Shown here: positions 1-64,000 of the stretch, piece after piece | How the letters are laid out: each line of letters begins with the position of its first letter | How positions within the stretch are numbered: position 1 is the first letter of the stretch | Source of the DNA: Blastococcus tunisiensis | Lineage (GTDB): Bacteria > Actinomycetota > Actinomycetes > Mycobacteriales > Geodermatophilaceae | Length of the DNA stretch: 64,000 nt | Assembly: GCF_900112815.1 (NCBI RefSeq) | Contig: NZ_FOND01000002.1 | Span: 1 to 64,000, forward strand | Reading direction: 5' to 3' | Program-made: the position numbers and the translations under genes | The notes under the pieces: generated by a model | What the model was told of the DNA's origin: nothing | What the model saw: the letters and a program-made list of their open reading frames with translations, nothing else | Database searches by the model: none

Positions 1-755
1 GGCGGCTCGGTCGGCGTCGGGTCGGCGGGCGGCTCGGTCGGCGTCGGGTCGGCGGGCGGCACCGTCGGCGTCGGGTCGACCGGCGGGAGCACCGTCGGCG
101 TCGGGTCGGCGATCGTCGGGACGGGCCCGACGATCGGTCCCGGACCGCCGCTCTGACCGGCGGCGGTGGCGGTCGGGCTCCCCGCTGCGGGCCCGGTGGC
201 GGCGTCCGCGGACCTGGTGGCGGCGTCCGCGGACCTGGTGGACCTCCCGACGCCCTCCTGGTCGCCGAGCCGGTCCTGCGTCGGGTCGGACCCCGCGGGC
301 AGGGGTGCACCCTGGTCGACGGGCTGCGCCGCGTCGTCCACCGGCGCCGCCGGTGCCGGCTGCTGCGAGGTGGACGAGGTGAGCGGGGCGGAGGCGTCGG
401 CGCGCGAGGGCCGCGCCGAGTCGCCGTCCGAGGCCAGCTGCGGGGTCACCCGCTTGCCGTCGTCGACCGCCGCCTGGGTCGTCCAGCCCACACCGGCGAG
501 CACGAGACCGGCGAACGCCAGCTGGGCGATGACCGGCCGGTGGTCGACCGGCCGCCGGGCGGCCACCAGGACGGCCACGATCCCCGCGGCGAGAACGAGC
601 CCGCCGACGCCCAGGACCATCAACGTGGTGGGGATCCCGAGGGTCGCGACCGAGAGGACGATCAGCGCGATGCCGAGCCCGAGCAGCACGTCACGCCATG
701 GACCGGCCGAAGCCGCGTGCCGTCGTCTCGGCCGGGTGGGCGGTCGCTGCGCCAC
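1..755 (-). CDS. Membrane protein with Pro/Thr-rich tail (3' end beyond window)
   Basis: Open frame running off the left edge, so its C-terminus is missing. I chose the GTG at 755-753 because CAGGAG lies 5 bases upstream. A basic N-terminus (about 25 residues, Arg-rich) is followed by two hydrophobic segments (about residues 27-65, including LLGLGIALIVLSVATLGIP and a Gly/Ala-rich second helix), then a third short one near residue 80, then a long Ala/Asp/Ser/Pro region. The last part seen is a repeated DPTPTEPPA unit encoded by near-identical 24-30 bp repeats at 1-110. I recognise no family. It is divergent from the first polysaccharide glycosyltransferase, so a cell-envelope role is only a guess. 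Confidence 0.6.
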   Translation of the reverse strand, partial: MAQRPPTRPRRRHAASAGPWRDVLLGLGIALIVLSVATLGIPTTLMVLGVGGLVLAAGIVAVLVAARRPVDHRPVIAQLAFAGLVLAGVGWTTQAAVDDGKRVTPQLASDGDSARPSRADASAPLTSSTSQQPAPAAPVDDAAQPVDQGAPLPAGSDPTQDRLGDQEGVGRSTRSADAATRSADAATGPAAGSPTATAAGQSGGPGPIVGPVPTIADPTPTVLPPVDPTPTVPPADPTPTEPPADPTPTEP

Positions 756-909
756 GGACGCTCCTGTCGGACGGGCAGAGCTGGGGTGCCGGGTGGTGCG
801 CGGCACCGCTCGGCGGTGAGCATGGTGGAGCGGGCGGGCCCGCACAAGTCGTCCCGTCCCCGCAGTGGTGCAGGTCAGGAGGCGGAGCCACACGGAGGGG
901 TCACGCCGA

Positions 910-939
910 TTGACCGCCTGCGATCCGGTCATGCACAGT
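910..939 (+). promoter_or_regulatory. Possible promoter for the first glycosyltransferase
   Basis: TTGACC at 910-915 and CACAGT at 934-939 are separated by 18 bases, upstream of the GTG at 989, which has GGAGGAGG at 969-976 as ribosome-binding site. The -10 match is weak. Confidence 0.3.
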
Positions 940-988
940 CGGCGGAGCGCGGCGAGGGCCGTGGAGCGACGGAGGAGGACTCGTACAG

Positions 989-2017
989 GTGAACAGCACC
1001 CCGGCGGCGGTCGAGGACAGTGCGCAGGGACAGGGGGAGCCGCTGGTCACCGTGGTGATCCCGGCGCGGAACGAGCAGGCCGCGATCGGACCGTGCCTGG
1101 ACTCTGTCCTCGCCCAGGACTGGACCAACCTGCAGGTGATCGTCGTGGACGGGGACTCCGACGACGACACCGCCGCGATCGTGGCCTCCTACACCGCGCG
1201 CGACCCGAGGGTGGAGCTGCTGCCCAACCCGCAGCGGGTCATCCCCGTGGGGCTCAACCTGGCGCTCGCCGAGGCCAAGGGCGAGTGGTTGGTGCGCATC
1301 GACGCGCACGCCGCGGTGCCGCCGGACTACGTGCGCCGCGCCGCCGAGCACCTGATGACCGGCCGCTACGGCGGCGTCGGCGGCCGGAAGGACGGCGTGG
1401 GCCGCACCCCGGCGGGCAAGGCCATCGCGGCCGTCATGGCCTCGCGGTTCGGCGTCGGCGGCTCCACCTACCACCACGGGACGACGGTCGCGGAGGTGGA
1501 GCACGTGCCCTTCGGCGCCTATCCGGTCGCCGTCGCCCGTGCACTCGGCGGGTGGGACGAGCAGCTGCGGGTCAACCAGGACTTCGAGTTCGACCACCGC
1601 GTGCGCGAGGCCGGCCACACCATCCTGTTCGACCCGGCCCTGCGCATCGACTGGGAGAGCCGGCAGTCGATCAGCGACTTCGCCAAGCAGTACCACCGCT
1701 ACGGCGGTGGCAAGGTCAACGTCGCGATCAAGCACCCGGAGTCGCTCAAGCCGCGCCACCTCGCCGCCCCCGCGCTGGTCCTGCAGGTCGCCGTCGCCCT
1801 GGCCGCCCTCGTGAGTGGACGTCCGGGCAGGGCCGCCGTCGTCATCTCCCCGTACGCGGTGGCTCTCGCGGCCGGCTACGCCACCACGGCGCCGGGGCTG
1901 GAGCCGGGTGCGCGCCGGTTCGTCGTGCCTGCGTTCCTGGCGATGCACCTCGGCTGGGGCATCGGTTTCTGGCGGCAGGCCGGCCGCCGGGCTGCCGCCG
2001 CGCTGTCCCGCCGCTGA
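989..2017 (+). CDS. Family 2 glycosyltransferase, ExoA-like
   Basis: Inverting GT-A glycosyltransferase of 342 residues, predicted to transfer a sugar from a nucleotide-sugar to a lipid-linked oligosaccharide on the cytoplasmic face of the membrane. The N-terminal TVVIPARNE strand (about residue 26), the VVDGDSDD acidic loop (about 53), IDAHA (about 108) and NQDFEFDHRV (about 195) are the expected GT2 landmarks, and the order resembles ExoA of succinoglycan synthesis. The last 90 residues hold about three hydrophobic segments, so it is probably membrane-anchored. GTG start is supported by GGAGGAGG upstream. First gene of the polysaccharide locus; sugar specificity cannot be read from sequence. 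Confidence 0.85.
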   Translation: MNSTPAAVEDSAQGQGEPLVTVVIPARNEQAAIGPCLDSVLAQDWTNLQVIVVDGDSDDDTAAIVASYTARDPRVELLPNPQRVIPVGLNLALAEAKGEWLVRIDAHAAVPPDYVRRAAEHLMTGRYGGVGGRKDGVGRTPAGKAIAAVMASRFGVGGSTYHHGTTVAEVEHVPFGAYPVAVARALGGWDEQLRVNQDFEFDHRVREAGHTILFDPALRIDWESRQSISDFAKQYHRYGGGKVNVAIKHPESLKPRHLAAPALVLQVAVALAALVSGRPGRAAVVISPYAVALAAGYATTAPGLEPGARRFVVPAFLAMHLGWGIGFWRQAGRRAAAALSRR

Positions 2018-2022
2018 CCCGT

Positions 2023-2057
2023 CCCGCGGCCGCCGTCCGGGGGACGACGGCCGCGGG
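2023..2057. terminator. Bidirectional terminator hairpin between convergent glycosyltransferases
   Basis: GC-rich stem with arms at 2023-2037 and 2043-2057 (ten perfect pairs, one mismatch, four more pairs) and a short G/C loop. It lies between the TGA at 2015-2017 on the plus strand and the TAA at 2065-2063 on the minus strand. Confidence 0.6.
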
Positions 2058-2062
2058 CAGGT

Positions 2063-2944
2063 TTACCAGACCGGCGGGCGCCCGTACCGGGTCATCCGGG
2101 CGATGGTCCGCCACCGCAGCCGGCGGCGGGAGGTGGACATCGTCAGCCCCTCCCGCATGCCCTGCAAGTAGGGGAGCAGCGTCGCTGGGTCCCGCACGGA
2201 GCGCACCAGTTGCAGCCCTGCCCAGGACAGCACGTAGGCGACCCCGAACGGGAGCGGGAGGTTGCGCCGGGCGAGCAGCACCCGGTTGCGCCCGTTCATC
2301 CGGAAGGAGTTGGCGTGACGGGTGACGGCGGTCAGCGGGTGCTGGGCGACCATGTCGCCGGCGTAGTGCACGGTGTGCCCGGTGTCCCAGACCCGCCAGG
2401 CCAGCTCGGTGCCCTCGTGCGCGTACCAGAACGGGTCCGCCCAGCCGCCGGCGGCGTCGAAGACGTCCCGGCGCAGGACGAGCGCCCCCTCCATCACGTA
2501 GAAGGCCCGGCTGGAGCGGGTGCGGTCCCCGACGCGGGAGCGAGGCACCCACCGACGCGGCGGCTCGCCCTCGCCCAGCACGTCGATGCGGGGCTGGATC
2601 ATCCCGAGCCGCGGGTCGTCCCGGAACCGACGGGTCGCCTCGGCGACGAAGCCGTCGTCCGGGATCAGCTCGTCGTCGTCCAGGAAGAGCAGCAGCTCGC
2701 CCGACACGTGCCCCACCCCGGCATTGCGCCCCGCGGGGATGCCGACGTTCTCGGGCAGCCCCACGCCGGCGACACCGGGCGGGAGGTCGACCGGCTCCCA
2801 GCCGTTGCCCACGACGACCACGTCCATGTCGACGTCGCGCTGGCGCAGCAGGGAGTCCAGTGCGGCCTTCAGCTCGACCGGCCGGCCGCCCATCGTGAGG
2901 ACGACGGCGCCGCAGCGCACCCGGCCCGGGGTGGGCCCGGTCAT
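2063..2944 (-). CDS. Family 2 glycosyltransferase
   Basis: 293-residue GT2 enzyme starting at the ATG at 2944, whose first bases overlap the TGA of the upstream glycosyltransferase (ATGA), so the two are translationally coupled. The frame stays open far upstream, but that part is antisense shadow. Motifs: AVVLTMGGRP N-terminal strand, GIPAGRNAGV, then the metal-binding LLLFLDDDELIPD (about residue 95) and HEGTELAWRVWDTG acceptor-side motif (about 190). A C-terminal hydrophobic stretch (LPFGVAYVLSWAGLQLV) suggests membrane association. Likely adds one sugar of the repeat unit. Confidence 0.85.
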   Translation of the reverse strand: MTGPTPGRVRCGAVVLTMGGRPVELKAALDSLLRQRDVDMDVVVVGNGWEPVDLPPGVAGVGLPENVGIPAGRNAGVGHVSGELLLFLDDDELIPDDGFVAEATRRFRDDPRLGMIQPRIDVLGEGEPPRRWVPRSRVGDRTRSSRAFYVMEGALVLRRDVFDAAGGWADPFWYAHEGTELAWRVWDTGHTVHYAGDMVAQHPLTAVTRHANSFRMNGRNRVLLARRNLPLPFGVAYVLSWAGLQLVRSVRDPATLLPYLQGMREGLTMSTSRRRLRWRTIARMTRYGRPPVW

Positions 2945-3864
2945 CGGGTCACCACCCGGCCGGCCACGGTGGCCCGTGCGGTGACCGCGCCGACGGTGTA
3001 GGCCCAGTACTGCGCGGCCAGCGAGCGGTTCCGCCGGACCAGCTGCTGAGCCGTGCGGACGGCGTAGCCCAGCGCGACGGCGCCGCTGATGGCGCCCGCC
3101 CGCAGGGGGGAGTGGTGCTTGCGCACGTACCGGGTCAGGGACGCCCCGCGCAGGCGGGCCATCTCCAACGACGGGGCGCCCGATCCACCGCTGTCGCCGG
3201 TGATGGTCACGTCGGTCCGCAGGCGCACGGACAGACCGTGCTCGCGCGCCGCGCGCCCGTAGGCCACGTCCTCGCAGTAGACGTAGAAGGTCTCGTCGAA
3301 GCAGCCCAGGTCTAGGAACGTCTGCCGCCGGACGGCCATGCAGCCACCGCTCACCCAGTCGACGTGGAGGGGCACGCCCACCTGCGGGGTGGCGTACATG
3401 CCGGACATCGGGAGCAGCCGCTTGTGCGCGCCGGTCGCGTGCACGAGGGCGCGGCGCACGGAGAACTCCCACCCGCCGTTCATCTGCGGCCGGCCGGCGC
3501 CGTCCACGCGGGTGGCGGCGCTGGCGGCCAGCTCCCGGGAACCGGCGACGTCGGCCACCAGCGCGGCGAGAGCGACGTCCGTGGGGCGCACGTCCGGGTT
3601 CACGAAGGCGAGGAACTCCGCCTCGGAGGTCCGGGCCCCGAGGTTGGCCGCCCGGGCGAACCCGACCCCTCCGCCGGAGAGGTAGCGGCTGCCGGGCCGG
3701 GCGGCGATGAACTCCGCCAGCCCGTCGGAGCCGTCGGAGTTGTCCACGACGACGACCCGCACGTCTGCGGGAAGCCCGGCCAGCAGGCCCTCGACCTGTG
3801 GGCGGCTCCGGTACGCCACGATCACGAGTTCCACGTCGAGCGCCGTCAGTGATGCGGTGCCCAT
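2941..3864 (-). CDS. Family 2 glycosyltransferase, rhamnosyltransferase-like
   Basis: 307-residue GT2 protein. LVIVAYRSR (about residue 13), VVVVDNSDGSDG (about 38), FARAANLGA (about 71), FLAFVNPDVRP (about 88) and FDETFYVYCEDVAYGRAAREHG (about 190-212, described in parts) match the WcaA/rhamnosyltransferase-type branch, in which the usual DxD is replaced by NPD. Start ATG at 3864 has AAAGGGG about 14 bases upstream, rather far. It is the first gene of a two-gene minus-strand operon, divergent from a chain-length gene at 4109. The donor sugar is unknown. Confidence 0.84.
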   Translation of the reverse strand: MGTASLTALDVELVIVAYRSRPQVEGLLAGLPADVRVVVVDNSDGSDGLAEFIAARPGSRYLSGGGVGFARAANLGARTSEAEFLAFVNPDVRPTDVALAALVADVAGSRELAASAATRVDGAGRPQMNGGWEFSVRRALVHATGAHKRLLPMSGMYATPQVGVPLHVDWVSGGCMAVRRQTFLDLGCFDETFYVYCEDVAYGRAAREHGLSVRLRTDVTITGDSGGSGAPSLEMARLRGASLTRYVRKHHSPLRAGAISGAVALGYAVRTAQQLVRRNRSLAAQYWAYTVGAVTARATVAGRVVTR

Positions 3865-4108
3865 CGGTCAGCAGTCCCCTTTCGACGTCGCGCTCGAGCT
3901 GCGGCCGGCATCGGCTGCGGCTGTGCAGCCCCGGGCAACGTACCCGGCGGAGCCCCACCGGCCGCCGTCCTGCGGACCGTTCGGCAGGCCCCTCACCCGT
4001 TCGTGCGCTTCCGATACCCGCCGGGGGCACCCGGTGCCGCAGCAGGCACGCCCGCATCCCGCTGCGTGCCACGATGGCCCAGGTCGGACGGACACGAGGA
4101 GGGCAGCG

Positions 4109-5359
4109 GTGGGCACGACCTGGGCGGAGGTGCCCCCGGACGCGCGGTGGCCGGCAGCTGCCGCGGCGCTGTGGCGCGGCCGCTGGATCGTCGCGGCCAC
4201 GACCGTGGCCGGCGCGTTGCTCGGCTCGCAGGCCGGGGCGCTGCTGGGGGAGACCTGGACCGCTCAGGTCCGGATGGTCCTCGCCGTCGACCAGGCCTTC
4301 ACCCCCCTCGGCGGCTCCCGCCCCGATCCCGAGCGCTTCACCGCCACGCGCAGCGCCCTCGTCGTGTCCGGCCCGGTGTTGGAGCGCGCGGTGGACCTCC
4401 TCGACGACGGCACCGGGATCGGCGACCTCGTGCAGGCGGCGACGGCGACCCCGGACGAGGATCGCGACGTCGTCACCATCACCACCACGGGACCGACCGC
4501 GGGGACCGCCGCCGCCCGGGCCGACGCGATGGCGCAGGCCTACCGGGAGTTCAGCCTCGAGCAGGTGGAGCGGACCGCCGACGTCACCGCACGGGCCGTG
4601 GCGGGGAACACCGCCGCCGTCGCGGACATCCGTGCCCTCGCCGGCGTCTATGGCGACGGCGTGGAGCTGGTGGAGGCCGCCGTCGTGCCCGATGCGCCGA
4701 CGTCACCCAGGCCGCTCCGGGACGCTGCGGCGCTCGGTTCCGTCGGCCTGCTGGTCGGCGCCGGGGTGGCGGTGGCCCGCGGTCCGCGGCGCCGCGGAAC
4801 CGATGACGCGGCCGGGGCGCTCGGCGCGCCGATCCTCGCGGACGTCACGCTGCCGGAGCGGCGCGGGCGGTACGCGGCGCCGTCCCCGCAGGACGTCGCG
4901 CTGGCTGTGGTCGCCCTGGTGGAGTTCCTGGACGCCCGTCCCGGCCCCGTGATGATCATGGGCCTGGGGAGGCCGGCCGCGTCTGCGGCGGTCGTGGACG
5001 GCCTGGCCCGGGGCCTCGCGCCGCGGCGGGTCGCCGTCGTGGACGTTGTGCCCGGCTGCTCCTACCCGGAGCCGGTCGACGCCCCCGACGGCGCCGCATC
5101 CGTCGCCCGGATCGCCCTGGAGGCCGGAACCTCCCTGGCCGAGCTCGGCACCGAGCACGACGTGGTGCTCGTCTGCGCCGGTCCGGCCGGTCGCGACGCC
5201 GGCGCGCTCCGGCTGCTACCGGAGACCGCCGGCGTCGTGGTGGTGGCGGCTCCGGCCGGCGGGGGAACCACCGAGGTCGACGCGCTCCGCCGCGGACTGG
5301 CGCTGGCCGGCCGGCGGTGCGACGGCGTCATCGCCGTCCACCGCCGACCGGCCGGTTGA
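4109..5359 (+). CDS. Wzz-type chain-length protein with degenerate BY-kinase-like domain (copy 1)
   Basis: 416 residues from the GTG at 4109, preceded by GAGGAGGG. Layout: LWRGRW before a first membrane helix (about 22-45), a short extracytoplasmic part (QVRMVLAVDQAF..., PVLERAVDLL, the YREF...QV coiled segment), a second helix (about 215-235), then a cytoplasmic Rossmann-like domain resembling bacterial tyrosine kinases fused to Wzz. At the expected Walker A, the sequence is MGLGRPAASAA, without GKT/S, and the Walker A' strand reads VAVVDVVPG. It therefore cannot be a normal ATP-using kinase. No Tyr-rich tail is seen. Two paralogues follow at 7039 and 14224. Role inferred: polymer length control. 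Confidence 0.75.
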   Translation: MGTTWAEVPPDARWPAAAAALWRGRWIVAATTVAGALLGSQAGALLGETWTAQVRMVLAVDQAFTPLGGSRPDPERFTATRSALVVSGPVLERAVDLLDDGTGIGDLVQAATATPDEDRDVVTITTTGPTAGTAAARADAMAQAYREFSLEQVERTADVTARAVAGNTAAVADIRALAGVYGDGVELVEAAVVPDAPTSPRPLRDAAALGSVGLLVGAGVAVARGPRRRGTDDAAGALGAPILADVTLPERRGRYAAPSPQDVALAVVALVEFLDARPGPVMIMGLGRPAASAAVVDGLARGLAPRRVAVVDVVPGCSYPEPVDAPDGAASVARIALEAGTSLAELGTEHDVVLVCAGPAGRDAGALRLLPETAGVVVVAAPAGGGTTEVDALRRGLALAGRRCDGVIAVHRRPAG

Positions 5360-5374
5360 GCGGACGGACCCGGG

Positions 5375-6616
5375 TCAGATCCTGGCGCCGTCGACCAAGG
5401 GGATCATCCGGCTGGTCCCGGACAGGCGGATCGAGCACGTGATCATCGACGCGGCGGGGTTGCTCAGCTCCCACGTCGACATGATCCCGCGGCCGTAGCC
5501 GGGCGCCGTCAGGTTGTCCCGCAGGTCCACGTTGCGCGGAGCGCCCTTGGGGCCGTCGTGCACGTGGAAGGTGAAGGCCCCGCCGATCATCACGGAGCGG
5601 TTCACCGATGCCTTCGGGATGGGGGAGGCGTCCGGCTTGATCAGCGTCGCCGACGTGTTCGCGCCTGTCATGTCCACGTAGGAGCGGTCGAACGACGTGG
5701 CGCCGCCGATGGTCTGGATGCCGTCCTGGTGGTGGTTGCGCGGGTTGGCCGTCGCCCGCCCGTGGATGTAGACGTACTCGCCCGCGACCGACGAGGCGTA
5801 GGCGCGGATCCCGTCGTTGTGCCCGGTGATCTCCACACGCGAGACGGTGACGTCGGCCGAGCCGAGGGCGGTGAACACCCCGACGAGCGAGGTGTTGCCC
5901 TTGCCGTCGATCATGGCGTTCCGGACGGTGACCTGCCCGCCAGTGATCCGCAGCTCGGAGTTCTGCAGCACGAAGTCCTGCAGCGTGCAGGTGCAGGCGA
6001 CGCTCAACCCGCTCGTGACGATCCGGCCGGTGAGCCGGTCGGCGTCCGCCTGGCTGCGGATGGTGCCCCCGGGAACGGTTCCGCTGACCGGGCGCGTGGG
6101 CCCGGTGTTGGCCTCGAACCACGACCGGATGTTCGTCGCGTCCGCGGTCGACCACGCCTGCGTCCAGGAGGCGTCCGGGTTGCCGGCGGGCGCGCTGGGA
6201 GCCGGTGCCTGCTCCGGGGCAGCGGCCACGGGGGGCTTCGCGGCAGCGGTCTCCTCGGCCTGCGGCGAGCGCGGTGCGGCGCCGGAGGCGCTCGGCGCGG
6301 TCGCGGCGGAGCTCGGAGCGGCTGAGGAGGGAACCTCCGGAGCCGGTGCGGGAGCCGGCTCCGGGGTGGTCGGGGTGCCGCCTCGCCAGGACGAATGGCG
6401 AGGCTCCGGATCCTCCTCGAGGGGCGCAGCCCGCGTGGCGTCGAGCGGCGTACGACCGCTGTCGCGGCCGGGGGCCGCGAGTCCCTGGTGCGTGGCAGGG
6501 GCGACCGATGCATCGGTCCCGGCCGCCGCGTCGGGGGAGGCCAGCATGGCCACGGACGAGGCCATCAAGGTCGTGGCGCAGAAGCCGATGAAGGCCCGGA
6601 TGCGGGAGGAAGTCAC
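5375..6616 (-). CDS. Secreted right-handed beta-helix protein (copy 1)
   Basis: 413 residues from a GTG at 6616 (AAAGG six bases upstream). A signal peptide (SRIRAF then a hydrophobic stretch ending near AAAG, about residue 33) is followed by a 110-residue Ala/Pro/Ser-rich linker and then a domain of about 260 residues. That domain starts near WFEANTGPTRPVSG and continues with repeated short strands typical of a parallel beta-helix (ITGGQVTVRNAMIDG, VSRVEITGHNDGIRAY, NHHQDGIQTIGG, VHDGPKGAP). Family members of this fold include polysaccharide lyases, hydrolases and epimerases. It is paralogous to the protein at 11678-12739. Its location suggests it acts on the exported polymer, but no catalytic residues are proven. 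Confidence 0.7.
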   Translation of the reverse strand: MTSSRIRAFIGFCATTLMASSVAMLASPDAAAGTDASVAPATHQGLAAPGRDSGRTPLDATRAAPLEEDPEPRHSSWRGGTPTTPEPAPAPAPEVPSSAAPSSAATAPSASGAAPRSPQAEETAAAKPPVAAAPEQAPAPSAPAGNPDASWTQAWSTADATNIRSWFEANTGPTRPVSGTVPGGTIRSQADADRLTGRIVTSGLSVACTCTLQDFVLQNSELRITGGQVTVRNAMIDGKGNTSLVGVFTALGSADVTVSRVEITGHNDGIRAYASSVAGEYVYIHGRATANPRNHHQDGIQTIGGATSFDRSYVDMTGANTSATLIKPDASPIPKASVNRSVMIGGAFTFHVHDGPKGAPRNVDLRDNLTAPGYGRGIMSTWELSNPAASMITCSIRLSGTSRMIPLVDGARI

Positions 6617-7038
6617 GTGGTGCCTTTGCAGAGAAGTGCGGATCGGCCGCGGAGGAGGCGGCCGACATGGGAAGTCGCGCGATCTGTCAGCTTTGTGTGA
6701 TCAGACAGTTGCGCGGTGTCGACATGTCGAGAATAAACAGCCATACGGCAACGGGGAAGTCACGGAGAGTCATCAGTAGGCTCATTCGTCACACCGGCCT
6801 CATCCGTCACGGGCGGTCGGTCCCGGCCGGTCGGGTGACCGCCTCCCTGTCACCCGGTCGGCTGGACCCGGGGCGGCGCCTCCCGGGGCCACCCGCTCCC
6901 GCCCTACCGTGGGACCGGCCTGTCGACGGTCGGTGGCGGGAATCCCAGGTCCGGCGCCGCCGCCGGCGAACGGCTGTTCCCGCCACGGCATCCTGTGAGT
7001 ACATGGATGGCACGGTGTCCGGCGCCCGAGGAGACAGC
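6617..7038. promoter_or_regulatory. 422-bp divergent regulatory region
   Basis: No gene is seen. The region separates the beta-helix gene (minus) from the second chain-length gene (plus). It contains a candidate promoter with an embedded palindrome (6709-6738), a pair of direct repeats with consensus CTCATYCGTCAC at 6781 and 6799 (18-bp period), and an inverted repeat CGGGTGAC/GTCACCCG at 6832-6839 and 6849-6856. If the promoter is real the plus-strand leader is almost 300 nt. Confidence 0.5.
6709..6738 (+). promoter_or_regulatory. Candidate promoter with a 12-bp palindrome in its spacer
   Basis: TTGCGC at 6709-6714 and an AT-rich AATAAA at 6732-6737 stand 17 bases apart. The spacer is almost filled by the perfect palindrome TCGACATGTCGA (6719-6730), a good place for a repressor or MerR-type activator to bind. 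AT-richness is unusual here, supporting a real promoter. Confidence 0.4.
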
Positions 7039-8520
7039 ATGAGCGGTTCCACCCCACAAGCCGGGCGGACGTCCCGGCGATCCACGGCATGGGCCTCGGT
7101 GTGGCGGGCGCGCTGGGTCGTGGTTGCCGCCGCCCTCGCTGCCGGAGCCGGGGGATACGCGGTCAGCCAGGGTCAGCCCGAGGAGTTCGTCGCGACCGGG
7201 CAGGTCGTGCTGTCCGCGAACCGGGACTTCGCCCCGGTGGGCGCGTCCAACTTCGTCGACTCGTCCCGCTACGTGGCCACGCAGGTCTCGATCATGACCG
7301 CCGAACCCGTTCTCGATGCCGCGGCCGCCGGGCTGGAGGGCACGACGACCGGCGAACTGGCCATGGCCGTCGAGGCCTCCGCGGCCGGCGAGGGCGACGT
7401 GATCGTCGTCCGGGTCACCGGCCCCGACCGCCAGGTGGCCGCGGCCCGGGCGAACGCCGTGATCGAGGCGTACCAGGAGCACGTGACCGAACGGGTGGCG
7501 GCTGCGGCCGACGCCGCCTTCGCGGCGACCGCCGATCCGCTCGTCCGCGACCAAATCCGCACGTCCCAGGCCGTGTACGGCGACGGGGTGGCGGTCGTGG
7601 AGCCTGCGGTCCCGCCGGGCGAGCCCGCCGCACCCCGTCCGTGGCGGGACGCGTTGCTCCTGGCCGCCGCCGCCGCCGTGCTGGGGGCACTGCTCTCCCT
7701 GGTGCGACGTCCGGGCCGCGCGCAGGACGGCGCGTCGGTGGCCGAGGTGGTCGGCGCACCGGTGCTCGGCACGGTTCCCGTCCCCCGGCCTGGACGGTCC
7801 GACCGAGGTGTTCAGGATCCCGCGGACCACGCACTCGCCCTCGTCGCGCTGGACTTCGTGGTCGGCCGTTCGGGAGGTCCGGTCCTCGTCGCGGGGACCG
7901 GACCGGGGGACGGCGCGGCATCGGCCGTCGCCGGGCTCGCCGCCGCAGCCGCGGCGCAGGGGCGCCGCGTGCTCCTTGTGGACGGCGTCCCGGGTGCCCG
8001 GCCGCTGTCCCTGCAGCTGGGCATCACCTCGCCTCCGCCGGCGCTGGACTCGGCGGCCGGAGCAGAGGATGGCGACTCCCTCACCGGCCCCCTCGAGGTC
8101 CCCGGCGCGAGCGAGCGCATCCAGCTCGCCGTCCTCGGTGGTGCCGTGGACATCGGTCTGGCGGACGAGGACACCGTCCGGCACGCGCTGGGCAAGTTCG
8201 TCGCGGCGTTCGACCTCGTCCTGGTCCAGGTCGGTCCGGTCACCGAGAGCCCGACCGCGCTGGCCATGCTGCGCCACGCCGGGGCAGTCGTCGTGGTGGT
8301 CGCGGAGAACGGCGACGTCGAGCAGCTGACCGCGGTGCGCGAGCGGGTCGAGGCGACCGGCCGGCACCCGGACGCCGCCCTGCTCACCAGCCCGCAGCGT
8401 CGGGGCCGCCGCAGCGCCCCGGGTCCGGCGCAGCCGCTCCGGGAGCCGGTGCGGTCGCCGTCAGCCCCCGCGGTCGCCACCCGCCCCGCTGTCACCCCGG
8501 ACGGGGTCCGGGGTGGTTGA
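7039..8520 (+). CDS. Wzz-type chain-length protein with degenerate BY-kinase-like domain (copy 2)
   Basis: 493 residues from the ATG at 7039, chosen because GAGGAGA lies 5 bases upstream; the frame is open further back but without a better site. SVWRARW leads into the first membrane helix (about 21-40), followed by QVVLSANRDFAPVG, YVATQVSIMTAEPVLDAA and a second helix near 200-220. The cytoplasmic domain has ALALVALDFVV then GTGPGDGAASA where a Walker A should be, again without the conserved Lys. The C-terminal 35 residues are Pro/Ser/Arg-rich with no Tyr cluster. Same architecture as copies 1 and 3. It begins the plus-strand series continuing with the flippase. Confidence 0.76.
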   Translation: MSGSTPQAGRTSRRSTAWASVWRARWVVVAAALAAGAGGYAVSQGQPEEFVATGQVVLSANRDFAPVGASNFVDSSRYVATQVSIMTAEPVLDAAAAGLEGTTTGELAMAVEASAAGEGDVIVVRVTGPDRQVAAARANAVIEAYQEHVTERVAAAADAAFAATADPLVRDQIRTSQAVYGDGVAVVEPAVPPGEPAAPRPWRDALLLAAAAAVLGALLSLVRRPGRAQDGASVAEVVGAPVLGTVPVPRPGRSDRGVQDPADHALALVALDFVVGRSGGPVLVAGTGPGDGAASAVAGLAAAAAAQGRRVLLVDGVPGARPLSLQLGITSPPPALDSAAGAEDGDSLTGPLEVPGASERIQLAVLGGAVDIGLADEDTVRHALGKFVAAFDLVLVQVGPVTESPTALAMLRHAGAVVVVVAENGDVEQLTAVRERVEATGRHPDAALLTSPQRRGRRSAPGPAQPLREPVRSPSAPAVATRPAVTPDGVRGG

Positions 8521-8559
8521 CTGTCCAGCCCCGCCGGCGATCCGAGGCGAGGTGCAGCG

Positions 8560-9885
8560 GTGAGCTCGGCCCCTCCCGCCGCGGCCACGAGCGTCCCGCC
8601 GCCGTCCGATCCCGCCGTACGCCTGCCGCCGAAGCCGCGCAACGGCCGGGTGGCCGCCTGGACGCTGCTGGACCAGGGGCTGGCGAGCCTGGCCACGTTC
8701 GGACTCACGATCGCGGTCGCCCGCGCGGTCGATCCGCGGGTGGGCGGGATCTTCACCTACGTCTTCGTGATCTTCCAGCTCAGCCAGGGACTGGCGAAGG
8801 CGGTCGGGACCGATCCGCTGCTGATCCGCTTCAGCGCCGTCGACGCCGTGGCCCGAGCCCGGGCCACGGCGCAGGCGGCGGCCACCAGCGCGAACCTGGG
8901 CATGCTCGTCGGGGTGGTCTCCCTGGCGGTGGGGCTGGTGCTGGGCGACCAGCTGGGTCTGGCGCTGATCCTGCTGCTCGCCGTACTCCCCGGCCAGCTG
9001 CTGCAGGACGCGTGGCGCAGCGCGGCGTTCGCCGCCGCGCAGCCGCACAAGGCGGCCGCCAACGACGCCCTGCGGGTGGTCACGCTGGCCGGCGCCATCG
9101 GCGTCTGCATCGCCTCGGGCACCCAGCAGCTGGGCTGGTACCTCGCGGCCTGGGCGACCGGCGCGTGGGTGGGGGCGCTCCTCGGGATGGTCCAGTTCGG
9201 GCGTCCGGCCGGGCCGCGAGGCAGTTTCGGCTGGTTGCGCGGCCACCTGGGGCTGAACCTGCGGCTCGGCGCCGGATACGTGATCAACATGGGGGCGGTC
9301 GCCCTGACCACCTCCCTCCTCGTGGCGCTGCTGGGCTTCGCGGCGACCGGAGGGCTGCGGTTCGCGCAGACGCTGCTCGGCCCGATGCAGGTGCTGTTCA
9401 GCGCCACGACGGCCTTCATGCTCCCGCTGCTGGCCCGCCGCTTGGCGGCGCAGGGGCCCGGAGCCCTCCGCCGGCCGGCCGTCGTCATGAGCGCGCTCGC
9501 CACCACGGCGGCGGGCGTCGTCGTCGCCACGCTGCTGCTCCTCCCGGAAGAGGCCGGTCAGGAGCTCCTGGGCCGCTCGTGGGCGGCCGCCCGCGAGGTG
9601 CTGCCGGCGGTCGGCGCCGTGACCTGCCTGATGGCGGTCTCGTTGGGCGCCTCGGTCGCCCTCCTCGCCCTCGGGCGTGCCGACTCGCTGCTGCGGGTCA
9701 CCCTGGTGCAGGCGCCGCTGCTGCTCGGTTGCGGGGTGGTCGGCGCCCTGTGGCTGGGGATCGAGGGTGCCGCCTGGGGGCTGGCGGTCGCACAGGTCGT
9801 GGGGGCGTGCGTCGTCTGGGCGTACGCCTGGCGGGGCGCACGCAAGAGTCCTGGCAAGGCGCCGCACGAAGTTGACGCTGAGTGA
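8560..9885 (+). CDS. Wzx-like polysaccharide flippase
   Basis: 441-residue integral membrane protein with about 12 hydrophobic segments and a short Pro-rich N-terminus. The opening segment WTLLDQGLASLATFGLTIAV, the GLRFAQTLLGPMQ region and the overall layout match the MOP-superfamily polysaccharide transporters that flip undecaprenyl-linked repeat units across the membrane. GTG start at 8560 sits 39 bases after the chain-length stop, preceded by GAGGCGAGGTG. It would work between the glycosyltransferases and the Wzy-like polymerase at 12698-14119. Substrate cannot be predicted. Confidence 0.8.
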   Translation: MSSAPPAAATSVPPPSDPAVRLPPKPRNGRVAAWTLLDQGLASLATFGLTIAVARAVDPRVGGIFTYVFVIFQLSQGLAKAVGTDPLLIRFSAVDAVARARATAQAAATSANLGMLVGVVSLAVGLVLGDQLGLALILLLAVLPGQLLQDAWRSAAFAAAQPHKAAANDALRVVTLAGAIGVCIASGTQQLGWYLAAWATGAWVGALLGMVQFGRPAGPRGSFGWLRGHLGLNLRLGAGYVINMGAVALTTSLLVALLGFAATGGLRFAQTLLGPMQVLFSATTAFMLPLLARRLAAQGPGALRRPAVVMSALATTAAGVVVATLLLLPEEAGQELLGRSWAAAREVLPAVGAVTCLMAVSLGASVALLALGRADSLLRVTLVQAPLLLGCGVVGALWLGIEGAAWGLAVAQVVGACVVWAYAWRGARKSPGKAPHEVDAE

Positions 9886-10000
9886 CCAAGCCGGAACGGT
9901 TGGCACCCGGCGCCCCGCTGCAGTTCCCCGCCTACCCAGCGCAACCTAGCGCCCGGGCGCGCAACCCCCGCCGGAACGGAAAGGTCCACTATGGTCACCG

Positions 10001-10028
10001 CCGGTGACGGAATGCGTTCCGTCACCGG
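10001..10028. promoter_or_regulatory. Perfect 12-bp inverted repeat upstream of the initiating transferase
   Basis: CCGGTGACGGAA (10001-10012) and TTCCGTCACCGG (10017-10028) flank a 4-base loop. A third half-site, GTCACCG, lies at 9994-10000, so GTCAC elements face each other twice. The site is 51 bases before the ATG of the sugar transferase. It could be an operator or an RNA hairpin in the leader. Confidence 0.55.
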
Positions 10029-10078
10029 TGCATTGCCGCCTAGGTGACAACCACGCACAGGGGAAGGAGGGCGAGTCG

Positions 10079-11551
10079 ATGAGCGACGCCGCTACGACGA
10101 ACCTCGCGCTCGCCGAAGAGGGCCTCGATCCTGTCCGTCCGCCGCAGATCGACAGTCCACACCTCACCCTGTGGAACCGGATCAGCCAGTTCGGTGTCGC
10201 GCCGATGCTCGTCTTCCTGGACGGCCTCGCCGTCGTGCTGGGCATCGTGCTCGTCGACCTCGTCGGACGCGGCATCGGCGCCGACGTCCCGCTCAAGAAG
10301 ACGGCCGCGTTCGGCGTCGTCCTGCTGGCGCTGTTCTGGCTCGCCGGCCTCTACCGCTCCCGGCTGTCGCTGTCGGTCCTCGACGACCTCCCGGTGATCG
10401 CCGGTCGGTGGCTGGCCGCCGTCGCGGTCGCCGTCCTGGGCCAGATCGTGTGGTCGAATGCGATCTGGCAGAACTACATCATCCACTGGCGGTTCATGTG
10501 GGGTGCCGTCGCCATCGGTGTCGGCGCGGTGCTGGTGCGCGCCCTCGGGTACGCCGTCGTCCGCCGGCTGCGCTCCGAGCGCTTGGTGACCCACCGGACG
10601 CTGATCCTCGGCGCCGGGCAGGTGGGCAACCAGGTCGCGGACATCTTGACCGCGCACCCGGAGTTCGGATTGCACCCGGTCGGCTTCCTGGACGCCGACC
10701 CGTGGCTGCGCGAGTCGACGTCGGGCCTGCCCGTGCTCGGCGGTCCGGAGTCGCTGTCCACGCTGTTGCTGCAGGGGAAGATCCGCAACGTCGTCGTGGC
10801 CTTCTCCTCGGTGAAGGAAGCCCAGATGGTGGGCCTCATCCGCACCTGTGACCGGCACGAGTGCGAGCTGTTCGTCGTCCCCCGCCTCTACGAGCTGCAC
10901 CAGGTGGACGGCGACATGGACACCGCCTGGGGTATGCCCCTCGTGCGGTTGCGCCGGGCGCCCTACCGGAGCCCCGCGTGGCGGGTGAAGCGGCTGATCG
11001 ACGTGCTGTTCTCCGGTGGTGCGCTGCTGTTTCTGGCGCCGCTGATGGCGCTGCTGGCGCTCGCGGTCCGCCTGGACGGTGGCCCAGGGATCATCTTCCG
11101 GCAGGAGCGGGTCGGTGTGGACGGGCGCACCTTCCAGGTGCTGAAGTTCCGGTCCCTGCGCCCGGTGGACGAGGGGGAGTCGGCCACCAACTGGAACATC
11201 GCCCACGACGATCGGCTGAGCACGTTCGGCCGGCTCCTGCGCAAGTCCTCCCTGGACGAGCTGCCCCAACTGTTCAACATCCTGCGCGGCGACATGAGCC
11301 TGGTCGGACCGCGACCGGAGCGGCCACACTTCGTCCACCAGTTCCGCAGCACCTACCCCAGCTACGAGGCGCGGCACCGGGTGCCGTCGGGGCTGACCGG
11401 CTGGGCCCAGGTGCACGGACTGCGCGGGGACACCTCCATCGCCGACCGCGCGCGATTCGACAACTACTACATCGAGAACTGGTCGCTCTGGCTGGACCTC
11501 AAGATCATTCTGCGGACGGTCAGTTCCGTCATCCGGGGGGCCGGAGGCTGA
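10079..11551 (+). CDS. Polyprenyl sugar-1-phosphate transferase (WcaJ/CpsE type)
   Basis: 490 residues from the ATG at 10079 with AAGGAGGG just upstream. Four N-terminal membrane helices (about 35-140) and a CoA-binding-like Rossmann segment (LILGAGQVGNQVADIL, about 180) precede the catalytic bacterial sugar transferase domain: a membrane re-entrant helix (about 310-330), FRQERVGVDGRTFQVLKFRS, LRKSSLDELPQLFNILRGDM, SLVGPRPERP and the C-terminal YYIENWSLWLDLKII. This family transfers hexose-1-phosphate (often glucose or galactose) to undecaprenyl phosphate and so starts each repeat unit. All key motifs are intact. Confidence 0.93.
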   Translation: MSDAATTNLALAEEGLDPVRPPQIDSPHLTLWNRISQFGVAPMLVFLDGLAVVLGIVLVDLVGRGIGADVPLKKTAAFGVVLLALFWLAGLYRSRLSLSVLDDLPVIAGRWLAAVAVAVLGQIVWSNAIWQNYIIHWRFMWGAVAIGVGAVLVRALGYAVVRRLRSERLVTHRTLILGAGQVGNQVADILTAHPEFGLHPVGFLDADPWLRESTSGLPVLGGPESLSTLLLQGKIRNVVVAFSSVKEAQMVGLIRTCDRHECELFVVPRLYELHQVDGDMDTAWGMPLVRLRRAPYRSPAWRVKRLIDVLFSGGALLFLAPLMALLALAVRLDGGPGIIFRQERVGVDGRTFQVLKFRSLRPVDEGESATNWNIAHDDRLSTFGRLLRKSSLDELPQLFNILRGDMSLVGPRPERPHFVHQFRSTYPSYEARHRVPSGLTGWAQVHGLRGDTSIADRARFDNYYIENWSLWLDLKIILRTVSSVIRGAGG

Positions 11552-11677
11552 TCATCTCCACGAGTGGCGCGGACCTGGGACCATGGAACGCATGATGCCC
11601 CTGTCCGACGTGCGTTGTTGCTGCCCGGCCCCGTGCCCGACCGCCCACGCGACCCCGCGCCGGTCAGGAGACTCCCG

Positions 11678-12739
11678 GTGACCCACCCGTCAGGTGTCGT
11701 GCCCGAGGGCGAGGTCCGGGAGGACGACGCCGTCACCGATCCCTCGCACCAGCCGCCGGCAGGGACGGGTGCCCGGCGCCGGAACGTGATCGTGCTGCTG
11801 GTCCTCGTCCTGCTGGGGCTGGTCGCCGTCGTGACGGCCCTGGTCGTCGGTGGGGACGAAGAGACGACGCCGGGGACGGACGCCCGCGAGTCCGCGCCGT
11901 CATCTCAGCCGGCCGAGACGCCACCGGGGGCCCTCGATCCGGCTGCCCAGCAGACCTGGCGGACGGCGTTCGACAACGGGGACCTCGCAGCCCTGCGCAC
12001 CTGGTTCGACGCGAACACCGGCCCGACGGTCCCGATCTCCGGCGAGGTCCCGGGCCGCGAGGTGCGCAGCCAGGCCGACGCCGACAGTCTCGCCGGGCAC
12101 GTCGTCACCTCGCGCATCACCGTGGACTGCGACTGCGTGCTGCGGGACTTCGTCCTCGTCGGAGCCGACCTGTGGATCGACGGCGGAGAGGTCCGGGTGC
12201 AGGACGCCGTCCTCGACGGGCAGAACACCGTCGACCTGACGGGGGCCGTGAACGTGCGCGGGGGCGCCGACGTGACCTTCTCGCGCACCGAGATCGTCCG
12301 GCACCACGACGGGATCCGCGCCTACGGCGAGAGCCTGACGGCGGAGTACGTGTACATCCACCAGGTCGCCGGCCCCAATCCCGAGCGGCACCACCAGGAC
12401 GGGATCCAGACGATCGCGGGCGTCAGCATCGTCGAGCGGTCCTTCATCGACATGGCCGGGGCCAACACGTCGGCGATGCTGGTCAAGCCCGACGGTGGCC
12501 CGATCCCGCTCGCGCGGGTGAACGACACCCTGCTCATGGGCGGCCAGCACACGATCAGCGTGCACGACGGCCCGCGGGGGGCCCCGCAGCTCGTGGAGTT
12601 CGAGGGGATCCTGGTCGCGCCCGGTTACGGGCGGGCGCTCGCCTCGATCTGGGACTTCTCCGGCGAGATCAGTGCCGAACCGGCCCGCGTGGCCGGCTCA
12701 GGTGCGACCGTGGAGCTGGTCGACGGCGCCAGGCTCTGA
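11678..12739 (+). CDS. Membrane-anchored beta-helix protein (copy 2)
   Basis: 353 residues from the GTG at 11678, preferred over an upstream in-frame ATG because CAGGAG is 7 bases ahead. A cytoplasmic N-terminus with GARRR is followed by a single hydrophobic helix (about 33-55), an acidic/Ser linker and the same beta-helix domain as the protein at 5375-6616: WFDANTGPTVPISG, RSQADADSLAGHVVTS, HHDGIRAYGES, RHHQDGIQTIAG, ANTSAMLVKPDG, VHDGPRGAP and LVDGARL can be matched piece by piece. Anchored rather than freely secreted, so the two copies may work at different places. Convergent with the polymerase gene, with 42-bp 3' overlap. Confidence 0.7.
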   Translation: MTHPSGVVPEGEVREDDAVTDPSHQPPAGTGARRRNVIVLLVLVLLGLVAVVTALVVGGDEETTPGTDARESAPSSQPAETPPGALDPAAQQTWRTAFDNGDLAALRTWFDANTGPTVPISGEVPGREVRSQADADSLAGHVVTSRITVDCDCVLRDFVLVGADLWIDGGEVRVQDAVLDGQNTVDLTGAVNVRGGADVTFSRTEIVRHHDGIRAYGESLTAEYVYIHQVAGPNPERHHQDGIQTIAGVSIVERSFIDMAGANTSAMLVKPDGGPIPLARVNDTLLMGGQHTISVHDGPRGAPQLVEFEGILVAPGYGRALASIWDFSGEISAEPARVAGSGATVELVDGARL

Positions 12740-14119
12740 GCCGCCGGCCAGGCCCGCGGGCGGTCGCCTGCGGACGGCGTCGCGGAGCCCGGCCCCGGAC
12801 CGGCCGGGCGCGGGGCGCTGTCCGGCCCACACCACGGCCAGGATCCAGACGAGGAAGCTCGTGTTCGGCTGGAGCAGGGCCCCGGACAGCAGGAACGTCA
12901 TGACGACGAGGCTGCCGGGCACGATCCGCCACGCGCCCCGCTCCAGCACGGCCACGAGGATGAACAGGACGAACACGCCGCCGGCGATGAGCCCGTACTC
13001 GAACAGGAGCTTGGGCACGATCGTGTAAACAACGGCCTGGCCCAATTCCTCCCCCCTCCCGCCGGACGCGAGCAACCGCTCCACCGATCCGGTGCCGGCG
13101 CCGAGCAGATAGCGCAGCGGAGCGTCCTGCAGCCCCTGGGCGACCTCCTGGTACGGCTGCACGAAGCGCAGGTAGCCGCTGCTGCCGACCTGGCCCGGCT
13201 CGTCGACGCGGGAGAGCAGCAGTGGCGCCACCGGGCTGAGGAGGACACCGACGGTCAGCGCGCCGAGGGCCACGATGTGCCGCGGCCGGACCAGGTGGGA
13301 CGCGCGGAACAGCACGAGCAGCCCGCCGGCGAGCAGCAGCAGGATGCCGGTGCCCGAGACCGCCGAGAAGACCCCGCACAGCAGCAGGACGATCTGCCAG
13401 GCCGGTGCGCGGAGGACCACCGCCACGATCGCCGCCAGCGCCGCGAACTGGGACAGGTAGGAGGGCTCGAGGAATACGAACGCGTTGGCCTTGTGGATCG
13501 CCGAGCCGAAGACCAGGGGGACGTTCGTGTTGTAGGTGCCCGCGATGAAGTTCGGGGGGACGAACTCGCCGATGTAGTCCTGGTACTGCCACAGGCCGCT
13601 GAACTGCAACGTCAGCTGAGCGACACCGATCCCGGCCAGCACCAGCATGGCCCGCACGAAGCACCGGCCGACGTGGACCAGTGCGTCCCCGTGGCCCGGC
13701 GCGGCGCGCAGCACCCAGGCGAGGTAGACGGCGCAGAGCATCCCCAGCGACGTGACGGAGAGAGGAGTGGCTCCGCGCATCGCCGCGAGGACGGTCGCGG
13801 CGGTGCACAGTCCGAGGGCGATAACGAACAACTCCAGCCGGAGCCGGTCGATCACCAGGCGCCCGGCCACGAGGAGCAGCGCCACACCCACGTAGGCCAC
13901 GGGCAGGACCAGCGGGATCGGCGTGGAACCGAGCGGCACGACGAACCGCTGGAGCACCAGGAGCAGTACGAGCAGGACCATCAGGCCCTGTCCCCGCCAG
14001 CGCGCGTCACCGGACGGGACGTCGGTCGCCACGGGGTCGGTGTGCGTGGCCGCCCCGCGGGCAGCAGGGGCGACGGAGGATCCGCCGGACGGCAGGGGCG
14101 CGTCGGACGTGCTGCTCAC
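12698..14119 (-). CDS. O-antigen polymerase/ligase-like membrane protein (Wzy-like)
   Basis: 473 residues with about 11 hydrophobic segments and a larger extracytoplasmic loop (about 280-350, YLRFVQPYQEVAQGLQDAPL...LGAGTGSVERLL). This layout is that of the Wzy/WaaL superfamily, in which Wzy joins flipped repeat units. GTG at 14119 has AAGGAGAG upstream. The last 42 bases overlap the end of the convergent beta-helix gene. Sequence in this family is poorly conserved, so the call rests on topology, the long loop and its place beside the sugar transferase and flippase. The Arg-rich last 60 residues are cytoplasmic. Confidence 0.72.
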   Translation of the reverse strand: MSSTSDAPLPSGGSSVAPAARGAATHTDPVATDVPSGDARWRGQGLMVLLVLLLVLQRFVVPLGSTPIPLVLPVAYVGVALLLVAGRLVIDRLRLELFVIALGLCTAATVLAAMRGATPLSVTSLGMLCAVYLAWVLRAAPGHGDALVHVGRCFVRAMLVLAGIGVAQLTLQFSGLWQYQDYIGEFVPPNFIAGTYNTNVPLVFGSAIHKANAFVFLEPSYLSQFAALAAIVAVVLRAPAWQIVLLLCGVFSAVSGTGILLLLAGGLLVLFRASHLVRPRHIVALGALTVGVLLSPVAPLLLSRVDEPGQVGSSGYLRFVQPYQEVAQGLQDAPLRYLLGAGTGSVERLLASGGRGEELGQAVVYTIVPKLLFEYGLIAGGVFVLFILVAVLERGAWRIVPGSLVVMTFLLSGALLQPNTSFLVWILAVVWAGQRPAPGRSGAGLRDAVRRRPPAGLAGGSEPGAVDQLHGRT

Positions 14120-14171
14120 CAGGTCTCTCCTTGCGCTCGGCGGGTCACACGTACGGGTTCGTAGCCCCGAG

Positions 14172-14200
14172 TTGCGCCGGTGGGTGTGCCAAGATAGTTC
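14172..14200 (+). promoter_or_regulatory. Candidate promoter for chain-length gene copy 3
   Basis: TTGCGC (14172-14177) and TAGTTC (14195-14200) with a 17-base spacer, about 24 bases before the GTG at 14224. The -35 is identical to that at 6709 before copy 2. Confidence 0.4.
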
Positions 14201-14223
14201 CCCACTCGCCCGAGGGAGACCAT

Positions 14224-15690
14224 GTGCTCGACACCACGGACGACTGGCGCGCGAACGGGCGCCGGTCGGTAGTCGCGTCCGCCCTGTGGCGCAGCCGTTG
14301 GCTGATCGCGGCGACCATGGTGCTGGCCGGGCTCGGAGGGTATCTGATCAGCTCCCTGCTGTCACCGGTGTACACCGCACAGGCCCGGCTGGTGCTGGCC
14401 ACCACGCAGCCGTTCGACCCGCTGGCCCGGCCGCTGAACGGGGCACCCGACCGCTACGTGGCCAACCAGCTGGCAGTTCTCGAGTCCCGTCCCGTGCTGG
14501 AGCTGGCCCTGCAGGAGCTGGACGGGGACGACCGCATCTCGGTGGAGCAGCTGGCCGACGCGGTGACGGTGGCCGCTCCGGCGGACACCGACATCATCGA
14601 GGTCCGCGTGACCGGACCGGCTCCCGACGTGGCGGCCGCCCGGGCCATGGCCGTGGTCGACGGCTACCGGGCGTTCGTGCTGGAGCAGGTGCAGGACTCG
14701 GCCGACGCGGCCGCCGACGCCGTGGCCGCCAACCCGCAGACCGTTGCCGACATCCGCACACGGGCCGCGGTCTTCGGAGACGGCCTGGCCGTCGTGGAGG
14801 AGGCGGTCGTGCCGTCGTCGCCGACCTCGCCGCGGCCGGCCCGCGACGCGCTGCTCGCCGTGTGCCTGGCGGGCCTGGTCACGATGGCGATCGCCCTGGT
14901 CCGCCGGGACGACGCCGTCGAGCAGGAGGCCGCCGCCGTGGCCGACGGGACGGGCGTGCCGCTGCTGGGCACCGCCCCGCTGGCCTTCTCCCGCCGGCAC
15001 GGCTTCCGCCCCGGCGCCGCGCCGCTCGACCTGCCGGTGGTCGCCCTGGACTACGTGGTGGCGGGGCGGCCCGGTGCCGTCCTGGTGGCCGGGCTGGACC
15101 CTGCGACCGGAGCCGGCGCTCTGGTGCTCGGACTGGCCGAGGAGGCCGCGCGCAACCGTGGGGTCGTCGTCGTGGACGCGGACCCCGAGCGTGCGTTGCT
15201 GCGGGTGAGCGGGGCCTCGGAGCCGCGGTCGCTGGACGAGCCGCTCCCTGACGACGACCACCGCCGCCTCGTCGCGCCGGGGCGCCCGCCGCCGGGCGGC
15301 GGCGCGCGGGTCGACGTCGCCGTCCTGGGTGAGGGGTTCCTGCACCGGCAGGGTGCCGCCGAGGTCACCCGCCGCAACCTCGGGCTGCTCGTCGAGCACT
15401 ACGACCTGGTGCTCGTCCACGCGGCCCCGATCACCTCGGACGCACTCGCCTTCGCGCTGGTGCGCGAGGTGGGCGCCGTCGTCCTCGCGATCGGTGGGCG
15501 TGCCGGGTTGAGCACCGACGAGCTCGCGGCGGCGCAGGATCAGCTGGCGCTGGCCGGCCGGGAATGCGACGGCCTGCTGCTGGTCACCCGCCTGCGGGGC
15601 GGCCGCCGGCCGGCCGCGGCTCGACCGCCGGCGGCTCCGGCGTCGGGCCGGCCGACTGCGGTGCAGCAGCGGGTGCCGTCCCGGCGGTGA
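14224..15690 (+). CDS. Wzz-type chain-length protein with degenerate BY-kinase-like domain (copy 3)
   Basis: 488 residues from the GTG at 14224, with GAGGGAGA upstream. ALWRSRW precedes the first membrane helix; QARLVLATTQPFDPL, RYVANQLAVLESRPVLE and GYRAFVLEQVQDSAD parallel the other two copies, and RDALLAVCLAGLVTMAIALV is the second helix (about 205-225). In the cytoplasmic domain VLVAGLDPATGAGALV replaces the Walker A Lys-Ser/Thr, VVVVDADPE replaces the A' motif. The C-terminal tail is Arg/Pro/Ala-rich without Tyr. The last 107 bases overlap the convergent acetyltransferase. Function inferred as for copy 1. Confidence 0.76.
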   Translation: MLDTTDDWRANGRRSVVASALWRSRWLIAATMVLAGLGGYLISSLLSPVYTAQARLVLATTQPFDPLARPLNGAPDRYVANQLAVLESRPVLELALQELDGDDRISVEQLADAVTVAAPADTDIIEVRVTGPAPDVAAARAMAVVDGYRAFVLEQVQDSADAAADAVAANPQTVADIRTRAAVFGDGLAVVEEAVVPSSPTSPRPARDALLAVCLAGLVTMAIALVRRDDAVEQEAAAVADGTGVPLLGTAPLAFSRRHGFRPGAAPLDLPVVALDYVVAGRPGAVLVAGLDPATGAGALVLGLAEEAARNRGVVVVDADPERALLRVSGASEPRSLDEPLPDDDHRRLVAPGRPPPGGGARVDVAVLGEGFLHRQGAAEVTRRNLGLLVEHYDLVLVHAAPITSDALAFALVREVGAVVLAIGGRAGLSTDELAAAQDQLALAGRECDGLLLVTRLRGGRRPAAARPPAAPASGRPTAVQQRVPSRR

Positions 15691-16267
15691 CCCCTGTCGC
15701 CGCGTCCGGATCCGGCGATTCGGCGGGGCGCGGAGGGGCAGCGGGAAGGAGGCGCGCCGGGGGCACCATCGCGGTCGCTCCGGCCGGAACGTCCCGCAGC
15801 ACCAGCGCGTGCGCGCCGATCCGGGCCCCGTCGCCGATCGTGATCCGTCCCACGATCGTGGCGCCGGGGCCGATGTCCACGCCGTTGCCGAGGGTCGGCT
15901 GGTCGAACGTCGACCCGCCCAGCTGTCCCAGAGTGACGTGCTGGCGGATCAGGCAGTCGTCCCCGATGGTGGTGTGCCGCCCGAGGATCACGCCCACGTG
16001 GTGGGCGATGAGCACCCGCCGCCCGATCACCGTCGTCGGGTAGGCCTCGATGCCGTAGACGTTGCGTACGACCAGCAGGTTGATCGCGTGCAGCAGCAGA
16101 GCGGCGAGACGGGCGGGCACCCCGGAGCGCCCGGAGACGGCGACCTGCAGGCGGTGCACCACCAGGGCATGCAGCCCCGGGGCGGTGAGACGCCGGTTGT
16201 GGGTCACCCAGTCCTCGCGGATCAGCGCCCAGGGCGACACGGCCTCGGTGTCGGTCTCGTCGGTCAC
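15584..16267 (-). CDS. Hexapeptide-repeat acetyltransferase, serine acetyltransferase-like
   Basis: 227 residues from a GTG at 16267; GAGGAG seven bases upstream favours it over an ATG at 16297 that would overlap the SDR gene. An N-terminal helical part (WALIREDWVTHNRRL) resembles CysE/WcaB-type enzymes. The left-handed beta-helix runs about residues 85-165 with hexapeptide turns (IGRRVLIAHHVGVILG, IGDDCLIRQHVTLGQ, VDIGPGATIVGRITIG, ARIGAHALVLRDVPAG). It probably moves an acetyl or other acyl group to a sugar or small acceptor. The last 55 residues are Pro/Ala-rich and lie antisense to the end of chain-length copy 3. Last gene of the ACP operon. Confidence 0.8.
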   Translation of the reverse strand: MTDETDTEAVSPWALIREDWVTHNRRLTAPGLHALVVHRLQVAVSGRSGVPARLAALLLHAINLLVVRNVYGIEAYPTTVIGRRVLIAHHVGVILGRHTTIGDDCLIRQHVTLGQLGGSTFDQPTLGNGVDIGPGATIVGRITIGDGARIGAHALVLRDVPAGATAMVPPARLLPAAPPRPAESPDPDAATGVTAGTAPAAAPQSAGPTPEPPAVEPRPAGGRPAGG

Positions 16268-16277
16268 GGGCTTCTCC

Positions 16278-16988
16278 TCAGACACTGGATCCGGCATCGA
16301 CGGTCACGGTGCTCCCGGTGATCCCGGCCGCCTCGGGAGCGAGCAGGTTCGCCACGGCGGCCGCGACCTCATCGGTGGTGGCGAACCGGCCCAGCGGGCT
16401 GCGCCGGCGGACGCGCTCCATGTTGTCGGAGCCGAGCACGGAGGTCATGTCGGTCTCCAGGAAGCCGGGCGCCACGGCGTTGACGGTCACCCCGCGGGGC
16501 CCCAGGTCGCGGGACAGCGAGCGGGTGAAGCCCTCCAGCCCGGCCTTGGCGGCCGCGTAGACGGACAGGCCGCGGAAGCCCGTCCGGCCGACGATCGAGG
16601 AGACGTTGACGATGCGCCCGCGCCCGGCCGACAGCATCGGGCGGCAGAGGTACTTGGTGAGCAGGATCGGGGAGAGCAGATCGAGCTCGATGACGCTGCG
16701 GATCTGGCTGTTGTGCATCGTCGGCAGCAGCCCGTCGAGGCCGCTCGCGGCGTTGTTGACCAGCCCGTAGGGCCGTGGCTGCACCGCCAGCACCTGCTTG
16801 GCGACCGCCGGGAGGCCGTCGATGTCCTGCAGGTCGGCCCGGACGTGCGTGTAGGACCCGCCGATCTCGGACGGGTCCACCTCGCGCCGGGACAACCCCA
16901 CGACCGTGTAGCCGTCCTTGACCAGCCGTAGCGCGATCGCGCGCCCCAGACCGCCACTGGTCCCGGTCACCACCACGGCGTCGCTCAT
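16278..16988 (-). CDS. SDR-family oxidoreductase, FabG-like
   Basis: 236-residue short-chain dehydrogenase. Cofactor loop TGTSGGLG (residues 8-15), NNAAS, and catalytic Ser-Tyr-Lys (SSIVGR...SVYAAAKAG) are present, as is the GFLETDM segment after the active site. Its length and the PG-T motif resemble 3-oxoacyl-ACP reductases, which reduce an ACP-bound keto group with NADPH. It overlaps the ligase upstream by 4 bases and sits next to a carrier protein, which supports an ACP-linked substrate rather than general metabolism. Confidence 0.85.
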   Translation of the reverse strand: MSDAVVVTGTSGGLGRAIALRLVKDGYTVVGLSRREVDPSEIGGSYTHVRADLQDIDGLPAVAKQVLAVQPRPYGLVNNAASGLDGLLPTMHNSQIRSVIELDLLSPILLTKYLCRPMLSAGRGRIVNVSSIVGRTGFRGLSVYAAAKAGLEGFTRSLSRDLGPRGVTVNAVAPGFLETDMTSVLGSDNMERVRRRSPLGRFATTDEVAAAVANLLAPEAAGITGSTVTVDAGSSV

Positions 16989-18301
16989 CGCCGGCCTGCC
17001 TTTCCTGCGGACGTCACGGCCATCCGGTCGACGACACGGACCACGGCGGGGACGTGCGTCGCGGGAAGCCGTGCTGCCAGGTCCTGGCTCAGCCGTTTCG
17101 GCAGGTCGGCCCGGTCGACCCCGGGTGCGGCGGTCACCTGCGCGACCAGCAGCCAGCCGCTGAAGGGGTTGCGGCGAGGGGTGACCACCGCGTCGACGAC
17201 GTCGGGATGGGCGCGCAGCGCAGCCTCCACCTGTTCGGGGGCGACCATCGCGCCGGCCACGTTCACCATGCCCGAGGCCCGGCCGAGGAAACGGACCCGG
17301 TCACCGGTCACCTCCACGAGGTCACCGGTGCTGACGAACCCGTCGGGTCCGCCGCCGGAGACGTCGGGGGCGTGCACGTGCAGGACGCCGTCGCGGACCT
17401 CCAGGCGGATGCCGCGCGGGGCCTCCTCGAGGTACGACCGGGGGAAGCCTTCCCGGCCGTCGTGCACGGAGAAGGCCGCGCCCGTCTCCGTGGACGCGAA
17501 GACGTGGGTGACCCGGGCGCCGGGGAACGCCTGGGCGAGCGCGTCCAGCAGACCCTGGTCGGCGATCTCGCCGCCCAGGGTGACCTGCTGCAGCGGGAGA
17601 CTGGTCTGCTCGCCGCTCTGCAGGATCTGCCGCCAGATCGTCGGAGTGGCCGACAGCGAGTCCACGGCGTGCGCGCTGAGCCGGCGCAGCCGGGCGGGCA
17701 GCGAGTCGAGGGCCAGGGGATCGACCAGCACGTCACCGCCCAGCACCGCCTGCAGGAGGACCTGGAGCCCGGCCATGCGCGTGGGCTCGTACAGCAGGCC
17801 CCAGCGTCGGGGAGCGCCGGACCTGCCGGCCATCGGCGCCGGCAGCACCGTGGTCCGCGTCAGGGAGGCCAGGGTGTGCTGGACCGCTTTCGGTTCGCCG
17901 GTGGTGCCGGACGTGTGCAGCACCCACCGGGTCGGGAGGCCGCGGGGGCCCCCGTCGCCGGTGGCCGGCGCGTCGGTGGTGGGCGCGTCGGTGGTGGGCG
18001 CGTCGGTGGTGGGCGCGGTAGCGGTCACCGAGTCGTCGAGGATGACGGCGTCCGGATCCTCGGCCGGGGCCAGGTCGGCTCCCCGGAGGTCGACGCGGGC
18101 GGCCCACCCTTCGAGGGCCAGGACGGCTGCGGCCACCGTCCGCGCCCGCGGCGCCCGGAGCACGACCACCCCTCCGGGGGGCACCGAGCGGCGGAGCCCG
18201 AAGACGTCCCCGACGAGGTCCCGGTACCGGACCTGACCGGCCACGTCCCCCGGCTCCTCGTCGAGTACGGCGGGTTCCAGCGGCTCAGCCCCGGGGGTCA
18301 T
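16985..18301 (-). CDS. AMP-dependent acyl/aryl ligase (ANL family)
   Basis: 438 residues, short for the ANL family (usually 500-560); the N-terminal subdomain is reduced. Adenylation motifs are present: LHTSGTTGEPKAVQHT (P-loop, about residue 130), the FASTETGAAFS A5-type motif (about 270), STGDLVEV and LGRASGMVNVAGAMV, and a C-terminal TSAGKAGRR where the catalytic Lys is expected. It should form an acyl-adenylate and load it onto the carrier protein encoded just upstream (17-bp overlap). A Thr/Asp/Ala/Pro linker (about residues 95-115) comes from a 15-bp triple repeat. The acid it activates is unknown. Confidence 0.8.
   Translation of the reverse strand: MTPGAEPLEPAVLDEEPGDVAGQVRYRDLVGDVFGLRRSVPPGGVVVLRAPRARTVAAAVLALEGWAARVDLRGADLAPAEDPDAVILDDSVTATAPTTDAPTTDAPTTDAPATGDGGPRGLPTRWVLHTSGTTGEPKAVQHTLASLTRTTVLPAPMAGRSGAPRRWGLLYEPTRMAGLQVLLQAVLGGDVLVDPLALDSLPARLRRLSAHAVDSLSATPTIWRQILQSGEQTSLPLQQVTLGGEIADQGLLDALAQAFPGARVTHVFASTETGAAFSVHDGREGFPRSYLEEAPRGIRLEVRDGVLHVHAPDVSGGGPDGFVSTGDLVEVTGDRVRFLGRASGMVNVAGAMVAPEQVEAALRAHPDVVDAVVTPRRNPFSGWLLVAQVTAAPGVDRADLPKRLSQDLAARLPATHVPAVVRVVDRMAVTSAGKAGRR
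17971..18015. repeat. Three perfect 15-bp tandem repeats inside the ligase gene
   Basis: CGTCGGTGGTGGGCG occurs three times head to tail and encodes three APTTD units in a linker between the N-terminal part and the P-loop. In-frame length means copy-number change would not break the gene. Confidence 0.9.
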
Positions 18302-18548
18302 GGCGGGCGTAGATGTCCACGAATTCGCCGAGCGTCTGCGGATACACCGGTTCGGTCATCTCGGTGAACGGGTCGTAACCGAGGGAGTCCTCGAGGCGGG
18401 TCACCAGCACGGCGAAGCCCAGGCTGTCGAGGCCGCTCTCCAGCAGGACGGTGTCGTCCCTCAGCGTCGGGACGTCCTTGCCCTCCTCGATCAGCAGGTC
18501 GGTGACCTGCCCCACTATCGCCTGCCGCACGTGGGTGTCCTCTGCCAT
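18285..18548 (-). CDS. Acyl carrier protein
   Basis: 87-residue stand-alone carrier starting at the ATG at 18548. The phosphopantetheine attachment motif is ESGLDSLGFAVLV with Ser about residue 43, preceded by acidic helix I (VTDLLIEEGKDVPTL) and followed by helix II/III as in ACPs. The frame is open upstream, but GAGAGGC upstream and normal ACP length decide the start. First gene of the operon ACP - ligase - SDR - acetyltransferase. It is not in a fatty-acid gene setting, so it likely carries a dedicated group for the neighbouring pathway. Confidence 0.88.
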   Translation of the reverse strand: MAEDTHVRQAIVGQVTDLLIEEGKDVPTLRDDTVLLESGLDSLGFAVLVTRLEDSLGYDPFTEMTEPVYPQTLGEFVDIYARHDPRG

Positions 18549-18662
18549 GTACTGCCTCTCTGATCGTCGTCCTGGTGTGCTCGCCGTCGACGCGGCAGCC
18601 GGCGACATGACATCGAGCCCTGTCGCCGTCGCTGCCAACCTACGTAAGGCAACTCCCGTTGA

Positions 18663-18679
18663 CGCAACCCAGGGTTGCG
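18663..18679. promoter_or_regulatory. 17-bp palindrome between PHP gene and ACP operon
   Basis: CGCAACCC and GGGTTGCG (8-bp arms) around a single A. It lies 115 bases upstream of the ACP start and 70 bases past the PHP stop, so it could be an operator of the ACP operon or, less likely with a one-base loop, part of a terminator. Confidence 0.4.
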
Positions 18680-18748
18680 GCGGTACGAAGTGAGGCTCGT
18701 CTCCGGCGTGTGGCGGGGTGTCCCGGTCACGCGGCGGTGGTCTGTCGA

Positions 18749-19813
18749 TCACGACGTGTGGCGCCCGCCGTCTCGCCAGGTCAGCAGCCGGTCGGCCGGC
18801 CAGGTGTTGATCACCCGCTCCACCGGTACGCCGCACTCGATCGCGCGCTCGACGCCGTTGACCTGCCAGTCCAGCTGGCCGGGCGCATGCGCGTCGGTGT
18901 CGATGGCGAACTCGCAGCCGAGCTCGCTGGCCAGGGTGAGCAGCCGCCGGGGCGGGTCCAGCCGCTCGGGCCGGGAGTTGATCTCGACGGCCGTGCCGAA
19001 CTCGACGCAGGCGCCGAAGACGGCCTCGGCGTCGAACTGGCTCTCCGGCCGGGGCTTCTGGGTGCCGTCACGCTGCCGGCGGCCGATGACCAGCCGGCCG
19101 GTGCAGTGGCCCAGGACGTCGGTGTGTGGGTTGGCGACGGCGGTGAGCATCCGCGCGGTCATCTGGCCGCCGGGCGCGCGCAGCTCGGAGTGCACGCTGG
19201 CGACGACCACGTCGAGGCGCCCGAGCAGCTCGTCGGACTGGTCGAGGCTGCCGTCGACGGTGATGTCGCACTCGATGCCGGTCAGGATCCGGAACGGTGC
19301 GAGCTCCTCGTTCAGCCCGGCCACCACGTCGAGCTGCCGCTCCAGCCGCTCGGCGGTCAGCCCGTTGACGACGGTGAGCCGGGGGGAGTGGTCGGTGAGC
19401 GCCATGTACTCGTGGCCGAGCGCGATCGCGGCCTCGGCCATCTCGCGGATCGGGCTGCCGCCGTCGGACCAGTCGGAGTGCAGGTGCAGGTCGCCGCGCA
19501 GGGCGGCCCGGAACGCGGCGACGTCGTCGGCCATCGGGACCAGCTCGGCGTAGGCCTCCTCGAGCGTCGCCAGGTAGTCGGGCACCTCGCCCTTGTGCGC
19601 CTGGACGACGACGGCGGCCGTCTTCGGCCCGACACCCTTGAGGTCCTTGAGGGTGTTCGTGCGGATCTTGAGATCGAGTTGGTCGTCGCCGAGCCCGTCC
19701 ACCACGGCGGCGGCCGTGCGGAAGGCCTGCACCCGGTAGCTGGGCTCGCGGGCGCGCTCCAGGAGGAAGGCGATCCTCCGGAGCGCGGCCGCGGGAGCGA
19801 GCGGTGTGCTCAG
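18749..19813 (-). CDS. PHP-domain protein with HhH domain (PolX-like without polymerase core)
   Basis: About 354 residues if started at the CTG at 19813, which overlaps the previous stop as CTGA; the first ATG/GTG (19732) would cut into the conserved N-terminal helix (RIAFLLERAREPSYRVQAF). An N-terminal helix-hairpin-helix (LKDLKGVGPKTAAVV) resembles the 8-kDa region of family X polymerases. The PHP metal-binding domain follows: DLHLHSDWSDG, ALTDHS, GIECDI, VVASVH, VLGHCTGR and DTDAHAPG supply the expected His/Asp/Glu ligands. No nucleotidyltransferase palm is present. Likely a metal-dependent phosphoesterase or nuclease; substrate unknown. Confidence 0.75.
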   Translation of the reverse strand: MSTPLAPAAALRRIAFLLERAREPSYRVQAFRTAAAVVDGLGDDQLDLKIRTNTLKDLKGVGPKTAAVVVQAHKGEVPDYLATLEEAYAELVPMADDVAAFRAALRGDLHLHSDWSDGGSPIREMAEAAIALGHEYMALTDHSPRLTVVNGLTAERLERQLDVVAGLNEELAPFRILTGIECDITVDGSLDQSDELLGRLDVVVASVHSELRAPGGQMTARMLTAVANPHTDVLGHCTGRLVIGRRQRDGTQKPRPESQFDAEAVFGACVEFGTAVEINSRPERLDPPRRLLTLASELGCEFAIDTDAHAPGQLDWQVNGVERAIECGVPVERVINTWPADRLLTWRDGGRHTS

Positions 19814-20358
19814 CGCTTGGCCTTCTTCACGCGCTTCTGGGCCCTCTTCTGCGCCTTGGTAGCGCGCTTCTGCGCCTGCGCGTAGCTCTTCTCCGTGCTG
19901 TCCGCCGCCCGCTTCGCCGCGCGGCGGGCCCGGTAGCCCACCGACGGCCGGCCCTCGGTGTCGACGGTGGCCAGCAGCAGGCCGCCGATCAGCCCCAGGT
20001 TCTTCACGAAGTGCGCGATCTTCTCGAAGGAGACCTTCGGGTCGTCCTCCTCCCAGAACCGGTGACCGGCCAGCGTGGTCGGCACGGTGGACCCGGCGAG
20101 CGCCAGCGACGTCAGCCGCGGGAGCCGGCCGAGCGCGAACAGCGCGCCCGCCCCGACCTGGAGGGCGGCGTTGGCCTTGACGTACTGCTCCACGTCCCGG
20201 GGCAGCTCGACGGGCAACTGCTTGTCGGCGGTCTCGGCGACCTTCTCGACGATGGGACGGGCACCCGGCACGCGGTCCTGCGGCTTGCGCAGGGTGCTGA
20301 TGCCGCCGTAGATGAAGGGGGCGGCGAGCAAGGGCCGGGCGATCCGGCGAACCAGCAT
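19810..20358 (-). CDS. DoxX-family membrane protein with Lys-rich tail
   Basis: 182 residues from the ATG at 20358, preceded by GAGGA five bases away. DoxX-like features: RRIARPLLAAPFIYGGISTL at the start, then hydrophobic segments near 70-90, 95-110 and 130-145 (HFVKNLGLIGGLLLATVD). The last 35 residues are almost all Lys, Arg, Ala and Gln in a heptad-like pattern (KRATKAQKRAQKR), a basic cytoplasmic tail. DoxX proteins are linked to redox stress systems in actinobacteria, but no partner is seen here. Stop overlaps the proposed start of the PHP gene. Confidence 0.75.
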   Translation of the reverse strand: MLVRRIARPLLAAPFIYGGISTLRKPQDRVPGARPIVEKVAETADKQLPVELPRDVEQYVKANAALQVGAGALFALGRLPRLTSLALAGSTVPTTLAGHRFWEEDDPKVSFEKIAHFVKNLGLIGGLLLATVDTEGRPSVGYRARRAAKRAADSTEKSYAQAQKRATKAQKRAQKRVKKAKR

Positions 20359-20505
20359 GATGTCCTCATTTCCTCGGTACGACGGGTGCGTCGAGGCCTG
20401 CACTGCCCACAAGATCGCGCGGTCAATCCCTGCGGCCGACCGTAGCGAGCGGCACCAGGGCACCCGGCGGCACGCCGCGGCCGGGCGCCTCCCGCGGACG
20501 TGACG

Positions 20506-21117
20506 TCAGGCGGAGGCGGGAGCCGGGAGCGGATCGGCGTCCAGCAGCCGGCGGGGGACCCGCTGGTCGGGAGGAGCCGTCCGGCCGGACAGCCACCCGG
20601 CGAGGAGTTCCCCGGCCACGTAGGATATCCCGCCGCTGAGCGCGAGGCGGTCCGGAAACCTGGCCCACACCACGACGACCGCGCGGGGCGGCGGCAGCAT
20701 GCCGCCGCCCCGCGCGGCGACGGAGCGGCCGAGGGCGGCCGCGGCGGGGGCGAACGAGCGGTGCTGACCCCGTGCGGTCCAGGCGGCACCGGGGTGGCCG
20801 TCCGGGGTGATCGTTGCGCCCTTGTGGTCGACGGTCACCACTCCCGGCCACGCCCTGCTGGCCAGCAGGTAGCAGCCGGTCGGGCCGACGGCGAGGTGGT
20901 CGGCGTGGGTGCCGTCGGGCAGCCGGACGTGCTGGGTCACGCGCCACACCCGGTGGTCCATCGACCGCAGCACCTCCGCGGTGCGGCGGCGCCCTTCCGC
21001 CGTCGCCGCCCAGTGCTGGATGCGCGAGGCGGCGGCGGCCACGGTGTGGAGCGAGTCGGTGCCTCTCGTCCTGCGGGCCAGGCGGACGGTCGTGCTCGTG
21101 GCGGCTCTCAGCGTCAT
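20506..21117 (-). CDS. NERD-domain-like protein
   Basis: 203 residues. The central part (about 60-110), HLAVGPTGCYLLASRAWPGVVTVD split by family convention into GPTGCYLL and WPGVVTVDHKGATIT, resembles the core of nuclease-related (NERD) domains, where the Asp and Lys of the PD-D/E-like fold sit. A basic N-terminus and a Pro-rich C-terminus flank it. No membrane helix. Some NERD proteins are fused to helicases or kinases; this one stands alone. Function unproven. Confidence 0.55.
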   Translation of the reverse strand: MTLRAATSTTVRLARRTRGTDSLHTVAAAASRIQHWAATAEGRRRTAEVLRSMDHRVWRVTQHVRLPDGTHADHLAVGPTGCYLLASRAWPGVVTVDHKGATITPDGHPGAAWTARGQHRSFAPAAAALGRSVAARGGGMLPPPRAVVVVWARFPDRLALSGGISYVAGELLAGWLSGRTAPPDQRVPRRLLDADPLPAPASA

Positions 21118-21205
21118 GGCGCCATCCCCATCGGGCGGTTGCTGGGACGTCGGAAGCTAGCCACTCCGCCCTGGCGTCACCATCGGTTCGTGCGGCTACG
21201 TTCCG

Positions 21206-21442
21206 TCACCGTTGGCCGACGTCAGGCGCGTCCGCCGTCCGGGGGCCTGCGGTGAGCGCCGCGAGCGCCGCCATGGCGCAGAGCCACCCGCCGATCACGA
21301 ACAGGTCGCCGGCGTGCAGTCCGTGAGCGCCGGTCAGCTTGACCAGCACCGGCCCGTCGTTGGTGTAGTTGCCGGTGATGAGCAGGAACGTGAAGCCGGT
21401 GAGCACGACGCCCACGACTCCGGCGAACAACCATCGCGTCAC
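21206..21442 (-). CDS. Small two-helix membrane protein
   Basis: 78 residues with two hydrophobic segments (WLFAGVVGVVLTGFTFLLI, about 3-22; AGDLFVIGGWLCAMAALAAL, about 44-63) joined by a short loop containing NYTNDGPVLVKL. The second half resembles short membrane proteins common in actinobacteria, but I know no function. Its coding bases also lie within the extended frame of the damaged PAP2 gene, and this ORF is the more convincing of the two. Confidence 0.6.
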   Translation of the reverse strand: MTRWLFAGVVGVVLTGFTFLLITGNYTNDGPVLVKLTGAHGLHAGDLFVIGGWLCAMAALAALTAGPRTADAPDVGQR

Positions 21443-22013
21443 GGCACCACGCTAGGCGAACGGGATGCGAGGCCGGTGCGGCAGTGGTCGCGGTCGTCCT
21501 CCTGCGCCCCGGTGCGGCGTCCGTCGGTCCCCGCTCCGACGGTCCTCGGCCGGCCGGCCGGTGCCGTGGGCCACCAGTGCCGGCCGGCGACCGCGACGAC
21601 GCTGCCGACGGGGGAGCCAGCGCGGCGCCGGCGGGCGGGCACTCCACGGCGAGCGCGGTGACGAAGGCGGCGGCCGAGGAGGAGTGGCCGCTGGGGAAGG
21701 ACAGGCTGCCGGGCTCGCGGCGCAGCCGGCGCTCGGCCTGCAGGTTCTCCAGGTCCGGGCGGACCCGGCCGAACAGGCGCTTGAGCGCGAGGTTGACCAG
21801 CAGGCTGGAGAGGGCCATCGAGCCCAGGCCGCGGACCGCCCCGCGCCGCAGCGGCCCCGGTCGGGCACTCAGGAGCAGGGCGAGAGCCGCCCACAGCCGG
21901 CCGTGATCGGCGGCCGTGGAGAGCCGGCGCAGCCAGCGGTCGGCCGGCGTGAGGGGGAGGCGACCGACGAACGCGTGCAGCCGTCGGTCGAACTGCCAGG
22001 AGGAGGCGCCCAC
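21222..22013 (-). pseudogene. PAP2-family phosphatase lacking the third catalytic motif
   Basis: From a GTG at 22013 the protein reads as a PAP2 lipid phosphatase: helical N-terminus (FDRRLHAFVGRLPLTPADRW), motif 1 KRLFGRVRP (about residue 95) and motif 2 FPSGHSSSAAAF (about 125). After ALAVECPPAGAALAP the family's next helix and motif 3 (SRxxxxxHxxxD) do not appear in any frame; the frame instead runs through Pro/Arg/Ser-rich low-complexity sequence and over the small membrane gene to 21222. I infer a deletion or rearrangement near 21620. It could still be expressed as a short protein. Confidence 0.5.
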
Positions 22014-22048
22014 CCCCCCGGACGCTAGCCCGTGGCGCGTGGGGGCGG

Positions 22049-22579
22049 TCAGGCCTTCTGGCGGGCGCGGTAGGCGGCGACGGTCGAGCGGCTCGCGCAG
22101 GTGTTGGAGCAGTACCGGCGGCTGGCGTTGCGCGAGGTGTCCACGTAGACGTCGTCGCAGCCCTCGGCCGAGCAGACGCCGAGCCTTTGCCACCCCTGCT
22201 GGGCGACGACCTGCGACAGCCCCATCGCGACCGTGGTCGTCAGCTGCTCGAGCACCGGGGCGTCGGGGCGGGCGTAGTGCAGGTGCAGCTCGCCGTCGTG
22301 GTCGGTGGCGTAGGGGCGCGGCCGGGCCAGCGTCAGCAGCTCGTTGAGCCGATTGAGGACGTCGTCCTGCGTCTGCGCCAGCGCGACGGCGCGGACCAGC
22401 TCGGCGGTGGCCCCGGCCTTGTGCGTCTCACCGGGCGAGAGCTCCAGCGGCGTCCCGGGGGTGAACCAGTCGTCGTGGGAGGCCAGGAAGGTGCGCGCCC
22501 ACTCCGGGTCGGTGCGGTCGGTGTTGGCCAGTTCGATGGCCAGCTCGACCGCCGTCGACCCGTAGGTGTCGTAATCCAT
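22049..22579 (-). CDS. CGNR zinc-finger putative transcription regulator
   Basis: 176 residues. The N-terminal ABATE-like helical domain (about 1-120) precedes a C-terminal CGNR zinc finger: CSAEGCDDVYVDTSRN then RRYCSNTCASRSTVAAYRAR, supplying four Cys and the basic helix expected to touch DNA. ATG at 22579 has GGGAG five bases upstream. It faces the MFS transporter gene, with a perfect operator-like repeat exactly between. Regulation of that transporter and of itself is the natural inference; the inducer is unknown. Confidence 0.82.
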   Translation of the reverse strand: MDYDTYGSTAVELAIELANTDRTDPEWARTFLASHDDWFTPGTPLELSPGETHKAGATAELVRAVALAQTQDDVLNRLNELLTLARPRPYATDHDGELHLHYARPDAPVLEQLTTTVAMGLSQVVAQQGWQRLGVCSAEGCDDVYVDTSRNASRRYCSNTCASRSTVAAYRARQKA

Positions 22580-22616
22580 GTGACTCCCTACTCCTGGGTG
22601 ATAGCGTCAGGCCTCT

Positions 22617-22646
22617 GTAGGTGGTCAACTGCGTTAGACCACCTAC
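22617..22646. promoter_or_regulatory. Operator-like inverted repeat between CGNR regulator and MFS gene
   Basis: GTAGGTGGTC (22617-22626) and GACCACCTAC (22637-22646) are a perfect 10-bp inverted repeat with a 10-base spacer, so the half-sites are 20 bp (two helical turns) apart. The site is 38 bases from the regulator start and 37 from the transporter start. Confidence 0.7.
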
Positions 22647-22682
22647 GGATTCCCTTCCCTGCGGTCTGAAACGAGTCCTGTC

Positions 22683-23888
22683 GTGCGTGCGTACCTGTCC
22701 GTGTGGCGGCTTCCCTCCGCCCCGGTCCTGCTCCTTGCCGGCTTCGCCGGACGCCTGCCGTCCGCCATGGTGCCGCTCGCGCTGCTGCTGATGGTGCAGC
22801 AGCAGACCGGTTCCTACGCCATCGCCGGGCTCGCGGCCGCCACCTTGGGGGTCGCGTCGGCCGTCATGGCCCCGGTCCTCGGGCGCCTGGCCGACCGTCG
22901 CGGGCCGCGCCCCATCCTCTTCGCGCAGGCGGTCGCCTACCCGCTGCTGCTGGCGCTGCTGGTCGCGGTCGCCCTCGGCGGCGCGCCCGACGCCGCCGTG
23001 ATCGCCGCCTCCGGACTGGCCGGCACGGCGACGCCGCTGGTCTCGGGCACGGTGCGGGCGCTGTGGTCGCGGGTCGACGTCCGGGTGCGCCCGACGGCGT
23101 ACGCGCTGGACGCGACCGTCACCGAGCTGGTCTTCGTCGCCGGCCCGTCGCTGGTGGCGGCGCTGGCCGTGTTCGTGTCGCCGGCCGCTGCCGTGGCCCT
23201 CGCCGGGGTGCTCGGCGTCGTCGGCGCCCTCGGCATCGCCATGTCGGCGGCGACCCGCGCCTACGAGCCGGTCGTCGGCGCCCGTGCGGGCCTGTTCTCC
23301 ACGGTGCTCACCCCGGGGATGCCGCGGCTGCTGCTCAGCGGCGCCGCGCTGATGCTGGGCTTCGGCGCGCTCGAGGTGGCCATCCCGGCGTTCGCCGACT
23401 CCACCGGCTCGCCCGGGCTCTCGGGCCTGCTCCTGGCGGTGTGGTCGCTGGGCTCGGTGATCGGCGGGTTGTGGTTCGGCGCGCGCGTGCTGAGCGCCTC
23501 GCTTCCGCGGCAGTACCGCCTGCTGCTGCTCGGCGTCACGATCGGCCTGGCACCGCTGGCCTGGATCTCCAGCCCCTGGGCGCTGGGCGTGCTGCTGTTC
23601 CTGGGCGGGACGGCGATCGCGCCGACGCTCACCGTGCAGAACACGCTGGTCGGCTCCATGGCGCCGGTGCACGCCACGACCGAGGCCTTCACCTGGCTGT
23701 CGACGATCACGGTCGGCGCCTCCGCGATCGGCGCGGCCCTGGGCGGCGCGCTCATCGAGAGGCCGGCCGGGGTGCCCGGGTCGCTGATGCTGGCCTGCGC
23801 GGGGGCGGCGGTCGCCGTCCTGGTGACGCTGCTGCCCGGCCGTCGTGCGTCGCTGGCGGCGGCCGCCCGGCAGCCCGTCGCGGCCTGA
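22683..23888 (+). CDS. MFS transporter
   Basis: 401 residues with 12 predicted membrane helices. VLGRLADRRGPRP between helices 2 and 3 is the MFS signature loop. GTG at 22683 has no clear ribosome-binding site and only about 37 bases separate it from the operator, so the mRNA may be leaderless or nearly so. The family includes drug and metabolite exporters; the C-terminal half (LSGLLLAVWSLGSVIGGLWFGAR described in parts) resembles efflux members often paired with CGNR regulators. Followed by a strong hairpin terminator. Confidence 0.82.
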   Translation: MRAYLSVWRLPSAPVLLLAGFAGRLPSAMVPLALLLMVQQQTGSYAIAGLAAATLGVASAVMAPVLGRLADRRGPRPILFAQAVAYPLLLALLVAVALGGAPDAAVIAASGLAGTATPLVSGTVRALWSRVDVRVRPTAYALDATVTELVFVAGPSLVAALAVFVSPAAAVALAGVLGVVGALGIAMSAATRAYEPVVGARAGLFSTVLTPGMPRLLLSGAALMLGFGALEVAIPAFADSTGSPGLSGLLLAVWSLGSVIGGLWFGARVLSASLPRQYRLLLLGVTIGLAPLAWISSPWALGVLLFLGGTAIAPTLTVQNTLVGSMAPVHATTEAFTWLSTITVGASAIGAALGGALIERPAGVPGSLMLACAGAAVAVLVTLLPGRRASLAAAARQPVAA

Positions 23889-23920
23889 CGCAGGGCGGCG
23901 CTGGCAGGTGTCGTCAGGGG

Positions 23921-23960
23921 CGGTCGGCCCTTGCCCACCCCGGTGGGCAAGGGCCGACCG
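23921..23960 (+). terminator. Strong hairpin terminator after the MFS gene
   Basis: Arms 23921-23939 and 23942-23960 are perfectly complementary over 19 bp, starting 33 bases after the MFS stop. No U-tract follows, as is usual in high-GC actinobacteria. Confidence 0.75.
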
Positions 23961-24021
23961 TGCGGGGACCGGTGGTCGGCGCAGGCCGTCGGCCCCTCGC
24001 GAACCGCCGTCCGGCCGCTGG

Positions 24022-24027
24022 TACTGT
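24022..24027 (+). promoter_or_regulatory. -10 element for tRNA-Ser(GCU)
   Basis: TACTGT 37 bases before the mature tRNA start fits the TANNNT actinobacterial -10. No convincing -35. Confidence 0.4.
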
Positions 24028-24063
24028 CACTCCTCGGTGGTTTCGAGGCGACTCGGACCCTTG

Positions 24064-24152
24064 GGAGGCTTCGCCTAGTCCGGTCTATGGCGCCGCACTG
24101 CTAATGCGGTTTGGGTTAATCCCCATCCCGGGTTCAAATCCCGGAGCCTCCG
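24064..24152 (+). tRNA. tRNA-Ser (anticodon GCU)
   Basis: Acceptor arms GGAGGCT (24064-24070) and AGCCTCC (24145-24151) pair fully, discriminator G at 24152. Anticodon stem CGCACTGCTAATGCG presents GCT. A long variable arm (GGGTTAATCCCC region) and the GTTCAAATC T-loop are typical of tRNA-Ser. CCA is not encoded. Confidence 0.95.
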
Positions 24153-24323
24153 CGCCTTTCTCCCGGCGCGCGTCGGTGCGCGCCGTCCGGCCGCGGCCGG
24201 TTCCTCCGATGCCCTGGCCGGTGACCGCCTGGCTCTCCGGGCGGCGGCGTGCGGCACGTGACGATCGTGTTGAGCCGGGCCCGGCGTCGTTTGGCTCCCG
24301 CGGGTCCCTGGCACCGCATCCCC

Positions 24324-25949
24324 ATGGATGCGACACCGACGACCAGGAACGGCCTCCGGCCGATGCGCTTCCTCGTCGCGTGCGGCGCCGTCATGACGCT
24401 CACCGCATGCGCCGGAGGGATCGACGGAACCGGGGCGCAGACCGACACCCGCTCTGCGGGCACCACCACCACGATGACGGACACGGCAGCCGGCGGGCGG
24501 AGCCTGTCAGCGCCGGACGCGCTCTCCCCGCTCGGCGAGCCGACGACCGATCCCGTCGAGTCCGACGGCTACCCGGGCACCGGTGAGCCGGCACTGCTCA
24601 CCGACGTCCGCGTGGCCGGCCAGGAGACCTTCGACCGGGTGGTCCTGGAGTTCGCCGACCAGGTGCCCGGGTACCGGGTGCAGTACGTCGAGCCGCCGAT
24701 CACCGCCGACGGATCCGGCCGGACCGTCGAGATCCCCGGCGAGGCGTACCTGCAGATCACCGCGCAGCCGGCGAGCGGGGTCGACCTCTCCGGCGACCAG
24801 CCCCGGCCGACGTACGACGGCCCGGCGCGCATCGATCCGCCCTACGGCGAGGTCATCACCGAGGCGGTGCGCACCGGGGACTTCGAGGGCGTGCTGACCT
24901 GGACGGTCGGGCTCGAGGAGCAGCTGCCGTACGGCGTGGTGACGCTGCAGGACCCACCGCGGCTCGTCGTCGACGTCCGGCACCAGGCCGACGGCGGGGA
25001 CGGCGGCTCCGGCGAGGGCATCGAGCCCGTGGGGCCGGGAGCTACCGATGACGTGTCCGCGGACGGCTCGGGCGAGCCCGTCCTCGTCACCGACGTCCGG
25101 CTCGGGGCGCACGACGGCTTCGACCGCATCGTCTTCGAGGTCGCCGGCGAGGGCGAAGCCGGCTGGCAGGCCGGCTACGTGCAGGACCCGACGGCCCAGG
25201 GCTCCGGCGAGCCGATCGACGTGGCCGGTGACGCCACGCTCGAGATCACGCTGACCAACGTCGCGCTGCCCGGCGACGCCCCTGAGGGCGTGCAGCCCTG
25301 GGACCAGCAGGAGCGGCTGGCCATCCGCGACGGCCAGGTCATCGAGGAGCTGATCGTCGACGGCCTCTTCGAGGGCCGGTACGCCTTCTACGCCGGGCTG
25401 ACCGGGCAGCTGCCGTTCGCGGTCGAGCGGTTCGAGGATCCGCAGCGGATCGTCGTCGACGTGCAGACCGAGCGCCCCGAGGACGTCGTCCTGAGCGAGA
25501 CCTGCACCAGCCCGGCCGGCTTCAGCGTCGGCTACCCGTCGGACTGGGCGGTCAACTCCGGCGAGACCGTGCCGTCGTGCAGCCGGTTCGCGCCGGCCAA
25601 CTTCAACGTGCCGGAGGCCACCGGTGCCCGGATAGCCGCGACCGCCTTCTCGATCGAACCGGTCGCCTTCGACCGGGTCACCCAGGAGCGCCCCGGTGAG
25701 ATGTCGCGCGAGCAGCTGACCGTGGACGGGCGGGACGCCGTCCGCATCGAGCGCGAGACGCAGGACGGCCTGTACCCGGCCGGGACGCCGATCACCAGCT
25801 ACGCCATCCCGCTGGAGGACGGCGAGAGCGGCCCGCGCACCCTGGTCGCCGACACGGTGGGCCTGCCCGCCTTCGACTACCAGCGCAACGTGGCGGTGCT
25901 CGACGCGCAGGTCGAGTCGCTCGACCTCGACGCCGAACCGGAGGGCTGA
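24324..25949 (+). CDS. Lipoprotein with two tandem AMIN-like domains
   Basis: 541 residues if started at 24324 (alternative ATG 24363). A hydrophobic stretch ends in the lipobox LTAC, so the Cys would be lipidated and the protein held outside the membrane. After a Thr/Ser-rich linker come two homologous units: EPALLTDVRVAGQETFDRVV ... PPRLVVDV and EPVLVTDVRLGAHDGFDRIV ... PQRIVVDV, each about 130 residues and each with a G-L-EEQLP/TGQLP segment. These look like AMIN-type beta domains that bind cell-wall material. A third C-terminal region (about 400-541) begins at CTSPAGFSVGYPSDW. Stands between two tRNA genes. Confidence 0.75.
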   Translation: MDATPTTRNGLRPMRFLVACGAVMTLTACAGGIDGTGAQTDTRSAGTTTTMTDTAAGGRSLSAPDALSPLGEPTTDPVESDGYPGTGEPALLTDVRVAGQETFDRVVLEFADQVPGYRVQYVEPPITADGSGRTVEIPGEAYLQITAQPASGVDLSGDQPRPTYDGPARIDPPYGEVITEAVRTGDFEGVLTWTVGLEEQLPYGVVTLQDPPRLVVDVRHQADGGDGGSGEGIEPVGPGATDDVSADGSGEPVLVTDVRLGAHDGFDRIVFEVAGEGEAGWQAGYVQDPTAQGSGEPIDVAGDATLEITLTNVALPGDAPEGVQPWDQQERLAIRDGQVIEELIVDGLFEGRYAFYAGLTGQLPFAVERFEDPQRIVVDVQTERPEDVVLSETCTSPAGFSVGYPSDWAVNSGETVPSCSRFAPANFNVPEATGARIAATAFSIEPVAFDRVTQERPGEMSREQLTVDGRDAVRIERETQDGLYPAGTPITSYAIPLEDGESGPRTLVADTVGLPAFDYQRNVAVLDAQVESLDLDAEPEG

Positions 25950-25997
25950 CGCCGGCAGCCATGGCGGACCCCCGTCCAGGACCCGATCCGTGCCCGC

Positions 25998-26003
25998 TAC
26001 ACT
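25998..26003 (+). promoter_or_regulatory. -10 element for tRNA-Arg(ACG)
   Basis: TACACT, a TANNNT match, 26 bases before the tRNA start. -35 not clear. Confidence 0.4.
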
Positions 26004-26029
26004 GGTGCCAGCGCCGATTTCCGGCTGCT

Positions 26030-26102
26030 GCACCCGTAGCTCAACGGATAGAGCATCTGACTACGGATCAGAAGGTTAGGGGTTCGAATCCCTTCGGGTG
26101 CA
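26030..26102 (+). tRNA. tRNA-Arg (anticodon ACG)
   Basis: Acceptor arms GCACCCG (26030-26036) and CGGGTGC (26095-26101), discriminator A. Anticodon stem TCTGA/TCAGA encloses CTACGGA, giving ACG at 26063-26065. This is the tRNA whose A34 is changed to inosine by TadA, encoded at 59860 in the same window. Confidence 0.96.
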
Positions 26103-26120
26103 CGTCTGGTTGAGACACCG

Positions 26121-26158
26121 CTCTGCCGCGCCGCCCCGACGGGGGAGGCGCGGCAGAG
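26121..26158. terminator. Hairpin terminator after tRNA-Arg
   Basis: CTCTGCCGCGCC (26121-26132) pairs perfectly with 26147-26158 across a 14-base loop. It lies between tRNA-Arg and the convergent methyltransferase. A 20-bp direct repeat with core CAGAGTCGTCTCCGAG follows at about 26153-26190. Confidence 0.65.
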
Positions 26159-26221
26159 TCGTCTCCGAGGCAGCAGAGTCGTCTCCGAGACGCCGGGGCC
26201 GTCCGACTGCGGCCGCGCCGC

Positions 26222-27070
26222 TCACCCGGGCACCTTCTCCAGCCACAGCGATCCGCCGCGCACTCCCTGGTTCTCCGGAGCCACCAGGTCCGGGTGCTCG
26301 GTCGCCAGCCAGTCCCCGAAGAGCACGATCCGGAAGCGGGAGTTGTAGGCGAGGAAGGCGTGCACGAAGTACACCTCCGTCCAGTCCCGGCCTTCGCGCA
26401 GCCACTCGTCGGGATACTCGAACGGCCACAGGACGTCGTGGATGTGCACGATCACGCCGTCCGGCAGGGCGGGGAGGATGCGCAGGAGCAGCCAGAGCAC
26501 GTCCGACCCGGCCTTGACGACGTGCGTCGAGTCGATGAAGAAGACGTCGCCCGGACGGAGCTGCGCGACCAGGGACGCCATGTCGACGTCCTGCAGCGGC
26601 TGCTCCAGCAACGTCAGCCGGTCGGTGTCCCCCGGCCGGAGCCGGGAGCGCAGCCGGTCGGCGTAGGGCTCGACGCAGGTGATCCGGAGATCCGGCAGGT
26701 CCTGCTCGGCCACATCGAGCGCCAGCGCCGTCGAGTAGCCCGACCCGATCTCGACCAGTCGCTCCGGCCGGTGGTGCAGCAGCATTCCGCGTAGCATCGA
26801 CGCGTCGGCCGCTCCGAACATGGAGTTGTCCGGGGTCCACCGGCCCGTACTCGGCCGGCTCAGGTCCAGCTCCTGCGCGAGCCGCATCTGCTCGGCCTCC
26901 CGCAGGTCCACCGCGGACGTCGGCGCCTGCCTGGTCGCGATGGCCCGCTCGCGATCCGCCGGCGACGTGACCGAGCTGAAGAAGTGCCCTGGCGCGTAGC
27001 GGGGCGGCCGGACCAGGTCCCGGGTGACGGCCCGGACGGCGCGGACGACGTGGCGGCCGAGGGAGGGCAT
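26222..27070 (-). CDS. Class I SAM-dependent methyltransferase
   Basis: 282 residues from the ATG at 27070. The SAM-binding motif I is LVEIGSGYSTALALDVA (about residue 100), followed by ITCVEPYADRL (acidic end of strand 2) and DVFFIDSTHVV, which resembles the Methyltransf_24 or CmcI-like group where His-Asp near strand 4 (VHIHDVLWPFEYP) bind metal. A basic N-terminus (GRHVVRAVRAVTRDLVRPPRY) is unlike small O-methyltransferases. Divergent from the A-T-TE synthetase gene 275 bp away, so it may modify the synthetase product or a glycan; not proven. Confidence 0.78.
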   Translation of the reverse strand: MPSLGRHVVRAVRAVTRDLVRPPRYAPGHFFSSVTSPADRERAIATRQAPTSAVDLREAEQMRLAQELDLSRPSTGRWTPDNSMFGAADASMLRGMLLHHRPERLVEIGSGYSTALALDVAEQDLPDLRITCVEPYADRLRSRLRPGDTDRLTLLEQPLQDVDMASLVAQLRPGDVFFIDSTHVVKAGSDVLWLLLRILPALPDGVIVHIHDVLWPFEYPDEWLREGRDWTEVYFVHAFLAYNSRFRIVLFGDWLATEHPDLVAPENQGVRGGSLWLEKVPG

Positions 27071-27304
27071 CGCCGCACAGTAGGGGCGCGCTCGATCGCC
27101 GGAAAGGGCCGGCGGCGCTCCCCGCAGCGGTGCCTGGCGGCACGATCGCGGTCTCGTCGTGCTCGCGGCCGGCGCGGTCCGACGACGGAGCGGGGGGTTC
27201 CACGGCACGTTCACGCGCCTGACGTGGGGTGTCACCCCACCGGGTGCCCGAGCGGGAAAGGTTCCGCCGGATCGTCGGCTGCGCCTACCCTCGCCCCGGG
27301 ACTG

Positions 27305-27325
27305 CGGAAGAGGACCGATCTTCCG
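27305..27325 (+). promoter_or_regulatory. Leader hairpin before the A-T-TE synthetase
   Basis: CGGAAGA (27305-27311) and TCTTCCG (27319-27325) form a 7-bp inverted repeat 20 bases ahead of the ATG at 27345. No good Shine-Dalgarno lies between it and the start, so the hairpin may influence translation, or the site may be an operator. Confidence 0.4.
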
Positions 27326-27344
27326 GGATTGTGGGGTTGCTGCC

Positions 27345-29888
27345 ATGCCGACGCTGCTTCCGCTCGAGGAGGATCCGGCCGTCGCCGACCTTGTGGACCG
27401 GCTGATCACCGTGGCGGCCGCACAGCCCGAGGCGATCGCCCTGGGGGATGACGGTCGGCAGCTCACCTTCGGAGAGCTCCTCGTCGAGGCGGCGGCCATC
27501 ACAGCGGAGCTCACGGAGCGGAACCCCAACCGCCGTCCCGTCGCGGTGCTCCTCAGCCACGGGGTCGATGCGGTGGTGGCCGCGGTGGCCGTCGTCGGCT
27601 CGGGAGCTCCGCTCGTCGTCCTGGACTCGACGACACCCGCCCCCCGGCTGCGCCACTACGTCGAGGCCGCCGGGACGACGATCTGCCTCACCGACCCGGA
27701 GCACCGCACCGTGGCGGAGGAGCTCTGCAACACCGTGCTCACGGGGAGACGGGGTGCAACGGGCGGTGACCCGGTCGACGCCGCCGGCGTGCTCCGCGCG
27801 GTGCGGACGGACCCCCATCGGCCGCTGGTCGTCGTCTTCACCTCCGGTTCCACCGGCCGGCCGAAGGGTGTGGCCAACGGCGCCCGCGCCGTGCTGCACG
27901 ACGCCTACACCAACGCTGTGGCCACAGGCTGCTACGGGCCGGGGGACGTCGTCGCCAACCTGCTGCCCATGGCGTTCGCCGCGGGGATCGGGCTGACGCT
28001 CACCGGGCTGGCCGCCGGGGCGACACAGCAGCTCTTCGACCCGCGCGCCCGGCCGGTCGGGGAGCTGCCGCAGTGGTTGCGGCAGGTCGGCGCCACCATC
28101 CTCGTGGCCAGCCCGGGCATTCTGCGCGGGCTGGTCGCCTCGCAGCCGCCGGGCGCGACCCTCGACGGGCTGACCCGCGTCACCGTGGCCGGGGAGACCG
28201 TGCACGCCGCCGAGCTGGCCGCCATCCGTGGCCTGCTGGGGCCTTCGGTCGAGATCTGGAACCGGTACGGCTCCACCGAGACAGGGTTGATCTCCGAGTA
28301 CATCCTGCGGGCCGGCGACCCGCTCCCGGTGGGCCCGACGCCCGTCGGCCGGCCCGTGAGCGGGATGCAGGTGCGGGTCCGGGACGAGCACGGGACGGAC
28401 CACGAGGTCGGCACGGGGCGGCTGGTCGTGACCTCGCGCTGGCTGACGCAGGGGTACCTGGGCAACCCGGAGGCCACGTCCGCGGTCTTCACCGACCTCG
28501 AGGACGGTCGCAGGACGTTCCTCACCAACGACTCCGCGACCATCGACGACGCCGGCCAGATCACCCTGCTGGGAAGGACCGACCACAGCGTCAAGGTGCG
28601 TGGCCACCTGGTCGAGCCGGGGGAGATCGACGCCGTCCTGTTCGCCCAGCCGGAGATCCGGGAGGCGGTGACGGTGGGTGTCACGTCGGAGGGGACCGGC
28701 CGCGTGCGGCTGATCTCCTACGTCGTCCCGGCCGACGCCCGCATCGAGGCCGCGTCGGTGCGCCGCGTGGTCCGTGAGCAGCTCCCGGTCTTCATGGTGC
28801 CCGAGCAGGTCGTCTTCCTCACCGCGCTGCCGCGCACCGAGCGGGGCAAGCTCGACCGCGCCGCCCTGCCCGCGGCGCCGCCGCCCTCCCGAGGTGACCA
28901 GCCGCCCCGGTCGGACTGGGAGCGCGTCGTGGCCGCGATGTTCGCGCGGGTCCTGGGGCTGGACTCGGTGGGGGTCGACGGCGACTTCTTCGAGCTCGGC
29001 GGTGACTCGCTGGCGGCCGAGGAGCTCCTCGCCGCCGTCGTCCAGGAGCTGGATGTCCCGACGGAGGTTGCCACGACGAAGCTGCTCGCGGAGGCGTCGA
29101 CGCCGCAGGCCTTCGCCGAGGCCGTCCGCCGCCAGCGGCGACCCGCCCACCCCACCCTCGTCCGGCTGCGGGGCGCTGGTAGCCGCACGCCGCTGTTCTG
29201 CGTCGGTGGCGCGGGCGCGGTCGCGGTGGGTTTCCGGCCGCTGGCCCTCCGGCTCGGCCCGGACCAGCCCGTGTACGCCGTCCAGGCCAGTGGCCTCGAG
29301 ACCCGCGGCCCGGTGGACTGGACGGTCGAGGCGATGGCGGCCCGCCACCTGGAGACGCTGCGCGCGGTCCAGCCGCACGGCCCCTACCGGCTCGCCGGGC
29401 ACTCACTGGGTGCCCTGATCGCCCTCGACATGGCGCACTCCCTCACCGCCGCCGGCGAGGAGGTGGAGCTGGTCGCCGTGCTGGACTCCTATCCGCCCGA
29501 CCCGGCGATGTCGCCATCGGCCTTCGACGGGAGCGTCGTGCGGAAGCTGAAGCGCCTGCTCGCGGTGCTGCTGGTCGGTGTGCTGCCGAGCGGCCGCAGC
29601 GACTACTCCCGGTTCCACGTGCACGGGGTCTTCGTCGGCCACCGGCACCGGGGGCGGCCGTGGGCGGGGCGCACGCTCGTCGTCGTGGCCCAGGACGACG
29701 GGCACGCCGCACCGCGGGCCCGGTGGGAGGGGCATCTCACCGGCTCCTGGGACGTGGTGCACGTCCCGGGCGACCACGTCAGCGTGCTGCACGAGCCCTA
29801 CGTCGGGGCGCTTGCGGACGCGCTGTCGGCGGAGTTGCAGTCCCTCGACGTCCGGCCCGCGGCAGAGGCCGCCCACCCCGGGGCCTGA
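27345..29888 (+). CDS. Stand-alone NRPS-like synthetase, domains A-T-TE
   Basis: 847 residues. Adenylation domain about 20-510: A3 VFTSGSTGRPKG (about 163), A5 NRYGSTETG (about 306), A8 RGHLVEPGEID, A10 PRTERGKLD. Thiolation domain about 520-600 with FFELGGDSL, Ser555. Type I thioesterase about 620-830 with GHSLGA, Ser687, and a C-terminal His in PGDHVSVL. There is no condensation domain. Known A-T-TE enzymes (atromentin-type, EchA) activate and dimerise aryl-pyruvates. At the A4 region the sequence is LPMAFAAGIG where amino-acid-activating enzymes have F-D; loss of that Asp fits an acid without alpha-amino group. Substrate inference only. Confidence 0.85.
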   Translation: MPTLLPLEEDPAVADLVDRLITVAAAQPEAIALGDDGRQLTFGELLVEAAAITAELTERNPNRRPVAVLLSHGVDAVVAAVAVVGSGAPLVVLDSTTPAPRLRHYVEAAGTTICLTDPEHRTVAEELCNTVLTGRRGATGGDPVDAAGVLRAVRTDPHRPLVVVFTSGSTGRPKGVANGARAVLHDAYTNAVATGCYGPGDVVANLLPMAFAAGIGLTLTGLAAGATQQLFDPRARPVGELPQWLRQVGATILVASPGILRGLVASQPPGATLDGLTRVTVAGETVHAAELAAIRGLLGPSVEIWNRYGSTETGLISEYILRAGDPLPVGPTPVGRPVSGMQVRVRDEHGTDHEVGTGRLVVTSRWLTQGYLGNPEATSAVFTDLEDGRRTFLTNDSATIDDAGQITLLGRTDHSVKVRGHLVEPGEIDAVLFAQPEIREAVTVGVTSEGTGRVRLISYVVPADARIEAASVRRVVREQLPVFMVPEQVVFLTALPRTERGKLDRAALPAAPPPSRGDQPPRSDWERVVAAMFARVLGLDSVGVDGDFFELGGDSLAAEELLAAVVQELDVPTEVATTKLLAEASTPQAFAEAVRRQRRPAHPTLVRLRGAGSRTPLFCVGGAGAVAVGFRPLALRLGPDQPVYAVQASGLETRGPVDWTVEAMAARHLETLRAVQPHGPYRLAGHSLGALIALDMAHSLTAAGEEVELVAVLDSYPPDPAMSPSAFDGSVVRKLKRLLAVLLVGVLPSGRSDYSRFHVHGVFVGHRHRGRPWAGRTLVVVAQDDGHAAPRARWEGHLTGSWDVVHVPGDHVSVLHEPYVGALADALSAELQSLDVRPAAEAAHPGA

Positions 29889-29920
29889 GCCCCCGAGGCA
29901 GATCCGGGACGCCGGTGCGG

Positions 29921-32170
29921 TCACTCGGTCGCGACCATCTCCGGCACCCCGCCCGGGGTCCGGGGCCCGGTCGCCTGGACCGGGATCGAGGGCGCAGCGG
30001 CGGGTTCGACGTCGTGCGCCATGGTCGGTAGCCAGCCCAACCAGCGCGGCAGGTACCAGTTCGCCTCGCCGAGCAGCCGCATGACCGCCGGCAGCAGCAC
30101 CGCCCGGACCAGGGTGGCGTCGAGCAGCACCGCGAGCGCCAGCCCCAGGCCGATCTGCTTCATCGACGTCATGGACAGCGCGACGAAGCACAGGAAGACG
30201 AACACCATGATCATCGCGGCGCTCGTCACCGTCCCGGCCGAGCGGGTGATCCCGGAGGCGATCGCCTGCGAGGTGCTCTCGCCCCGGTCCCGGGCCTCGC
30301 GGATCCGGCTGAGGATGAACACGTGGTAGTCCATCGACAGCCCGAACAGGATCACGAACAGGAACAGCGGGATCCAGTTCACGATGGCGCCGGTGGCCTC
30401 CAGCCCGATCAGGTCGCCCCCCCACCCGTGCTGGAAGACCAGCACCAGGGCGCCGTAGGCGGCCGCCACCGACAGCAGGTTGAGGGTGAGCGCCGTGAGC
30501 GCCACCACCACCGAGCGGAACGACACCAGCAGCAGCAGGAACGCGAGCACCAGCACGAAGCCGAACACCCACGGCGTCCGCTCGGCCACGAGATCCTCGA
30601 AGGCGATGGACAGCGCGGTGTTGCCCGCCGTCACGGCCGTGACGCCGTCGACCGCACCGATCGTCGTGGGGACGACGTCCTCGGCTAGCGTGCCCAGCGC
30701 ATCGCGGGAGGCCTGCTCCTCGCCGTCCCCGGCCAGGGGCACCGAGACGACGGCGACGGTGCCGCCCTCGTTGGTCTCGACGGTGATCGGCTCGAACATC
30801 ACGCCGGTGGCCAGGGCCTCGGTGCGCAGGTCCGCGATCGCGTCCTGCACGTCCGGGGCGGTGACGTCGTCGGCCGCCACGACGACCTCGGCCGGGTCGG
30901 AGCCGCCGGGGAAGGCCTCGGCGATCCGCTCGTAGGTGGCGATCACCGGCAGGTCCTGGGGCAGGTCGGCGATGCCCTCGTTGCGCAGGGTGAGCCCGAA
31001 CGCCGGGACGGCGAGCCCGATCAGCAGCCCGCCGGACACGACGGCCGCGACCAGCGGGCGGCGCAGCACGACGCCGAGCACGGCGGGCCAGAACCGGCCC
31101 TGCCCCGGTGCGCGACGACGGCGGCCGGTGAACGGGACCCGCCCCTTCTCGATCCGGTCGCCGAGCCAGGACATCAGCGCGGGCAGCACGGTGAGCGAGC
31201 CGACGACGGACGTGGCGACGACGAGGATCGTGCCGACCGCGACGCCGGTGAACACGGAGAACCCGGTGAGGAACATGCCGGCCATCGCGACGATCACGGT
31301 GATGCCGGAGATCAGCACCGACCGGCCGGACGTGGCGGCGGCGACGTCGAGGGCGTCGGCGGCCGACCGGCCGCGAGCCCGTTCCTCGCGCTCCCGCTTG
31401 AGGTAGAAGAGCGAGTAGTCGACGCCGACGGCCAGGCCGATGAGCAGCATGACGGTCTGGGTGGTGCCGTCGACGTGCCAGATCTGGCTGGCGAAGCTGA
31501 GCAGGCCCAGCGCCCCGACGAACGCGGTCAGCGCGAACACCAGGGGCAGGACGGCGGCGACGAGCGCGCCGAAGGTGAGCATCAGCACCGCGAGGATGAT
31601 CGGGATCGACAGGTACTCGGCGCGCTGGAAGTCCGCGTCCAGGGCTGCGTCGAGGGCCACCTCCGCGCTGGTGCCGCCGAACTGCTCGACCCGGACGTCG
31701 TCGTGCCGGTCGGCGACGGTGGCCACGGCGACCTGGATCGGCCCGATCCTGTCCCCGGCGGTGTCGGGGGACCCGCGGATGTCGAAGGTCACCAGCGCCG
31801 AGCGCCCGTCCGCCGAGACCAGCGGGGCGCCGTCCAGCGGGCTGGCGACGTTCGCGACCTCCGGGGTGTCCTCCAGGACGGCGACCAGGTCGGTGAGCGC
31901 GGCGGTGGCGGTGGCGTCGCCGACGTCGTCCGTGCGCTGGACGAGCACCATCTCCGACGCCGGTTCCTCCCACCCGTTCTCGTCGAGGATCCGCTGGGCC
32001 TGGGCCGGTGCGCCGAGCAGCTGCTCCGAGCCGGTCAGCTCCCCCTGCGGGACGAGCTGACCGGCGAGGACGGCGAGCGCGACGAAGGCCAGCCAGCCGA
32101 ACACCGCCGTCTTCCGGTGTCGCGCGCTCCCACTCCCCGTGCGGGCCGCGAGATTGCTGGGTCTGGTCAT
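29921..32170 (-). CDS. MMPL-family RND transporter
   Basis: 749 residues from the ATG at 32170; the frame is open antisense across the next gene but that is chance. Two homologous halves, each with an extracytoplasmic domain and a bundle of membrane helices (about 12 in all). Proton-relay motifs GLAVGVDYSLFYLKRE and GLSMDYHVFILSRIRE are conserved, as in mycobacterial MmpL lipid exporters and other actinobacterial RND pumps. Likely exports a lipid, glycolipid or drug using the proton gradient. It converges on the synthetase gene (32-bp gap) and diverges from the penicillin-binding protein. Confidence 0.88.
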   Translation of the reverse strand: MTRPSNLAARTGSGSARHRKTAVFGWLAFVALAVLAGQLVPQGELTGSEQLLGAPAQAQRILDENGWEEPASEMVLVQRTDDVGDATATAALTDLVAVLEDTPEVANVASPLDGAPLVSADGRSALVTFDIRGSPDTAGDRIGPIQVAVATVADRHDDVRVEQFGGTSAEVALDAALDADFQRAEYLSIPIILAVLMLTFGALVAAVLPLVFALTAFVGALGLLSFASQIWHVDGTTQTVMLLIGLAVGVDYSLFYLKREREERARGRSAADALDVAAATSGRSVLISGITVIVAMAGMFLTGFSVFTGVAVGTILVVATSVVGSLTVLPALMSWLGDRIEKGRVPFTGRRRRAPGQGRFWPAVLGVVLRRPLVAAVVSGGLLIGLAVPAFGLTLRNEGIADLPQDLPVIATYERIAEAFPGGSDPAEVVVAADDVTAPDVQDAIADLRTEALATGVMFEPITVETNEGGTVAVVSVPLAGDGEEQASRDALGTLAEDVVPTTIGAVDGVTAVTAGNTALSIAFEDLVAERTPWVFGFVLVLAFLLLLVSFRSVVVALTALTLNLLSVAAAYGALVLVFQHGWGGDLIGLEATGAIVNWIPLFLFVILFGLSMDYHVFILSRIREARDRGESTSQAIASGITRSAGTVTSAAMIMVFVFLCFVALSMTSMKQIGLGLALAVLLDATLVRAVLLPAVMRLLGEANWYLPRWLGWLPTMAHDVEPAAAPSIPVQATGPRTPGGVPEMVATE

Positions 32171-32572
32171 GGTCGGGTCCTCTGCATCGGGCGGTCGGGT
32201 GCCGCACTCGAGACTGGCGGGGCGGCGGCGCCCGGCCGATCCCGCCAGCTGGCGGATCGGGGGTCGGGCCGGCCCGAACATCGCTGTCCGGGCGGCCGCC
32301 GCCGTCCCGTTGGGAACCCTGCCGATCAGCGGCCGGACGCGACATCGGGGAACGCCCCCATCCGGCCCGGGTTCGTCCCGGTGCCGGGTCAGGGGATCCC
32401 CGGCCCACCGGTCCTTTGCGACCGTGTGACGGTCCCTGCGTGGACGCGGGTTCCGGACTTTGCTGTTCCATGACAGCTCGGCGGATCGTGCACGACGCCG
32501 AAGCGTGCGGGGAACGGCAGGAGGAGCCCGCCGGCCGGCGGGCGAGCCCTGTCGTGCCGCCGAAGGAGTCGT
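32171..32572. promoter_or_regulatory. 402-bp divergent region with two spaced palindromes
   Basis: No gene seen. Between the MMPL gene (minus) and the PBP gene (plus). Perfect 14-bp palindromes CCGCCAGCTGGCGG (32242-32255) and TCGGGCCGGCCCGA (32264-32277) have centres 22 bp apart, close to two helical turns, 80-110 bases upstream of the MMPL start. Nothing else stands out in 32300-32560. Confidence 0.5.
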
Positions 32573-35221
<2,649 letters not shown>

Positions 35222-35352
35222 GGTCGAGCCGCGCCGCGGGACGTTGGGCCGCGTCCTGCCGCGGCTGAACGTCTGCTCGACCGGCTCGACGCCGTCAGCG
35301 GGGGATGTGGGGGCGGGAGGCCGGGCCTGACGGTCTGGCCGCGTTGGTCGGT

Positions 35353-35370
35353 CTGTCCAGCAGTGGACAG
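35353..35370. terminator. Small hairpin between PBP and dehydrogenase genes
   Basis: CTGTCCA and TGGACAG (7-bp arms) around GCAG, in the 280-bp gap between convergent genes (35222-35501). Otherwise that gap shows nothing I can name. Confidence 0.4.
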
Positions 35371-35501
35371 CCACTCGATTGCCGGCTCTCCCGCCCGGGA
35401 CCCACTGTGAGCCGCGTCACAAGGATCCGTCAAGAGGGTCCCGGAGTGTCGGCCCCGGCGTGTCCGGACCCGCCGGGGACCGCGAGGGTCGGAGGGTGCC
35501 C

Positions 35502-36803
35502 CTACCCGACGCGGCGGAGGACGTCGGGGGAGAGCTGGTCGACCGCGGTGTGCCCGGTCAGTCCGAGCGTCAGGTCGAACTCGCCGATGACGTCGCTGAT
35601 CACCTGCCGCACGCCCTCCTCGCCGGCCAGTGCCAGCCCCCACGCGAACGGCCGGCCGAGCAGTACCGCCGTCGCCCCGAGGGCCACGGCCGTGAAGACG
35701 TCGGCGCCGCTGCGGACCCCGCTGTCCAGCAGCACCGGCGCGCGCCCGGCGACCGCCCCCAGCACCTCGGGCAGCGCGTCCAGCGCGGAGATCGACCGGT
35801 CGACCTGCCGGCCGCCGTGGGTGCTGACGACCAGCCCGTCGACGCCCTCGTCCAGGGCGCGGCGGGCGTCGTCGGGGTGCAGCACGCCCTTGAGCAGGAT
35901 CGGCAGCCGCGTCCTCGACCGCAGCCAGGCCAGGTCGTCCCAGGTGATGGAGGGCCGGGAGTAGATGCCGAGGAACGTCTCGACGGCGGCCCGGGGGAGC
36001 GGCGACTGCAGGTTGTCGCGGAACGAGCCGGGCCAGGCCTTCGCCATGCCGACGAGGGCCTTCACCGCGGCCGGCGTGGGCCGGGGCTGTGGCTGCTTCG
36101 GCCCGCCGGCCGCCACCTTCTCCTCGACCAGCCGGCGGAACACCGGGTCGGAGGTGTACTGCGCGATGCCCTTGCCCAGCGCGAACGGCAGGTGCCCGAG
36201 GTCGAGGTCGCGCGGCCGCCAGCCCAGCATCGTCGTGTCCAGCGTGACGACGACGGCGTCGCAGCCGGCCCGCTCGGCCCGGCCGACCAGGCTCTCGACC
36301 AGCTCGTCGGACGTCGACCAGTACAGCTGGAACCAGCGCGGCGCAGCATCGGGGCCGGAGCCCATCGCCGCGGCGCACTCCTCCATCGACACCGACGCCT
36401 GGTTGGAGAAGACCATCGGCACCCCGGTGGCGGCCGCGGCCCGGGCCACGGCGAGGTCGGCGTCGGCGTGCACCAGCTCCAGCGCACCGACCGGCCCGAG
36501 CAGCAGGGGCGCCGGGAGGCGGCGGCCGAAGATCTCGACGGAGGTGTCCCGGCTGCTCACGTCCCGCAGCAACCGCGGCACCACGGCCCAGCGGTCGAAG
36601 GCCGCCCGGTTGGCCCGCTGGGTGACCTCATCGCCGGCGCCACCGGCGACGTAGGCGTAGGCCCGCGCGTTCAGCGCCTTCTTCGCCGCCGCCTGCAGCT
36701 TCCGCGCCGCGACCGGCACCCGGGGGAGGTGGCCGTAGACCCCGGCCCGGTAGACCTCGTTCTGCCGGCGACGGCCGGCTCCTGCCTCATCCACGGCCTG
36801 CAC
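35502..36803 (-). CDS. FMN-dependent alpha-hydroxyacid dehydrogenase (LldD-like)
   Basis: 433 residues if started at the GTG at 36803 (a GTG at 36794 is equally possible; neither has a clear ribosome-binding site). TIM-barrel flavoenzyme that oxidises L-lactate or a related 2-hydroxyacid. N-terminal NARAYAYVAGGAGDE, the PLLLGPVGALELVHADAD segment, LKGVLHPDDARRALDEGVDG and the active-site STHGGRQVDRSISALDALPEV followed by LLDSGVRSGADVFTAVALGA are diagnostic of the family and include the catalytic His and FMN-phosphate binding Arg/Gly. Stands alone. Confidence 0.9.
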   Translation of the reverse strand: MQAVDEAGAGRRRQNEVYRAGVYGHLPRVPVAARKLQAAAKKALNARAYAYVAGGAGDEVTQRANRAAFDRWAVVPRLLRDVSSRDTSVEIFGRRLPAPLLLGPVGALELVHADADLAVARAAAATGVPMVFSNQASVSMEECAAAMGSGPDAAPRWFQLYWSTSDELVESLVGRAERAGCDAVVVTLDTTMLGWRPRDLDLGHLPFALGKGIAQYTSDPVFRRLVEEKVAAGGPKQPQPRPTPAAVKALVGMAKAWPGSFRDNLQSPLPRAAVETFLGIYSRPSITWDDLAWLRSRTRLPILLKGVLHPDDARRALDEGVDGLVVSTHGGRQVDRSISALDALPEVLGAVAGRAPVLLDSGVRSGADVFTAVALGATAVLLGRPFAWGLALAGEEGVRQVISDVIGEFDLTLGLTGHTAVDQLSPDVLRRVG

Positions 36804-36948
36804 GCTAGTGACCCCGCTCTCACCCGCCACGGCGAGGGCGGCGCGCCCTCCGGGCAAGAGCTGCCAGTAATCGCCGACACGCCGCACCGACACGCCCAAC
36901 TGGCCGGTAACGGGCTGACAACGACGTGTCACATCGGACATCATTCGG

Positions 36949-38004
36949 GTGAATTCGCACCACGCAGGGGGAGCACGTATCAGGACCGCCCACGGGCCCG
37001 TCGCCGAACAGCGCGCGAGGGGTACGCACCACCACTCGGCCGCGTCGGCCGGACTGCTCACGGGTCTCGTGTTCCTCGTCCTGGGCGCCGCTCTCGCCGC
37101 CGCCGCGCCGGCCGCCGCCATCGACGACGCGTCCCGCCCCGACGTCCGCGTGACCCACGGCCCGAGCTGCCAGCCCGGCGGGCTGGTCGTCGAGGTCGTG
37201 GCCGGGACGGCTCCGTACCGGGTCCGCCTCGCGACCACCCGCACCCCTTCCGGCGAGGACGAGGCGCACCTGCGCCCCGGCGACACGGCGACCCTGCGCA
37301 CCGGCGACGTCGAGTGGGGCGAGACCATCGACGGCCGGCTCGAGTTCACCGCCGCCGACGGCGCCGGCTACGTCGACGAGCTGGTCGAGTACAGCTTCAC
37401 CCGGCCCACCCGCGAGGACTGCGCCGCCGTCGCCCGGCCGACGACGCCGGAGCCGGTGCCGCCGGCGACCGGTTCGCCGTCCGCGGTGCCGACCGCCACG
37501 CCGACCAGCGGCCGCGCCCCGTCGACGAGCCCCTCGACCGGCCCGTCGTCCACCTCGCCGTCGCGCCCGTCGTCGTCCGCCGTCCCGGTCCCGGACGACG
37601 ACGCCGGGCCCCCCGCGCGGGTCAGCCCCGGCGGGACGGTGACGGTCGAGGCGGGCGGCTTCCTGCCCGGCGAGCGGGTCACCATCCGGCTGCGCGTGGC
37701 CGGGAACGTCCTGGGCACCGCCACCGCCGGCGCCGACGGCGCGGTGCAGGTCGAGATCCGCATCCCCGACGGCGCGGCGGCCGGGCGCACCACCGTGGAC
37801 CTGGTGGGGGTGCGCTCCGCCGCGGTCGCCGACGTCGAGCTGCAGGTGGCCGGGGCGCGCAGCGTGCTCGTCACCGAGGGCTGGGCCGACGTCCTCCCGC
37901 TGACGGCCGCCGCGATCGCCCTGGTGGGCAGCGTCTCCGGGCTGGTCAACGTGGCCGGCGGGCGGCGTGCCCTGCAGCGACACGCCGGGTTCGGGAGCGC
38001 CTGA
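36949..38004 (+). CDS. Exported Ser/Pro/Thr-rich protein with C-terminal anchor
   Basis: 351 residues. A signal sequence (LLTGLVFLVLGAALAAAAPAAA, residues about 36-58) gives export. The mature part has a small beta domain with a Cys pair (PSCQPGG and REDCAA, about residues 70-160), a Pro/Thr/Ser linker (about 165-220), an Ig-like domain (VSPGGTVTVEAGGFLPGERVTIRL) and a C-terminal hydrophobic helix (VLPLTAAAIALVGSVSGLV). It looks like a surface protein; no LPXTG motif is present. GTG start at 36949 has only weak support. I do not recognise the family. Confidence 0.65.
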   Translation: MNSHHAGGARIRTAHGPVAEQRARGTHHHSAASAGLLTGLVFLVLGAALAAAAPAAAIDDASRPDVRVTHGPSCQPGGLVVEVVAGTAPYRVRLATTRTPSGEDEAHLRPGDTATLRTGDVEWGETIDGRLEFTAADGAGYVDELVEYSFTRPTREDCAAVARPTTPEPVPPATGSPSAVPTATPTSGRAPSTSPSTGPSSTSPSRPSSSAVPVPDDDAGPPARVSPGGTVTVEAGGFLPGERVTIRLRVAGNVLGTATAGADGAVQVEIRIPDGAAAGRTTVDLVGVRSAAVADVELQVAGARSVLVTEGWADVLPLTAAAIALVGSVSGLVNVAGGRRALQRHAGFGSA

Positions 38005-38029
38005 GCCCGCCGTCGGCGACGATGGGTGC

Positions 38030-38530
38030 GTGCACCGTCCGGACGACGCGCTCGCCCGCGGGATCCCGCGCGACGTCGGCGCCGTCCCCGGCGCCTCCCC
38101 GCGGGCGGCCGAGACCTGGCTGCGGATCGTCCAGGTGCACGACCGGATCACCCATCGCGTGGATTCCGCGCTGCACCGCCAGCACGGCCTCTCGCTCACC
38201 GCGTTCGAGGCGCTGCGCCGCCTGGCCGAGTCCCCGGGGGAGCGCGCCAGCATGGGGGAGCTCGCCGAGGCGCTGGGGCTGTCCCGCGCCGGCGTCACCA
38301 GCACGGTGAACCGGCTGGTCACCGAGGGGCTGGTCCTGCGCGAGCGCGCGGCCGGTGACCGCCGGCTGCTGCACGCCCGGCTCACCGCGGCCGGGCGGCA
38401 GCGGGTCGACCAGGCGGCCGGCACGCACGACGACCTGGTCGCCCACCTGCTGGCCATGCTGGGCGACGACGCCGCGCTGGTCACCGACGCCCTCGCCCGG
38501 GTGTCGTCGGCGGCGCGCACCCGCCGCTGA
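38030..38530 (+). CDS. MarR-family transcription regulator
   Basis: 166 residues. Winged helix-turn-helix: SLTAFEALRRLAE, MGELAEALGLSRAGVTSTVNRLVTEGLVLRE (recognition helix) and the wing RAAGDRRLLHARLTAAG. The start is the GTG at 38030. MarR dimers usually repress nearby genes and respond to small aromatic ligands. Its close neighbours are the exported protein (26 bases upstream) and the heptose operon (50 bases downstream); I see no clear inverted repeat to show its target. Confidence 0.85.
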   Translation: MHRPDDALARGIPRDVGAVPGASPRAAETWLRIVQVHDRITHRVDSALHRQHGLSLTAFEALRRLAESPGERASMGELAEALGLSRAGVTSTVNRLVTEGLVLRERAAGDRRLLHARLTAAGRQRVDQAAGTHDDLVAHLLAMLGDDAALVTDALARVSSAARTRR

Positions 38531-38562
38531 GCTGGGGGCCGTTGGCCGACACTTCAAGCCCG

Positions 38563-38568
38563 TAGTGT
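38563..38568 (+). promoter_or_regulatory. Possible -10 of the heptose operon
   Basis: TAGTGT ends 12 bases before the ATG at 38581, so transcription would begin about 6 bases ahead of the start and the mRNA would be almost leaderless. There is no good Shine-Dalgarno, which agrees. Confidence 0.35.
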
Positions 38569-38580
38569 TTCTCGTGGAAC

Positions 38581-40101
38581 ATGATCGGGAACGGGCCGGT
38601 CGTGCCACCGTTCCTCCAGCGGAGCAGCGTCGTCGTCCCGACCATCGGTCGGCCCTCGCTCGACGTGCTCCTCGACGCCCTGGCCGCCGCCCCCGGGCCG
38701 CGGCCGGCCGAGCTGATCCTCGTCGACGACCGGCCGACCGGGGAGCCGCTGCGGCCCGAGCGCCCCGGCCTCCCGCCGGTCCGCGTGGTGCGCACCGGAG
38801 GGGGCGGTCCGGCGCGGGCCCGCAACCTGGGCTGGCGCACCGCCCGCACCGAGTGGATCGCCTTCCTGGACGACGACGTGGTGCCCGACGCCGACTGGTA
38901 CCAGCGGCTCGAGGCGGATCTGGCCGACCTGCCGGCCGACGTCGCCGGCAGCCAGGGCCGGGTCCGGGTGCCGCTGCCCGAGGACCGGCGCCCCACCGAC
39001 TGGGAGCGCGGGACCGCGGGGCTGGCCACGAGCAGCTGGATCACCGCCGACGTGGCCTACCGGCGGGCCGCGCTGGCCGCGGTCGGCGGGTTCGACGAGC
39101 GGTTCCCCCGCGCGTTCCGCGAGGACTCCGACCTCGCGCTGCGGATCATGGACACCGGCGCGCGGCTGGTCCGCGGGCAGCGCTGGATCACCCACCCGGT
39201 GCGGCCGGCCGACCGCTGGATCAGCGTCCGCGTGCAGGCCGGCAACGCCGACGACGTGCTGATGCGCCGGCTGCACGGCCGGCACTGGCGGGACCGGGCC
39301 GACGCCGCGCTCGGCCGCCGGCCCCGGCACACCGCCGTCACCGCGGCCGCCCTGGCCGCGCTCGGGTTCGCCGCTGCCCGCCGGCCCCGGGCCGCGGCAC
39401 TGGCCGCCGCCGGGTGGCTGGCCGGGACGGCGGAGTTCGCCTGGGCCCGCATCGCCCCCGGCCCGCGCGACCGCGCCGAGGTGACGACGATGCTGGCGAC
39501 GAGCGCGCTCATCCCCCCGCTGGCCACCTGGCACTGGCTGCGCGGTGTCGTGCAGCACGGAGGGGTCCGCCGCTGGCGGGGCCTGCCCGACCTGGTGCTG
39601 TTCGACCGCGACGGCACGCTGGTGCACGACTTCCCCTACAACGGCGACCCCGACTGGGTGCGCCCGGTGGACGGGGCCAGGGAGGCGCTCGACCGGCTGC
39701 GGGCGCGGGGCGTGCGGGTCGGCGTGGTGAGCAACCAGTCCGGCGTGGCCCGGGGCCTGATCACCGGCGAGCAGGTGGAGGCCTGCATGGCCCGGCTCGA
39801 GGAGCTGCTCGGACCGTTCGACACGGTCCGGGTCTGCCCGCACGGCCCGGACGACGGCTGCGACTGCCGCAAGCCCGCCCCCGGCATGGTCAAGGCGGCC
39901 TGCGCCGAGCTGGACGTCGACCCGGCCCGCTGCGTCGTCATCGGGGACATCGGCGCCGACGTCGAGGCCGCCGCCGCGGCCGGGGCGGCCGGGATCCTGG
40001 TGCCGACGCCGGTGACCCGGAAGGCCGAGGTCGACGCCGCCGCGCACGTCGCGGGCAGCCTGACCGCCGCGGTGGACGACGTCCTGGACGGTGCCTGGTG
40101 A
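38581..40101 (+). CDS. Fusion of GT2 glycosyltransferase and GmhB-type heptose-bisphosphate phosphatase
   Basis: 506 residues. N-terminal GT2 domain (about 12-250): SVVVPTIGRPSLDVL, ARNLGW, FLDDDVVPDADW (metal site) and FREDSDLALRIMD. A membrane-like Ala-rich region (about 255-330) links to a HAD domain (about 335-500) with LFDRDGTLVHDF (nucleophile Asp), SNQSGVARG and the zinc-binding CPHGPDDGCDCRKPAPGM typical of GmhB, which removes the 7-phosphate of heptose-1,7-bisphosphate. Both halves look intact. First gene of the operon; the next starts at its stop (GTGA). Confidence 0.9.
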   Translation: MIGNGPVVPPFLQRSSVVVPTIGRPSLDVLLDALAAAPGPRPAELILVDDRPTGEPLRPERPGLPPVRVVRTGGGGPARARNLGWRTARTEWIAFLDDDVVPDADWYQRLEADLADLPADVAGSQGRVRVPLPEDRRPTDWERGTAGLATSSWITADVAYRRAALAAVGGFDERFPRAFREDSDLALRIMDTGARLVRGQRWITHPVRPADRWISVRVQAGNADDVLMRRLHGRHWRDRADAALGRRPRHTAVTAAALAALGFAAARRPRAAALAAAGWLAGTAEFAWARIAPGPRDRAEVTTMLATSALIPPLATWHWLRGVVQHGGVRRWRGLPDLVLFDRDGTLVHDFPYNGDPDWVRPVDGAREALDRLRARGVRVGVVSNQSGVARGLITGEQVEACMARLEELLGPFDTVRVCPHGPDDGCDCRKPAPGMVKAACAELDVDPARCVVIGDIGADVEAAAAAGAAGILVPTPVTRKAEVDAAAHVAGSLTAAVDDVLDGAW

Positions 40102-41171
40102 CCCGCACCGTGCTGGTCGCCCGCCTCGACAACGCCGGCGACGTCCTCCTGCAGGGCCCGATGGTGCGCGCGGTCGCCGCCGGCGCGGACCGGGTGGTGT
40201 TCCTCGCCGGCCCGGCCGGTGCCGACGCCGCCGCCCTGCTGCCGGGGGTCGACGAGGTCTGGACCTGGCGCTGTCCCTGGATCCTCGGCGACCCGCCCCC
40301 GGTCGACGCCGGCGACCTCGCCGAGCTCACCGCCCGGGTCCGCGCGCTCGCGCCGGACGAGGCGGTCCTCTCGACCTCCTTCCACCAGTCCCCGCTCCCG
40401 CTGGCGCTGGTGCTGCGCAGCGCCGGGGTGCCGCGGATCTCGGCGATCAGCGTCGACTACCCCGGCTCGCTGCTCGACGTCCGGCACCGGGTGGACGACG
40501 ACGTCCCCGAGCCGGAGCGGGCGCTGTCCCTGGCCCGGGCCGCCGGCTTCCCGCTGCCCGCGGGCGACGACGGCCGGCTGGCGGTGCGCCGCCCGCTGCC
40601 CGCCTCGGAGCACGAGCCGGGCTACGTCGTCCTGCACCCGGGGGTGTCGGTGCCGGCCCGCGCCTGGCCCGCCGACCGCTGCGCCGAGGCCGTCGAGGCC
40701 CTGGCCGACGCCGGGCACCGGGTGCTGGTGACCGGCGGCCCGGGGGAGACGGCGCTGACCGCCGCCGTCGCCGGGACCGCGGGCGTCGACCTCGGCGGGG
40801 CGACGACGCTGGCCGAGATGGCGGCGATCCTCGACGGCGCCGCGGCGGTCGTCGTCGCCAACACCGGGCCCGCGCACCTGGCCGCCGCCGTCGGCACGCC
40901 GGTCGTCTCGCTGTTCGCCCCCGTCGTCCCCGCCGCCCGGTGGGCGCCCTACGGCGTGCCCACCGTGCTGCTCGGCGACCAGAGCGCGCCCTGCCGGGAC
41001 ACCCGGGCCCGCGAGTGCCCCGTGCCCGGCCACCCCTGCCTGACCTCGGTGACGGCGCAGGACGTCGTCGCCGCGGTCGAGAAGCTCACGACCACGGTCC
41101 AACAGCCGGCCGTTCACCGAATCCCTGCCGCAGAGCGAGAGGCGGCGACGATCTTCCAGGGGAGAACGTGA
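40098..41171 (+). CDS. Family 9 glycosyltransferase (heptosyltransferase-like), copy 1
   Basis: 357 residues from the GTG overlapping the previous stop. ARLDNAGDVLLQGPMVRAV at the start, VLHPGVSVPARAWPADR (donor site), VTGGPGETALT and VVVANTGPAHLAAAVGTPVVSLFAPVVPA are GT9 hallmarks, the last being the D/NTGxxHLA loop. GT9 enzymes use ADP-heptose in lipopolysaccharide cores. The C-terminus has two Cys (CRDTRARECPVPGHPC). Coupled to genes making heptose phosphates, so ADP-heptose is a likely donor. Confidence 0.88.
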   Translation: MTRTVLVARLDNAGDVLLQGPMVRAVAAGADRVVFLAGPAGADAAALLPGVDEVWTWRCPWILGDPPPVDAGDLAELTARVRALAPDEAVLSTSFHQSPLPLALVLRSAGVPRISAISVDYPGSLLDVRHRVDDDVPEPERALSLARAAGFPLPAGDDGRLAVRRPLPASEHEPGYVVLHPGVSVPARAWPADRCAEAVEALADAGHRVLVTGGPGETALTAAVAGTAGVDLGGATTLAEMAAILDGAAAVVVANTGPAHLAAAVGTPVVSLFAPVVPAARWAPYGVPTVLLGDQSAPCRDTRARECPVPGHPCLTSVTAQDVVAAVEKLTTTVQQPAVHRIPAAEREAATIFQGRT

Positions 41172-42148
41172 AGATCCTCATCTGGCACGTGCACGGATCG
41201 TGGACGACGTCCTTCGTCCACGGCGACCACGAGTACCTGCTGCCGGTGACCCCCGGCCGGGACGCGGACGGGCTCGGCCGCGCCCGCACCTGGGACTGGC
41301 CTGCCTCGGCCCGCGAGGTGACGCCGGAGCAGCTGCGCGAGGAACAGGTGGACGTCGTCGTCCTCCAGCGCACCCGCGACCTGGAGCTGGTCCGCGCGTG
41401 GCTGGGGCGCGAGCCCGGGCGGGGCCTCCCGGCCGTCTTCCTGGAGCACAACGCCCCGGGTCTGGAGCCCGGCGACGGCGCGGTGCCGCACACCCGCCAC
41501 CCGCTCGCCGACCGCGACGACATCCCGATCGCGCACGTGACCCACTTCAACCGGCTCTTCTACGACAACGGCCGCGCCCCGACGACGGTGATCGAGCACG
41601 GCATCGTCGACCCGGGGGAGCGCTGGACCGGCGAGCTGGCGCGGGCCGCCGTCGTCGTCAACGAGCCCGTCCGCCGCGGCCGCACGGTCGGGGCCGACCT
41701 GCTCCCCGGGCTGGCGCAGGCCGCGCCGCTCGACGTGTTCGGCATGGGGCTGAGCGGGCTGCACGAGGCCTACGGGCTGGACCCCGGCCGGGTCGCCCTG
41801 CACGACGACCCGCCGCAGGCCGCCATGCACGCCGAGCTGGCCCGCCGCCGGGTGTACGTGCACCCGGTGCGCTGGACCTCGCTCGGCCTCTCGCTGCTGG
41901 AGGCCATGCACCTCGGGATGCCGGTCGTCGGGCTGGCCACCACGGAGGCGGTCGAGGCGGTGCCGGCCGAGGCGGGGGTGCTGTCCACCCGGCCGGAGCG
42001 CCTGGCCGAGGCGGTCCGGCACTTCCTGCACGACGAGGACGCCGCCCGGCTGGCCGGCAAGGCGGCCCGCGCCGCCGCGCTGGAGCGGTACGGGCTGGAC
42101 CGCTTCCTGCGCGACTGGGACGCGCTGCTCGAGGAGGTGACCCGATGA
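41168..42148 (+). CDS. GT4-like glycosyltransferase
   Basis: 326 residues from the GTG at 41168 (GGGGAGAA upstream, GTGA overlap). GT-B fold: VKILIWHVHGSWTTSFVHG at the start, FLEHNAPG, HVTHFNRLFYDN, then the C-terminal donor domain VYVHPVRWTSLGLSLLEAMHLGMPVVGL with the conserved E-x7-E. Slightly short for the family. It resembles uncharacterised enzymes found beside heptose genes in actinobacteria. Acceptor unknown. Confidence 0.82.
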   Translation: MKILIWHVHGSWTTSFVHGDHEYLLPVTPGRDADGLGRARTWDWPASAREVTPEQLREEQVDVVVLQRTRDLELVRAWLGREPGRGLPAVFLEHNAPGLEPGDGAVPHTRHPLADRDDIPIAHVTHFNRLFYDNGRAPTTVIEHGIVDPGERWTGELARAAVVVNEPVRRGRTVGADLLPGLAQAAPLDVFGMGLSGLHEAYGLDPGRVALHDDPPQAAMHAELARRRVYVHPVRWTSLGLSLLEAMHLGMPVVGLATTEAVEAVPAEAGVLSTRPERLAEAVRHFLHDEDAARLAGKAARAAALERYGLDRFLRDWDALLEEVTR

Positions 42149-43389
42149 GGGCCGACCAGCCGGGCTCGTACCGGCTCAGGATCGACCTGGTCAGCGAGCA
42201 CGCCAGCCCGCTCGCGGCCATCGGCGGGGTGGACGCCGGCGGGCAGAACGTGCACGTGGCGGCCCTGGCCGCGGGGCTCGCCGCACGCGGCCACGAGGTC
42301 ACCGTGCACACCCGCCGGGACGACGCGACGCTGCCCGAGCGGGTGGTCGTGCAGGACGGCTACGACGTGGTGCACGTCCCCGCCGGGCCGGCCGAGCCGC
42401 TGCCGAAGGACGACCTGCTGCCGCACATGCCCGAGTTCGCCCGGGTGCTGCGGCACCGCTGGGCGGCCGCGCGGCCGGACGTGGTGCACGCGCACTTCTG
42501 GATGAGCGGCCTGGCGTCGGTCGAGGCCTCGGCCGGCCTGGTCGCACCGGTGCCGGTGCTGCAGACCTTCCACGCGCTCGGCTCGGTCAAGCGCCGCCAC
42601 CAGGGGGCCGCCGATCCCTCCCCGGCGGAGCGGATCGAGCTCGAGCGGGGGCTGTGCCGCGAAGTGAGCCACGTGGTGGCCACCTGCACCGACGAGGTCT
42701 TCGAGCTGCGCCGCCTCGGCCTGCCCACGGACCGGGTCTCGATCGTTCCGTGCGGGGTCGACACCGCGGTGTTCACCCCGGACGGCCCGGTGGCCCCGCG
42801 CGGGCAGCGGAAGCGGCTGCTCGTCCTCGGCCGGCTGGTCGAGCGCAAGGGCCAGGACGACGCCGTGCGCGCCCTCCGCGCGGTGCCCGACGCCGAGCTG
42901 GTCGTCGTCGGCGGGCCGCCGGCCGATGCGGTGGACGGCGACCCGGAGGTCCGCCGGCTGCGCGCGATCGCCGCCGAGGAGGGGGTTGCCGACCGGCTGG
43001 TGTTCGCCGGCTCCGTCGCGCGCGACGACGTCCCGGCGTGGGTGCGCTCGGCCGACGTCGTCCTCGCCGTGCCCTGGTACGAGCCGTTCGGGATCACCCC
43101 GCTGGAGGCCATGGCCTGCGGCCGCCCGGTCGTGGCCACCGCCGTGGGCGGGCTGCAGGACAGCGTCGTCGACGGGGTCACCGGCGTCCTGGTGCCACCG
43201 CGCGACCCGGCCGCCCTCGGGCAGGCGCTCGCCGCGCTGCTCGCCGACGACCGGCGGCGGGCCGCCTTCGGCGCGGCCGGCGTGCGCCGGGCCCGGGACC
43301 GCTACCGCTGGAGCCGCGTCGTCGCGGACACCGACACCGTCTACCGGCAGGTGCTCGCCCGCCGCCGTCCCGTGGAGATCGCCCGATGA
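42145..43389 (+). CDS. GT4 glycosyltransferase
   Basis: 414 residues, ATG overlapping the previous stop (ATGA). Begins LVSEHASPLAAIGGVDAGGQNVHV, the glycine-rich acceptor loop of sucrose-phosphate-synthase/MshA-like retaining enzymes; VVHAHFWMSG, FHALGS, VPCGVDTAVFTP follow, then LVLGRLVERKG and VPWYEPFGITPLEAMACGRPVVATAVGG, the donor site with E-x7-E. Complete and conserved. Its partner sugars are not clear from sequence; the operon suggests a heptose-containing glycan. Confidence 0.88.
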   Translation: MRADQPGSYRLRIDLVSEHASPLAAIGGVDAGGQNVHVAALAAGLAARGHEVTVHTRRDDATLPERVVVQDGYDVVHVPAGPAEPLPKDDLLPHMPEFARVLRHRWAAARPDVVHAHFWMSGLASVEASAGLVAPVPVLQTFHALGSVKRRHQGAADPSPAERIELERGLCREVSHVVATCTDEVFELRRLGLPTDRVSIVPCGVDTAVFTPDGPVAPRGQRKRLLVLGRLVERKGQDDAVRALRAVPDAELVVVGGPPADAVDGDPEVRRLRAIAAEEGVADRLVFAGSVARDDVPAWVRSADVVLAVPWYEPFGITPLEAMACGRPVVATAVGGLQDSVVDGVTGVLVPPRDPAALGQALAALLADDRRRAAFGAAGVRRARDRYRWSRVVADTDTVYRQVLARRRPVEIAR

Positions 43390-44063
43390 GCGCCACCCCG
43401 CACTCCTTCTTCGAGAACGTCGCCGTCGAGTCGCCGGACACGTGCACGCACCTGACCGGCGCCGCCCACGTGGCGTCGCTGAGCGCCGCGCTCGGCTCGC
43501 TGGGCGACCAGCTGGACGTCCTGGACCGCTGGGGCCGGCAGCTGGCCGGGGTGCTGTGCGGGGAGACCCGCGGGCGGTTGCTGGCCGCCGGCAACGGGGG
43601 CAGCGCCGCCCAGGCGCAGCACCTGACGGCGGAGCTGGTGGGCCGCTACCGCGCTGACCGGCCGCCGTTCTCGGCGATCTGCCTCACCGCCGAGACGTCG
43701 TCGCTGACCGCGATCGCCAACGACTACCCGGCCGACGAGCTGTTCGCCCGGCAGGTCGAGGCGCACGGCCGGGCCGGCGACGTGCTGGTGCTGCTGTCCA
43801 CGTCGGGCCGCTCGCCGAACGCCGTGGCCGCCGCCCGGCGGGCCCGCGACTGCGGGATCACCGTGCTCGCGCTCACCGGCCCGGCGCCGAACCCGCTGGC
43901 GGCCGCCGCCGACGACGCGGTGTGCATCGACTCCCCGTGGACGGCGACGGTGCAGGAGTGCCACCTGGTCGCGCTGCACCTGGTCTGCGCCGCCTTCGAC
44001 GCCGCCGTGCTGAGCGAGCCCTCGCGGGTCCGGGCGGCGCCGGAGTTCGGGAGCGCGTCGTGA
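43386..44063 (+). CDS. gmhA: Sedoheptulose-7-phosphate isomerase (GmhA)
   Basis: 225-residue SIS-domain protein, ATGA overlap with the gene before. AAGNGGSAAQAQHLTAELVGRY, LSTSGRSPNAVAAARRA, ALTGPAPNPLA and the zinc/catalytic ATVQECHLVALHLV motif match GmhA, which turns sedoheptulose 7-phosphate into D-glycero-D-manno-heptose 7-phosphate. It carries about 25 extra N-terminal residues. It works directly before HldE, encoded next. Confidence 0.9.
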   Translation: MSATPHSFFENVAVESPDTCTHLTGAAHVASLSAALGSLGDQLDVLDRWGRQLAGVLCGETRGRLLAAGNGGSAAQAQHLTAELVGRYRADRPPFSAICLTAETSSLTAIANDYPADELFARQVEAHGRAGDVLVLLSTSGRSPNAVAAARRARDCGITVLALTGPAPNPLAAAADDAVCIDSPWTATVQECHLVALHLVCAAFDAAVLSEPSRVRAAPEFGSAS

Positions 44064-45457
44064 GCGAGCTCGCCAGCTCGGCCGACGCGCGCAACAGCGC
44101 GCCGCTCGTCGTCGTCGGGGACGCGCTGCTCGACGTCGACCTGGTGGGGACGGCGTCCCGGCTGACCCCGGACGCGCCGGTGCCCGTGGTGGAGGACGTC
44201 GAGACCCGCGAGCGACCCGGCGGCGCCGCGCTGGCCGCGGTGATCGCCGCGGCCGCCACGTCCCGCGAGGTGGTGCTCGTCGCGCCGATCGACTCCGACG
44301 AGGGGGCGGCCCGGCTGCGCGCGCTGCTGTCCGGGCGGGTGCGGCTGCTGGCGATCCCCTCCTCCGGCGGGACCGCGGTCAAGCAGCGGGTGCGGGTGGG
44401 GGACCACTCCGTCGTCCGGCTCGACAGCGGCTCGCCGGCCGCGACCCTCGGTGCGCTGCCCGCCGAGGCGGCCGCGGCGATCCGCGACGCGGCCGCGGTG
44501 CTCGTCGCCGACTACGGCCGGGGGACGACGGCGGCGGCCGACGTCCGCACCGCGCTGGCCGGGGCCCGCGGGCCGGTGGTCTGGGACCCGCACCCGCGCG
44601 GCGCCGACCCGGTGCAGAACGCGCGGCTGGTCACCCCCAACGGTGCCGAGGCCGCCCGGGTGGTGGCGGACGTGACCGGGTCGGGGCTGGCCGCCGTGGG
44701 CGCCCGGGCGGAGGGGCTGATCCGGCGGTGGGGCGTGGGCGCGGTGGCGATCACCCTGGGCGCCCGCGGGGCGCTGCTGTCCTACGGGGAGGGCGCGCCG
44801 ATGGTGGTGCCGGCCGTCCCGGTGAGCGGCGGCGATCCGTGCGGCGCCGGTGACTCCTTCGCGGCGGCTGCGGCGCTCGCCCTCGCCGACGGCGCGGTGA
44901 CCGGCGAGGCGGTGGCCGCCGCGGTGGCGGCGGCGTCGGCCTTCGTCGCGGCCGGGGGCGCGTCGTCCTGGGACGCCGAGACGCACCCGCCGGCGGACGT
45001 GGCCGCGGAGACGTCCGTGGAGGCGGTGCTGGCCCGCGTCCGGGCGTCCGGTGGCACGGTCGTGGCCACCGGCGGCTGCTTCGACCTGCTGCACCCCGGC
45101 CACGTCGCGACCCTGCGGGCCGCCCGCGGGCTGGGCGACTGCCTGGTCGTCTGCATCAACTCCGACGACTCGGTGCGCCGGCTGAAGGGACCCACCCGGC
45201 CGCTGGTCACCGCTGCCGACCGCGCCCGCGTGCTGGAGGCGCTGGAGTTCGTGGACGCCGTCGTGGTGTTCGACGAGGACACCCCCGCCGAGGTGCTGGA
45301 CCGGCTGCGGCCCGACGTCTGGGCCAAGGGGGGCGACTACGCCGGCGCCGACCTGCCGGAGGCCGCCGTGCTGCGGACGTGGGGTGGGCAGGCGGTCGTC
45401 CTGCCGTACCTGGACGGGCACTCGACGACGGCGCTGGTCGCCCGCTCCCGGACGTGA
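44060..45457 (+). CDS. hldE: Bifunctional heptose-7-phosphate kinase/heptose-1-phosphate adenylyltransferase (HldE)
   Basis: 465 residues. Ribokinase-like kinase domain (about 15-310): VVVGDALLDVDLVG, LVADYGRG, VTPNGAEA and CGAGDSFAAAAALAL with the catalytic Asp. Nucleotidyltransferase domain (about 330-465): GGCFDLLHPGHVATL, NSDDSVRRLKGP and WAKGGDY. Together they phosphorylate heptose 7-phosphate at C1 and add AMP, with the GmhB half of the first protein removing the 7-phosphate between steps. The product would be ADP-D-glycero-D-manno-heptose; the epimerase HldD is not seen in the window. GTGA overlap with gmhA. Confidence 0.92.
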   Translation: MSELASSADARNSAPLVVVGDALLDVDLVGTASRLTPDAPVPVVEDVETRERPGGAALAAVIAAAATSREVVLVAPIDSDEGAARLRALLSGRVRLLAIPSSGGTAVKQRVRVGDHSVVRLDSGSPAATLGALPAEAAAAIRDAAAVLVADYGRGTTAAADVRTALAGARGPVVWDPHPRGADPVQNARLVTPNGAEAARVVADVTGSGLAAVGARAEGLIRRWGVGAVAITLGARGALLSYGEGAPMVVPAVPVSGGDPCGAGDSFAAAAALALADGAVTGEAVAAAVAAASAFVAAGGASSWDAETHPPADVAAETSVEAVLARVRASGGTVVATGGCFDLLHPGHVATLRAARGLGDCLVVCINSDDSVRRLKGPTRPLVTAADRARVLEALEFVDAVVVFDEDTPAEVLDRLRPDVWAKGGDYAGADLPEAAVLRTWGGQAVVLPYLDGHSTTALVARSRT

Positions 45458-46476
45458 GGGAGGACCCCCTCACCCCCCACCACCCGCACGCTCGCGGCGG
45501 GCCGCTGCGAGGGGGCAGTTCCGGCGCGGGGGACGGCGTCCCGGTCGCGCTGGTGCTGCGGCCGCTGGGGCTCGGTGACCTGCTGACCGGCGTCCCGGCC
45601 CTGCGCGCGATCCGGGCGGCCGTGCCCGGCCACCACCTGGTGCTGGCCACGACGACGGCGCTGCGCCCCCTCGCCGAGCTGATCGACGCCGTCGACGAGG
45701 TGCTGCCCGCGCGCGAGCTGGAGCCGCTGGACTGGACCGGTCCGCCACCCGAGCTGGCCGTCGACCTGCACGGCAAGGGGCCGGCGTCGCACGTCGTCGT
45801 CGCGGACCTGCAGCCGGCCCGGCTGCTCACCTTTGCCAGCCCCGGCTACCCGGGGCCGACCTGGTACGCCGACGAGCACGAGGTGCGCCGCTGGTGCCGG
45901 CTGGTCGCCGAGGGGCTGGACGTCGATGCCGACCCCGACGCCCTCGACCTCGCCGTCCCGGCCGTCCCGCCGCCGGTCGCGGGCGCCGCCGTGGTGCACC
46001 CGGGGGCCGCCTACCCGGGACGGCGGTGGCCCCCCGAGCGGTTCGCCGCCGTGGCCCGGCACCTGGCTGCGCGGGGGTACGACGTGCGGGTCACCGGAGG
46101 GCCGGGGGAGGTGCCGCTCGCCACGGAGGTCGCCCGGCTGGCCGGGCTGGACGAGGACGCCGTGCTGGCCGGCCGGACGTCGTCCGTGGAGCTGGCCGCC
46201 GTCGTGGCCGCCGCCCGGGTGGTGGTCTGCGGGGACACCGGCGTCGCCCACCTCGCCACCGCCTACCGCCGTCCGTCGGTGGTGCTGTTCGGGCCCGTCC
46301 CACCCGCGCTGTGGGGCCCGCCGGCCCGGCCCGGGACGGACGGCCGCCCCCTGCACGTCGCCCTCTGGCACGGGGACGGCACCGGCGACCCCTGGGGCAC
46401 CGAACTCGATCCTGCGCTGGAGAAGGTCACCGTCGAGGAGGTGCTGGCGGCCCTCGACGGTCTGCCGACCAGGTGA
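45454..46476 (+). CDS. Family 9 glycosyltransferase (heptosyltransferase-like), copy 2
   Basis: 340 residues if started at the GTG at 45454 that overlaps the hldE stop. The first 25 residues are translated from a dispersed intergenic repeat and are not family-like; the GT9 domain proper begins at VALVLRPLGLGDLLTG. VVHPGAAYPGRRWPPERFA, VTGGPGEVPLA and VVCGDTGVAHLATAYRRPSVVLFGPVPP show the donor site with D-T-G-x-x-HLA. A later, less obvious start is possible (none has a good ribosome-binding site). Last gene of the operon, ended by the tandem repeat array. Confidence 0.82.
   Translation: MREDPLTPHHPHARGGPLRGGSSGAGDGVPVALVLRPLGLGDLLTGVPALRAIRAAVPGHHLVLATTTALRPLAELIDAVDEVLPARELEPLDWTGPPPELAVDLHGKGPASHVVVADLQPARLLTFASPGYPGPTWYADEHEVRRWCRLVAEGLDVDADPDALDLAVPAVPPPVAGAAVVHPGAAYPGRRWPPERFAAVARHLAARGYDVRVTGGPGEVPLATEVARLAGLDEDAVLAGRTSSVELAAVVAAARVVVCGDTGVAHLATAYRRPSVVLFGPVPPALWGPPARPGTDGRPLHVALWHGDGTGDPWGTELDPALEKVTVEEVLAALDGLPTR
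45458..45530 (+). repeat. Dispersed repeat, copy E1
   Basis: GAGGACCCCCTC followed by a C-run, CGCACGCTCGCGGCGGGCC and GGGGGCAGTTCCGG. The same order of blocks occurs on the minus strand at about 56492-56567 and, in part, at 49805-49845. Each copy lies immediately after a stop codon. Confidence 0.6.
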
Positions 46477-46480
46477 CCCC

Positions 46481-46843
46481 GCGGAGGCTTGTGCTCTGCC
46501 TACGTGGTGCAGGCAGAGCACAAGCGTCGGGGTAGGTGGTCCCGCGGAGGCTTGTGCTGTGCTTACGTGGTGCAGGCAGAGCACAAGCGTCGGGGCAGGT
46601 GGTCGCGCGGAGGCTTGTGCTGTGCTTACGTGGTGCAGGCAGAGCACAAGCGTCGGGGTAGGTGGTCCCGCGGAGGCTTGTGCTGTGCTTACGTGGTGCA
46701 GGCAGAGCACAAGCGTCGGGGTAGGTGGTCCCGCGGAGGCTTGTGCTGTGCTTACGTGGTGCAGGCAGAGCACAAGCGTCGGGGCAGGTGGTCCCGCGGA
46801 GGCTTGTGCTCTGCTTACGTGGTGCAGGCAGAGCACAAGCGTC
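46481..46843. repeat. Six tandem 63-bp hairpin repeats
   Basis: Units begin at 46481, 46544, 46607, 46670, 46733 and 46796 (last one shortened). Each has stem arms CTTGTGCTCTGCCT and AGGCAGAGCACAAG around ACGTGGTGC; the middle units carry two changes in the left arm. The array fills almost the whole 382-bp gap between the convergent GT9 and VWA genes and presumably ends transcription from both sides. No unique spacers, so not CRISPR. Confidence 0.92.
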
Positions 46844-46858
46844 GGCGGAGGTCCTCCG

Positions 46859-48493
46859 TCAGCCGCGCTGGCGGAGAGCGTCGAAGAGCACGGTCTGCAG
46901 GTCGGCGGGGTCCACGGCCGAGTAGGCCTCGCCGCCGGTCGCCTCCGCGATCTGCTCCAGGGCGGCCAGGTCGGCGTCCGGCCCGAGCGCCACGCCGATG
47001 ACCTTGACCGGCCGCTCGGGGTTGGCCTCCGCCGCCAGCGTGATCAGCAGGTTCTCCAGGCTGATGCCACCCTCGTCGTCCTCGTTCGTGCCGTCGGTGA
47101 GCACCAGCACGCTGTTGACCGCGGTCGGGTCGTAGTCCGAGCGCGCGGCCCGCACCGCGGCCAGGGTGGTGTCGTAGAGGCCGGTGCCGCCGGGGGTCAG
47201 CCGGTCGGGGATGGTGTCGAGCTGGCTGTCGAGGATCTCGCGCTGCGACCGGCCGTCGACGGCGGCGTCCAGCTCCCGGGTGGGGACCAGCGACGTCCAG
47301 TCCTGGCCGTTCTCCAGCTGGTAGGCGAACGCCCACAGGCCGAGGGCGTAGTCGCCGGGCACCAGCGAGAGCGTCGCCTTCGCGGCGTCGCGGGCCAGGG
47401 TGGCACGGGTGCCGTCGCCCACCGGGGCCTCCATCGACGTCGAGACGTCGAAGGCGGCCAGGATGCGCGACGGCGAGGCGAGGCTGGACAGCCGCGCGAG
47501 CAGGGCCTGCACCGCGGCCGGGTCCAGCTCGACCTCGGCCGGGGCCTCCTGCTGGATGCCTGCCTCGTCGGCATCGGCGGGGGCCGACCCGTCGGGGTCG
47601 CGGAAGCCGGCGTCCAGGGCGGCTGCGCGGGCGGCGTCCGACGTCAGGCGTTCCACGATCGCCTCGACCGCCGCGGCGGCGTCCCCCGACGGGGAGCCGA
47701 CCCGCAGGACCGGGTAGTCCAGCCACGGGCTGCCCTCGGCCGGGTAGACGGCGGTCAGGGCGGAGCCCTCGGCCTCCTGGTTGGTCTCGTAGACCTCCTG
47801 CTCGCTCACCGGCACGAGCGGTGCGTCGGCGCCACCGTCCCGGCCGGAGGCCAGGCCGTCGGCCGCCGAGACGGCCGGCCCGCGCTGGGCGGCCAGGACC
47901 GCCTGCACGACGGCGTTGTCGGCGTCCTCGCCGCCACCCAGGGCGCCCCGGACGGCGGCCAGGGCGGCCAGCCCCTCGGCGCTGGTCGCCAGGTCCGGCA
48001 CCGCGAGGGCCTGCTCGCCGGCCAGCGCGGCCGCCCAGCCCGGCGCCTCCTCGGCCCAGCCCAGGGCTTCGACCGCGTCCCGGCTGGTGGCCAGCACCAC
48101 GGGGGAGGAGGCCAACGAGCCCACCGGCTCCAGGGCTGCCGAGCCGGCGCGGGCCGCCCACAGCGAGGAGTCGGGCACCCACACGTCGGGCAGCGCCTCG
48201 CCCTCGAGCGCGGCCAGGTCACCGACGGTCTGCAGCGGCTGCTGCGCCGTGACCTCCGCCGACGCGCAGAGCCCGCCGTCGAGCTCCACCGGTTCGGCGA
48301 GGAGGTCCTCGGCGAGCGGCCCGAGCTCCGGGGCGACGGTGACGTCGACGGTCTCGCGCACCTCGCAGGTCTCGGACCCCGTCAGCCACCAGACCAGCCC
48401 GCCGGCGACCAGGAGGACGACGACACCGGCGGCGATGAGGAGGGGGAGGGGCGCGTTGCGGCGCGGGGCAGTGGGATCGGCGTGGCGGCCCAT
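46859..48493 (-). CDS. Solute-binding-like protein with C-terminal VWA domain
   Basis: 544 residues. N-terminal membrane anchor (LPLLIAAGVVVLLVAGGLVWWL, about 17-38). An extracytoplasmic binding-protein-like region (about 40-290: VWVPDSSLWAARAG, PVVLATSRDAVEALGW, YPVLRVGSPSG) is followed by a von Willebrand A domain (about 325-540) with MIDAS residues DVSTSM, GGTGLYDTTL and LVLTDGTNED. Such fusions occur widely in actinobacteria and are of unknown function; metal-dependent binding of a wall or extracellular partner is likely. Sits between the repeat array and the decarboxylase-like gene. Confidence 0.8.
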   Translation of the reverse strand: MGRHADPTAPRRNAPLPLLIAAGVVVLLVAGGLVWWLTGSETCEVRETVDVTVAPELGPLAEDLLAEPVELDGGLCASAEVTAQQPLQTVGDLAALEGEALPDVWVPDSSLWAARAGSAALEPVGSLASSPVVLATSRDAVEALGWAEEAPGWAAALAGEQALAVPDLATSAEGLAALAAVRGALGGGEDADNAVVQAVLAAQRGPAVSAADGLASGRDGGADAPLVPVSEQEVYETNQEAEGSALTAVYPAEGSPWLDYPVLRVGSPSGDAAAAVEAIVERLTSDAARAAALDAGFRDPDGSAPADADEAGIQQEAPAEVELDPAAVQALLARLSSLASPSRILAAFDVSTSMEAPVGDGTRATLARDAAKATLSLVPGDYALGLWAFAYQLENGQDWTSLVPTRELDAAVDGRSQREILDSQLDTIPDRLTPGGTGLYDTTLAAVRAARSDYDPTAVNSVLVLTDGTNEDDEGGISLENLLITLAAEANPERPVKVIGVALGPDADLAALEQIAEATGGEAYSAVDPADLQTVLFDALRQRG

Positions 48494-48591
48494 GCTCGCT
48501 CTCTGTGGTCGACTGGAGGACGCGCGGCTCCCCCCGAGCCCGCTACCGACAGCCTAGATGCCCCAGAGCCGAACTCCGAGTGGTCTTTCGC

Positions 48592-49617
<1,026 letters not shown>

Positions 49618-49804
49618 GACGGCGTCCCTCCGTGTCCCTCGTGCGGCCTCCGCCGCCCGGCTGCGCGGCGCTCCTACCCGGGCCGATCGGCGGGAACACT
49701 TCGGAGGTGAAGTGGTTCCGCCCCCGGACAGCGGCAGGGCCGCCGGCCTCCCGAAGGAGACCGGCGGCCCGGTGCAGTGGCGCAAGGCCTCGTCCAGAGG
49801 CTCA

Positions 49805-49848
49805 CCCCGAGCGTGCGAGGGGTGAGGAGGACGGGGTCCTCTTCTAAT
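49805..49848 (-). repeat. Dispersed repeat, copy E3 (partial), at the end of livJ
   Basis: On the minus strand: AAGAGGACCCCGTCCTCCTC then CCTCGCACGCTCG, starting at the stop of the binding-protein gene. GAGGAC/GTCCTC can pair, giving a terminator-like hairpin. Confidence 0.5.
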
Positions 49849-51193
49849 CGACGACCGACTCCTCGTCGGGGATCGCGTTCTCCGGCGGGGTGGAGGCCTC
49901 GCCGTCGAACTCCTCGATGCCCTCACCGAGGTCGGTCACCCGGACCGGCTGGACCTCCTCGGAGCCGTTGCCGACGATGCGCTCGATCGTCATGCCGCTG
50001 GTGCCCATGTGGCTGTCCTCGGAGTAGCGGTACGGCGCGAACACCGGACCCTCCCACTCGCTACCGGCGGTCTCGATGGCCTCGATCAGGCCCTCGCGGG
50101 TCGGGTTCTGCCCGGCGGCCTGCAGGGCCTGCACCGTGGTGAAGGCCTGCGACATGCCGTAGACCCGGTAGTTGGTCAGCTCGCCCTCGCCACCGCACTC
50201 GTCCCAGATCCGCTGGAACTCCTGGATCCACGGGTTGTCCGTCATGTCGACGGTCGGCAGGTAGCCGGTGGTCAGCGCGCCGTCGAGCAGGCTGGCGTCG
50301 CTCACCGCACCCTGCGAGAAGTTGGCCAGCAGCGAGCCGACCAGCGTCGGGTCGGAACCCACGTTGGAGTAGAACCACTGCGGGTCGTAGCCGAGCTGCA
50401 GCGCGGTCAGCTGCGACAGTGCGGTGTAGCTGGGCACGTTGAAGCCGACGACGAAGTCCGCCCCGGCGGCCTGCAGCGCGGCGATCTGCGGGCCGACGTT
50501 GGTGTTGCCCGGGGTGTACCGCTCCGCGGCGACGATCTGGTCGTCGATGTACTCGCGGATGCCGGCCTCGCCGTCCTCGCCGAAGTCGTCGTCCTGGAGG
50601 AAGAGACCGACCTTGGCGTCCGGGAACTCGTTGGCGATGTACTCGCCGATGATCTTCCCCTCGCTCTCGTAGTCGGTCTGCCAGCCGAAGGTGTAGGGGT
50701 TGGTCTCCGGGTCCTCGCCCCAGAGCAGCGAGCCCGAGGAGACGAACAGGTCGGGCACGCCCTCGCTGTTGAGGAAGTCGAGGACGGCGCTGTGCGTGGG
50801 CGTGCCGAGGCCGCCGACGATCGCGAACACCTCGTCCTCCAGCACCAGCTGGTTGACGACCTGGCTGGTGTTGGTCGGGTTGTAGGCGTCGTCGCGGTAG
50901 ATGTACTCGATCTCGCGGCCGTTGACGCCGCCCGCCTCGTTCAGGCAGTCGAAGTACGCCTGCGCCCCGGTTGGGATCTCGCTGTAGCCGGGGGCGGCCA
51001 CACCGGTCAGCGGGAAGTGCGCGCCGAGCTTGATCGAGTCCTCGGTGATGCCGATGTCGGAGGCCTCGTTCTCGCCACCGCCACCACCACCGCCCCCGCC
51101 GCCGCCGTCATCGCCGCCGCCACAGGCGGCGACGGTGGAGACGACGGTGGCTGCGGCCACGAAGGACACGAGACGTCGGGAGGATCTGGACAA
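49844..51193 (-). CDS. ABC transporter substrate-binding lipoprotein, branched-chain amino-acid type
   Basis: 449 residues from a TTG at 51193, chosen because GAGGAGAA lies four bases upstream and it gives a proper signal peptide: [23 protein letters not shown] with a lipobox Cys at about 24. A run of Gly follows. The type I periplasmic-binding fold (about 50-430) contains [51 protein letters not shown] and [14 protein letters not shown]. The ligand may be an amino acid, amide or other small acid. The operon order is livJ-M-H-F-G reading right to left, this gene being last. Confidence 0.88.
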
Positions 51194-51285
51194 CGGTTCT
51201 CCTCTGGTGCGGGCCCGGGCGTCGATGCCCGGGAGTCTGGTTATCGGCAGGTGCGTGGAGCGGGGCGGAACGGATCGGGTCGTCC

Positions 51286-52494
51286 TCACCCCCCGCTCGC
51301 GGCGCGGGACGCCGCTGTGCGCTGCTTCGCCCGGTAGGTGAGCCAGCGCATGCGGACGGTGCCGACGAAGCCGGCCGGGGCGAAGATCATCGCCACGACC
51401 AGGACGACGCCGTAGACGAAGGGCGCCAGCTGGGCAGCCTCGGTGTTGTTCAGGCCGAAGTCCGCGCCGAGGTCGGTGACGAACGGCGGCAGGAACACCA
51501 GCAGCGCCGAGCCCAGCAGCGCGCCGAGCAGGCTGCCCAGGCCACCGAGGACGATCGCCGTCAGCAGCGACAGGGACAGCACGATGGTGAAGCCGCTGGG
51601 GGCGGCCAGCCGGACGACCAGCGCCAGGACCCCGCCGGCGAGCCCGGCCGCGGCCGCGCTGACCACGAACGCCAGCACCCGCCAGGCGCCCAGGTTGATG
51701 CCGGCCAGCTCGGCGGCGACCTCCTGGTCGCGCACCGCGCGCCAGGTCCGGCCGATCCGGCTGCGCACCAGGTTGGCCAGCAGGAAGTAGGTGATCAGCA
51801 GGCAGATGGTGCCCAGGTAGGCCAGCCACTTGGTGCCGGTCGCGGAGTTGCCCGACACGAAGCCGATGAAGCTGTCGAACACCTCCGGCGGCCGGGGGGC
51901 GCGCACCCGCATGCCCTGCTCGCCGCCGAAGATGTCGTGGAAGTAGATCGCGATGCCGGGGAGGCCGACGGCCAGGGCCAGGGTGGCGCCGGCGAGGTAC
52001 GGGCCGTGCAGCCGCGCGGCGGCGACGCCGACCAGCGCACCGACGATGGTCGCGGTGACCACCCCGGCCAGCAGGATCAGCGGCAGGGCGATCGGCTCGT
52101 CGGCCGAGAGGAACAGCGCCACCGTGTACGCGCCGACCGCCATGAGCGCGCCGTGGCCGAGCGAGATCTGGCCGTTGAGCCCGGTGAGCACCGTGAGGCC
52201 ACCCGCGGCGATCGCGTAGTAGGTCAGCGAGGCCAGCTGCGAGTTGGTGAACGGGTCGGTGATCTCGAGCAGGATCATCGCGCCGACCGCGCAGACCAGG
52301 AGGACCAGCAGGTGGCGGAGCAGCGTGGACTGCGGCAGGAAGGTGCGTCCGCCGCCCGCGGCGGGGGGCGGGTTCGCGGCGGCCGTGGCCCGCGCGGGCG
52401 CCTCCTCGGTGGCCTTGCCGGACGAGGGGCCGGCCGCGGTGCCGGCCGGGGCGGGAGTGCTGGCGCTGGTGTTCTGCGGCTCGCTCATGGTCAT
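51286..52494 (-). CDS. livM: ABC transporter permease, LivM type
   Basis: 402 residues with a 55-residue Ala/Pro-rich N-terminal extension, then about 10 membrane helices. GLNGQISLGHGALMAVGAYT, RTWRAVRDQEVAAELAGI (the loop that touches the ATPase) and LGGLGSLLGALLGS are LivM hallmarks. ATG at 52494 overlaps the LivH stop (ATGA); an ATG two codons later is possible. Forms the membrane channel with LivH. Confidence 0.92.
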   Translation of the reverse strand: MTMSEPQNTSASTPAPAGTAAGPSSGKATEEAPARATAAANPPPAAGGGRTFLPQSTLLRHLLVLLVCAVGAMILLEITDPFTNSQLASLTYYAIAAGGLTVLTGLNGQISLGHGALMAVGAYTVALFLSADEPIALPLILLAGVVTATIVGALVGVAAARLHGPYLAGATLALAVGLPGIAIYFHDIFGGEQGMRVRAPRPPEVFDSFIGFVSGNSATGTKWLAYLGTICLLITYFLLANLVRSRIGRTWRAVRDQEVAAELAGINLGAWRVLAFVVSAAAAGLAGGVLALVVRLAAPSGFTIVLSLSLLTAIVLGGLGSLLGALLGSALLVFLPPFVTDLGADFGLNNTEAAQLAPFVYGVVLVVAMIFAPAGFVGTVRMRWLTYRAKQRTAASRAASGG

Positions 52495-53375
52495 GCCCTT
52501 CGTGCCGTCGCGCTGCTGAACAGACCGCCGGGCCGCACGAGCAGCACCACGATCAGGATCGCCAGCGCGGTGATGTTCACCAGCGCGCTGCCCCGCGGGA
52601 CGTAGCCGCTGACGTAGTTGAGCGCCAGGCCGAGGATCAGCCCGCCGACGACGGCGCCGATCGGCGAGTCCAGCCCCCCGAGCACCGCGGCCACGAAGCC
52701 GAAGACGATCAGGCTGTCCATGTAGGCCGGGAAGACGAACCCGCCCCCGGCGATCAGCAGGCCGGACAGCGAGCCCACGACGGCGGCCAGCCCCCAGCCG
52801 AGGGTGAGCATCCGGCCCACCTTGACGCCGAGCAGCCGGGCCACCTCCTGGCCGAAGGCCGAGGCGCGCATGGCCAGGCCGACCCGGGTGAACCGGAACA
52901 GCGCGACGAGCAGGCCCATCGTGATCAGCACCGAGCCGATCACGTACAGGCTGGTGGGGGTCACCGGGATCGTCGTGTCGCCGACGGTGAAGCCGCGGAC
53001 CCCGAACGGCGTCGGGAAGGACTGGAACGACGAACCGAAGACGATCGCGATGAGGGCCTGGATGGCCACGAAGAGCCCCAGGGTGACGATGACCGCGTTG
53101 AGCTCGGGCCCGCCCTCGACCGGGCGGATGATGACCCGCTCGATGACGGCGCCGAGCAGGAAACCGGAGGCGAGGGCGACGACCAGCGCCACCCAGTAGG
53201 ACCAGCCGGCCTGGATGAGCGCGAGGGCGATGAAGGCGGTCGCGGCGGCCATCGAGCCCTGGGCGAAGTTGACGATCCGGGTGGACCGCCAGATCAGCAC
53301 CAGGGCGAGGGCGAACGCCGCATAGATCATGCCCTGCGTCAGCCCCGTGAGGGTGACGTTCAGAAACTGCTGCAC
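52491..53375 (-). CDS. livH: ABC transporter permease, LivH type
   Basis: 294 residues, about 8 membrane helices. GLTQGMIYAAFALALVLIW, NFAQGSMAAATAF, the coupling loop LAMRASAFGQEVARLLGV and LGGLDSPIGAVVGGL are typical. GTG at 53375 has AGGAAGG eight bases upstream. A 78-bp gap separates it from livF. Confidence 0.92.
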   Translation of the reverse strand: MQQFLNVTLTGLTQGMIYAAFALALVLIWRSTRIVNFAQGSMAAATAFIALALIQAGWSYWVALVVALASGFLLGAVIERVIIRPVEGGPELNAVIVTLGLFVAIQALIAIVFGSSFQSFPTPFGVRGFTVGDTTIPVTPTSLYVIGSVLITMGLLVALFRFTRVGLAMRASAFGQEVARLLGVKVGRMLTLGWGLAAVVGSLSGLLIAGGGFVFPAYMDSLIVFGFVAAVLGGLDSPIGAVVGGLILGLALNYVSGYVPRGSALVNITALAILIVVLLVRPGGLFSSATARRA

Positions 53376-53453
53376 GACGAGCTGCCTTCCTGGCTGTGCG
53401 GGAGCGGGCGGGACGGCGGGACGGGAACGGCAGGCCGCGCGGCAGGCACGGCG

Positions 53454-54218
53454 TCAGAAGCCGAGGTAGGCGTGCCGGAGGCCCTCGTCGGCCATCAACG
53501 TCCGGGCGTCGTCGGTGACGACGACCTTCCCGAGGTTGAGGACGACGCCGACGTCGGCCACCGACAGGGCGCTGCGGGCGTTCTGCTCGACGAGCAGGAC
53601 CGACAGGCCCTCGGCGTCGACCAGCTGCCGCAGGAGACCGAAGATCTGCGCGACGATCCGCGGAGCGAGGCCCAGGGAGGGCTCGTCGAGCAGCAGGATC
53701 CGCGGCTGGGCCAGCAGCGCGCGGCCGATCACCAGCATCTGCCGCTCACCGCCGGACAGCGTGTGCGCGTGGTTGTCCCGGCGCTCGGCGATGCGGGGGA
53801 ACAGGTCGTAGACGCGGTCGAACTCGCTCTGCGGCACCTTGCCGCGGAACAGCGACCCGACCCGCAGGTTCTCGTCCACCGTCAGCTCGGCGATGACGCC
53901 CCGGCCCTCGGGGACGTGCGCCATGCCCTTGCCGACCATGGCCTCGACCGGGGCCTTGGTGATGTCCTCGCCGTCGAGCACCACCTTCCCGGCGTCCGGG
54001 CGCACCAGGCCGCTGATGGTGCGCAGCAGCGTGGTCTTGCCGGCCCCGTTGGCGCCGAGGACGGCGGTGATCCGGCCGGCCTGCGCGCTGAGCGTGACGC
54101 CGTCCAGCGCGCGGACGGGGCCGTAGGAGGAGGTCAGGCCCTGGACGTCGAGCAGGGACGTCCCCGCGACGGTGGCGGTGCCCGCGGACGCCGCGGTGCT
54201 GCCGTGTGCCTCAGGCAT
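53454..54218 (-). CDS. livF: ABC transporter ATP-binding protein, LivF type
   Basis: 254 residues. Walker A LGANGAGKTTLLRT, signature LSGGERQMLVIGRAL, Walker B ILLLDEPSLGL and the switch His in LLVEQNARSAL region identify an active ATPase; VPEGRGVIAELTVDENL is characteristic of LivF. An N-terminal 25-residue Ala/Thr extension is present. Start ATG 54218 with AAGGAGG upstream and 8-bp overlap with livG. Confidence 0.93.
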   Translation of the reverse strand: MPEAHGSTAASAGTATVAGTSLLDVQGLTSSYGPVRALDGVTLSAQAGRITAVLGANGAGKTTLLRTISGLVRPDAGKVVLDGEDITKAPVEAMVGKGMAHVPEGRGVIAELTVDENLRVGSLFRGKVPQSEFDRVYDLFPRIAERRDNHAHTLSGGERQMLVIGRALLAQPRILLLDEPSLGLAPRIVAQIFGLLRQLVDAEGLSVLLVEQNARSALSVADVGVVLNLGKVVVTDDARTLMADEGLRHAYLGF

Positions 54219-55083
54219 TGCGGCCTCCTTCGGTGCGCGCGAGCTCGGCGGCGTCGGTCTCGACGACCTCGTCCCCGAGGTAGGCCTCGGTCACCTTGGG
54301 GTCGGCCTGGACCTCGGCCGGGGTGCCCGCAGCGATCTGCTCACCGGAGTCGAGGACGGTGATCTGGTCGCAGACCCGCATGACCAGGTCCATGTGGTGC
54401 TCGACCAGCAGCACGCTCATCCGGGCGGACAGCGTGCGGATCAGCTCCCCGAGCTCGTGCATCTCGTCCTCGGCCAGGCCGGACGCCGGCTCGTCGAGGA
54501 GCAGCAGGTCGGGGTCGGCGACGAGGGCGCGGGCCAGGGCGACGCGCTTCTGCACCGGGTAGGGGAGGCTGCCCGGGTAGCGGCCGGCGTAGCTCTCCGC
54601 GCCCAGCTCCGCCAGCGCCCGCTGCGCGCGCTCGCGCAGCAGCCGGTCGTCCTTGTCCGCGGTGGGCAGCGCCAGCAGGGCGGAGAAGAAGCCCGCCCGT
54701 GCGTGCCGGTGGGCGCCGACCATCACGTTCTCCAGCACCGTCATGCCGGCGAACAGCCCCACCCCCTGCAGCGTGCGGGAGATCCCCAGCGTGCTCAGCT
54801 GGCTGGGCCTGAGCCGGCGGAGCTCGTCGCCGCGCCAGGTGATCCGGCCGGCCGAGGGGCGGACCAGCCCGCAGGCGACGTTGAACAGCGTCGTCTTGCC
54901 GGCGCCGTTCGGTCCGATGAGGCCGTGCACCTGGCCGGGCTCCACGGTGAGCGAGACGTCGCTGAGCGCGGAGACGCCGCCGAAGGCCACGCTGATCCCG
55001 CTCATCTCGAGCCGTGCGGTGGGCGTTCTGTCCTGAGAAGGCTGGCTGCCGGAGTGCGGGGGCGGCTGCGCCAAGGGGCCCAC
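54211..55083 (-). CDS. livG: ABC transporter ATP-binding protein, LivG type
   Basis: About 290 residues from a GTG at 55083 (a TTG at 55074 is also possible; GAGGAG lies just ahead). Walker A IGPNGAGKTTLFNVACG, LPYPVQKRVALARAL in place of the common LSGGQ signature, Walker B LLLLDEPASGL, and LVEHHMDLVM with the switch His. The signature PYPVQKR is a divergent but known type in this family. It pairs with LivF to drive uptake. First gene of the operon, divergent from the regulator at 55262. Confidence 0.88.
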   Translation of the reverse strand: MGPLAQPPPHSGSQPSQDRTPTARLEMSGISVAFGGVSALSDVSLTVEPGQVHGLIGPNGAGKTTLFNVACGLVRPSAGRITWRGDELRRLRPSQLSTLGISRTLQGVGLFAGMTVLENVMVGAHRHARAGFFSALLALPTADKDDRLLRERAQRALAELGAESYAGRYPGSLPYPVQKRVALARALVADPDLLLLDEPASGLAEDEMHELGELIRTLSARMSVLLVEHHMDLVMRVCDQITVLDSGEQIAAGTPAEVQADPKVTEAYLGDEVVETDAAELARTEGGRNA

Positions 55084-55261
55084 TGCTCCTCTTCGTCGGG
55101 GAGGGGTCGTCGACCGACCGGAGGACCGGACGGCGACGATTGGGTCACGAGTACGTCCCGCTGAGCCTGCCGGGTCGTGTCGGTCGTCACAATGGGCTGA
55201 CCGCACAGTGATCGCCGGTACGTGTTGTGCTGGGTGCGGCGCGTTCCGAGGAGGTGGTCGA

Positions 55262-56482
55262 GTGCAGCCGTTCCGGCCCGAGGTGGCGGCCCGGCTGGCC
55301 GAGCTGGCCCCGCTGCTCCTCGATCAGCTCGACCCCATGACCGACCGGATGCTCGACGTCCTGCACCGCACGGAGCCGGTCTACCGGGACCTGCGCGGCC
55401 GCGACGAGGAGGAGATGCGGGCCAGCACCCGCGCCAACCTCGAGCGCGGCCTGCACGCGCTGATCGGCGCGGCCTCCGGCGACGCGCGCACCTCGCTGCG
55501 CGACGCCCGCGAGGTGGGGCGCCGGCGGGCCGCGCTCGGCATCCCGTTGGAGGCGGTGCTGCGCGCCTACCGGCTGGGCGGCCAGGTCATCTGGGAGGCG
55601 CTGCTCGACGTCTCGCGGCGCAGCACCCGCGAGCACGACACGCTGCTGCTCGAGGTCGCCGGCTCGGTGTGGCGGACGAACGACGCCGAGTGTGCCGCGG
55701 TCGCCGAGGGCTACCGCGAGGAGCAGCGGCGGATCGCGGGGGTGGACGACGGCGCCCGCCAGCAGGTCCTCGACGGGCTGCTGGAGGGCCGGGGTGGCGA
55801 CCCGGCGTTCGTGCGGACGGCGTCGGAGCTGCTGTCCATGCCGTTGGACGGCCGGCTCGTGGTGGTCGTGGCGCTGCCCGAGCCGGACGGCACCGCGTCC
55901 CTGGACTCGCCGACGGCGGCGCTGCTCAAGCGCGGCATCCGCTCCGTGTGGGGGCAGCGCAACGGCAGCCAGGTCGGCGTCGTGGCGCTGGGGACCCTGC
56001 CCGGGGGTGAGGTGCTGAGCTGGCTGCGGTCGAGGGCCGGCGGGCCGGTCGGCGTCTCGGCCGTCGTCGAGGGGGCTGCGGCGGCCGGCTCGGCCTACCG
56101 GCTGGCCGAGACCGCGGCCCGGACCCTGCCGGCCGGCAGCGCCCGCGTGGTCACGATCGACGAGCGGCTGCCCGAGGCGCTGCTGAGCAACTCGCCGGAG
56201 ATCAGCTCACGGCTGGTCGGGCAGTCCCTCGGCGGGCTGCTGGAGCTGCCGGCGGACGAGCGGGAGGTCCTGCTGGACACCCTCGCGGCGTTCCTGTCGT
56301 CCGACGGGTCGCCCACGAAGGCCGCCGACGAGCTGTACTGCCACCGCAACACGGTGATGCACCGGCTGCGGCGGATCGAGTCGGTGACCGGCCGCAAGGT
56401 CACCGACCCCCGGTCCCGGCTGCTCTGGCAGCTCGCCCTGCTGGGCACCGAGCACCGCCGGCTCGCCCGCCGCTCCGCCTGA
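55262..56482 (+). CDS. PucR/CdaR-family transcription regulator
   Basis: 406 residues from the GTG at 55262 with GAGGAGG eight bases before. N-terminal RsbRD-like helical domain (about 1-160), a GGDEF-related middle region (about 180-300), and a C-terminal PucR helix-turn-helix (about 340-395): LLDTLAAFLSSDGSPTKAADELYCHRNTVMHRLRRIESVTG. Such proteins activate catabolic or uptake genes in response to metabolites. Its position opposite livG suggests it controls the importer. Confidence 0.85.
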   Translation: MQPFRPEVAARLAELAPLLLDQLDPMTDRMLDVLHRTEPVYRDLRGRDEEEMRASTRANLERGLHALIGAASGDARTSLRDAREVGRRRAALGIPLEAVLRAYRLGGQVIWEALLDVSRRSTREHDTLLLEVAGSVWRTNDAECAAVAEGYREEQRRIAGVDDGARQQVLDGLLEGRGGDPAFVRTASELLSMPLDGRLVVVVALPEPDGTASLDSPTAALLKRGIRSVWGQRNGSQVGVVALGTLPGGEVLSWLRSRAGGPVGVSAVVEGAAAAGSAYRLAETAARTLPAGSARVVTIDERLPEALLSNSPEISSRLVGQSLGGLLELPADEREVLLDTLAAFLSSDGSPTKAADELYCHRNTVMHRLRRIESVTGRKVTDPRSRLLWQLALLGTEHRRLARRSA

Positions 56483-56491
56483 AGAGGGCCT

Positions 56492-56572
56492 TGTTCCGGT
56501 CTGCCCTCGGCGCCTCTGCAGGGGCCCGCGGCGAGCGTGCGAGGCGTGGGGGGCAGAGGTGTCCTCTTACTG
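56492..56572 (-). repeat. Dispersed repeat, copy E2, between convergent genes
   Basis: On the minus strand GAGGACACCTC, CCTCGCACGCTCGCCGCGGGCC, CTGCAGAGG and GGGCAGACCGGAAC, closing with GGGCCCTCTTC. The ends (AAGAGGAC and the distal CCTCTTC) suggest a long imperfect stem. It fills the gap between the PucR-type gene and the DUF2630 gene. Confidence 0.6.
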
Positions 56573-56800
56573 GAGATAGCTCTCCACGGTGGACTCGGGG
56601 CGCACCTCGGCCTCGTCGGGGTCCTCGTCGTACTGCCGCTTGGCCCGCCGCTGACGCAGCAGGTCCCAGGCCTGGTCCAGGTGCGCCTCGAGCTCCTGCA
56701 TGCGGGCGCGCTGCTCGTCGGTGTGCTCGGTGCCCTCGCGGAGCTTGTGCTCCTCCTCGACCAGCTCGTGGATGCGGCTCATGATGTCCTTCTCGTCCAT
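56567..56800 (-). CDS. DUF2630-family small protein
   Basis: 77 residues, highly charged and helical: MDEKDIMSRIHELVEEEHKL, RARMQELEAHLDQAWDLLRQRRAKR. The pattern DQAWDLLRQRRA is the DUF2630 core, common in actinobacteria and without known function; a short coiled coil is likely. ATG at 56800. Confidence 0.85.
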   Translation of the reverse strand: MDEKDIMSRIHELVEEEHKLREGTEHTDEQRARMQELEAHLDQAWDLLRQRRAKRQYDEDPDEAEVRPESTVESYLQ

Positions 56801-56844
56801 GCCGACACCCTGCCCGTCGCGGCACGCCCGAAACAGGGGGCGGC

Positions 56845-57840
56845 TCACGCCGGGCCGGGGACCCCGCCGTCCGGCACCGCGTCGTCCGGCAGCCCGTCGT
56901 CCGGCAGCCGGCCCTCCACGAACGCCGCGAGCCGCCGGGTGACCGCGCCGCCGGCCCGGCCCAGTGCCAGCAGGGCGGCCCGGTCCAGGGGCACGCGCAC
57001 GGCCCGCCGTCCCCGCGGCCGGGTGGCGACGGCGTGGCCGTCGGCGACGAGTTCTGCCCACGGGCGGGCCAGCTGCTCCTGCACGCGGGCCAGCGCCGCC
57101 GCGGTGGGCCCGGCGTTGCCGTCCACCATCGCGCGGACGAAGGCCGGGTCGCTGCCGATGACGCGGGTGCCGTCGCGGAAGCTGCCGGCGGCCAGGGCGA
57201 GGGCGAGCGGACCGGCCCGCCCGGCGGCGGCGGCGAGCGCGGCGGCCAGCAGGTGGGGCACGTGGCTGACCGCCGCGACGGCGTCGTCGTGCTCGGCGGC
57301 CGTCACCGGCACGACCTCGGCGCCGGCGGCCAGAGCCACCTCGGCCACGCGCAGCCAGCGCGGCAGCTCGGTGCCGGGCTCCAGGCACAGCGCCCAGCGG
57401 GCGCCGGTGAACAGCCCGGCGTCGACGGCGGCGTGGCCGGAGCGCTCGGTGCCGCACATCGGGTGGCCGCCGACGTAGCGGCTACCGAGGGCGCGTCCCA
57501 GCTGCTCGAGCACCGGGCGCTTGACCGAGCCCAGGTCGGTGACGGTGGCGTCGGGATCGACGTCCAGGCCGTCCAGGGCGGTGGCCATCAGCGGCAGCGG
57601 CACGGCGAGGACGACGACGCCCGACAGCTCCCGGGTGATCCGCACGCCCCGGGCCGCGGCGGCGTCGCGGGCGGCGGGGTCGACGTCCCAGCCGGCGACG
57701 GGGCGGCCCGCGGCGACGAGCGCGGCGGCCAGGGACCCGCCCAGCTGGCCGAGCCCGACCACGCCCACCGGCGGCGCGGGCATGGCCGGCACGGGGAAAC
57801 GGGGGGTCGGCCCGGTACCGGGTCCAGCGGCATCGGCCAT
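56845..57840 (-). CDS. tyrA: Prephenate dehydrogenase
   Basis: 331 residues. NAD-binding VGVVGLGQLGGSLAAAL (about 25), DLGSVKRPV, GGHPMCGTERSGHAAVD (substrate and catalytic His region), TAAEHDDAVAAVSHVPHLLAAAL and FRDGTRVIGSDPAF. The enzyme oxidises and decarboxylates prephenate to 4-hydroxyphenylpyruvate for tyrosine. No ACT domain is seen. The start could also be the internal ATG at 57783. 4-Hydroxyphenylpyruvate is also the sort of acid A-T-TE enzymes use, an intriguing but loose link to 27345. Confidence 0.9.
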   Translation of the reverse strand: MADAAGPGTGPTPRFPVPAMPAPPVGVVGLGQLGGSLAAALVAAGRPVAGWDVDPAARDAAAARGVRITRELSGVVVLAVPLPLMATALDGLDVDPDATVTDLGSVKRPVLEQLGRALGSRYVGGHPMCGTERSGHAAVDAGLFTGARWALCLEPGTELPRWLRVAEVALAAGAEVVPVTAAEHDDAVAAVSHVPHLLAAALAAAAGRAGPLALALAAGSFRDGTRVIGSDPAFVRAMVDGNAGPTAAALARVQEQLARPWAELVADGHAVATRPRGRRAVRVPLDRAALLALGRAGGAVTRRLAAFVEGRLPDDGLPDDAVPDGGVPGPA

Positions 57841-57895
57841 GATCAGAGGTTATGGCCTCCGCCTCCGCCGTCCCCGCCGCCGTCCCCCCTCTGCC

Positions 57896-58558
57896 ATGAC
57901 GCCGCGCTCGTTCCTCCTCACCCCGGAGCTCGCCGACTACGTCCGCGCCTCCTCGGAACCGGCCGACCCCGTCGTCGCCGACCTCCTCGCCGAGACCGCG
58001 GCGCTGGCGGCGCGCGGCGAGGCGTCGCCGACCTACCAGATCGCGCCCGAGCAGGGCACGTTCATGCAGCTGCTCACCCGCGCCGTGGGGGCCCGCCGGG
58101 CGATCGAGATCGGGACGTTCACCGGCTACTCGGCGCTCTGCATCGCCCGCGGCCTGCCCGCCGACGGCTCGCTGCTCTGCCTGGACCGCGACGCCGGGTG
58201 GACGGGCATCGCCCGCCGCTACTGGGACCGCGCCGGTGTCGGGGACCGGATCGAGGTGCGGCTGGGCGAGGCGCTGCCGACGCTGCGGGAGCTGCCGGCC
58301 GGCCAGACCTTCGACCTGGCCTTCGTCGACGCCGACAAGAGCGGGTACGCCGACTACGTGGCGGAGCTGCACCCCCGGATGACCGACAACGGTGTGGTGC
58401 TGCTGGACAACACGCTGCGGGAGGGGCGCGTGCTCGATCCGCAGGACCGGGACGACGTCGCGCTCGCGGAGCTGAACGCCGCGCTGGCCGCCGATGCCCG
58501 GTGGGAGACGGTGCTGCTGCCGCTGGCCGACGGCCTGACCCTGCTGCGCAAGCGATGA
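57896..58558 (+). CDS. O-methyltransferase (Methyltransf_3 family)
   Basis: 220 residues. IEIGTFTGYSALCIARGLP (SAM motif I), CLDRD, FDLAFVDADKSGYADYV (metal-binding D-A-D-K) and VLLDNTLREGRVLDP match the cation-dependent caffeoyl-CoA-type group. Widespread actinobacterial member; substrate unknown. Stop overlaps the next start (ATGA). Confidence 0.88.
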   Translation: MTPRSFLLTPELADYVRASSEPADPVVADLLAETAALAARGEASPTYQIAPEQGTFMQLLTRAVGARRAIEIGTFTGYSALCIARGLPADGSLLCLDRDAGWTGIARRYWDRAGVGDRIEVRLGEALPTLRELPAGQTFDLAFVDADKSGYADYVAELHPRMTDNGVVLLDNTLREGRVLDPQDRDDVALAELNAALAADARWETVLLPLADGLTLLRKR

Positions 58559-59052
58559 GCGCCCCTGGGGTGCGGACCAGCTTCGCCGTCCGGGTCAGCC
58601 GGCCGGACGGGCGGTGGCGGGTGCAGCTGCTGGCGGAGGACGCCGGCGACGAGCTGCCGGTGCTCGAACGGGCGCTCGGCGAGCCCGGCGCCGACGGGTG
58701 GCCGCCGCCGTTCGTGGTGGTCGTGGACTCCCGGCTGTACTTCGTGGTGCTGCGGCACGGGCCGGGCGGCATGGTGCGGGCGCTGATCTCGGACGCGACC
58801 ATGCTCGAGTGGGTGCTGGCCGCCGAGGTGGTGGAGCGGTACGGCATCGGGGTGGACAGCGACGGCGCGTTCGACGACGACGAGTCCGGCTGGCCCGGAG
58901 GTGACCTGGACGTGTTCGCCGACGACGGGCTGCCGCACGACGAGCTGCGGGCGATCGTGACCGCCGACGACCTGTGGGCGGACGAGATGGTGGAGCGGAT
59001 CGCGCAGCGGCTGGGGTTCGCCGACGAGCTGGCCGCGGCGGTGGCCCCGTGA
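58555..59052 (+). CDS. tRNA adenosine deaminase-associated protein
   Basis: 165 residues, acidic. It has the conserved start FAVRVSRPDGRWRVQLL, VVVVDSRLYFVVLR, then DDLWADEMVERIAQRLGF. Proteins like this lie next to tadA across actinobacteria and carry that family name without a proven role. Here tadA is two genes downstream, agreeing with the assignment. Overlaps both neighbours by four bases. Confidence 0.8.
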   Translation: MSAPGVRTSFAVRVSRPDGRWRVQLLAEDAGDELPVLERALGEPGADGWPPPFVVVVDSRLYFVVLRHGPGGMVRALISDATMLEWVLAAEVVERYGIGVDSDGAFDDDESGWPGGDLDVFADDGLPHDELRAIVTADDLWADEMVERIAQRLGFADELAAAVAP

Positions 59053-59705
59053 CCGGCGGGCGGGTCTCGGCGGTGGTGTTCGACCTCGGCGGGGTGCTGA
59101 CCGAGAGCCCTCTGACCGCGTTCACCGCCTACGAGCGCGAGGTCGGCCTGCCCGAGGGGTTGATCGTGCGGCTGAACTCGACCGATCCCGACACCAATGC
59201 GTGGGCGCGGTTCGAGCGCAACGAGCTGGACGTCGCGGGGTTCTCCGCCGCGTTCGAGGCCGAGGCGCTGGCCGCGGGGCACCGCGTCGAGGCGGCCCGG
59301 GTGCTGGCGGCGCTGCGCGGGGAGCTGCGGCCGGCCATGGTGGCGGCGGTGCGCCGGCTGCGCGGGGCGGGGCTGCCGCTGGCGCTGCTGTCGAACAACG
59401 TGGCGCCGATGGAGCGCACCGGCCCCCTGGGTGACCTGCTGGGGTTGTTCGACGCGATCGTCGAGTCGTCGGTGGAGGGCGTGCGCAAGCCCGAACCCGA
59501 GATCTACCGGCGGGCGCTGACCCGGCTCTCCGACTCCGTGGGCCGGACCATCGGGGCGACCGACTGCGCTTACCTGGACGACCTGGGCATCAACCTCAAG
59601 CCCGCCCGGGCGCTCGGCTTCTCGACCATCAAGGTCGTCGACCCGGCCGCGGCGCTGACCGAGCTGTCCGAGCTCGTCGGCTTCCCGCTGGACGGGTCGG
59701 CATGA
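59049..59705 (+). CDS. HAD-family hydrolase
   Basis: 218 residues, GTG overlapping the previous stop. VVFDLGGVLTESP (nucleophile Asp with an unusual GGV type of loop), LLSNNVAP, VEGVRKPEPEIYRRAL and CAYLDDLGINLKPARALGF are the four HAD motifs. Resembles haloacid dehalogenase/epoxide hydrolase N-terminal-like phosphatases. Between the deaminase-associated gene and tadA; substrate unknown. Confidence 0.85.
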   Translation: MTGGRVSAVVFDLGGVLTESPLTAFTAYEREVGLPEGLIVRLNSTDPDTNAWARFERNELDVAGFSAAFEAEALAAGHRVEAARVLAALRGELRPAMVAAVRRLRGAGLPLALLSNNVAPMERTGPLGDLLGLFDAIVESSVEGVRKPEPEIYRRALTRLSDSVGRTIGATDCAYLDDLGINLKPARALGFSTIKVVDPAAALTELSELVGFPLDGSA

Positions 59706-59709
59706 GCCC

Positions 59710-59850
59710 GACGACTGCACGGATGAGGCCACCGGTGACGCAGTCGGCTCCTGCCCACAGGTGTGGGCAGGGGACGACTGCACGGATGAGGCCACCGGTG
59801 ACGCAGTCGGCTCTTGCCCACAGGTGTGGGCAGGGGACGACTGTGCGCGG
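59710..59850. repeat. Tandem 63-bp hairpin repeats, second family
   Basis: Units begin at 59710 and 59773, with a broken third at 59836. Each holds a hairpin CCTGCCCACA-GG-TGTGGGCAGG (59750-59771; one change in the second at 59813-59834) and a GACTGC/GCAGTC pair. The array lies between the HAD stop and the tadA start. Confidence 0.88.
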
Positions 59851-59859
59851 GGGGCGCCG

Positions 59860-60324
59860 GTGACCCCCGACACCGACGCGGCAATGGGCCGGGCGCTGGA
59901 GCTGGCCGCCGCCGCGCAGGAGTGGGGCGACACCCCGATCGGCGCCGTCGTCCTGGGGCCGGACGGCGCGGTGCTGGCCGAGGCCGCCAACGAGCGGGAG
60001 AAGCGCGGCGACCCCACCGCACACGCCGAGGTGCTGGCGCTCCGTGCGGCGGCCCGGGTGCACGGCGACGGCTGGCGGCTGACCGGCTGCACGCTCGTGG
60101 TCACCCTCGAGCCGTGCACGATGTGCGCCGGCGCGAGCGTGCTGGCGCGGGTGGACCGGGTGGTCTACGGCGCCGAGGACCCGAAGGCGGGGGCCGCCGG
60201 ATCGCTGTGGGACGTCGTCCGGGACCGGCGGCTGAACCACCGGCCGGAGGTCACCGCGGGGATCCGGGCCGAGGAGTCCGCCACGCTGCTACGTGCGTTC
60301 TTCCGCGCGCAGCGGGGCCTGTAG
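59860..60324 (+). CDS. tadA: tRNA-adenosine(34) deaminase
   Basis: 154 residues from the GTG at 59860. Zinc deaminase motifs TAHAEVLAL (His55, Glu57) and EPCTMCAGA (Cys86, Cys89), plus GAAGSLWDV and LLRAFF. Changes A34 to inosine in tRNA-Arg(ACG), which is encoded at 26030. The frame continues upstream through the tandem repeat but GTG 59860 gives normal length. Confidence 0.94.
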   Translation: MTPDTDAAMGRALELAAAAQEWGDTPIGAVVLGPDGAVLAEAANEREKRGDPTAHAEVLALRAAARVHGDGWRLTGCTLVVTLEPCTMCAGASVLARVDRVVYGAEDPKAGAAGSLWDVVRDRRLNHRPEVTAGIRAEESATLLRAFFRAQRGL

Positions 60325-60327
60325 TCT
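60322..60327 (+). promoter_or_regulatory. -10 element for tRNA-Ser(CGA), overlapping the tadA stop
   Basis: TAGTCT fits TANNNT; its first three bases are the tadA stop codon. Transcription would begin almost at the mature tRNA 5' end (60335). Confidence 0.4.
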
Positions 60328-60334
60328 CTTCGGC

Positions 60335-60420
60335 GGTGGCGTGTCCGAGCGGCCGAAGGAGCACGCCTCGAAAGCGTGTGAGGGCAACCCCCTCCGTGGG
60401 TTCAAATCCCACCGCCACCG
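60335..60420 (+). tRNA. tRNA-Ser (anticodon CGA)
   Basis: Acceptor arms GGTGGCG (60335-60341) and CGCCACC (60413-60419), discriminator G. Anticodon loop CTCGAAA gives CGA, with long variable arm and GTTCAAATC T-loop. The next three bases are CCA (60421-60423), so the 3' end may be encoded, unlike the other tRNAs here. Confidence 0.95.
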
Positions 60421-60427
60421 CCATGCA

Positions 60428-60488
60428 GGACGACGACGGCGGCGCCCGCCCGGGTTCCGGACCCCGGCGGGCGCCGCCGTCGTCGTCC
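60428..60488. terminator. Very strong bidirectional terminator
   Basis: Arms 60428-60450 and 60466-60488 pair perfectly over 23 bp around a 15-base loop, between tRNA-Ser and the end of the convergent kinase gene. Confidence 0.85.
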
Positions 60489-60492
60489 CGGC

Positions 60493-62229
<1,737 letters not shown>

Positions 62230-62258
62230 GGGCGCTGCGGTCGGCGGGAGTGGCGCGG

Positions 62259-62618
62259 TCAGACCGCGGAGGGGACCCCGAACCGGCGCACGTACTCCTC
62301 CTGGGCGCCGGCCGGCAGGGCGTCGTAGAGCTCGCCGAGCTCGGCGTGCACCTCGGGGGAGAGGTCGTCGAAGATCTGCTTCCAGGTGGGCGGCTCGTCG
62401 TAGCTGCGGGTCAGCAGCAGCTCCCAGGCCTGCGACTGGCGGTCCCGCTTGCCGCGCTCGGCGAGGAACTCCGAGAGGTAGGCGTCCTTCGCGGCCGACT
62501 TCTCGGCGGCGGTGGCGCCCGCCGGCAGGTCGGCGGTGTCGTCGCCCTTGAGGACGCCGACGATGGCGTCGACCACTTCCGGCCGAACCTCACCCGGTGC
62601 GCTGCCCGTCTCGCTCAT
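62259..62618 (-). CDS. Small soluble protein of unknown function
   Basis: 119 residues from the ATG at 62618 with GGGAGGAGG upstream. Mostly helical and acidic: EVVDAIVGVLKGDDTADLP, YLSEFLAERGKRDRQ, WELLLTRSYDEPPTWKQIF, YVRRFGVP. I do not recognise it. It lies 29 bases upstream of the kinase gene on the same strand, so they may be co-transcribed and it could be a partner or substrate. Confidence 0.65.
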   Translation of the reverse strand: MSETGSAPGEVRPEVVDAIVGVLKGDDTADLPAGATAAEKSAAKDAYLSEFLAERGKRDRQSQAWELLLTRSYDEPPTWKQIFDDLSPEVHAELGELYDALPAGAQEEYVRRFGVPSAV

Positions 62619-62811
62619 GTCGCTGCCTCCTCCCACTCGCCCGTGCGCGGGTCCTCGTCCCGCACCTCGGAGCCTTCCCTCGCGGCTGGACGACCAACCG
62701 CTGCGGGTGCAGGATGCCGCACCGCGGTCGCGTCGTCGCGCCGGGCGGTCCCCGGAGACGGCACGACGTCCCGGCCGCCGACCGTGCCGTCACCCTCCGG
62801 ACGGCGCCCGG

Positions 62812-62817
62812 TAGCAT
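62812..62817 (+). promoter_or_regulatory. -10 element for tRNA-Ser(GGA)
   Basis: TAGCAT, a TANNNT match, 13 bases ahead of the tRNA. Confidence 0.4.
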
Positions 62818-62829
62818 CGCCGGTGCACT

Positions 62830-62914
62830 GGAGGATTCGCCTAGTGGCCTATGGCGCTCGCTTGGAAAGCGGGTTGGGGGCAACCCCTCGGGAGTTCGAA
62901 TCTCCCATCCTCCG
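62830..62914 (+). tRNA. tRNA-Ser (anticodon GGA)
   Basis: Acceptor arms GGAGGAT (62830-62836) and ATCCTCC (62907-62913), discriminator G. Anticodon loop CTTGGAAA region presents GGA; long variable arm (GGGGGCAACCCC) and GTTCGAATC T-loop. CCA not encoded. The 3' two-thirds is antisense to the end of the EamA gene. Confidence 0.95.
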
Positions 62915-63817
62915 CAGGTAGAGCCCCGCGACGGCGGCGAGCACGAGCACGCCCCCGGCCAGCGCGCCGGGGGAGAGCCGTTCGCCCAGGAACGCCGTCG
63001 CCAGCGCGGTAGCGGTCAGCGGCTCGAGCAGCGTCACGATCCCGGCCACCGCGCCCGGGACGCTGCGCAGGCCGGTGAAGAACAGCCCGTAGGCCAGCGC
63101 GCTCGGCACCGCGCCCAGGTAGAGCAGCACGCCGAGGGCCACCGGCTCCGTGGTGAAGCGCAGCCCCGCCGCCAGGGCGACCGGCGTGAGCAGCAGGGCT
63201 CCGCCGGCGAAGCCGACCAGCGTCACCGGGACCCCGCCCGGCACGCCGCCGCCGGCCAGCGTGACGACGGCGTAGCCGAGCGCCGACCCGACGGCGAGCA
63301 GCGCCCCCAGCAGCACCGTCGTCCCGCTGTCGGCACCGGCGGAGATGCCCACCAGCAGGACGAGCCCGACCAGGGCGACGACGAGGGCCACGAGCGTCGC
63401 CCGCTCCGGCCGGCCGTGGCCGAGGACGGTGCCGCCGACCGCGATGAGCAGCGGGGCCAGCCCGAGGGCGACCAGGGTCGCGATGCTGACCCCCGCCGAG
63501 GCGACGGCCGCGAAGTAGGCCAGCTGGTAGGCGGCCAGACCGGCGGCGACGAGGACCAGCCGGACGGCGACCGGTCGGGACACCGCGGGGACGGTGCCGG
63601 CCCGCCGGCGGCGGGTGAGCGCGAACCCGGCGGTCAGCACCACGGCGCCGATGGCCATGCGGTGCCAGGCGATGTCGAGCGGCCCGAGGTCGGTGCGCTC
63701 GGCGACGACCGCGCCGCTGAGGCCGGCCGTGCCCCAGCACAGCGCGGCCAGGACGACGAGCAGGAAGCCGCGCGGGGAGGCGGCAGGGAGGACGGGGGCG
63801 GTGGCGGGGGAGGACAT
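62849..63817 (-). CDS. EamA/DMT-family transporter; tail overlaps a tRNA antisense
   Basis: 322 residues from the ATG at 63817. Ten membrane helices in two EamA repeats (LVVLAALCWGTAGLSGAVV at the start; YLGAVPSALAYGLFFTGLRSV and LLEPLTATALATAFLGERLS in the second), typical of metabolite exporters. The last 21 residues (after GLYLR) are translated from the complement of tRNA-Ser(GGA) and cannot be family-conserved. The original stop may have been lost, or the overlap tolerated. Confidence 0.82.
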   Translation of the reverse strand: MSSPATAPVLPAASPRGFLLVVLAALCWGTAGLSGAVVAERTDLGPLDIAWHRMAIGAVVLTAGFALTRRRRAGTVPAVSRPVAVRLVLVAAGLAAYQLAYFAAVASAGVSIATLVALGLAPLLIAVGGTVLGHGRPERATLVALVVALVGLVLLVGISAGADSGTTVLLGALLAVGSALGYAVVTLAGGGVPGGVPVTLVGFAGGALLLTPVALAAGLRFTTEPVALGVLLYLGAVPSALAYGLFFTGLRSVPGAVAGIVTLLEPLTATALATAFLGERLSPGALAGGVLVLAAVAGLYLRRMGDSNSRGVAPNPLSKRAP

Positions 63818-63925
63818 GACGCTCCGAGGAGGTGTGCCGGACGGGGACACGGGACCGGAGCGCGGCACGGCGACGCGGCAGGCCGGTGGCCTGCGGCGGA
63901 AGGGGTCAGCCCCCGGCGCTCCGGG

Positions 63926-63955
63926 TCAGGAGCGGGGAGGGGGCCTGCGCGTCAT
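63926..63955 (-). CDS. Possible nine-codon leader peptide upstream of the EamA gene
   Basis: ATG at 63955 reads MTRRPPPRS then TGA, about 110 bases before the EamA start. Between them are an inverted repeat CCGGAGCGC/GCGCTCCGG (63855-63863 and 63916-63924) and a hairpin GCAGGCC-GGT-GGCCTGC (63878-63894). Leader ORF plus nested structures resembles an attenuator. There is little ribosome-binding signal and the peptide is very short. Confidence 0.25.
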   Translation of the reverse strand: MTRRPPPRS

Positions 63956-64000
63956 GGCCGGGAGCGTAGCGGGAGCCGGCGCCGGGGCGCCGCGGCATTC

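What the first reader, a model, noticed from the sequence alone, without database searches (positions are those of the whole stretch)
27345..29888. A-T-TE synthetase that has lost the amino-group Asp
Only adenylation, thiolation and thioesterase domains are present, as in enzymes that join two aryl-pyruvates (atromentin, polyporic acid). Where amino-acid-activating domains have F-D, this one reads FAAGIG. I infer an alpha-keto or other acid substrate. A methyltransferase diverges from it and an MMPL exporter follows, possibly tailoring and export.
Basis: partly seen in the sequence, partly recalled or inferred. Interest (0 to 1): 0.65.

Follow-up and report, generated by a model that had tools for sequence, protein, structure and literature searches.

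The report
Free-standing synthetase for non-amino acids
This gene encodes a compact three-domain enzyme, from a little-studied family in what appear to be actinobacteria, that probably activates an organic acid without an amino group and then releases or transfers it; what it makes is unknown.

Summary
ORF 27345-29888 (+) encodes 847 aa with A, T and TE domains and no condensation domain. The amino-group Asp position is Ala, with no acidic residue in the nine pocket positions read. The A5 Pro is Ser.

The Asp was not lost here: the protein belongs to an A-T-TE clade (59 rows, support 100/100) apart from 11 amino-acid-type NRPS domains. 54 of 59 rows lack the Asp; none has the Pro. The five rows with Asp are close relatives of this protein, and all five carry Lys/Arg four residues on, so Asp looks regained as a charge pair. 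Aryl-pyruvate is not supported: code AAGVTARLI+K has a clade-conserved Arg, hinting at an acidic substrate. Methyltransferase and MMPL genes are not co-conserved.

Elsewhere in the family, one subclade has an FMN alpha-hydroxyacid dehydrogenase next door in 8 of 8 loci, and two genomes fuse A-T-TE to a Wzx-like flippase. Best reading: an enzyme activating a keto, hydroxy or plain acid, product unknown. Kinship with EchA/AtrA/RalA could not be tested.

The parts
27345..29888 (+). A-T-TE synthetase, 847 aa
   Evidence: translation and Pfam; homologues 67% and lower
27411..28850 (+). adenylation domain, residues 23-502 (A core plus C-terminal subdomain)
   Evidence: Pfam PF00501/PF13193; model mean pLDDT 87.5 over the whole protein; VIA-align Z 45.2, rmsd 2.6, 483 aligned to GrsA PheA 1amu_B
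27978..27980 (+). Ala212 at the GrsA Asp235 position
   Evidence: alignment with EntF FDVSVW and LgrA FD
28263..28265 (+). Arg307 at GrsA 322; kept in 10 of 10 members of the window clade
28272..28274 (+). Ser310 in place of the A5 Pro (YGSTE for YGPTE)
28926..29126 (+). carrier (T) domain, phosphopantetheine Ser555 in GGDSL
   Evidence: Pfam PF00550; Ser in 44 of 44 rows
29190..29822 (+). thioesterase domain, residues assigned as triad Ser687-Asp714-His811
   Evidence: Pfam PF00975; Ser and Asp 41/41, His 40/41 among rows that reach them
26222..27070 (-). divergent Methyltransf_24 protein, 282 aa; neighbour, not shown to be part of the system
   Evidence: Pfam; not found in relatives
29921..32170 (-). 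MMPL-family transporter, convergent; neighbour, not shown to be part of the system
   Evidence: Pfam
35502..36893 (-). FMN-dependent alpha-hydroxyacid dehydrogenase family protein, 5.6 kb away; a homologue is also present at this site in G025, which lacks the A-T-TE
   Evidence: Pfam FMN_dh; NCBIfam matches below their cut-offs

Best explanation
The protein belongs to a distinct family, presumed actinobacterial, of free-standing A-T-TE (NRPS-like) enzymes. Its A domain adenylates a carboxylic acid that has no alpha-amino group (alpha-keto, alpha-hydroxy or plain acid); in the window's clade the acid probably carries a second negative charge that a conserved Arg (R307) can hold. The acyl group is loaded on Ser555 of the T domain and passed to Ser687 of the TE, which releases it as an ester, a dimer or the free acid, or transfers it to an alcohol acceptor. 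Shown here by sequence: domain order, intact catalytic residues, absence of the Asp and of the A5 Pro, the conserved Arg, separate grouping of the family. Inferred: substrate class, loading, release chemistry.
For: No acidic residue in the nine aligned code positions. Position 235 is not Asp in 54 of 59 family rows, and the A5 Pro is absent in 59 of 59, against Asp in 11 of 11 and Pro in 8 of 11 canonical NRPS rows. PMC11253843 (passages) ties both changes to keto acids: I306 and M415 in StsA, and LgrA P483M/P483A gaining a small activity on a keto acid; for hydroxy acids it names small residues at 235 (Ala in engineered TycA, Gly in EnSynA1). The family separates from NRPS and other ANL enzymes with 100/100 support. 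In the f20 subclade whose code begins with Ile, 8 of 8 loci have an FMN alpha-hydroxyacid dehydrogenase directly downstream, an enzyme class that converts hydroxy to keto acids (established knowledge). R307 is kept in 10 of 10 window-clade rows. Catalytic residues are conserved.
Against: Five of the eight same-family members of the window clade do carry Asp at 235, so the position alone cannot fix the substrate class. The A5 Pro is also missing in 3 of 11 canonical rows that keep Asp. No substrate-supplying gene is seen to be conserved beside the window clade: the FMN dehydrogenase near the window gene also sits at this site without an A-T-TE. The Arg-to-acid inference is by analogy only. Three of the eight f1 clade members lack a TE in cis: two end soon after the carrier domain and one has the TE as a separate downstream frame. 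The best solved-structure sequence matches are amino-acid NRPS.
Confidence: 0.62

Rival explanations
1. Aryl-pyruvate coupler like EchA, DatA, RalA or atromentin synthetase: two aryl-pyruvates are joined by the TE to a quinone or furanone (the first reader's reading; a special case of the best explanation, so the odds overlap).
For: Same A-T-TE layout, no Asp, no A5 Pro, no partner gene shared by all loci examined. DatA makes polyporic acid from phenylpyruvate (PMC9379647, passages).
Against: Code AAGVTARLI does not begin with Val and has Arg at 322. Pfam of the six neighbouring genes tested shows nothing like the dehydratase and epoxide-hydrolase-like partners of the dat/ech clusters. Grouping with these enzymes was not testable.
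Confidence: 0.12
2. Surface-glycan decorator: the activated acid is transferred by the TE to a lipid-linked or exported polysaccharide (also compatible with the best explanation, so the odds overlap).
For: In G464 and G260 the A-T-TE is fused behind a Wzx-like flippase (N-terminal 425 aa of L103_7 match L121_12 at E 3e-71 and L110_14 at 1.5e-35; L110_14 lies just above the PF01943 cut-off, 28.8 against 28.2). 13 of 40 A-T-TE neighbourhoods, in 13 of 32 genomes, hold two or more glycan-gene homologues, against 1 of 33 control stretches of the same genomes; the 13 stays 13 when the seed genes themselves are not counted. The window gene lies between two polysaccharide gene blocks, 11.7 kb upstream (ending with a Wzz gene at 15690) and 8.7 kb downstream (GT2, GT9 and GT4 genes from 38581).
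Against: The association lies in other subclades: within 10 kb the window has 0 and the seven other window-clade loci counted (G091, two of G092, G086, G087, G384, G192) have 0; only G045 has three. Five of nine seeds came from the test loci; with the one working seed from outside them (GT4) the contrast is weak, 7 of 40 against 2 of 33 with at least one hit. Loci are not all independent. I recall no such transfer by an A-T-TE.
Confidence: 0.3
3. Ordinary amino-acid-activating A-T-TE in which the amino group is held by another residue.
For: Nearest solved relatives are amino-acid NRPS. Close relatives have Asp back.
Against: No Asp or Glu in the code, Pro absent in 59 of 59 family rows, and the Asp-bearing relatives all pair it with Lys/Arg at 239 (5 of 5, against 0 Lys/Arg in the other 54 rows; 5 of those 54 have His).
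Confidence: 0.15

Closest known systems
EchA / DatA polyporic acid synthetases (Streptomyces), RalA, and fungal AtrA/TdiA/HapA-type quinone synthetases
   Same: A-T-TE layout without condensation domain; Asp235 replaced (published for that group; not compared by sequence here)
   Different: Published keto-acid codes start with Val as a rule (PMC10316625, PMC5238615; passages and table); here Ala first and Arg at 322; dat/ech-like partner genes not among the neighbours tested; phylogenetic relation untested
EntF terminal NRPS module
   Same: Best whole-protein Foldseek match (E 6.2e-59, 28% identity) and homologous A-T-TE order
   Different: EntF has a condensation domain (established knowledge), Asp235 and the A5 Pro; its A domain falls in a separate supported group
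StsA keto-acid A domain (cereulide-type synthetase)
   Same: Loss of both the Asp and the A5 Pro (PMC11253843)
   Different: StsA has Ile and Met at these places and sits in an A-KR-T module; here Ala and Ser, and no ketoreductase domain

Membership tests
NRPS-like A-T-TE enzymes (layout) | AMP-binding, carrier and thioesterase domains in this order, no condensation domain | tested here: met
   Pfam
NRPS-like A-T-TE enzymes (layout) | intact phosphopantetheine Ser and TE triad | tested here: met
   Ser 44/44; TE Ser and Asp 41/41, His 40/41 among rows that reach them
alpha-keto-acid-activating A domains | Asp235 replaced by a hydrophobic or small residue | tested here: met
   Ala212
alpha-keto-acid-activating A domains | A5 Pro replaced | tested here: met
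   Ser310; note that 3 of 11 canonical rows also lack it
alpha-keto-acid-activating A domains | adenylates a keto acid | not testable with these tools
   needs an enzyme assay
aryl-pyruvate quinone/furanone synthetases (EchA, AtrA, RalA) | Val at the first code position | tested here: not met
   Ala, criterion from PMC10316625 (passage)
aryl-pyruvate quinone/furanone synthetases (EchA, AtrA, RalA) | phylogenetic grouping with EchA/AtrA/RalA | not testable with these tools
   no such sequence obtained; four accession look-ups for a Ralstonia megaplasmid failed
amino-acid-specific NRPS A domains | Asp at GrsA 235 | tested here: not met
   11 of 11 canonical rows have it
amino-acid-specific NRPS A domains | groups with such domains in a tree | tested here: not met
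   rows were gathered by similarity to this protein and only 11 canonical rows were used, which favours separation

The most novel reading that the evidence does not exclude
An undescribed family, presumed actinobacterial, of one-piece acyl-activating and acyl-transferring enzymes, some fused to a Wzx-type flippase, that put non-amino acids (keto, hydroxy or dicarboxylic acids) on lipid-linked surface glycans; in the window's clade an Arg-lined pocket selects an acidic acid, and one branch rebuilt Asp235 together with a basic partner at 239.
Probability: 0.25. Interest if true: 0.75.

Novelty: new variant of a known kind. Interest (0 to 1): 0.5.

Why it matters
As far as I recall, A-T-TE enzymes known to work without a condensation domain are few and mostly fungal. 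A bacterial family with several pocket types, one tied to an alpha-hydroxyacid dehydrogenase and one to polysaccharide export, would give test cases for substrate codes without Asp235, and perhaps a new way of decorating bacterial surface glycans. The paired change Asp235 with Lys/Arg239 is a caution for code readers: Asp at this position need not mean an amino-acid substrate.

Tried and rejected
Phylogeny with EchA/AtrA/RalA: no sequence could be obtained; accession look-ups NC_003296, AL646053, NC_017575 and NC_014310 found no record, so the question was left open. The scan of the named genome collection with this protein gave one distant ANL locus (30% over residues 156-508) of 125 pattern matches; genomes near the window's own may be left out there. 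Plasmid hits: of six opened, four were annotated NRPS or amino-acid-adenylating genes and two (H4, H24) had no annotated gene at the match; none was shown to be a free-standing A-T-TE. Their A domains served as canonical controls.

Tailoring and export by the methyltransferase and MMPL gene: rejected as unsupported; itself has no positive control, the control being the window's own genome. FMN dehydrogenase at 35502-36893 as partner: rejected for the window, since a homologue stands at the site in G025 without an A-T-TE. Acyl-CoA dehydrogenase beside the g9 loci L069 and L073 as a partner: matches were below the NCBIfam cut-offs shown, not pursued. The TE's best solved match, 7crn (E 3e-22), is named only 'Non-ribosomal peptide synthetase 4'; a paper search for it found nothing. 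Pocket distances could not be measured because model coordinates were not readable in the script box (listing); the VIA-align rows cover mainly the A domain and do not discriminate substrate class.

Nine paper searches were run. Apart they listed 8 of 9, 9 of 9, 20 of 20, 20 of 74, 15 of 19, 15 of 2,380, 10 of 38 and 8 of 14 papers; no title or abstract start described this family. Five papers were opened, passages only: PMC10316625, PMC9047271, PMC11253843, PMC9379647, PMC5238615. Rows and choices: L026 (G022) was set with the canonical NRPS rows because of its Asp and Pro; the separate TE frame of G091 was left out of the tree; alignment A1 used 44 of the 59 family rows in the tree. In one search three of nine glycan seeds gave no profile and a stale table was reread for them; the rerun gave the same counts.

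Full report
What is there. The frame 27345-29888 (+) encodes 847 residues. Pfam finds an AMP-binding domain, its C-terminal subdomain, one carrier domain and one thioesterase, and nothing else at E 0.001. The start matches the nearest homologue, in genome G045, 67% identical over residues 1-837. The gene's G+C is 0.746 and its third-position G+C 0.938, the lowest of the seven genes compared (the others 0.943-0.972), so it is near its neighbours. AlphaFold with 44 family rows gives mean pLDDT 87.5; the A domain overlays GrsA PheA at Z 45.2, rmsd 2.6 over 483 residues, and the whole protein matches EntF best.

The missing Asp. FAAGIG stands opposite the Asp-bearing motif of LgrA and EntF. With EntF as anchor the nine readable code positions are A-A-G-V-T-A-R-L-I, and the tenth, the Lys near the C-terminus, is K502, invariant in 44 rows. 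There is no acidic residue among them. The A5 motif reads YGSTE instead of YGPTE. A 2024 review (PMC11253843; [quoted passage not shown] it also says that hydroxy-acid domains carry a small residue at the Asp position.

It is a family trait. Matches were found in 18 of 112 genomes of the same family at E 1e-60 (the own genome and one NRPS-like case, G022, counted) and 48 of 394 of the same class at E 1e-80 (eight of the matches listed lie in open frames above 2,000 aa and look like multi-module NRPS). In the phylum sample, 5 of 396 genomes hit at E 1e-90: the own genome, three of the same order and one of the same class. In a tree of 80 A domains the 59 A-T-TE rows form one group (100/100), apart from 11 canonical NRPS rows and 10 other ANL enzymes. 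Rows were gathered by similarity to this protein, which favours separation, so this is support rather than proof. Among the 59 rows the Asp position is A in 36, I in 8, S in 5, D in 5, G in 3 and H in 2, and the A5 position is S in 40, A in 18 and T in 1; in the 11 canonical rows it is D in all 11, and P in 8, I in 2, Q in 1. So the change belongs to the whole family.

The Asp comes back. The window protein's clade has eight rows from its own family and two from family f36. Five of the eight (L011, L012, L013, L014, L028) have Asp; they form one branch (96/64, not fully supported) inside rows with Ala, Ser or His. All five have Lys or Arg at GrsA 239, four residues on; none of the other 54 rows has Lys or Arg there, though 5 have His. 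I read this as one origin of an internal charge pair rather than a return to amino acids. It is one event, so the covariation does not count five times. All ten rows keep Arg at GrsA 322. From memory, aspartate-activating NRPS domains have basic residues at 278 and 322, so I infer a substrate with a second negative charge; no call tested this.

Catalytic parts. The carrier Ser is present in 44 of 44 aligned rows, TE Ser and Asp in 41 of 41 rows that reach them, and His in 40 of 41. In G086 and G087 the relative ends soon after the carrier domain, and in G091 one copy has its TE as a separate frame downstream.

Neighbours in the window. The methyltransferase gene (26222-27070, minus) diverges from the synthetase and the MMPL gene (29921-32170, minus) converges on it. 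The methyltransferase was found only in the window's own genome among 16 of the genus at E 1e-20, and in 0 of 8 other genomes at E 1e-10, seven of which carry a window-clade A-T-TE. The MMPL gene was found in 2 of 16 at E 1e-100; in G025 it stands right after the same MFS gene with no A-T-TE. In G045 the 67% homologue stands after that MFS gene, and its 20-kb stretch holds no homologue of either neighbour. Tailoring and export are therefore unsupported. The A-T-TE itself was found in 1 of the 16 genomes of the genus. Polysaccharide genes flank at a distance: GT2 genes, a sugar transferase and a Wzz gene between 989 and 15690, and GT2, GT9 and GT4 genes between 38581 and 46476.

Neighbours elsewhere. 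In f20 genomes, the type whose code begins with Ile (ISNV) has an FMN-dependent alpha-hydroxyacid dehydrogenase just downstream in 8 of 8 loci (identity 84% or more to the query dehydrogenase). No other f20 locus gave a hit, but for most of those only about 1.5 kb of flank was searched. More distant homologues (36-44%) occur near A-T-TE genes in the window, G045 and G046, and in G025 without one. That enzyme class makes keto acids from hydroxy acids, so a keto or hydroxy acid is likely for the f20 subclade. In G464 and G260 one open frame carries a Wzx-like flippase followed by A-T-TE. Within 20-kb stretches, two or more glycan-gene homologues (profiles from GT2, GT4, flippase and GH16 seeds worked) occur in 13 of 40 A-T-TE loci, in 13 of 32 genomes, and in 1 of 33 stretches about half a contig away in the same genomes. 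Five of the nine seeds came from the test loci and three seeds gave no profile. Leaving out the seed genes keeps 13 of 40; using only the outside GT4 seed gives 7 of 40 against 2 of 33 with at least one hit. So the excess is partly built in; its concentration in a few subclades is clear. The window stretch itself has none within 10 kb by this count.

Comparison. The layout is that of polyporic acid and atromentin synthetases. DatA makes polyporic acid from phenylpyruvate and sits with an NAD-dependent dehydratase and a limonene-epoxide-hydrolase-like protein (PMC9379647, passages). The neighbouring genes tested in the window show no such partner. Published keto-acid codes start with Val, or Gly in AulA (PMC5238615, table; PMC10316625, passages). 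The window code does not. Whether the family shares ancestry with EchA or RalA could not be tested.

Verdict. Activation of a non-amino acid is the best reading (0.62). Aryl-pyruvate coupling is one unlikely special case (0.12). A role in acylating surface glycans is possible from the wider family (0.3) but has no direct support in the window's clade; these odds overlap with the best explanation. Novelty: a new variant of a known kind; no description of the family appeared in the listings of eight paper searches, several of them cut short, which is weak evidence of absence.

Noticed in passing
16278-18548 (-): A carrier protein (87 aa, PP-binding E 6.7e-5), an AMP-binding ligase (438 aa) and an SDR reductase in overlapping order, a second acyl-activating set near polysaccharide genes.
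   Followed up: partly
L103 7948-11736 and L104 8855-12736 (G464, G260): One open frame joins a Wzx-like flippase of about 425 aa to an A-T-TE synthetase.
   Followed up: partly
L079, L080, L116-L120 and the L056 flank (f20 genomes): A-T-TE with Ile at the first code position next to an FMN alpha-hydroxyacid dehydrogenase in 8 of 8 loci; SnoaL-like genes lie nearby in L117 and L119.
   Followed up: partly
L011, L012, L013, L014, L028: Asp at GrsA 235 occurs only together with Lys or Arg at 239.
   Followed up: partly
L110, L111, L112 (G084, G064, G058): Two A-T-TE-like genes (about 870 and 960-990 aa) lie close together and divergent; in L110, the one tested by Pfam, the cluster has GH16, GT2 and hexapeptide-transferase genes.
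   Followed up: no
L082, L083 (G040, G041), L068 (G045) and window 22683-29888: The site after a conserved MFS gene holds A-T-TE genes of different subclades in different genomes, like a hotspot.
   Followed up: no
L084 (G046) 6151-13954: An FMN dehydrogenase gene lies between two A-T-TE genes.
   Followed up: no
32573-35221 (+): Penicillin-binding protein with a long C-terminal tail of Pro-Glu-Pro-Thr repeats.
   Followed up: no
38581-40101 (+): One frame joins a GT2 glycosyltransferase to a HAD hydrolase, followed by GT9 and GT4 genes, a heptose-type cluster by look.
   Followed up: no
4109-5359, 7099-8520, 8560-9885, 11678-12739, 12698-14119: Genes among the upstream polysaccharide genes without any Pfam match at E 0.001.
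   Followed up: no
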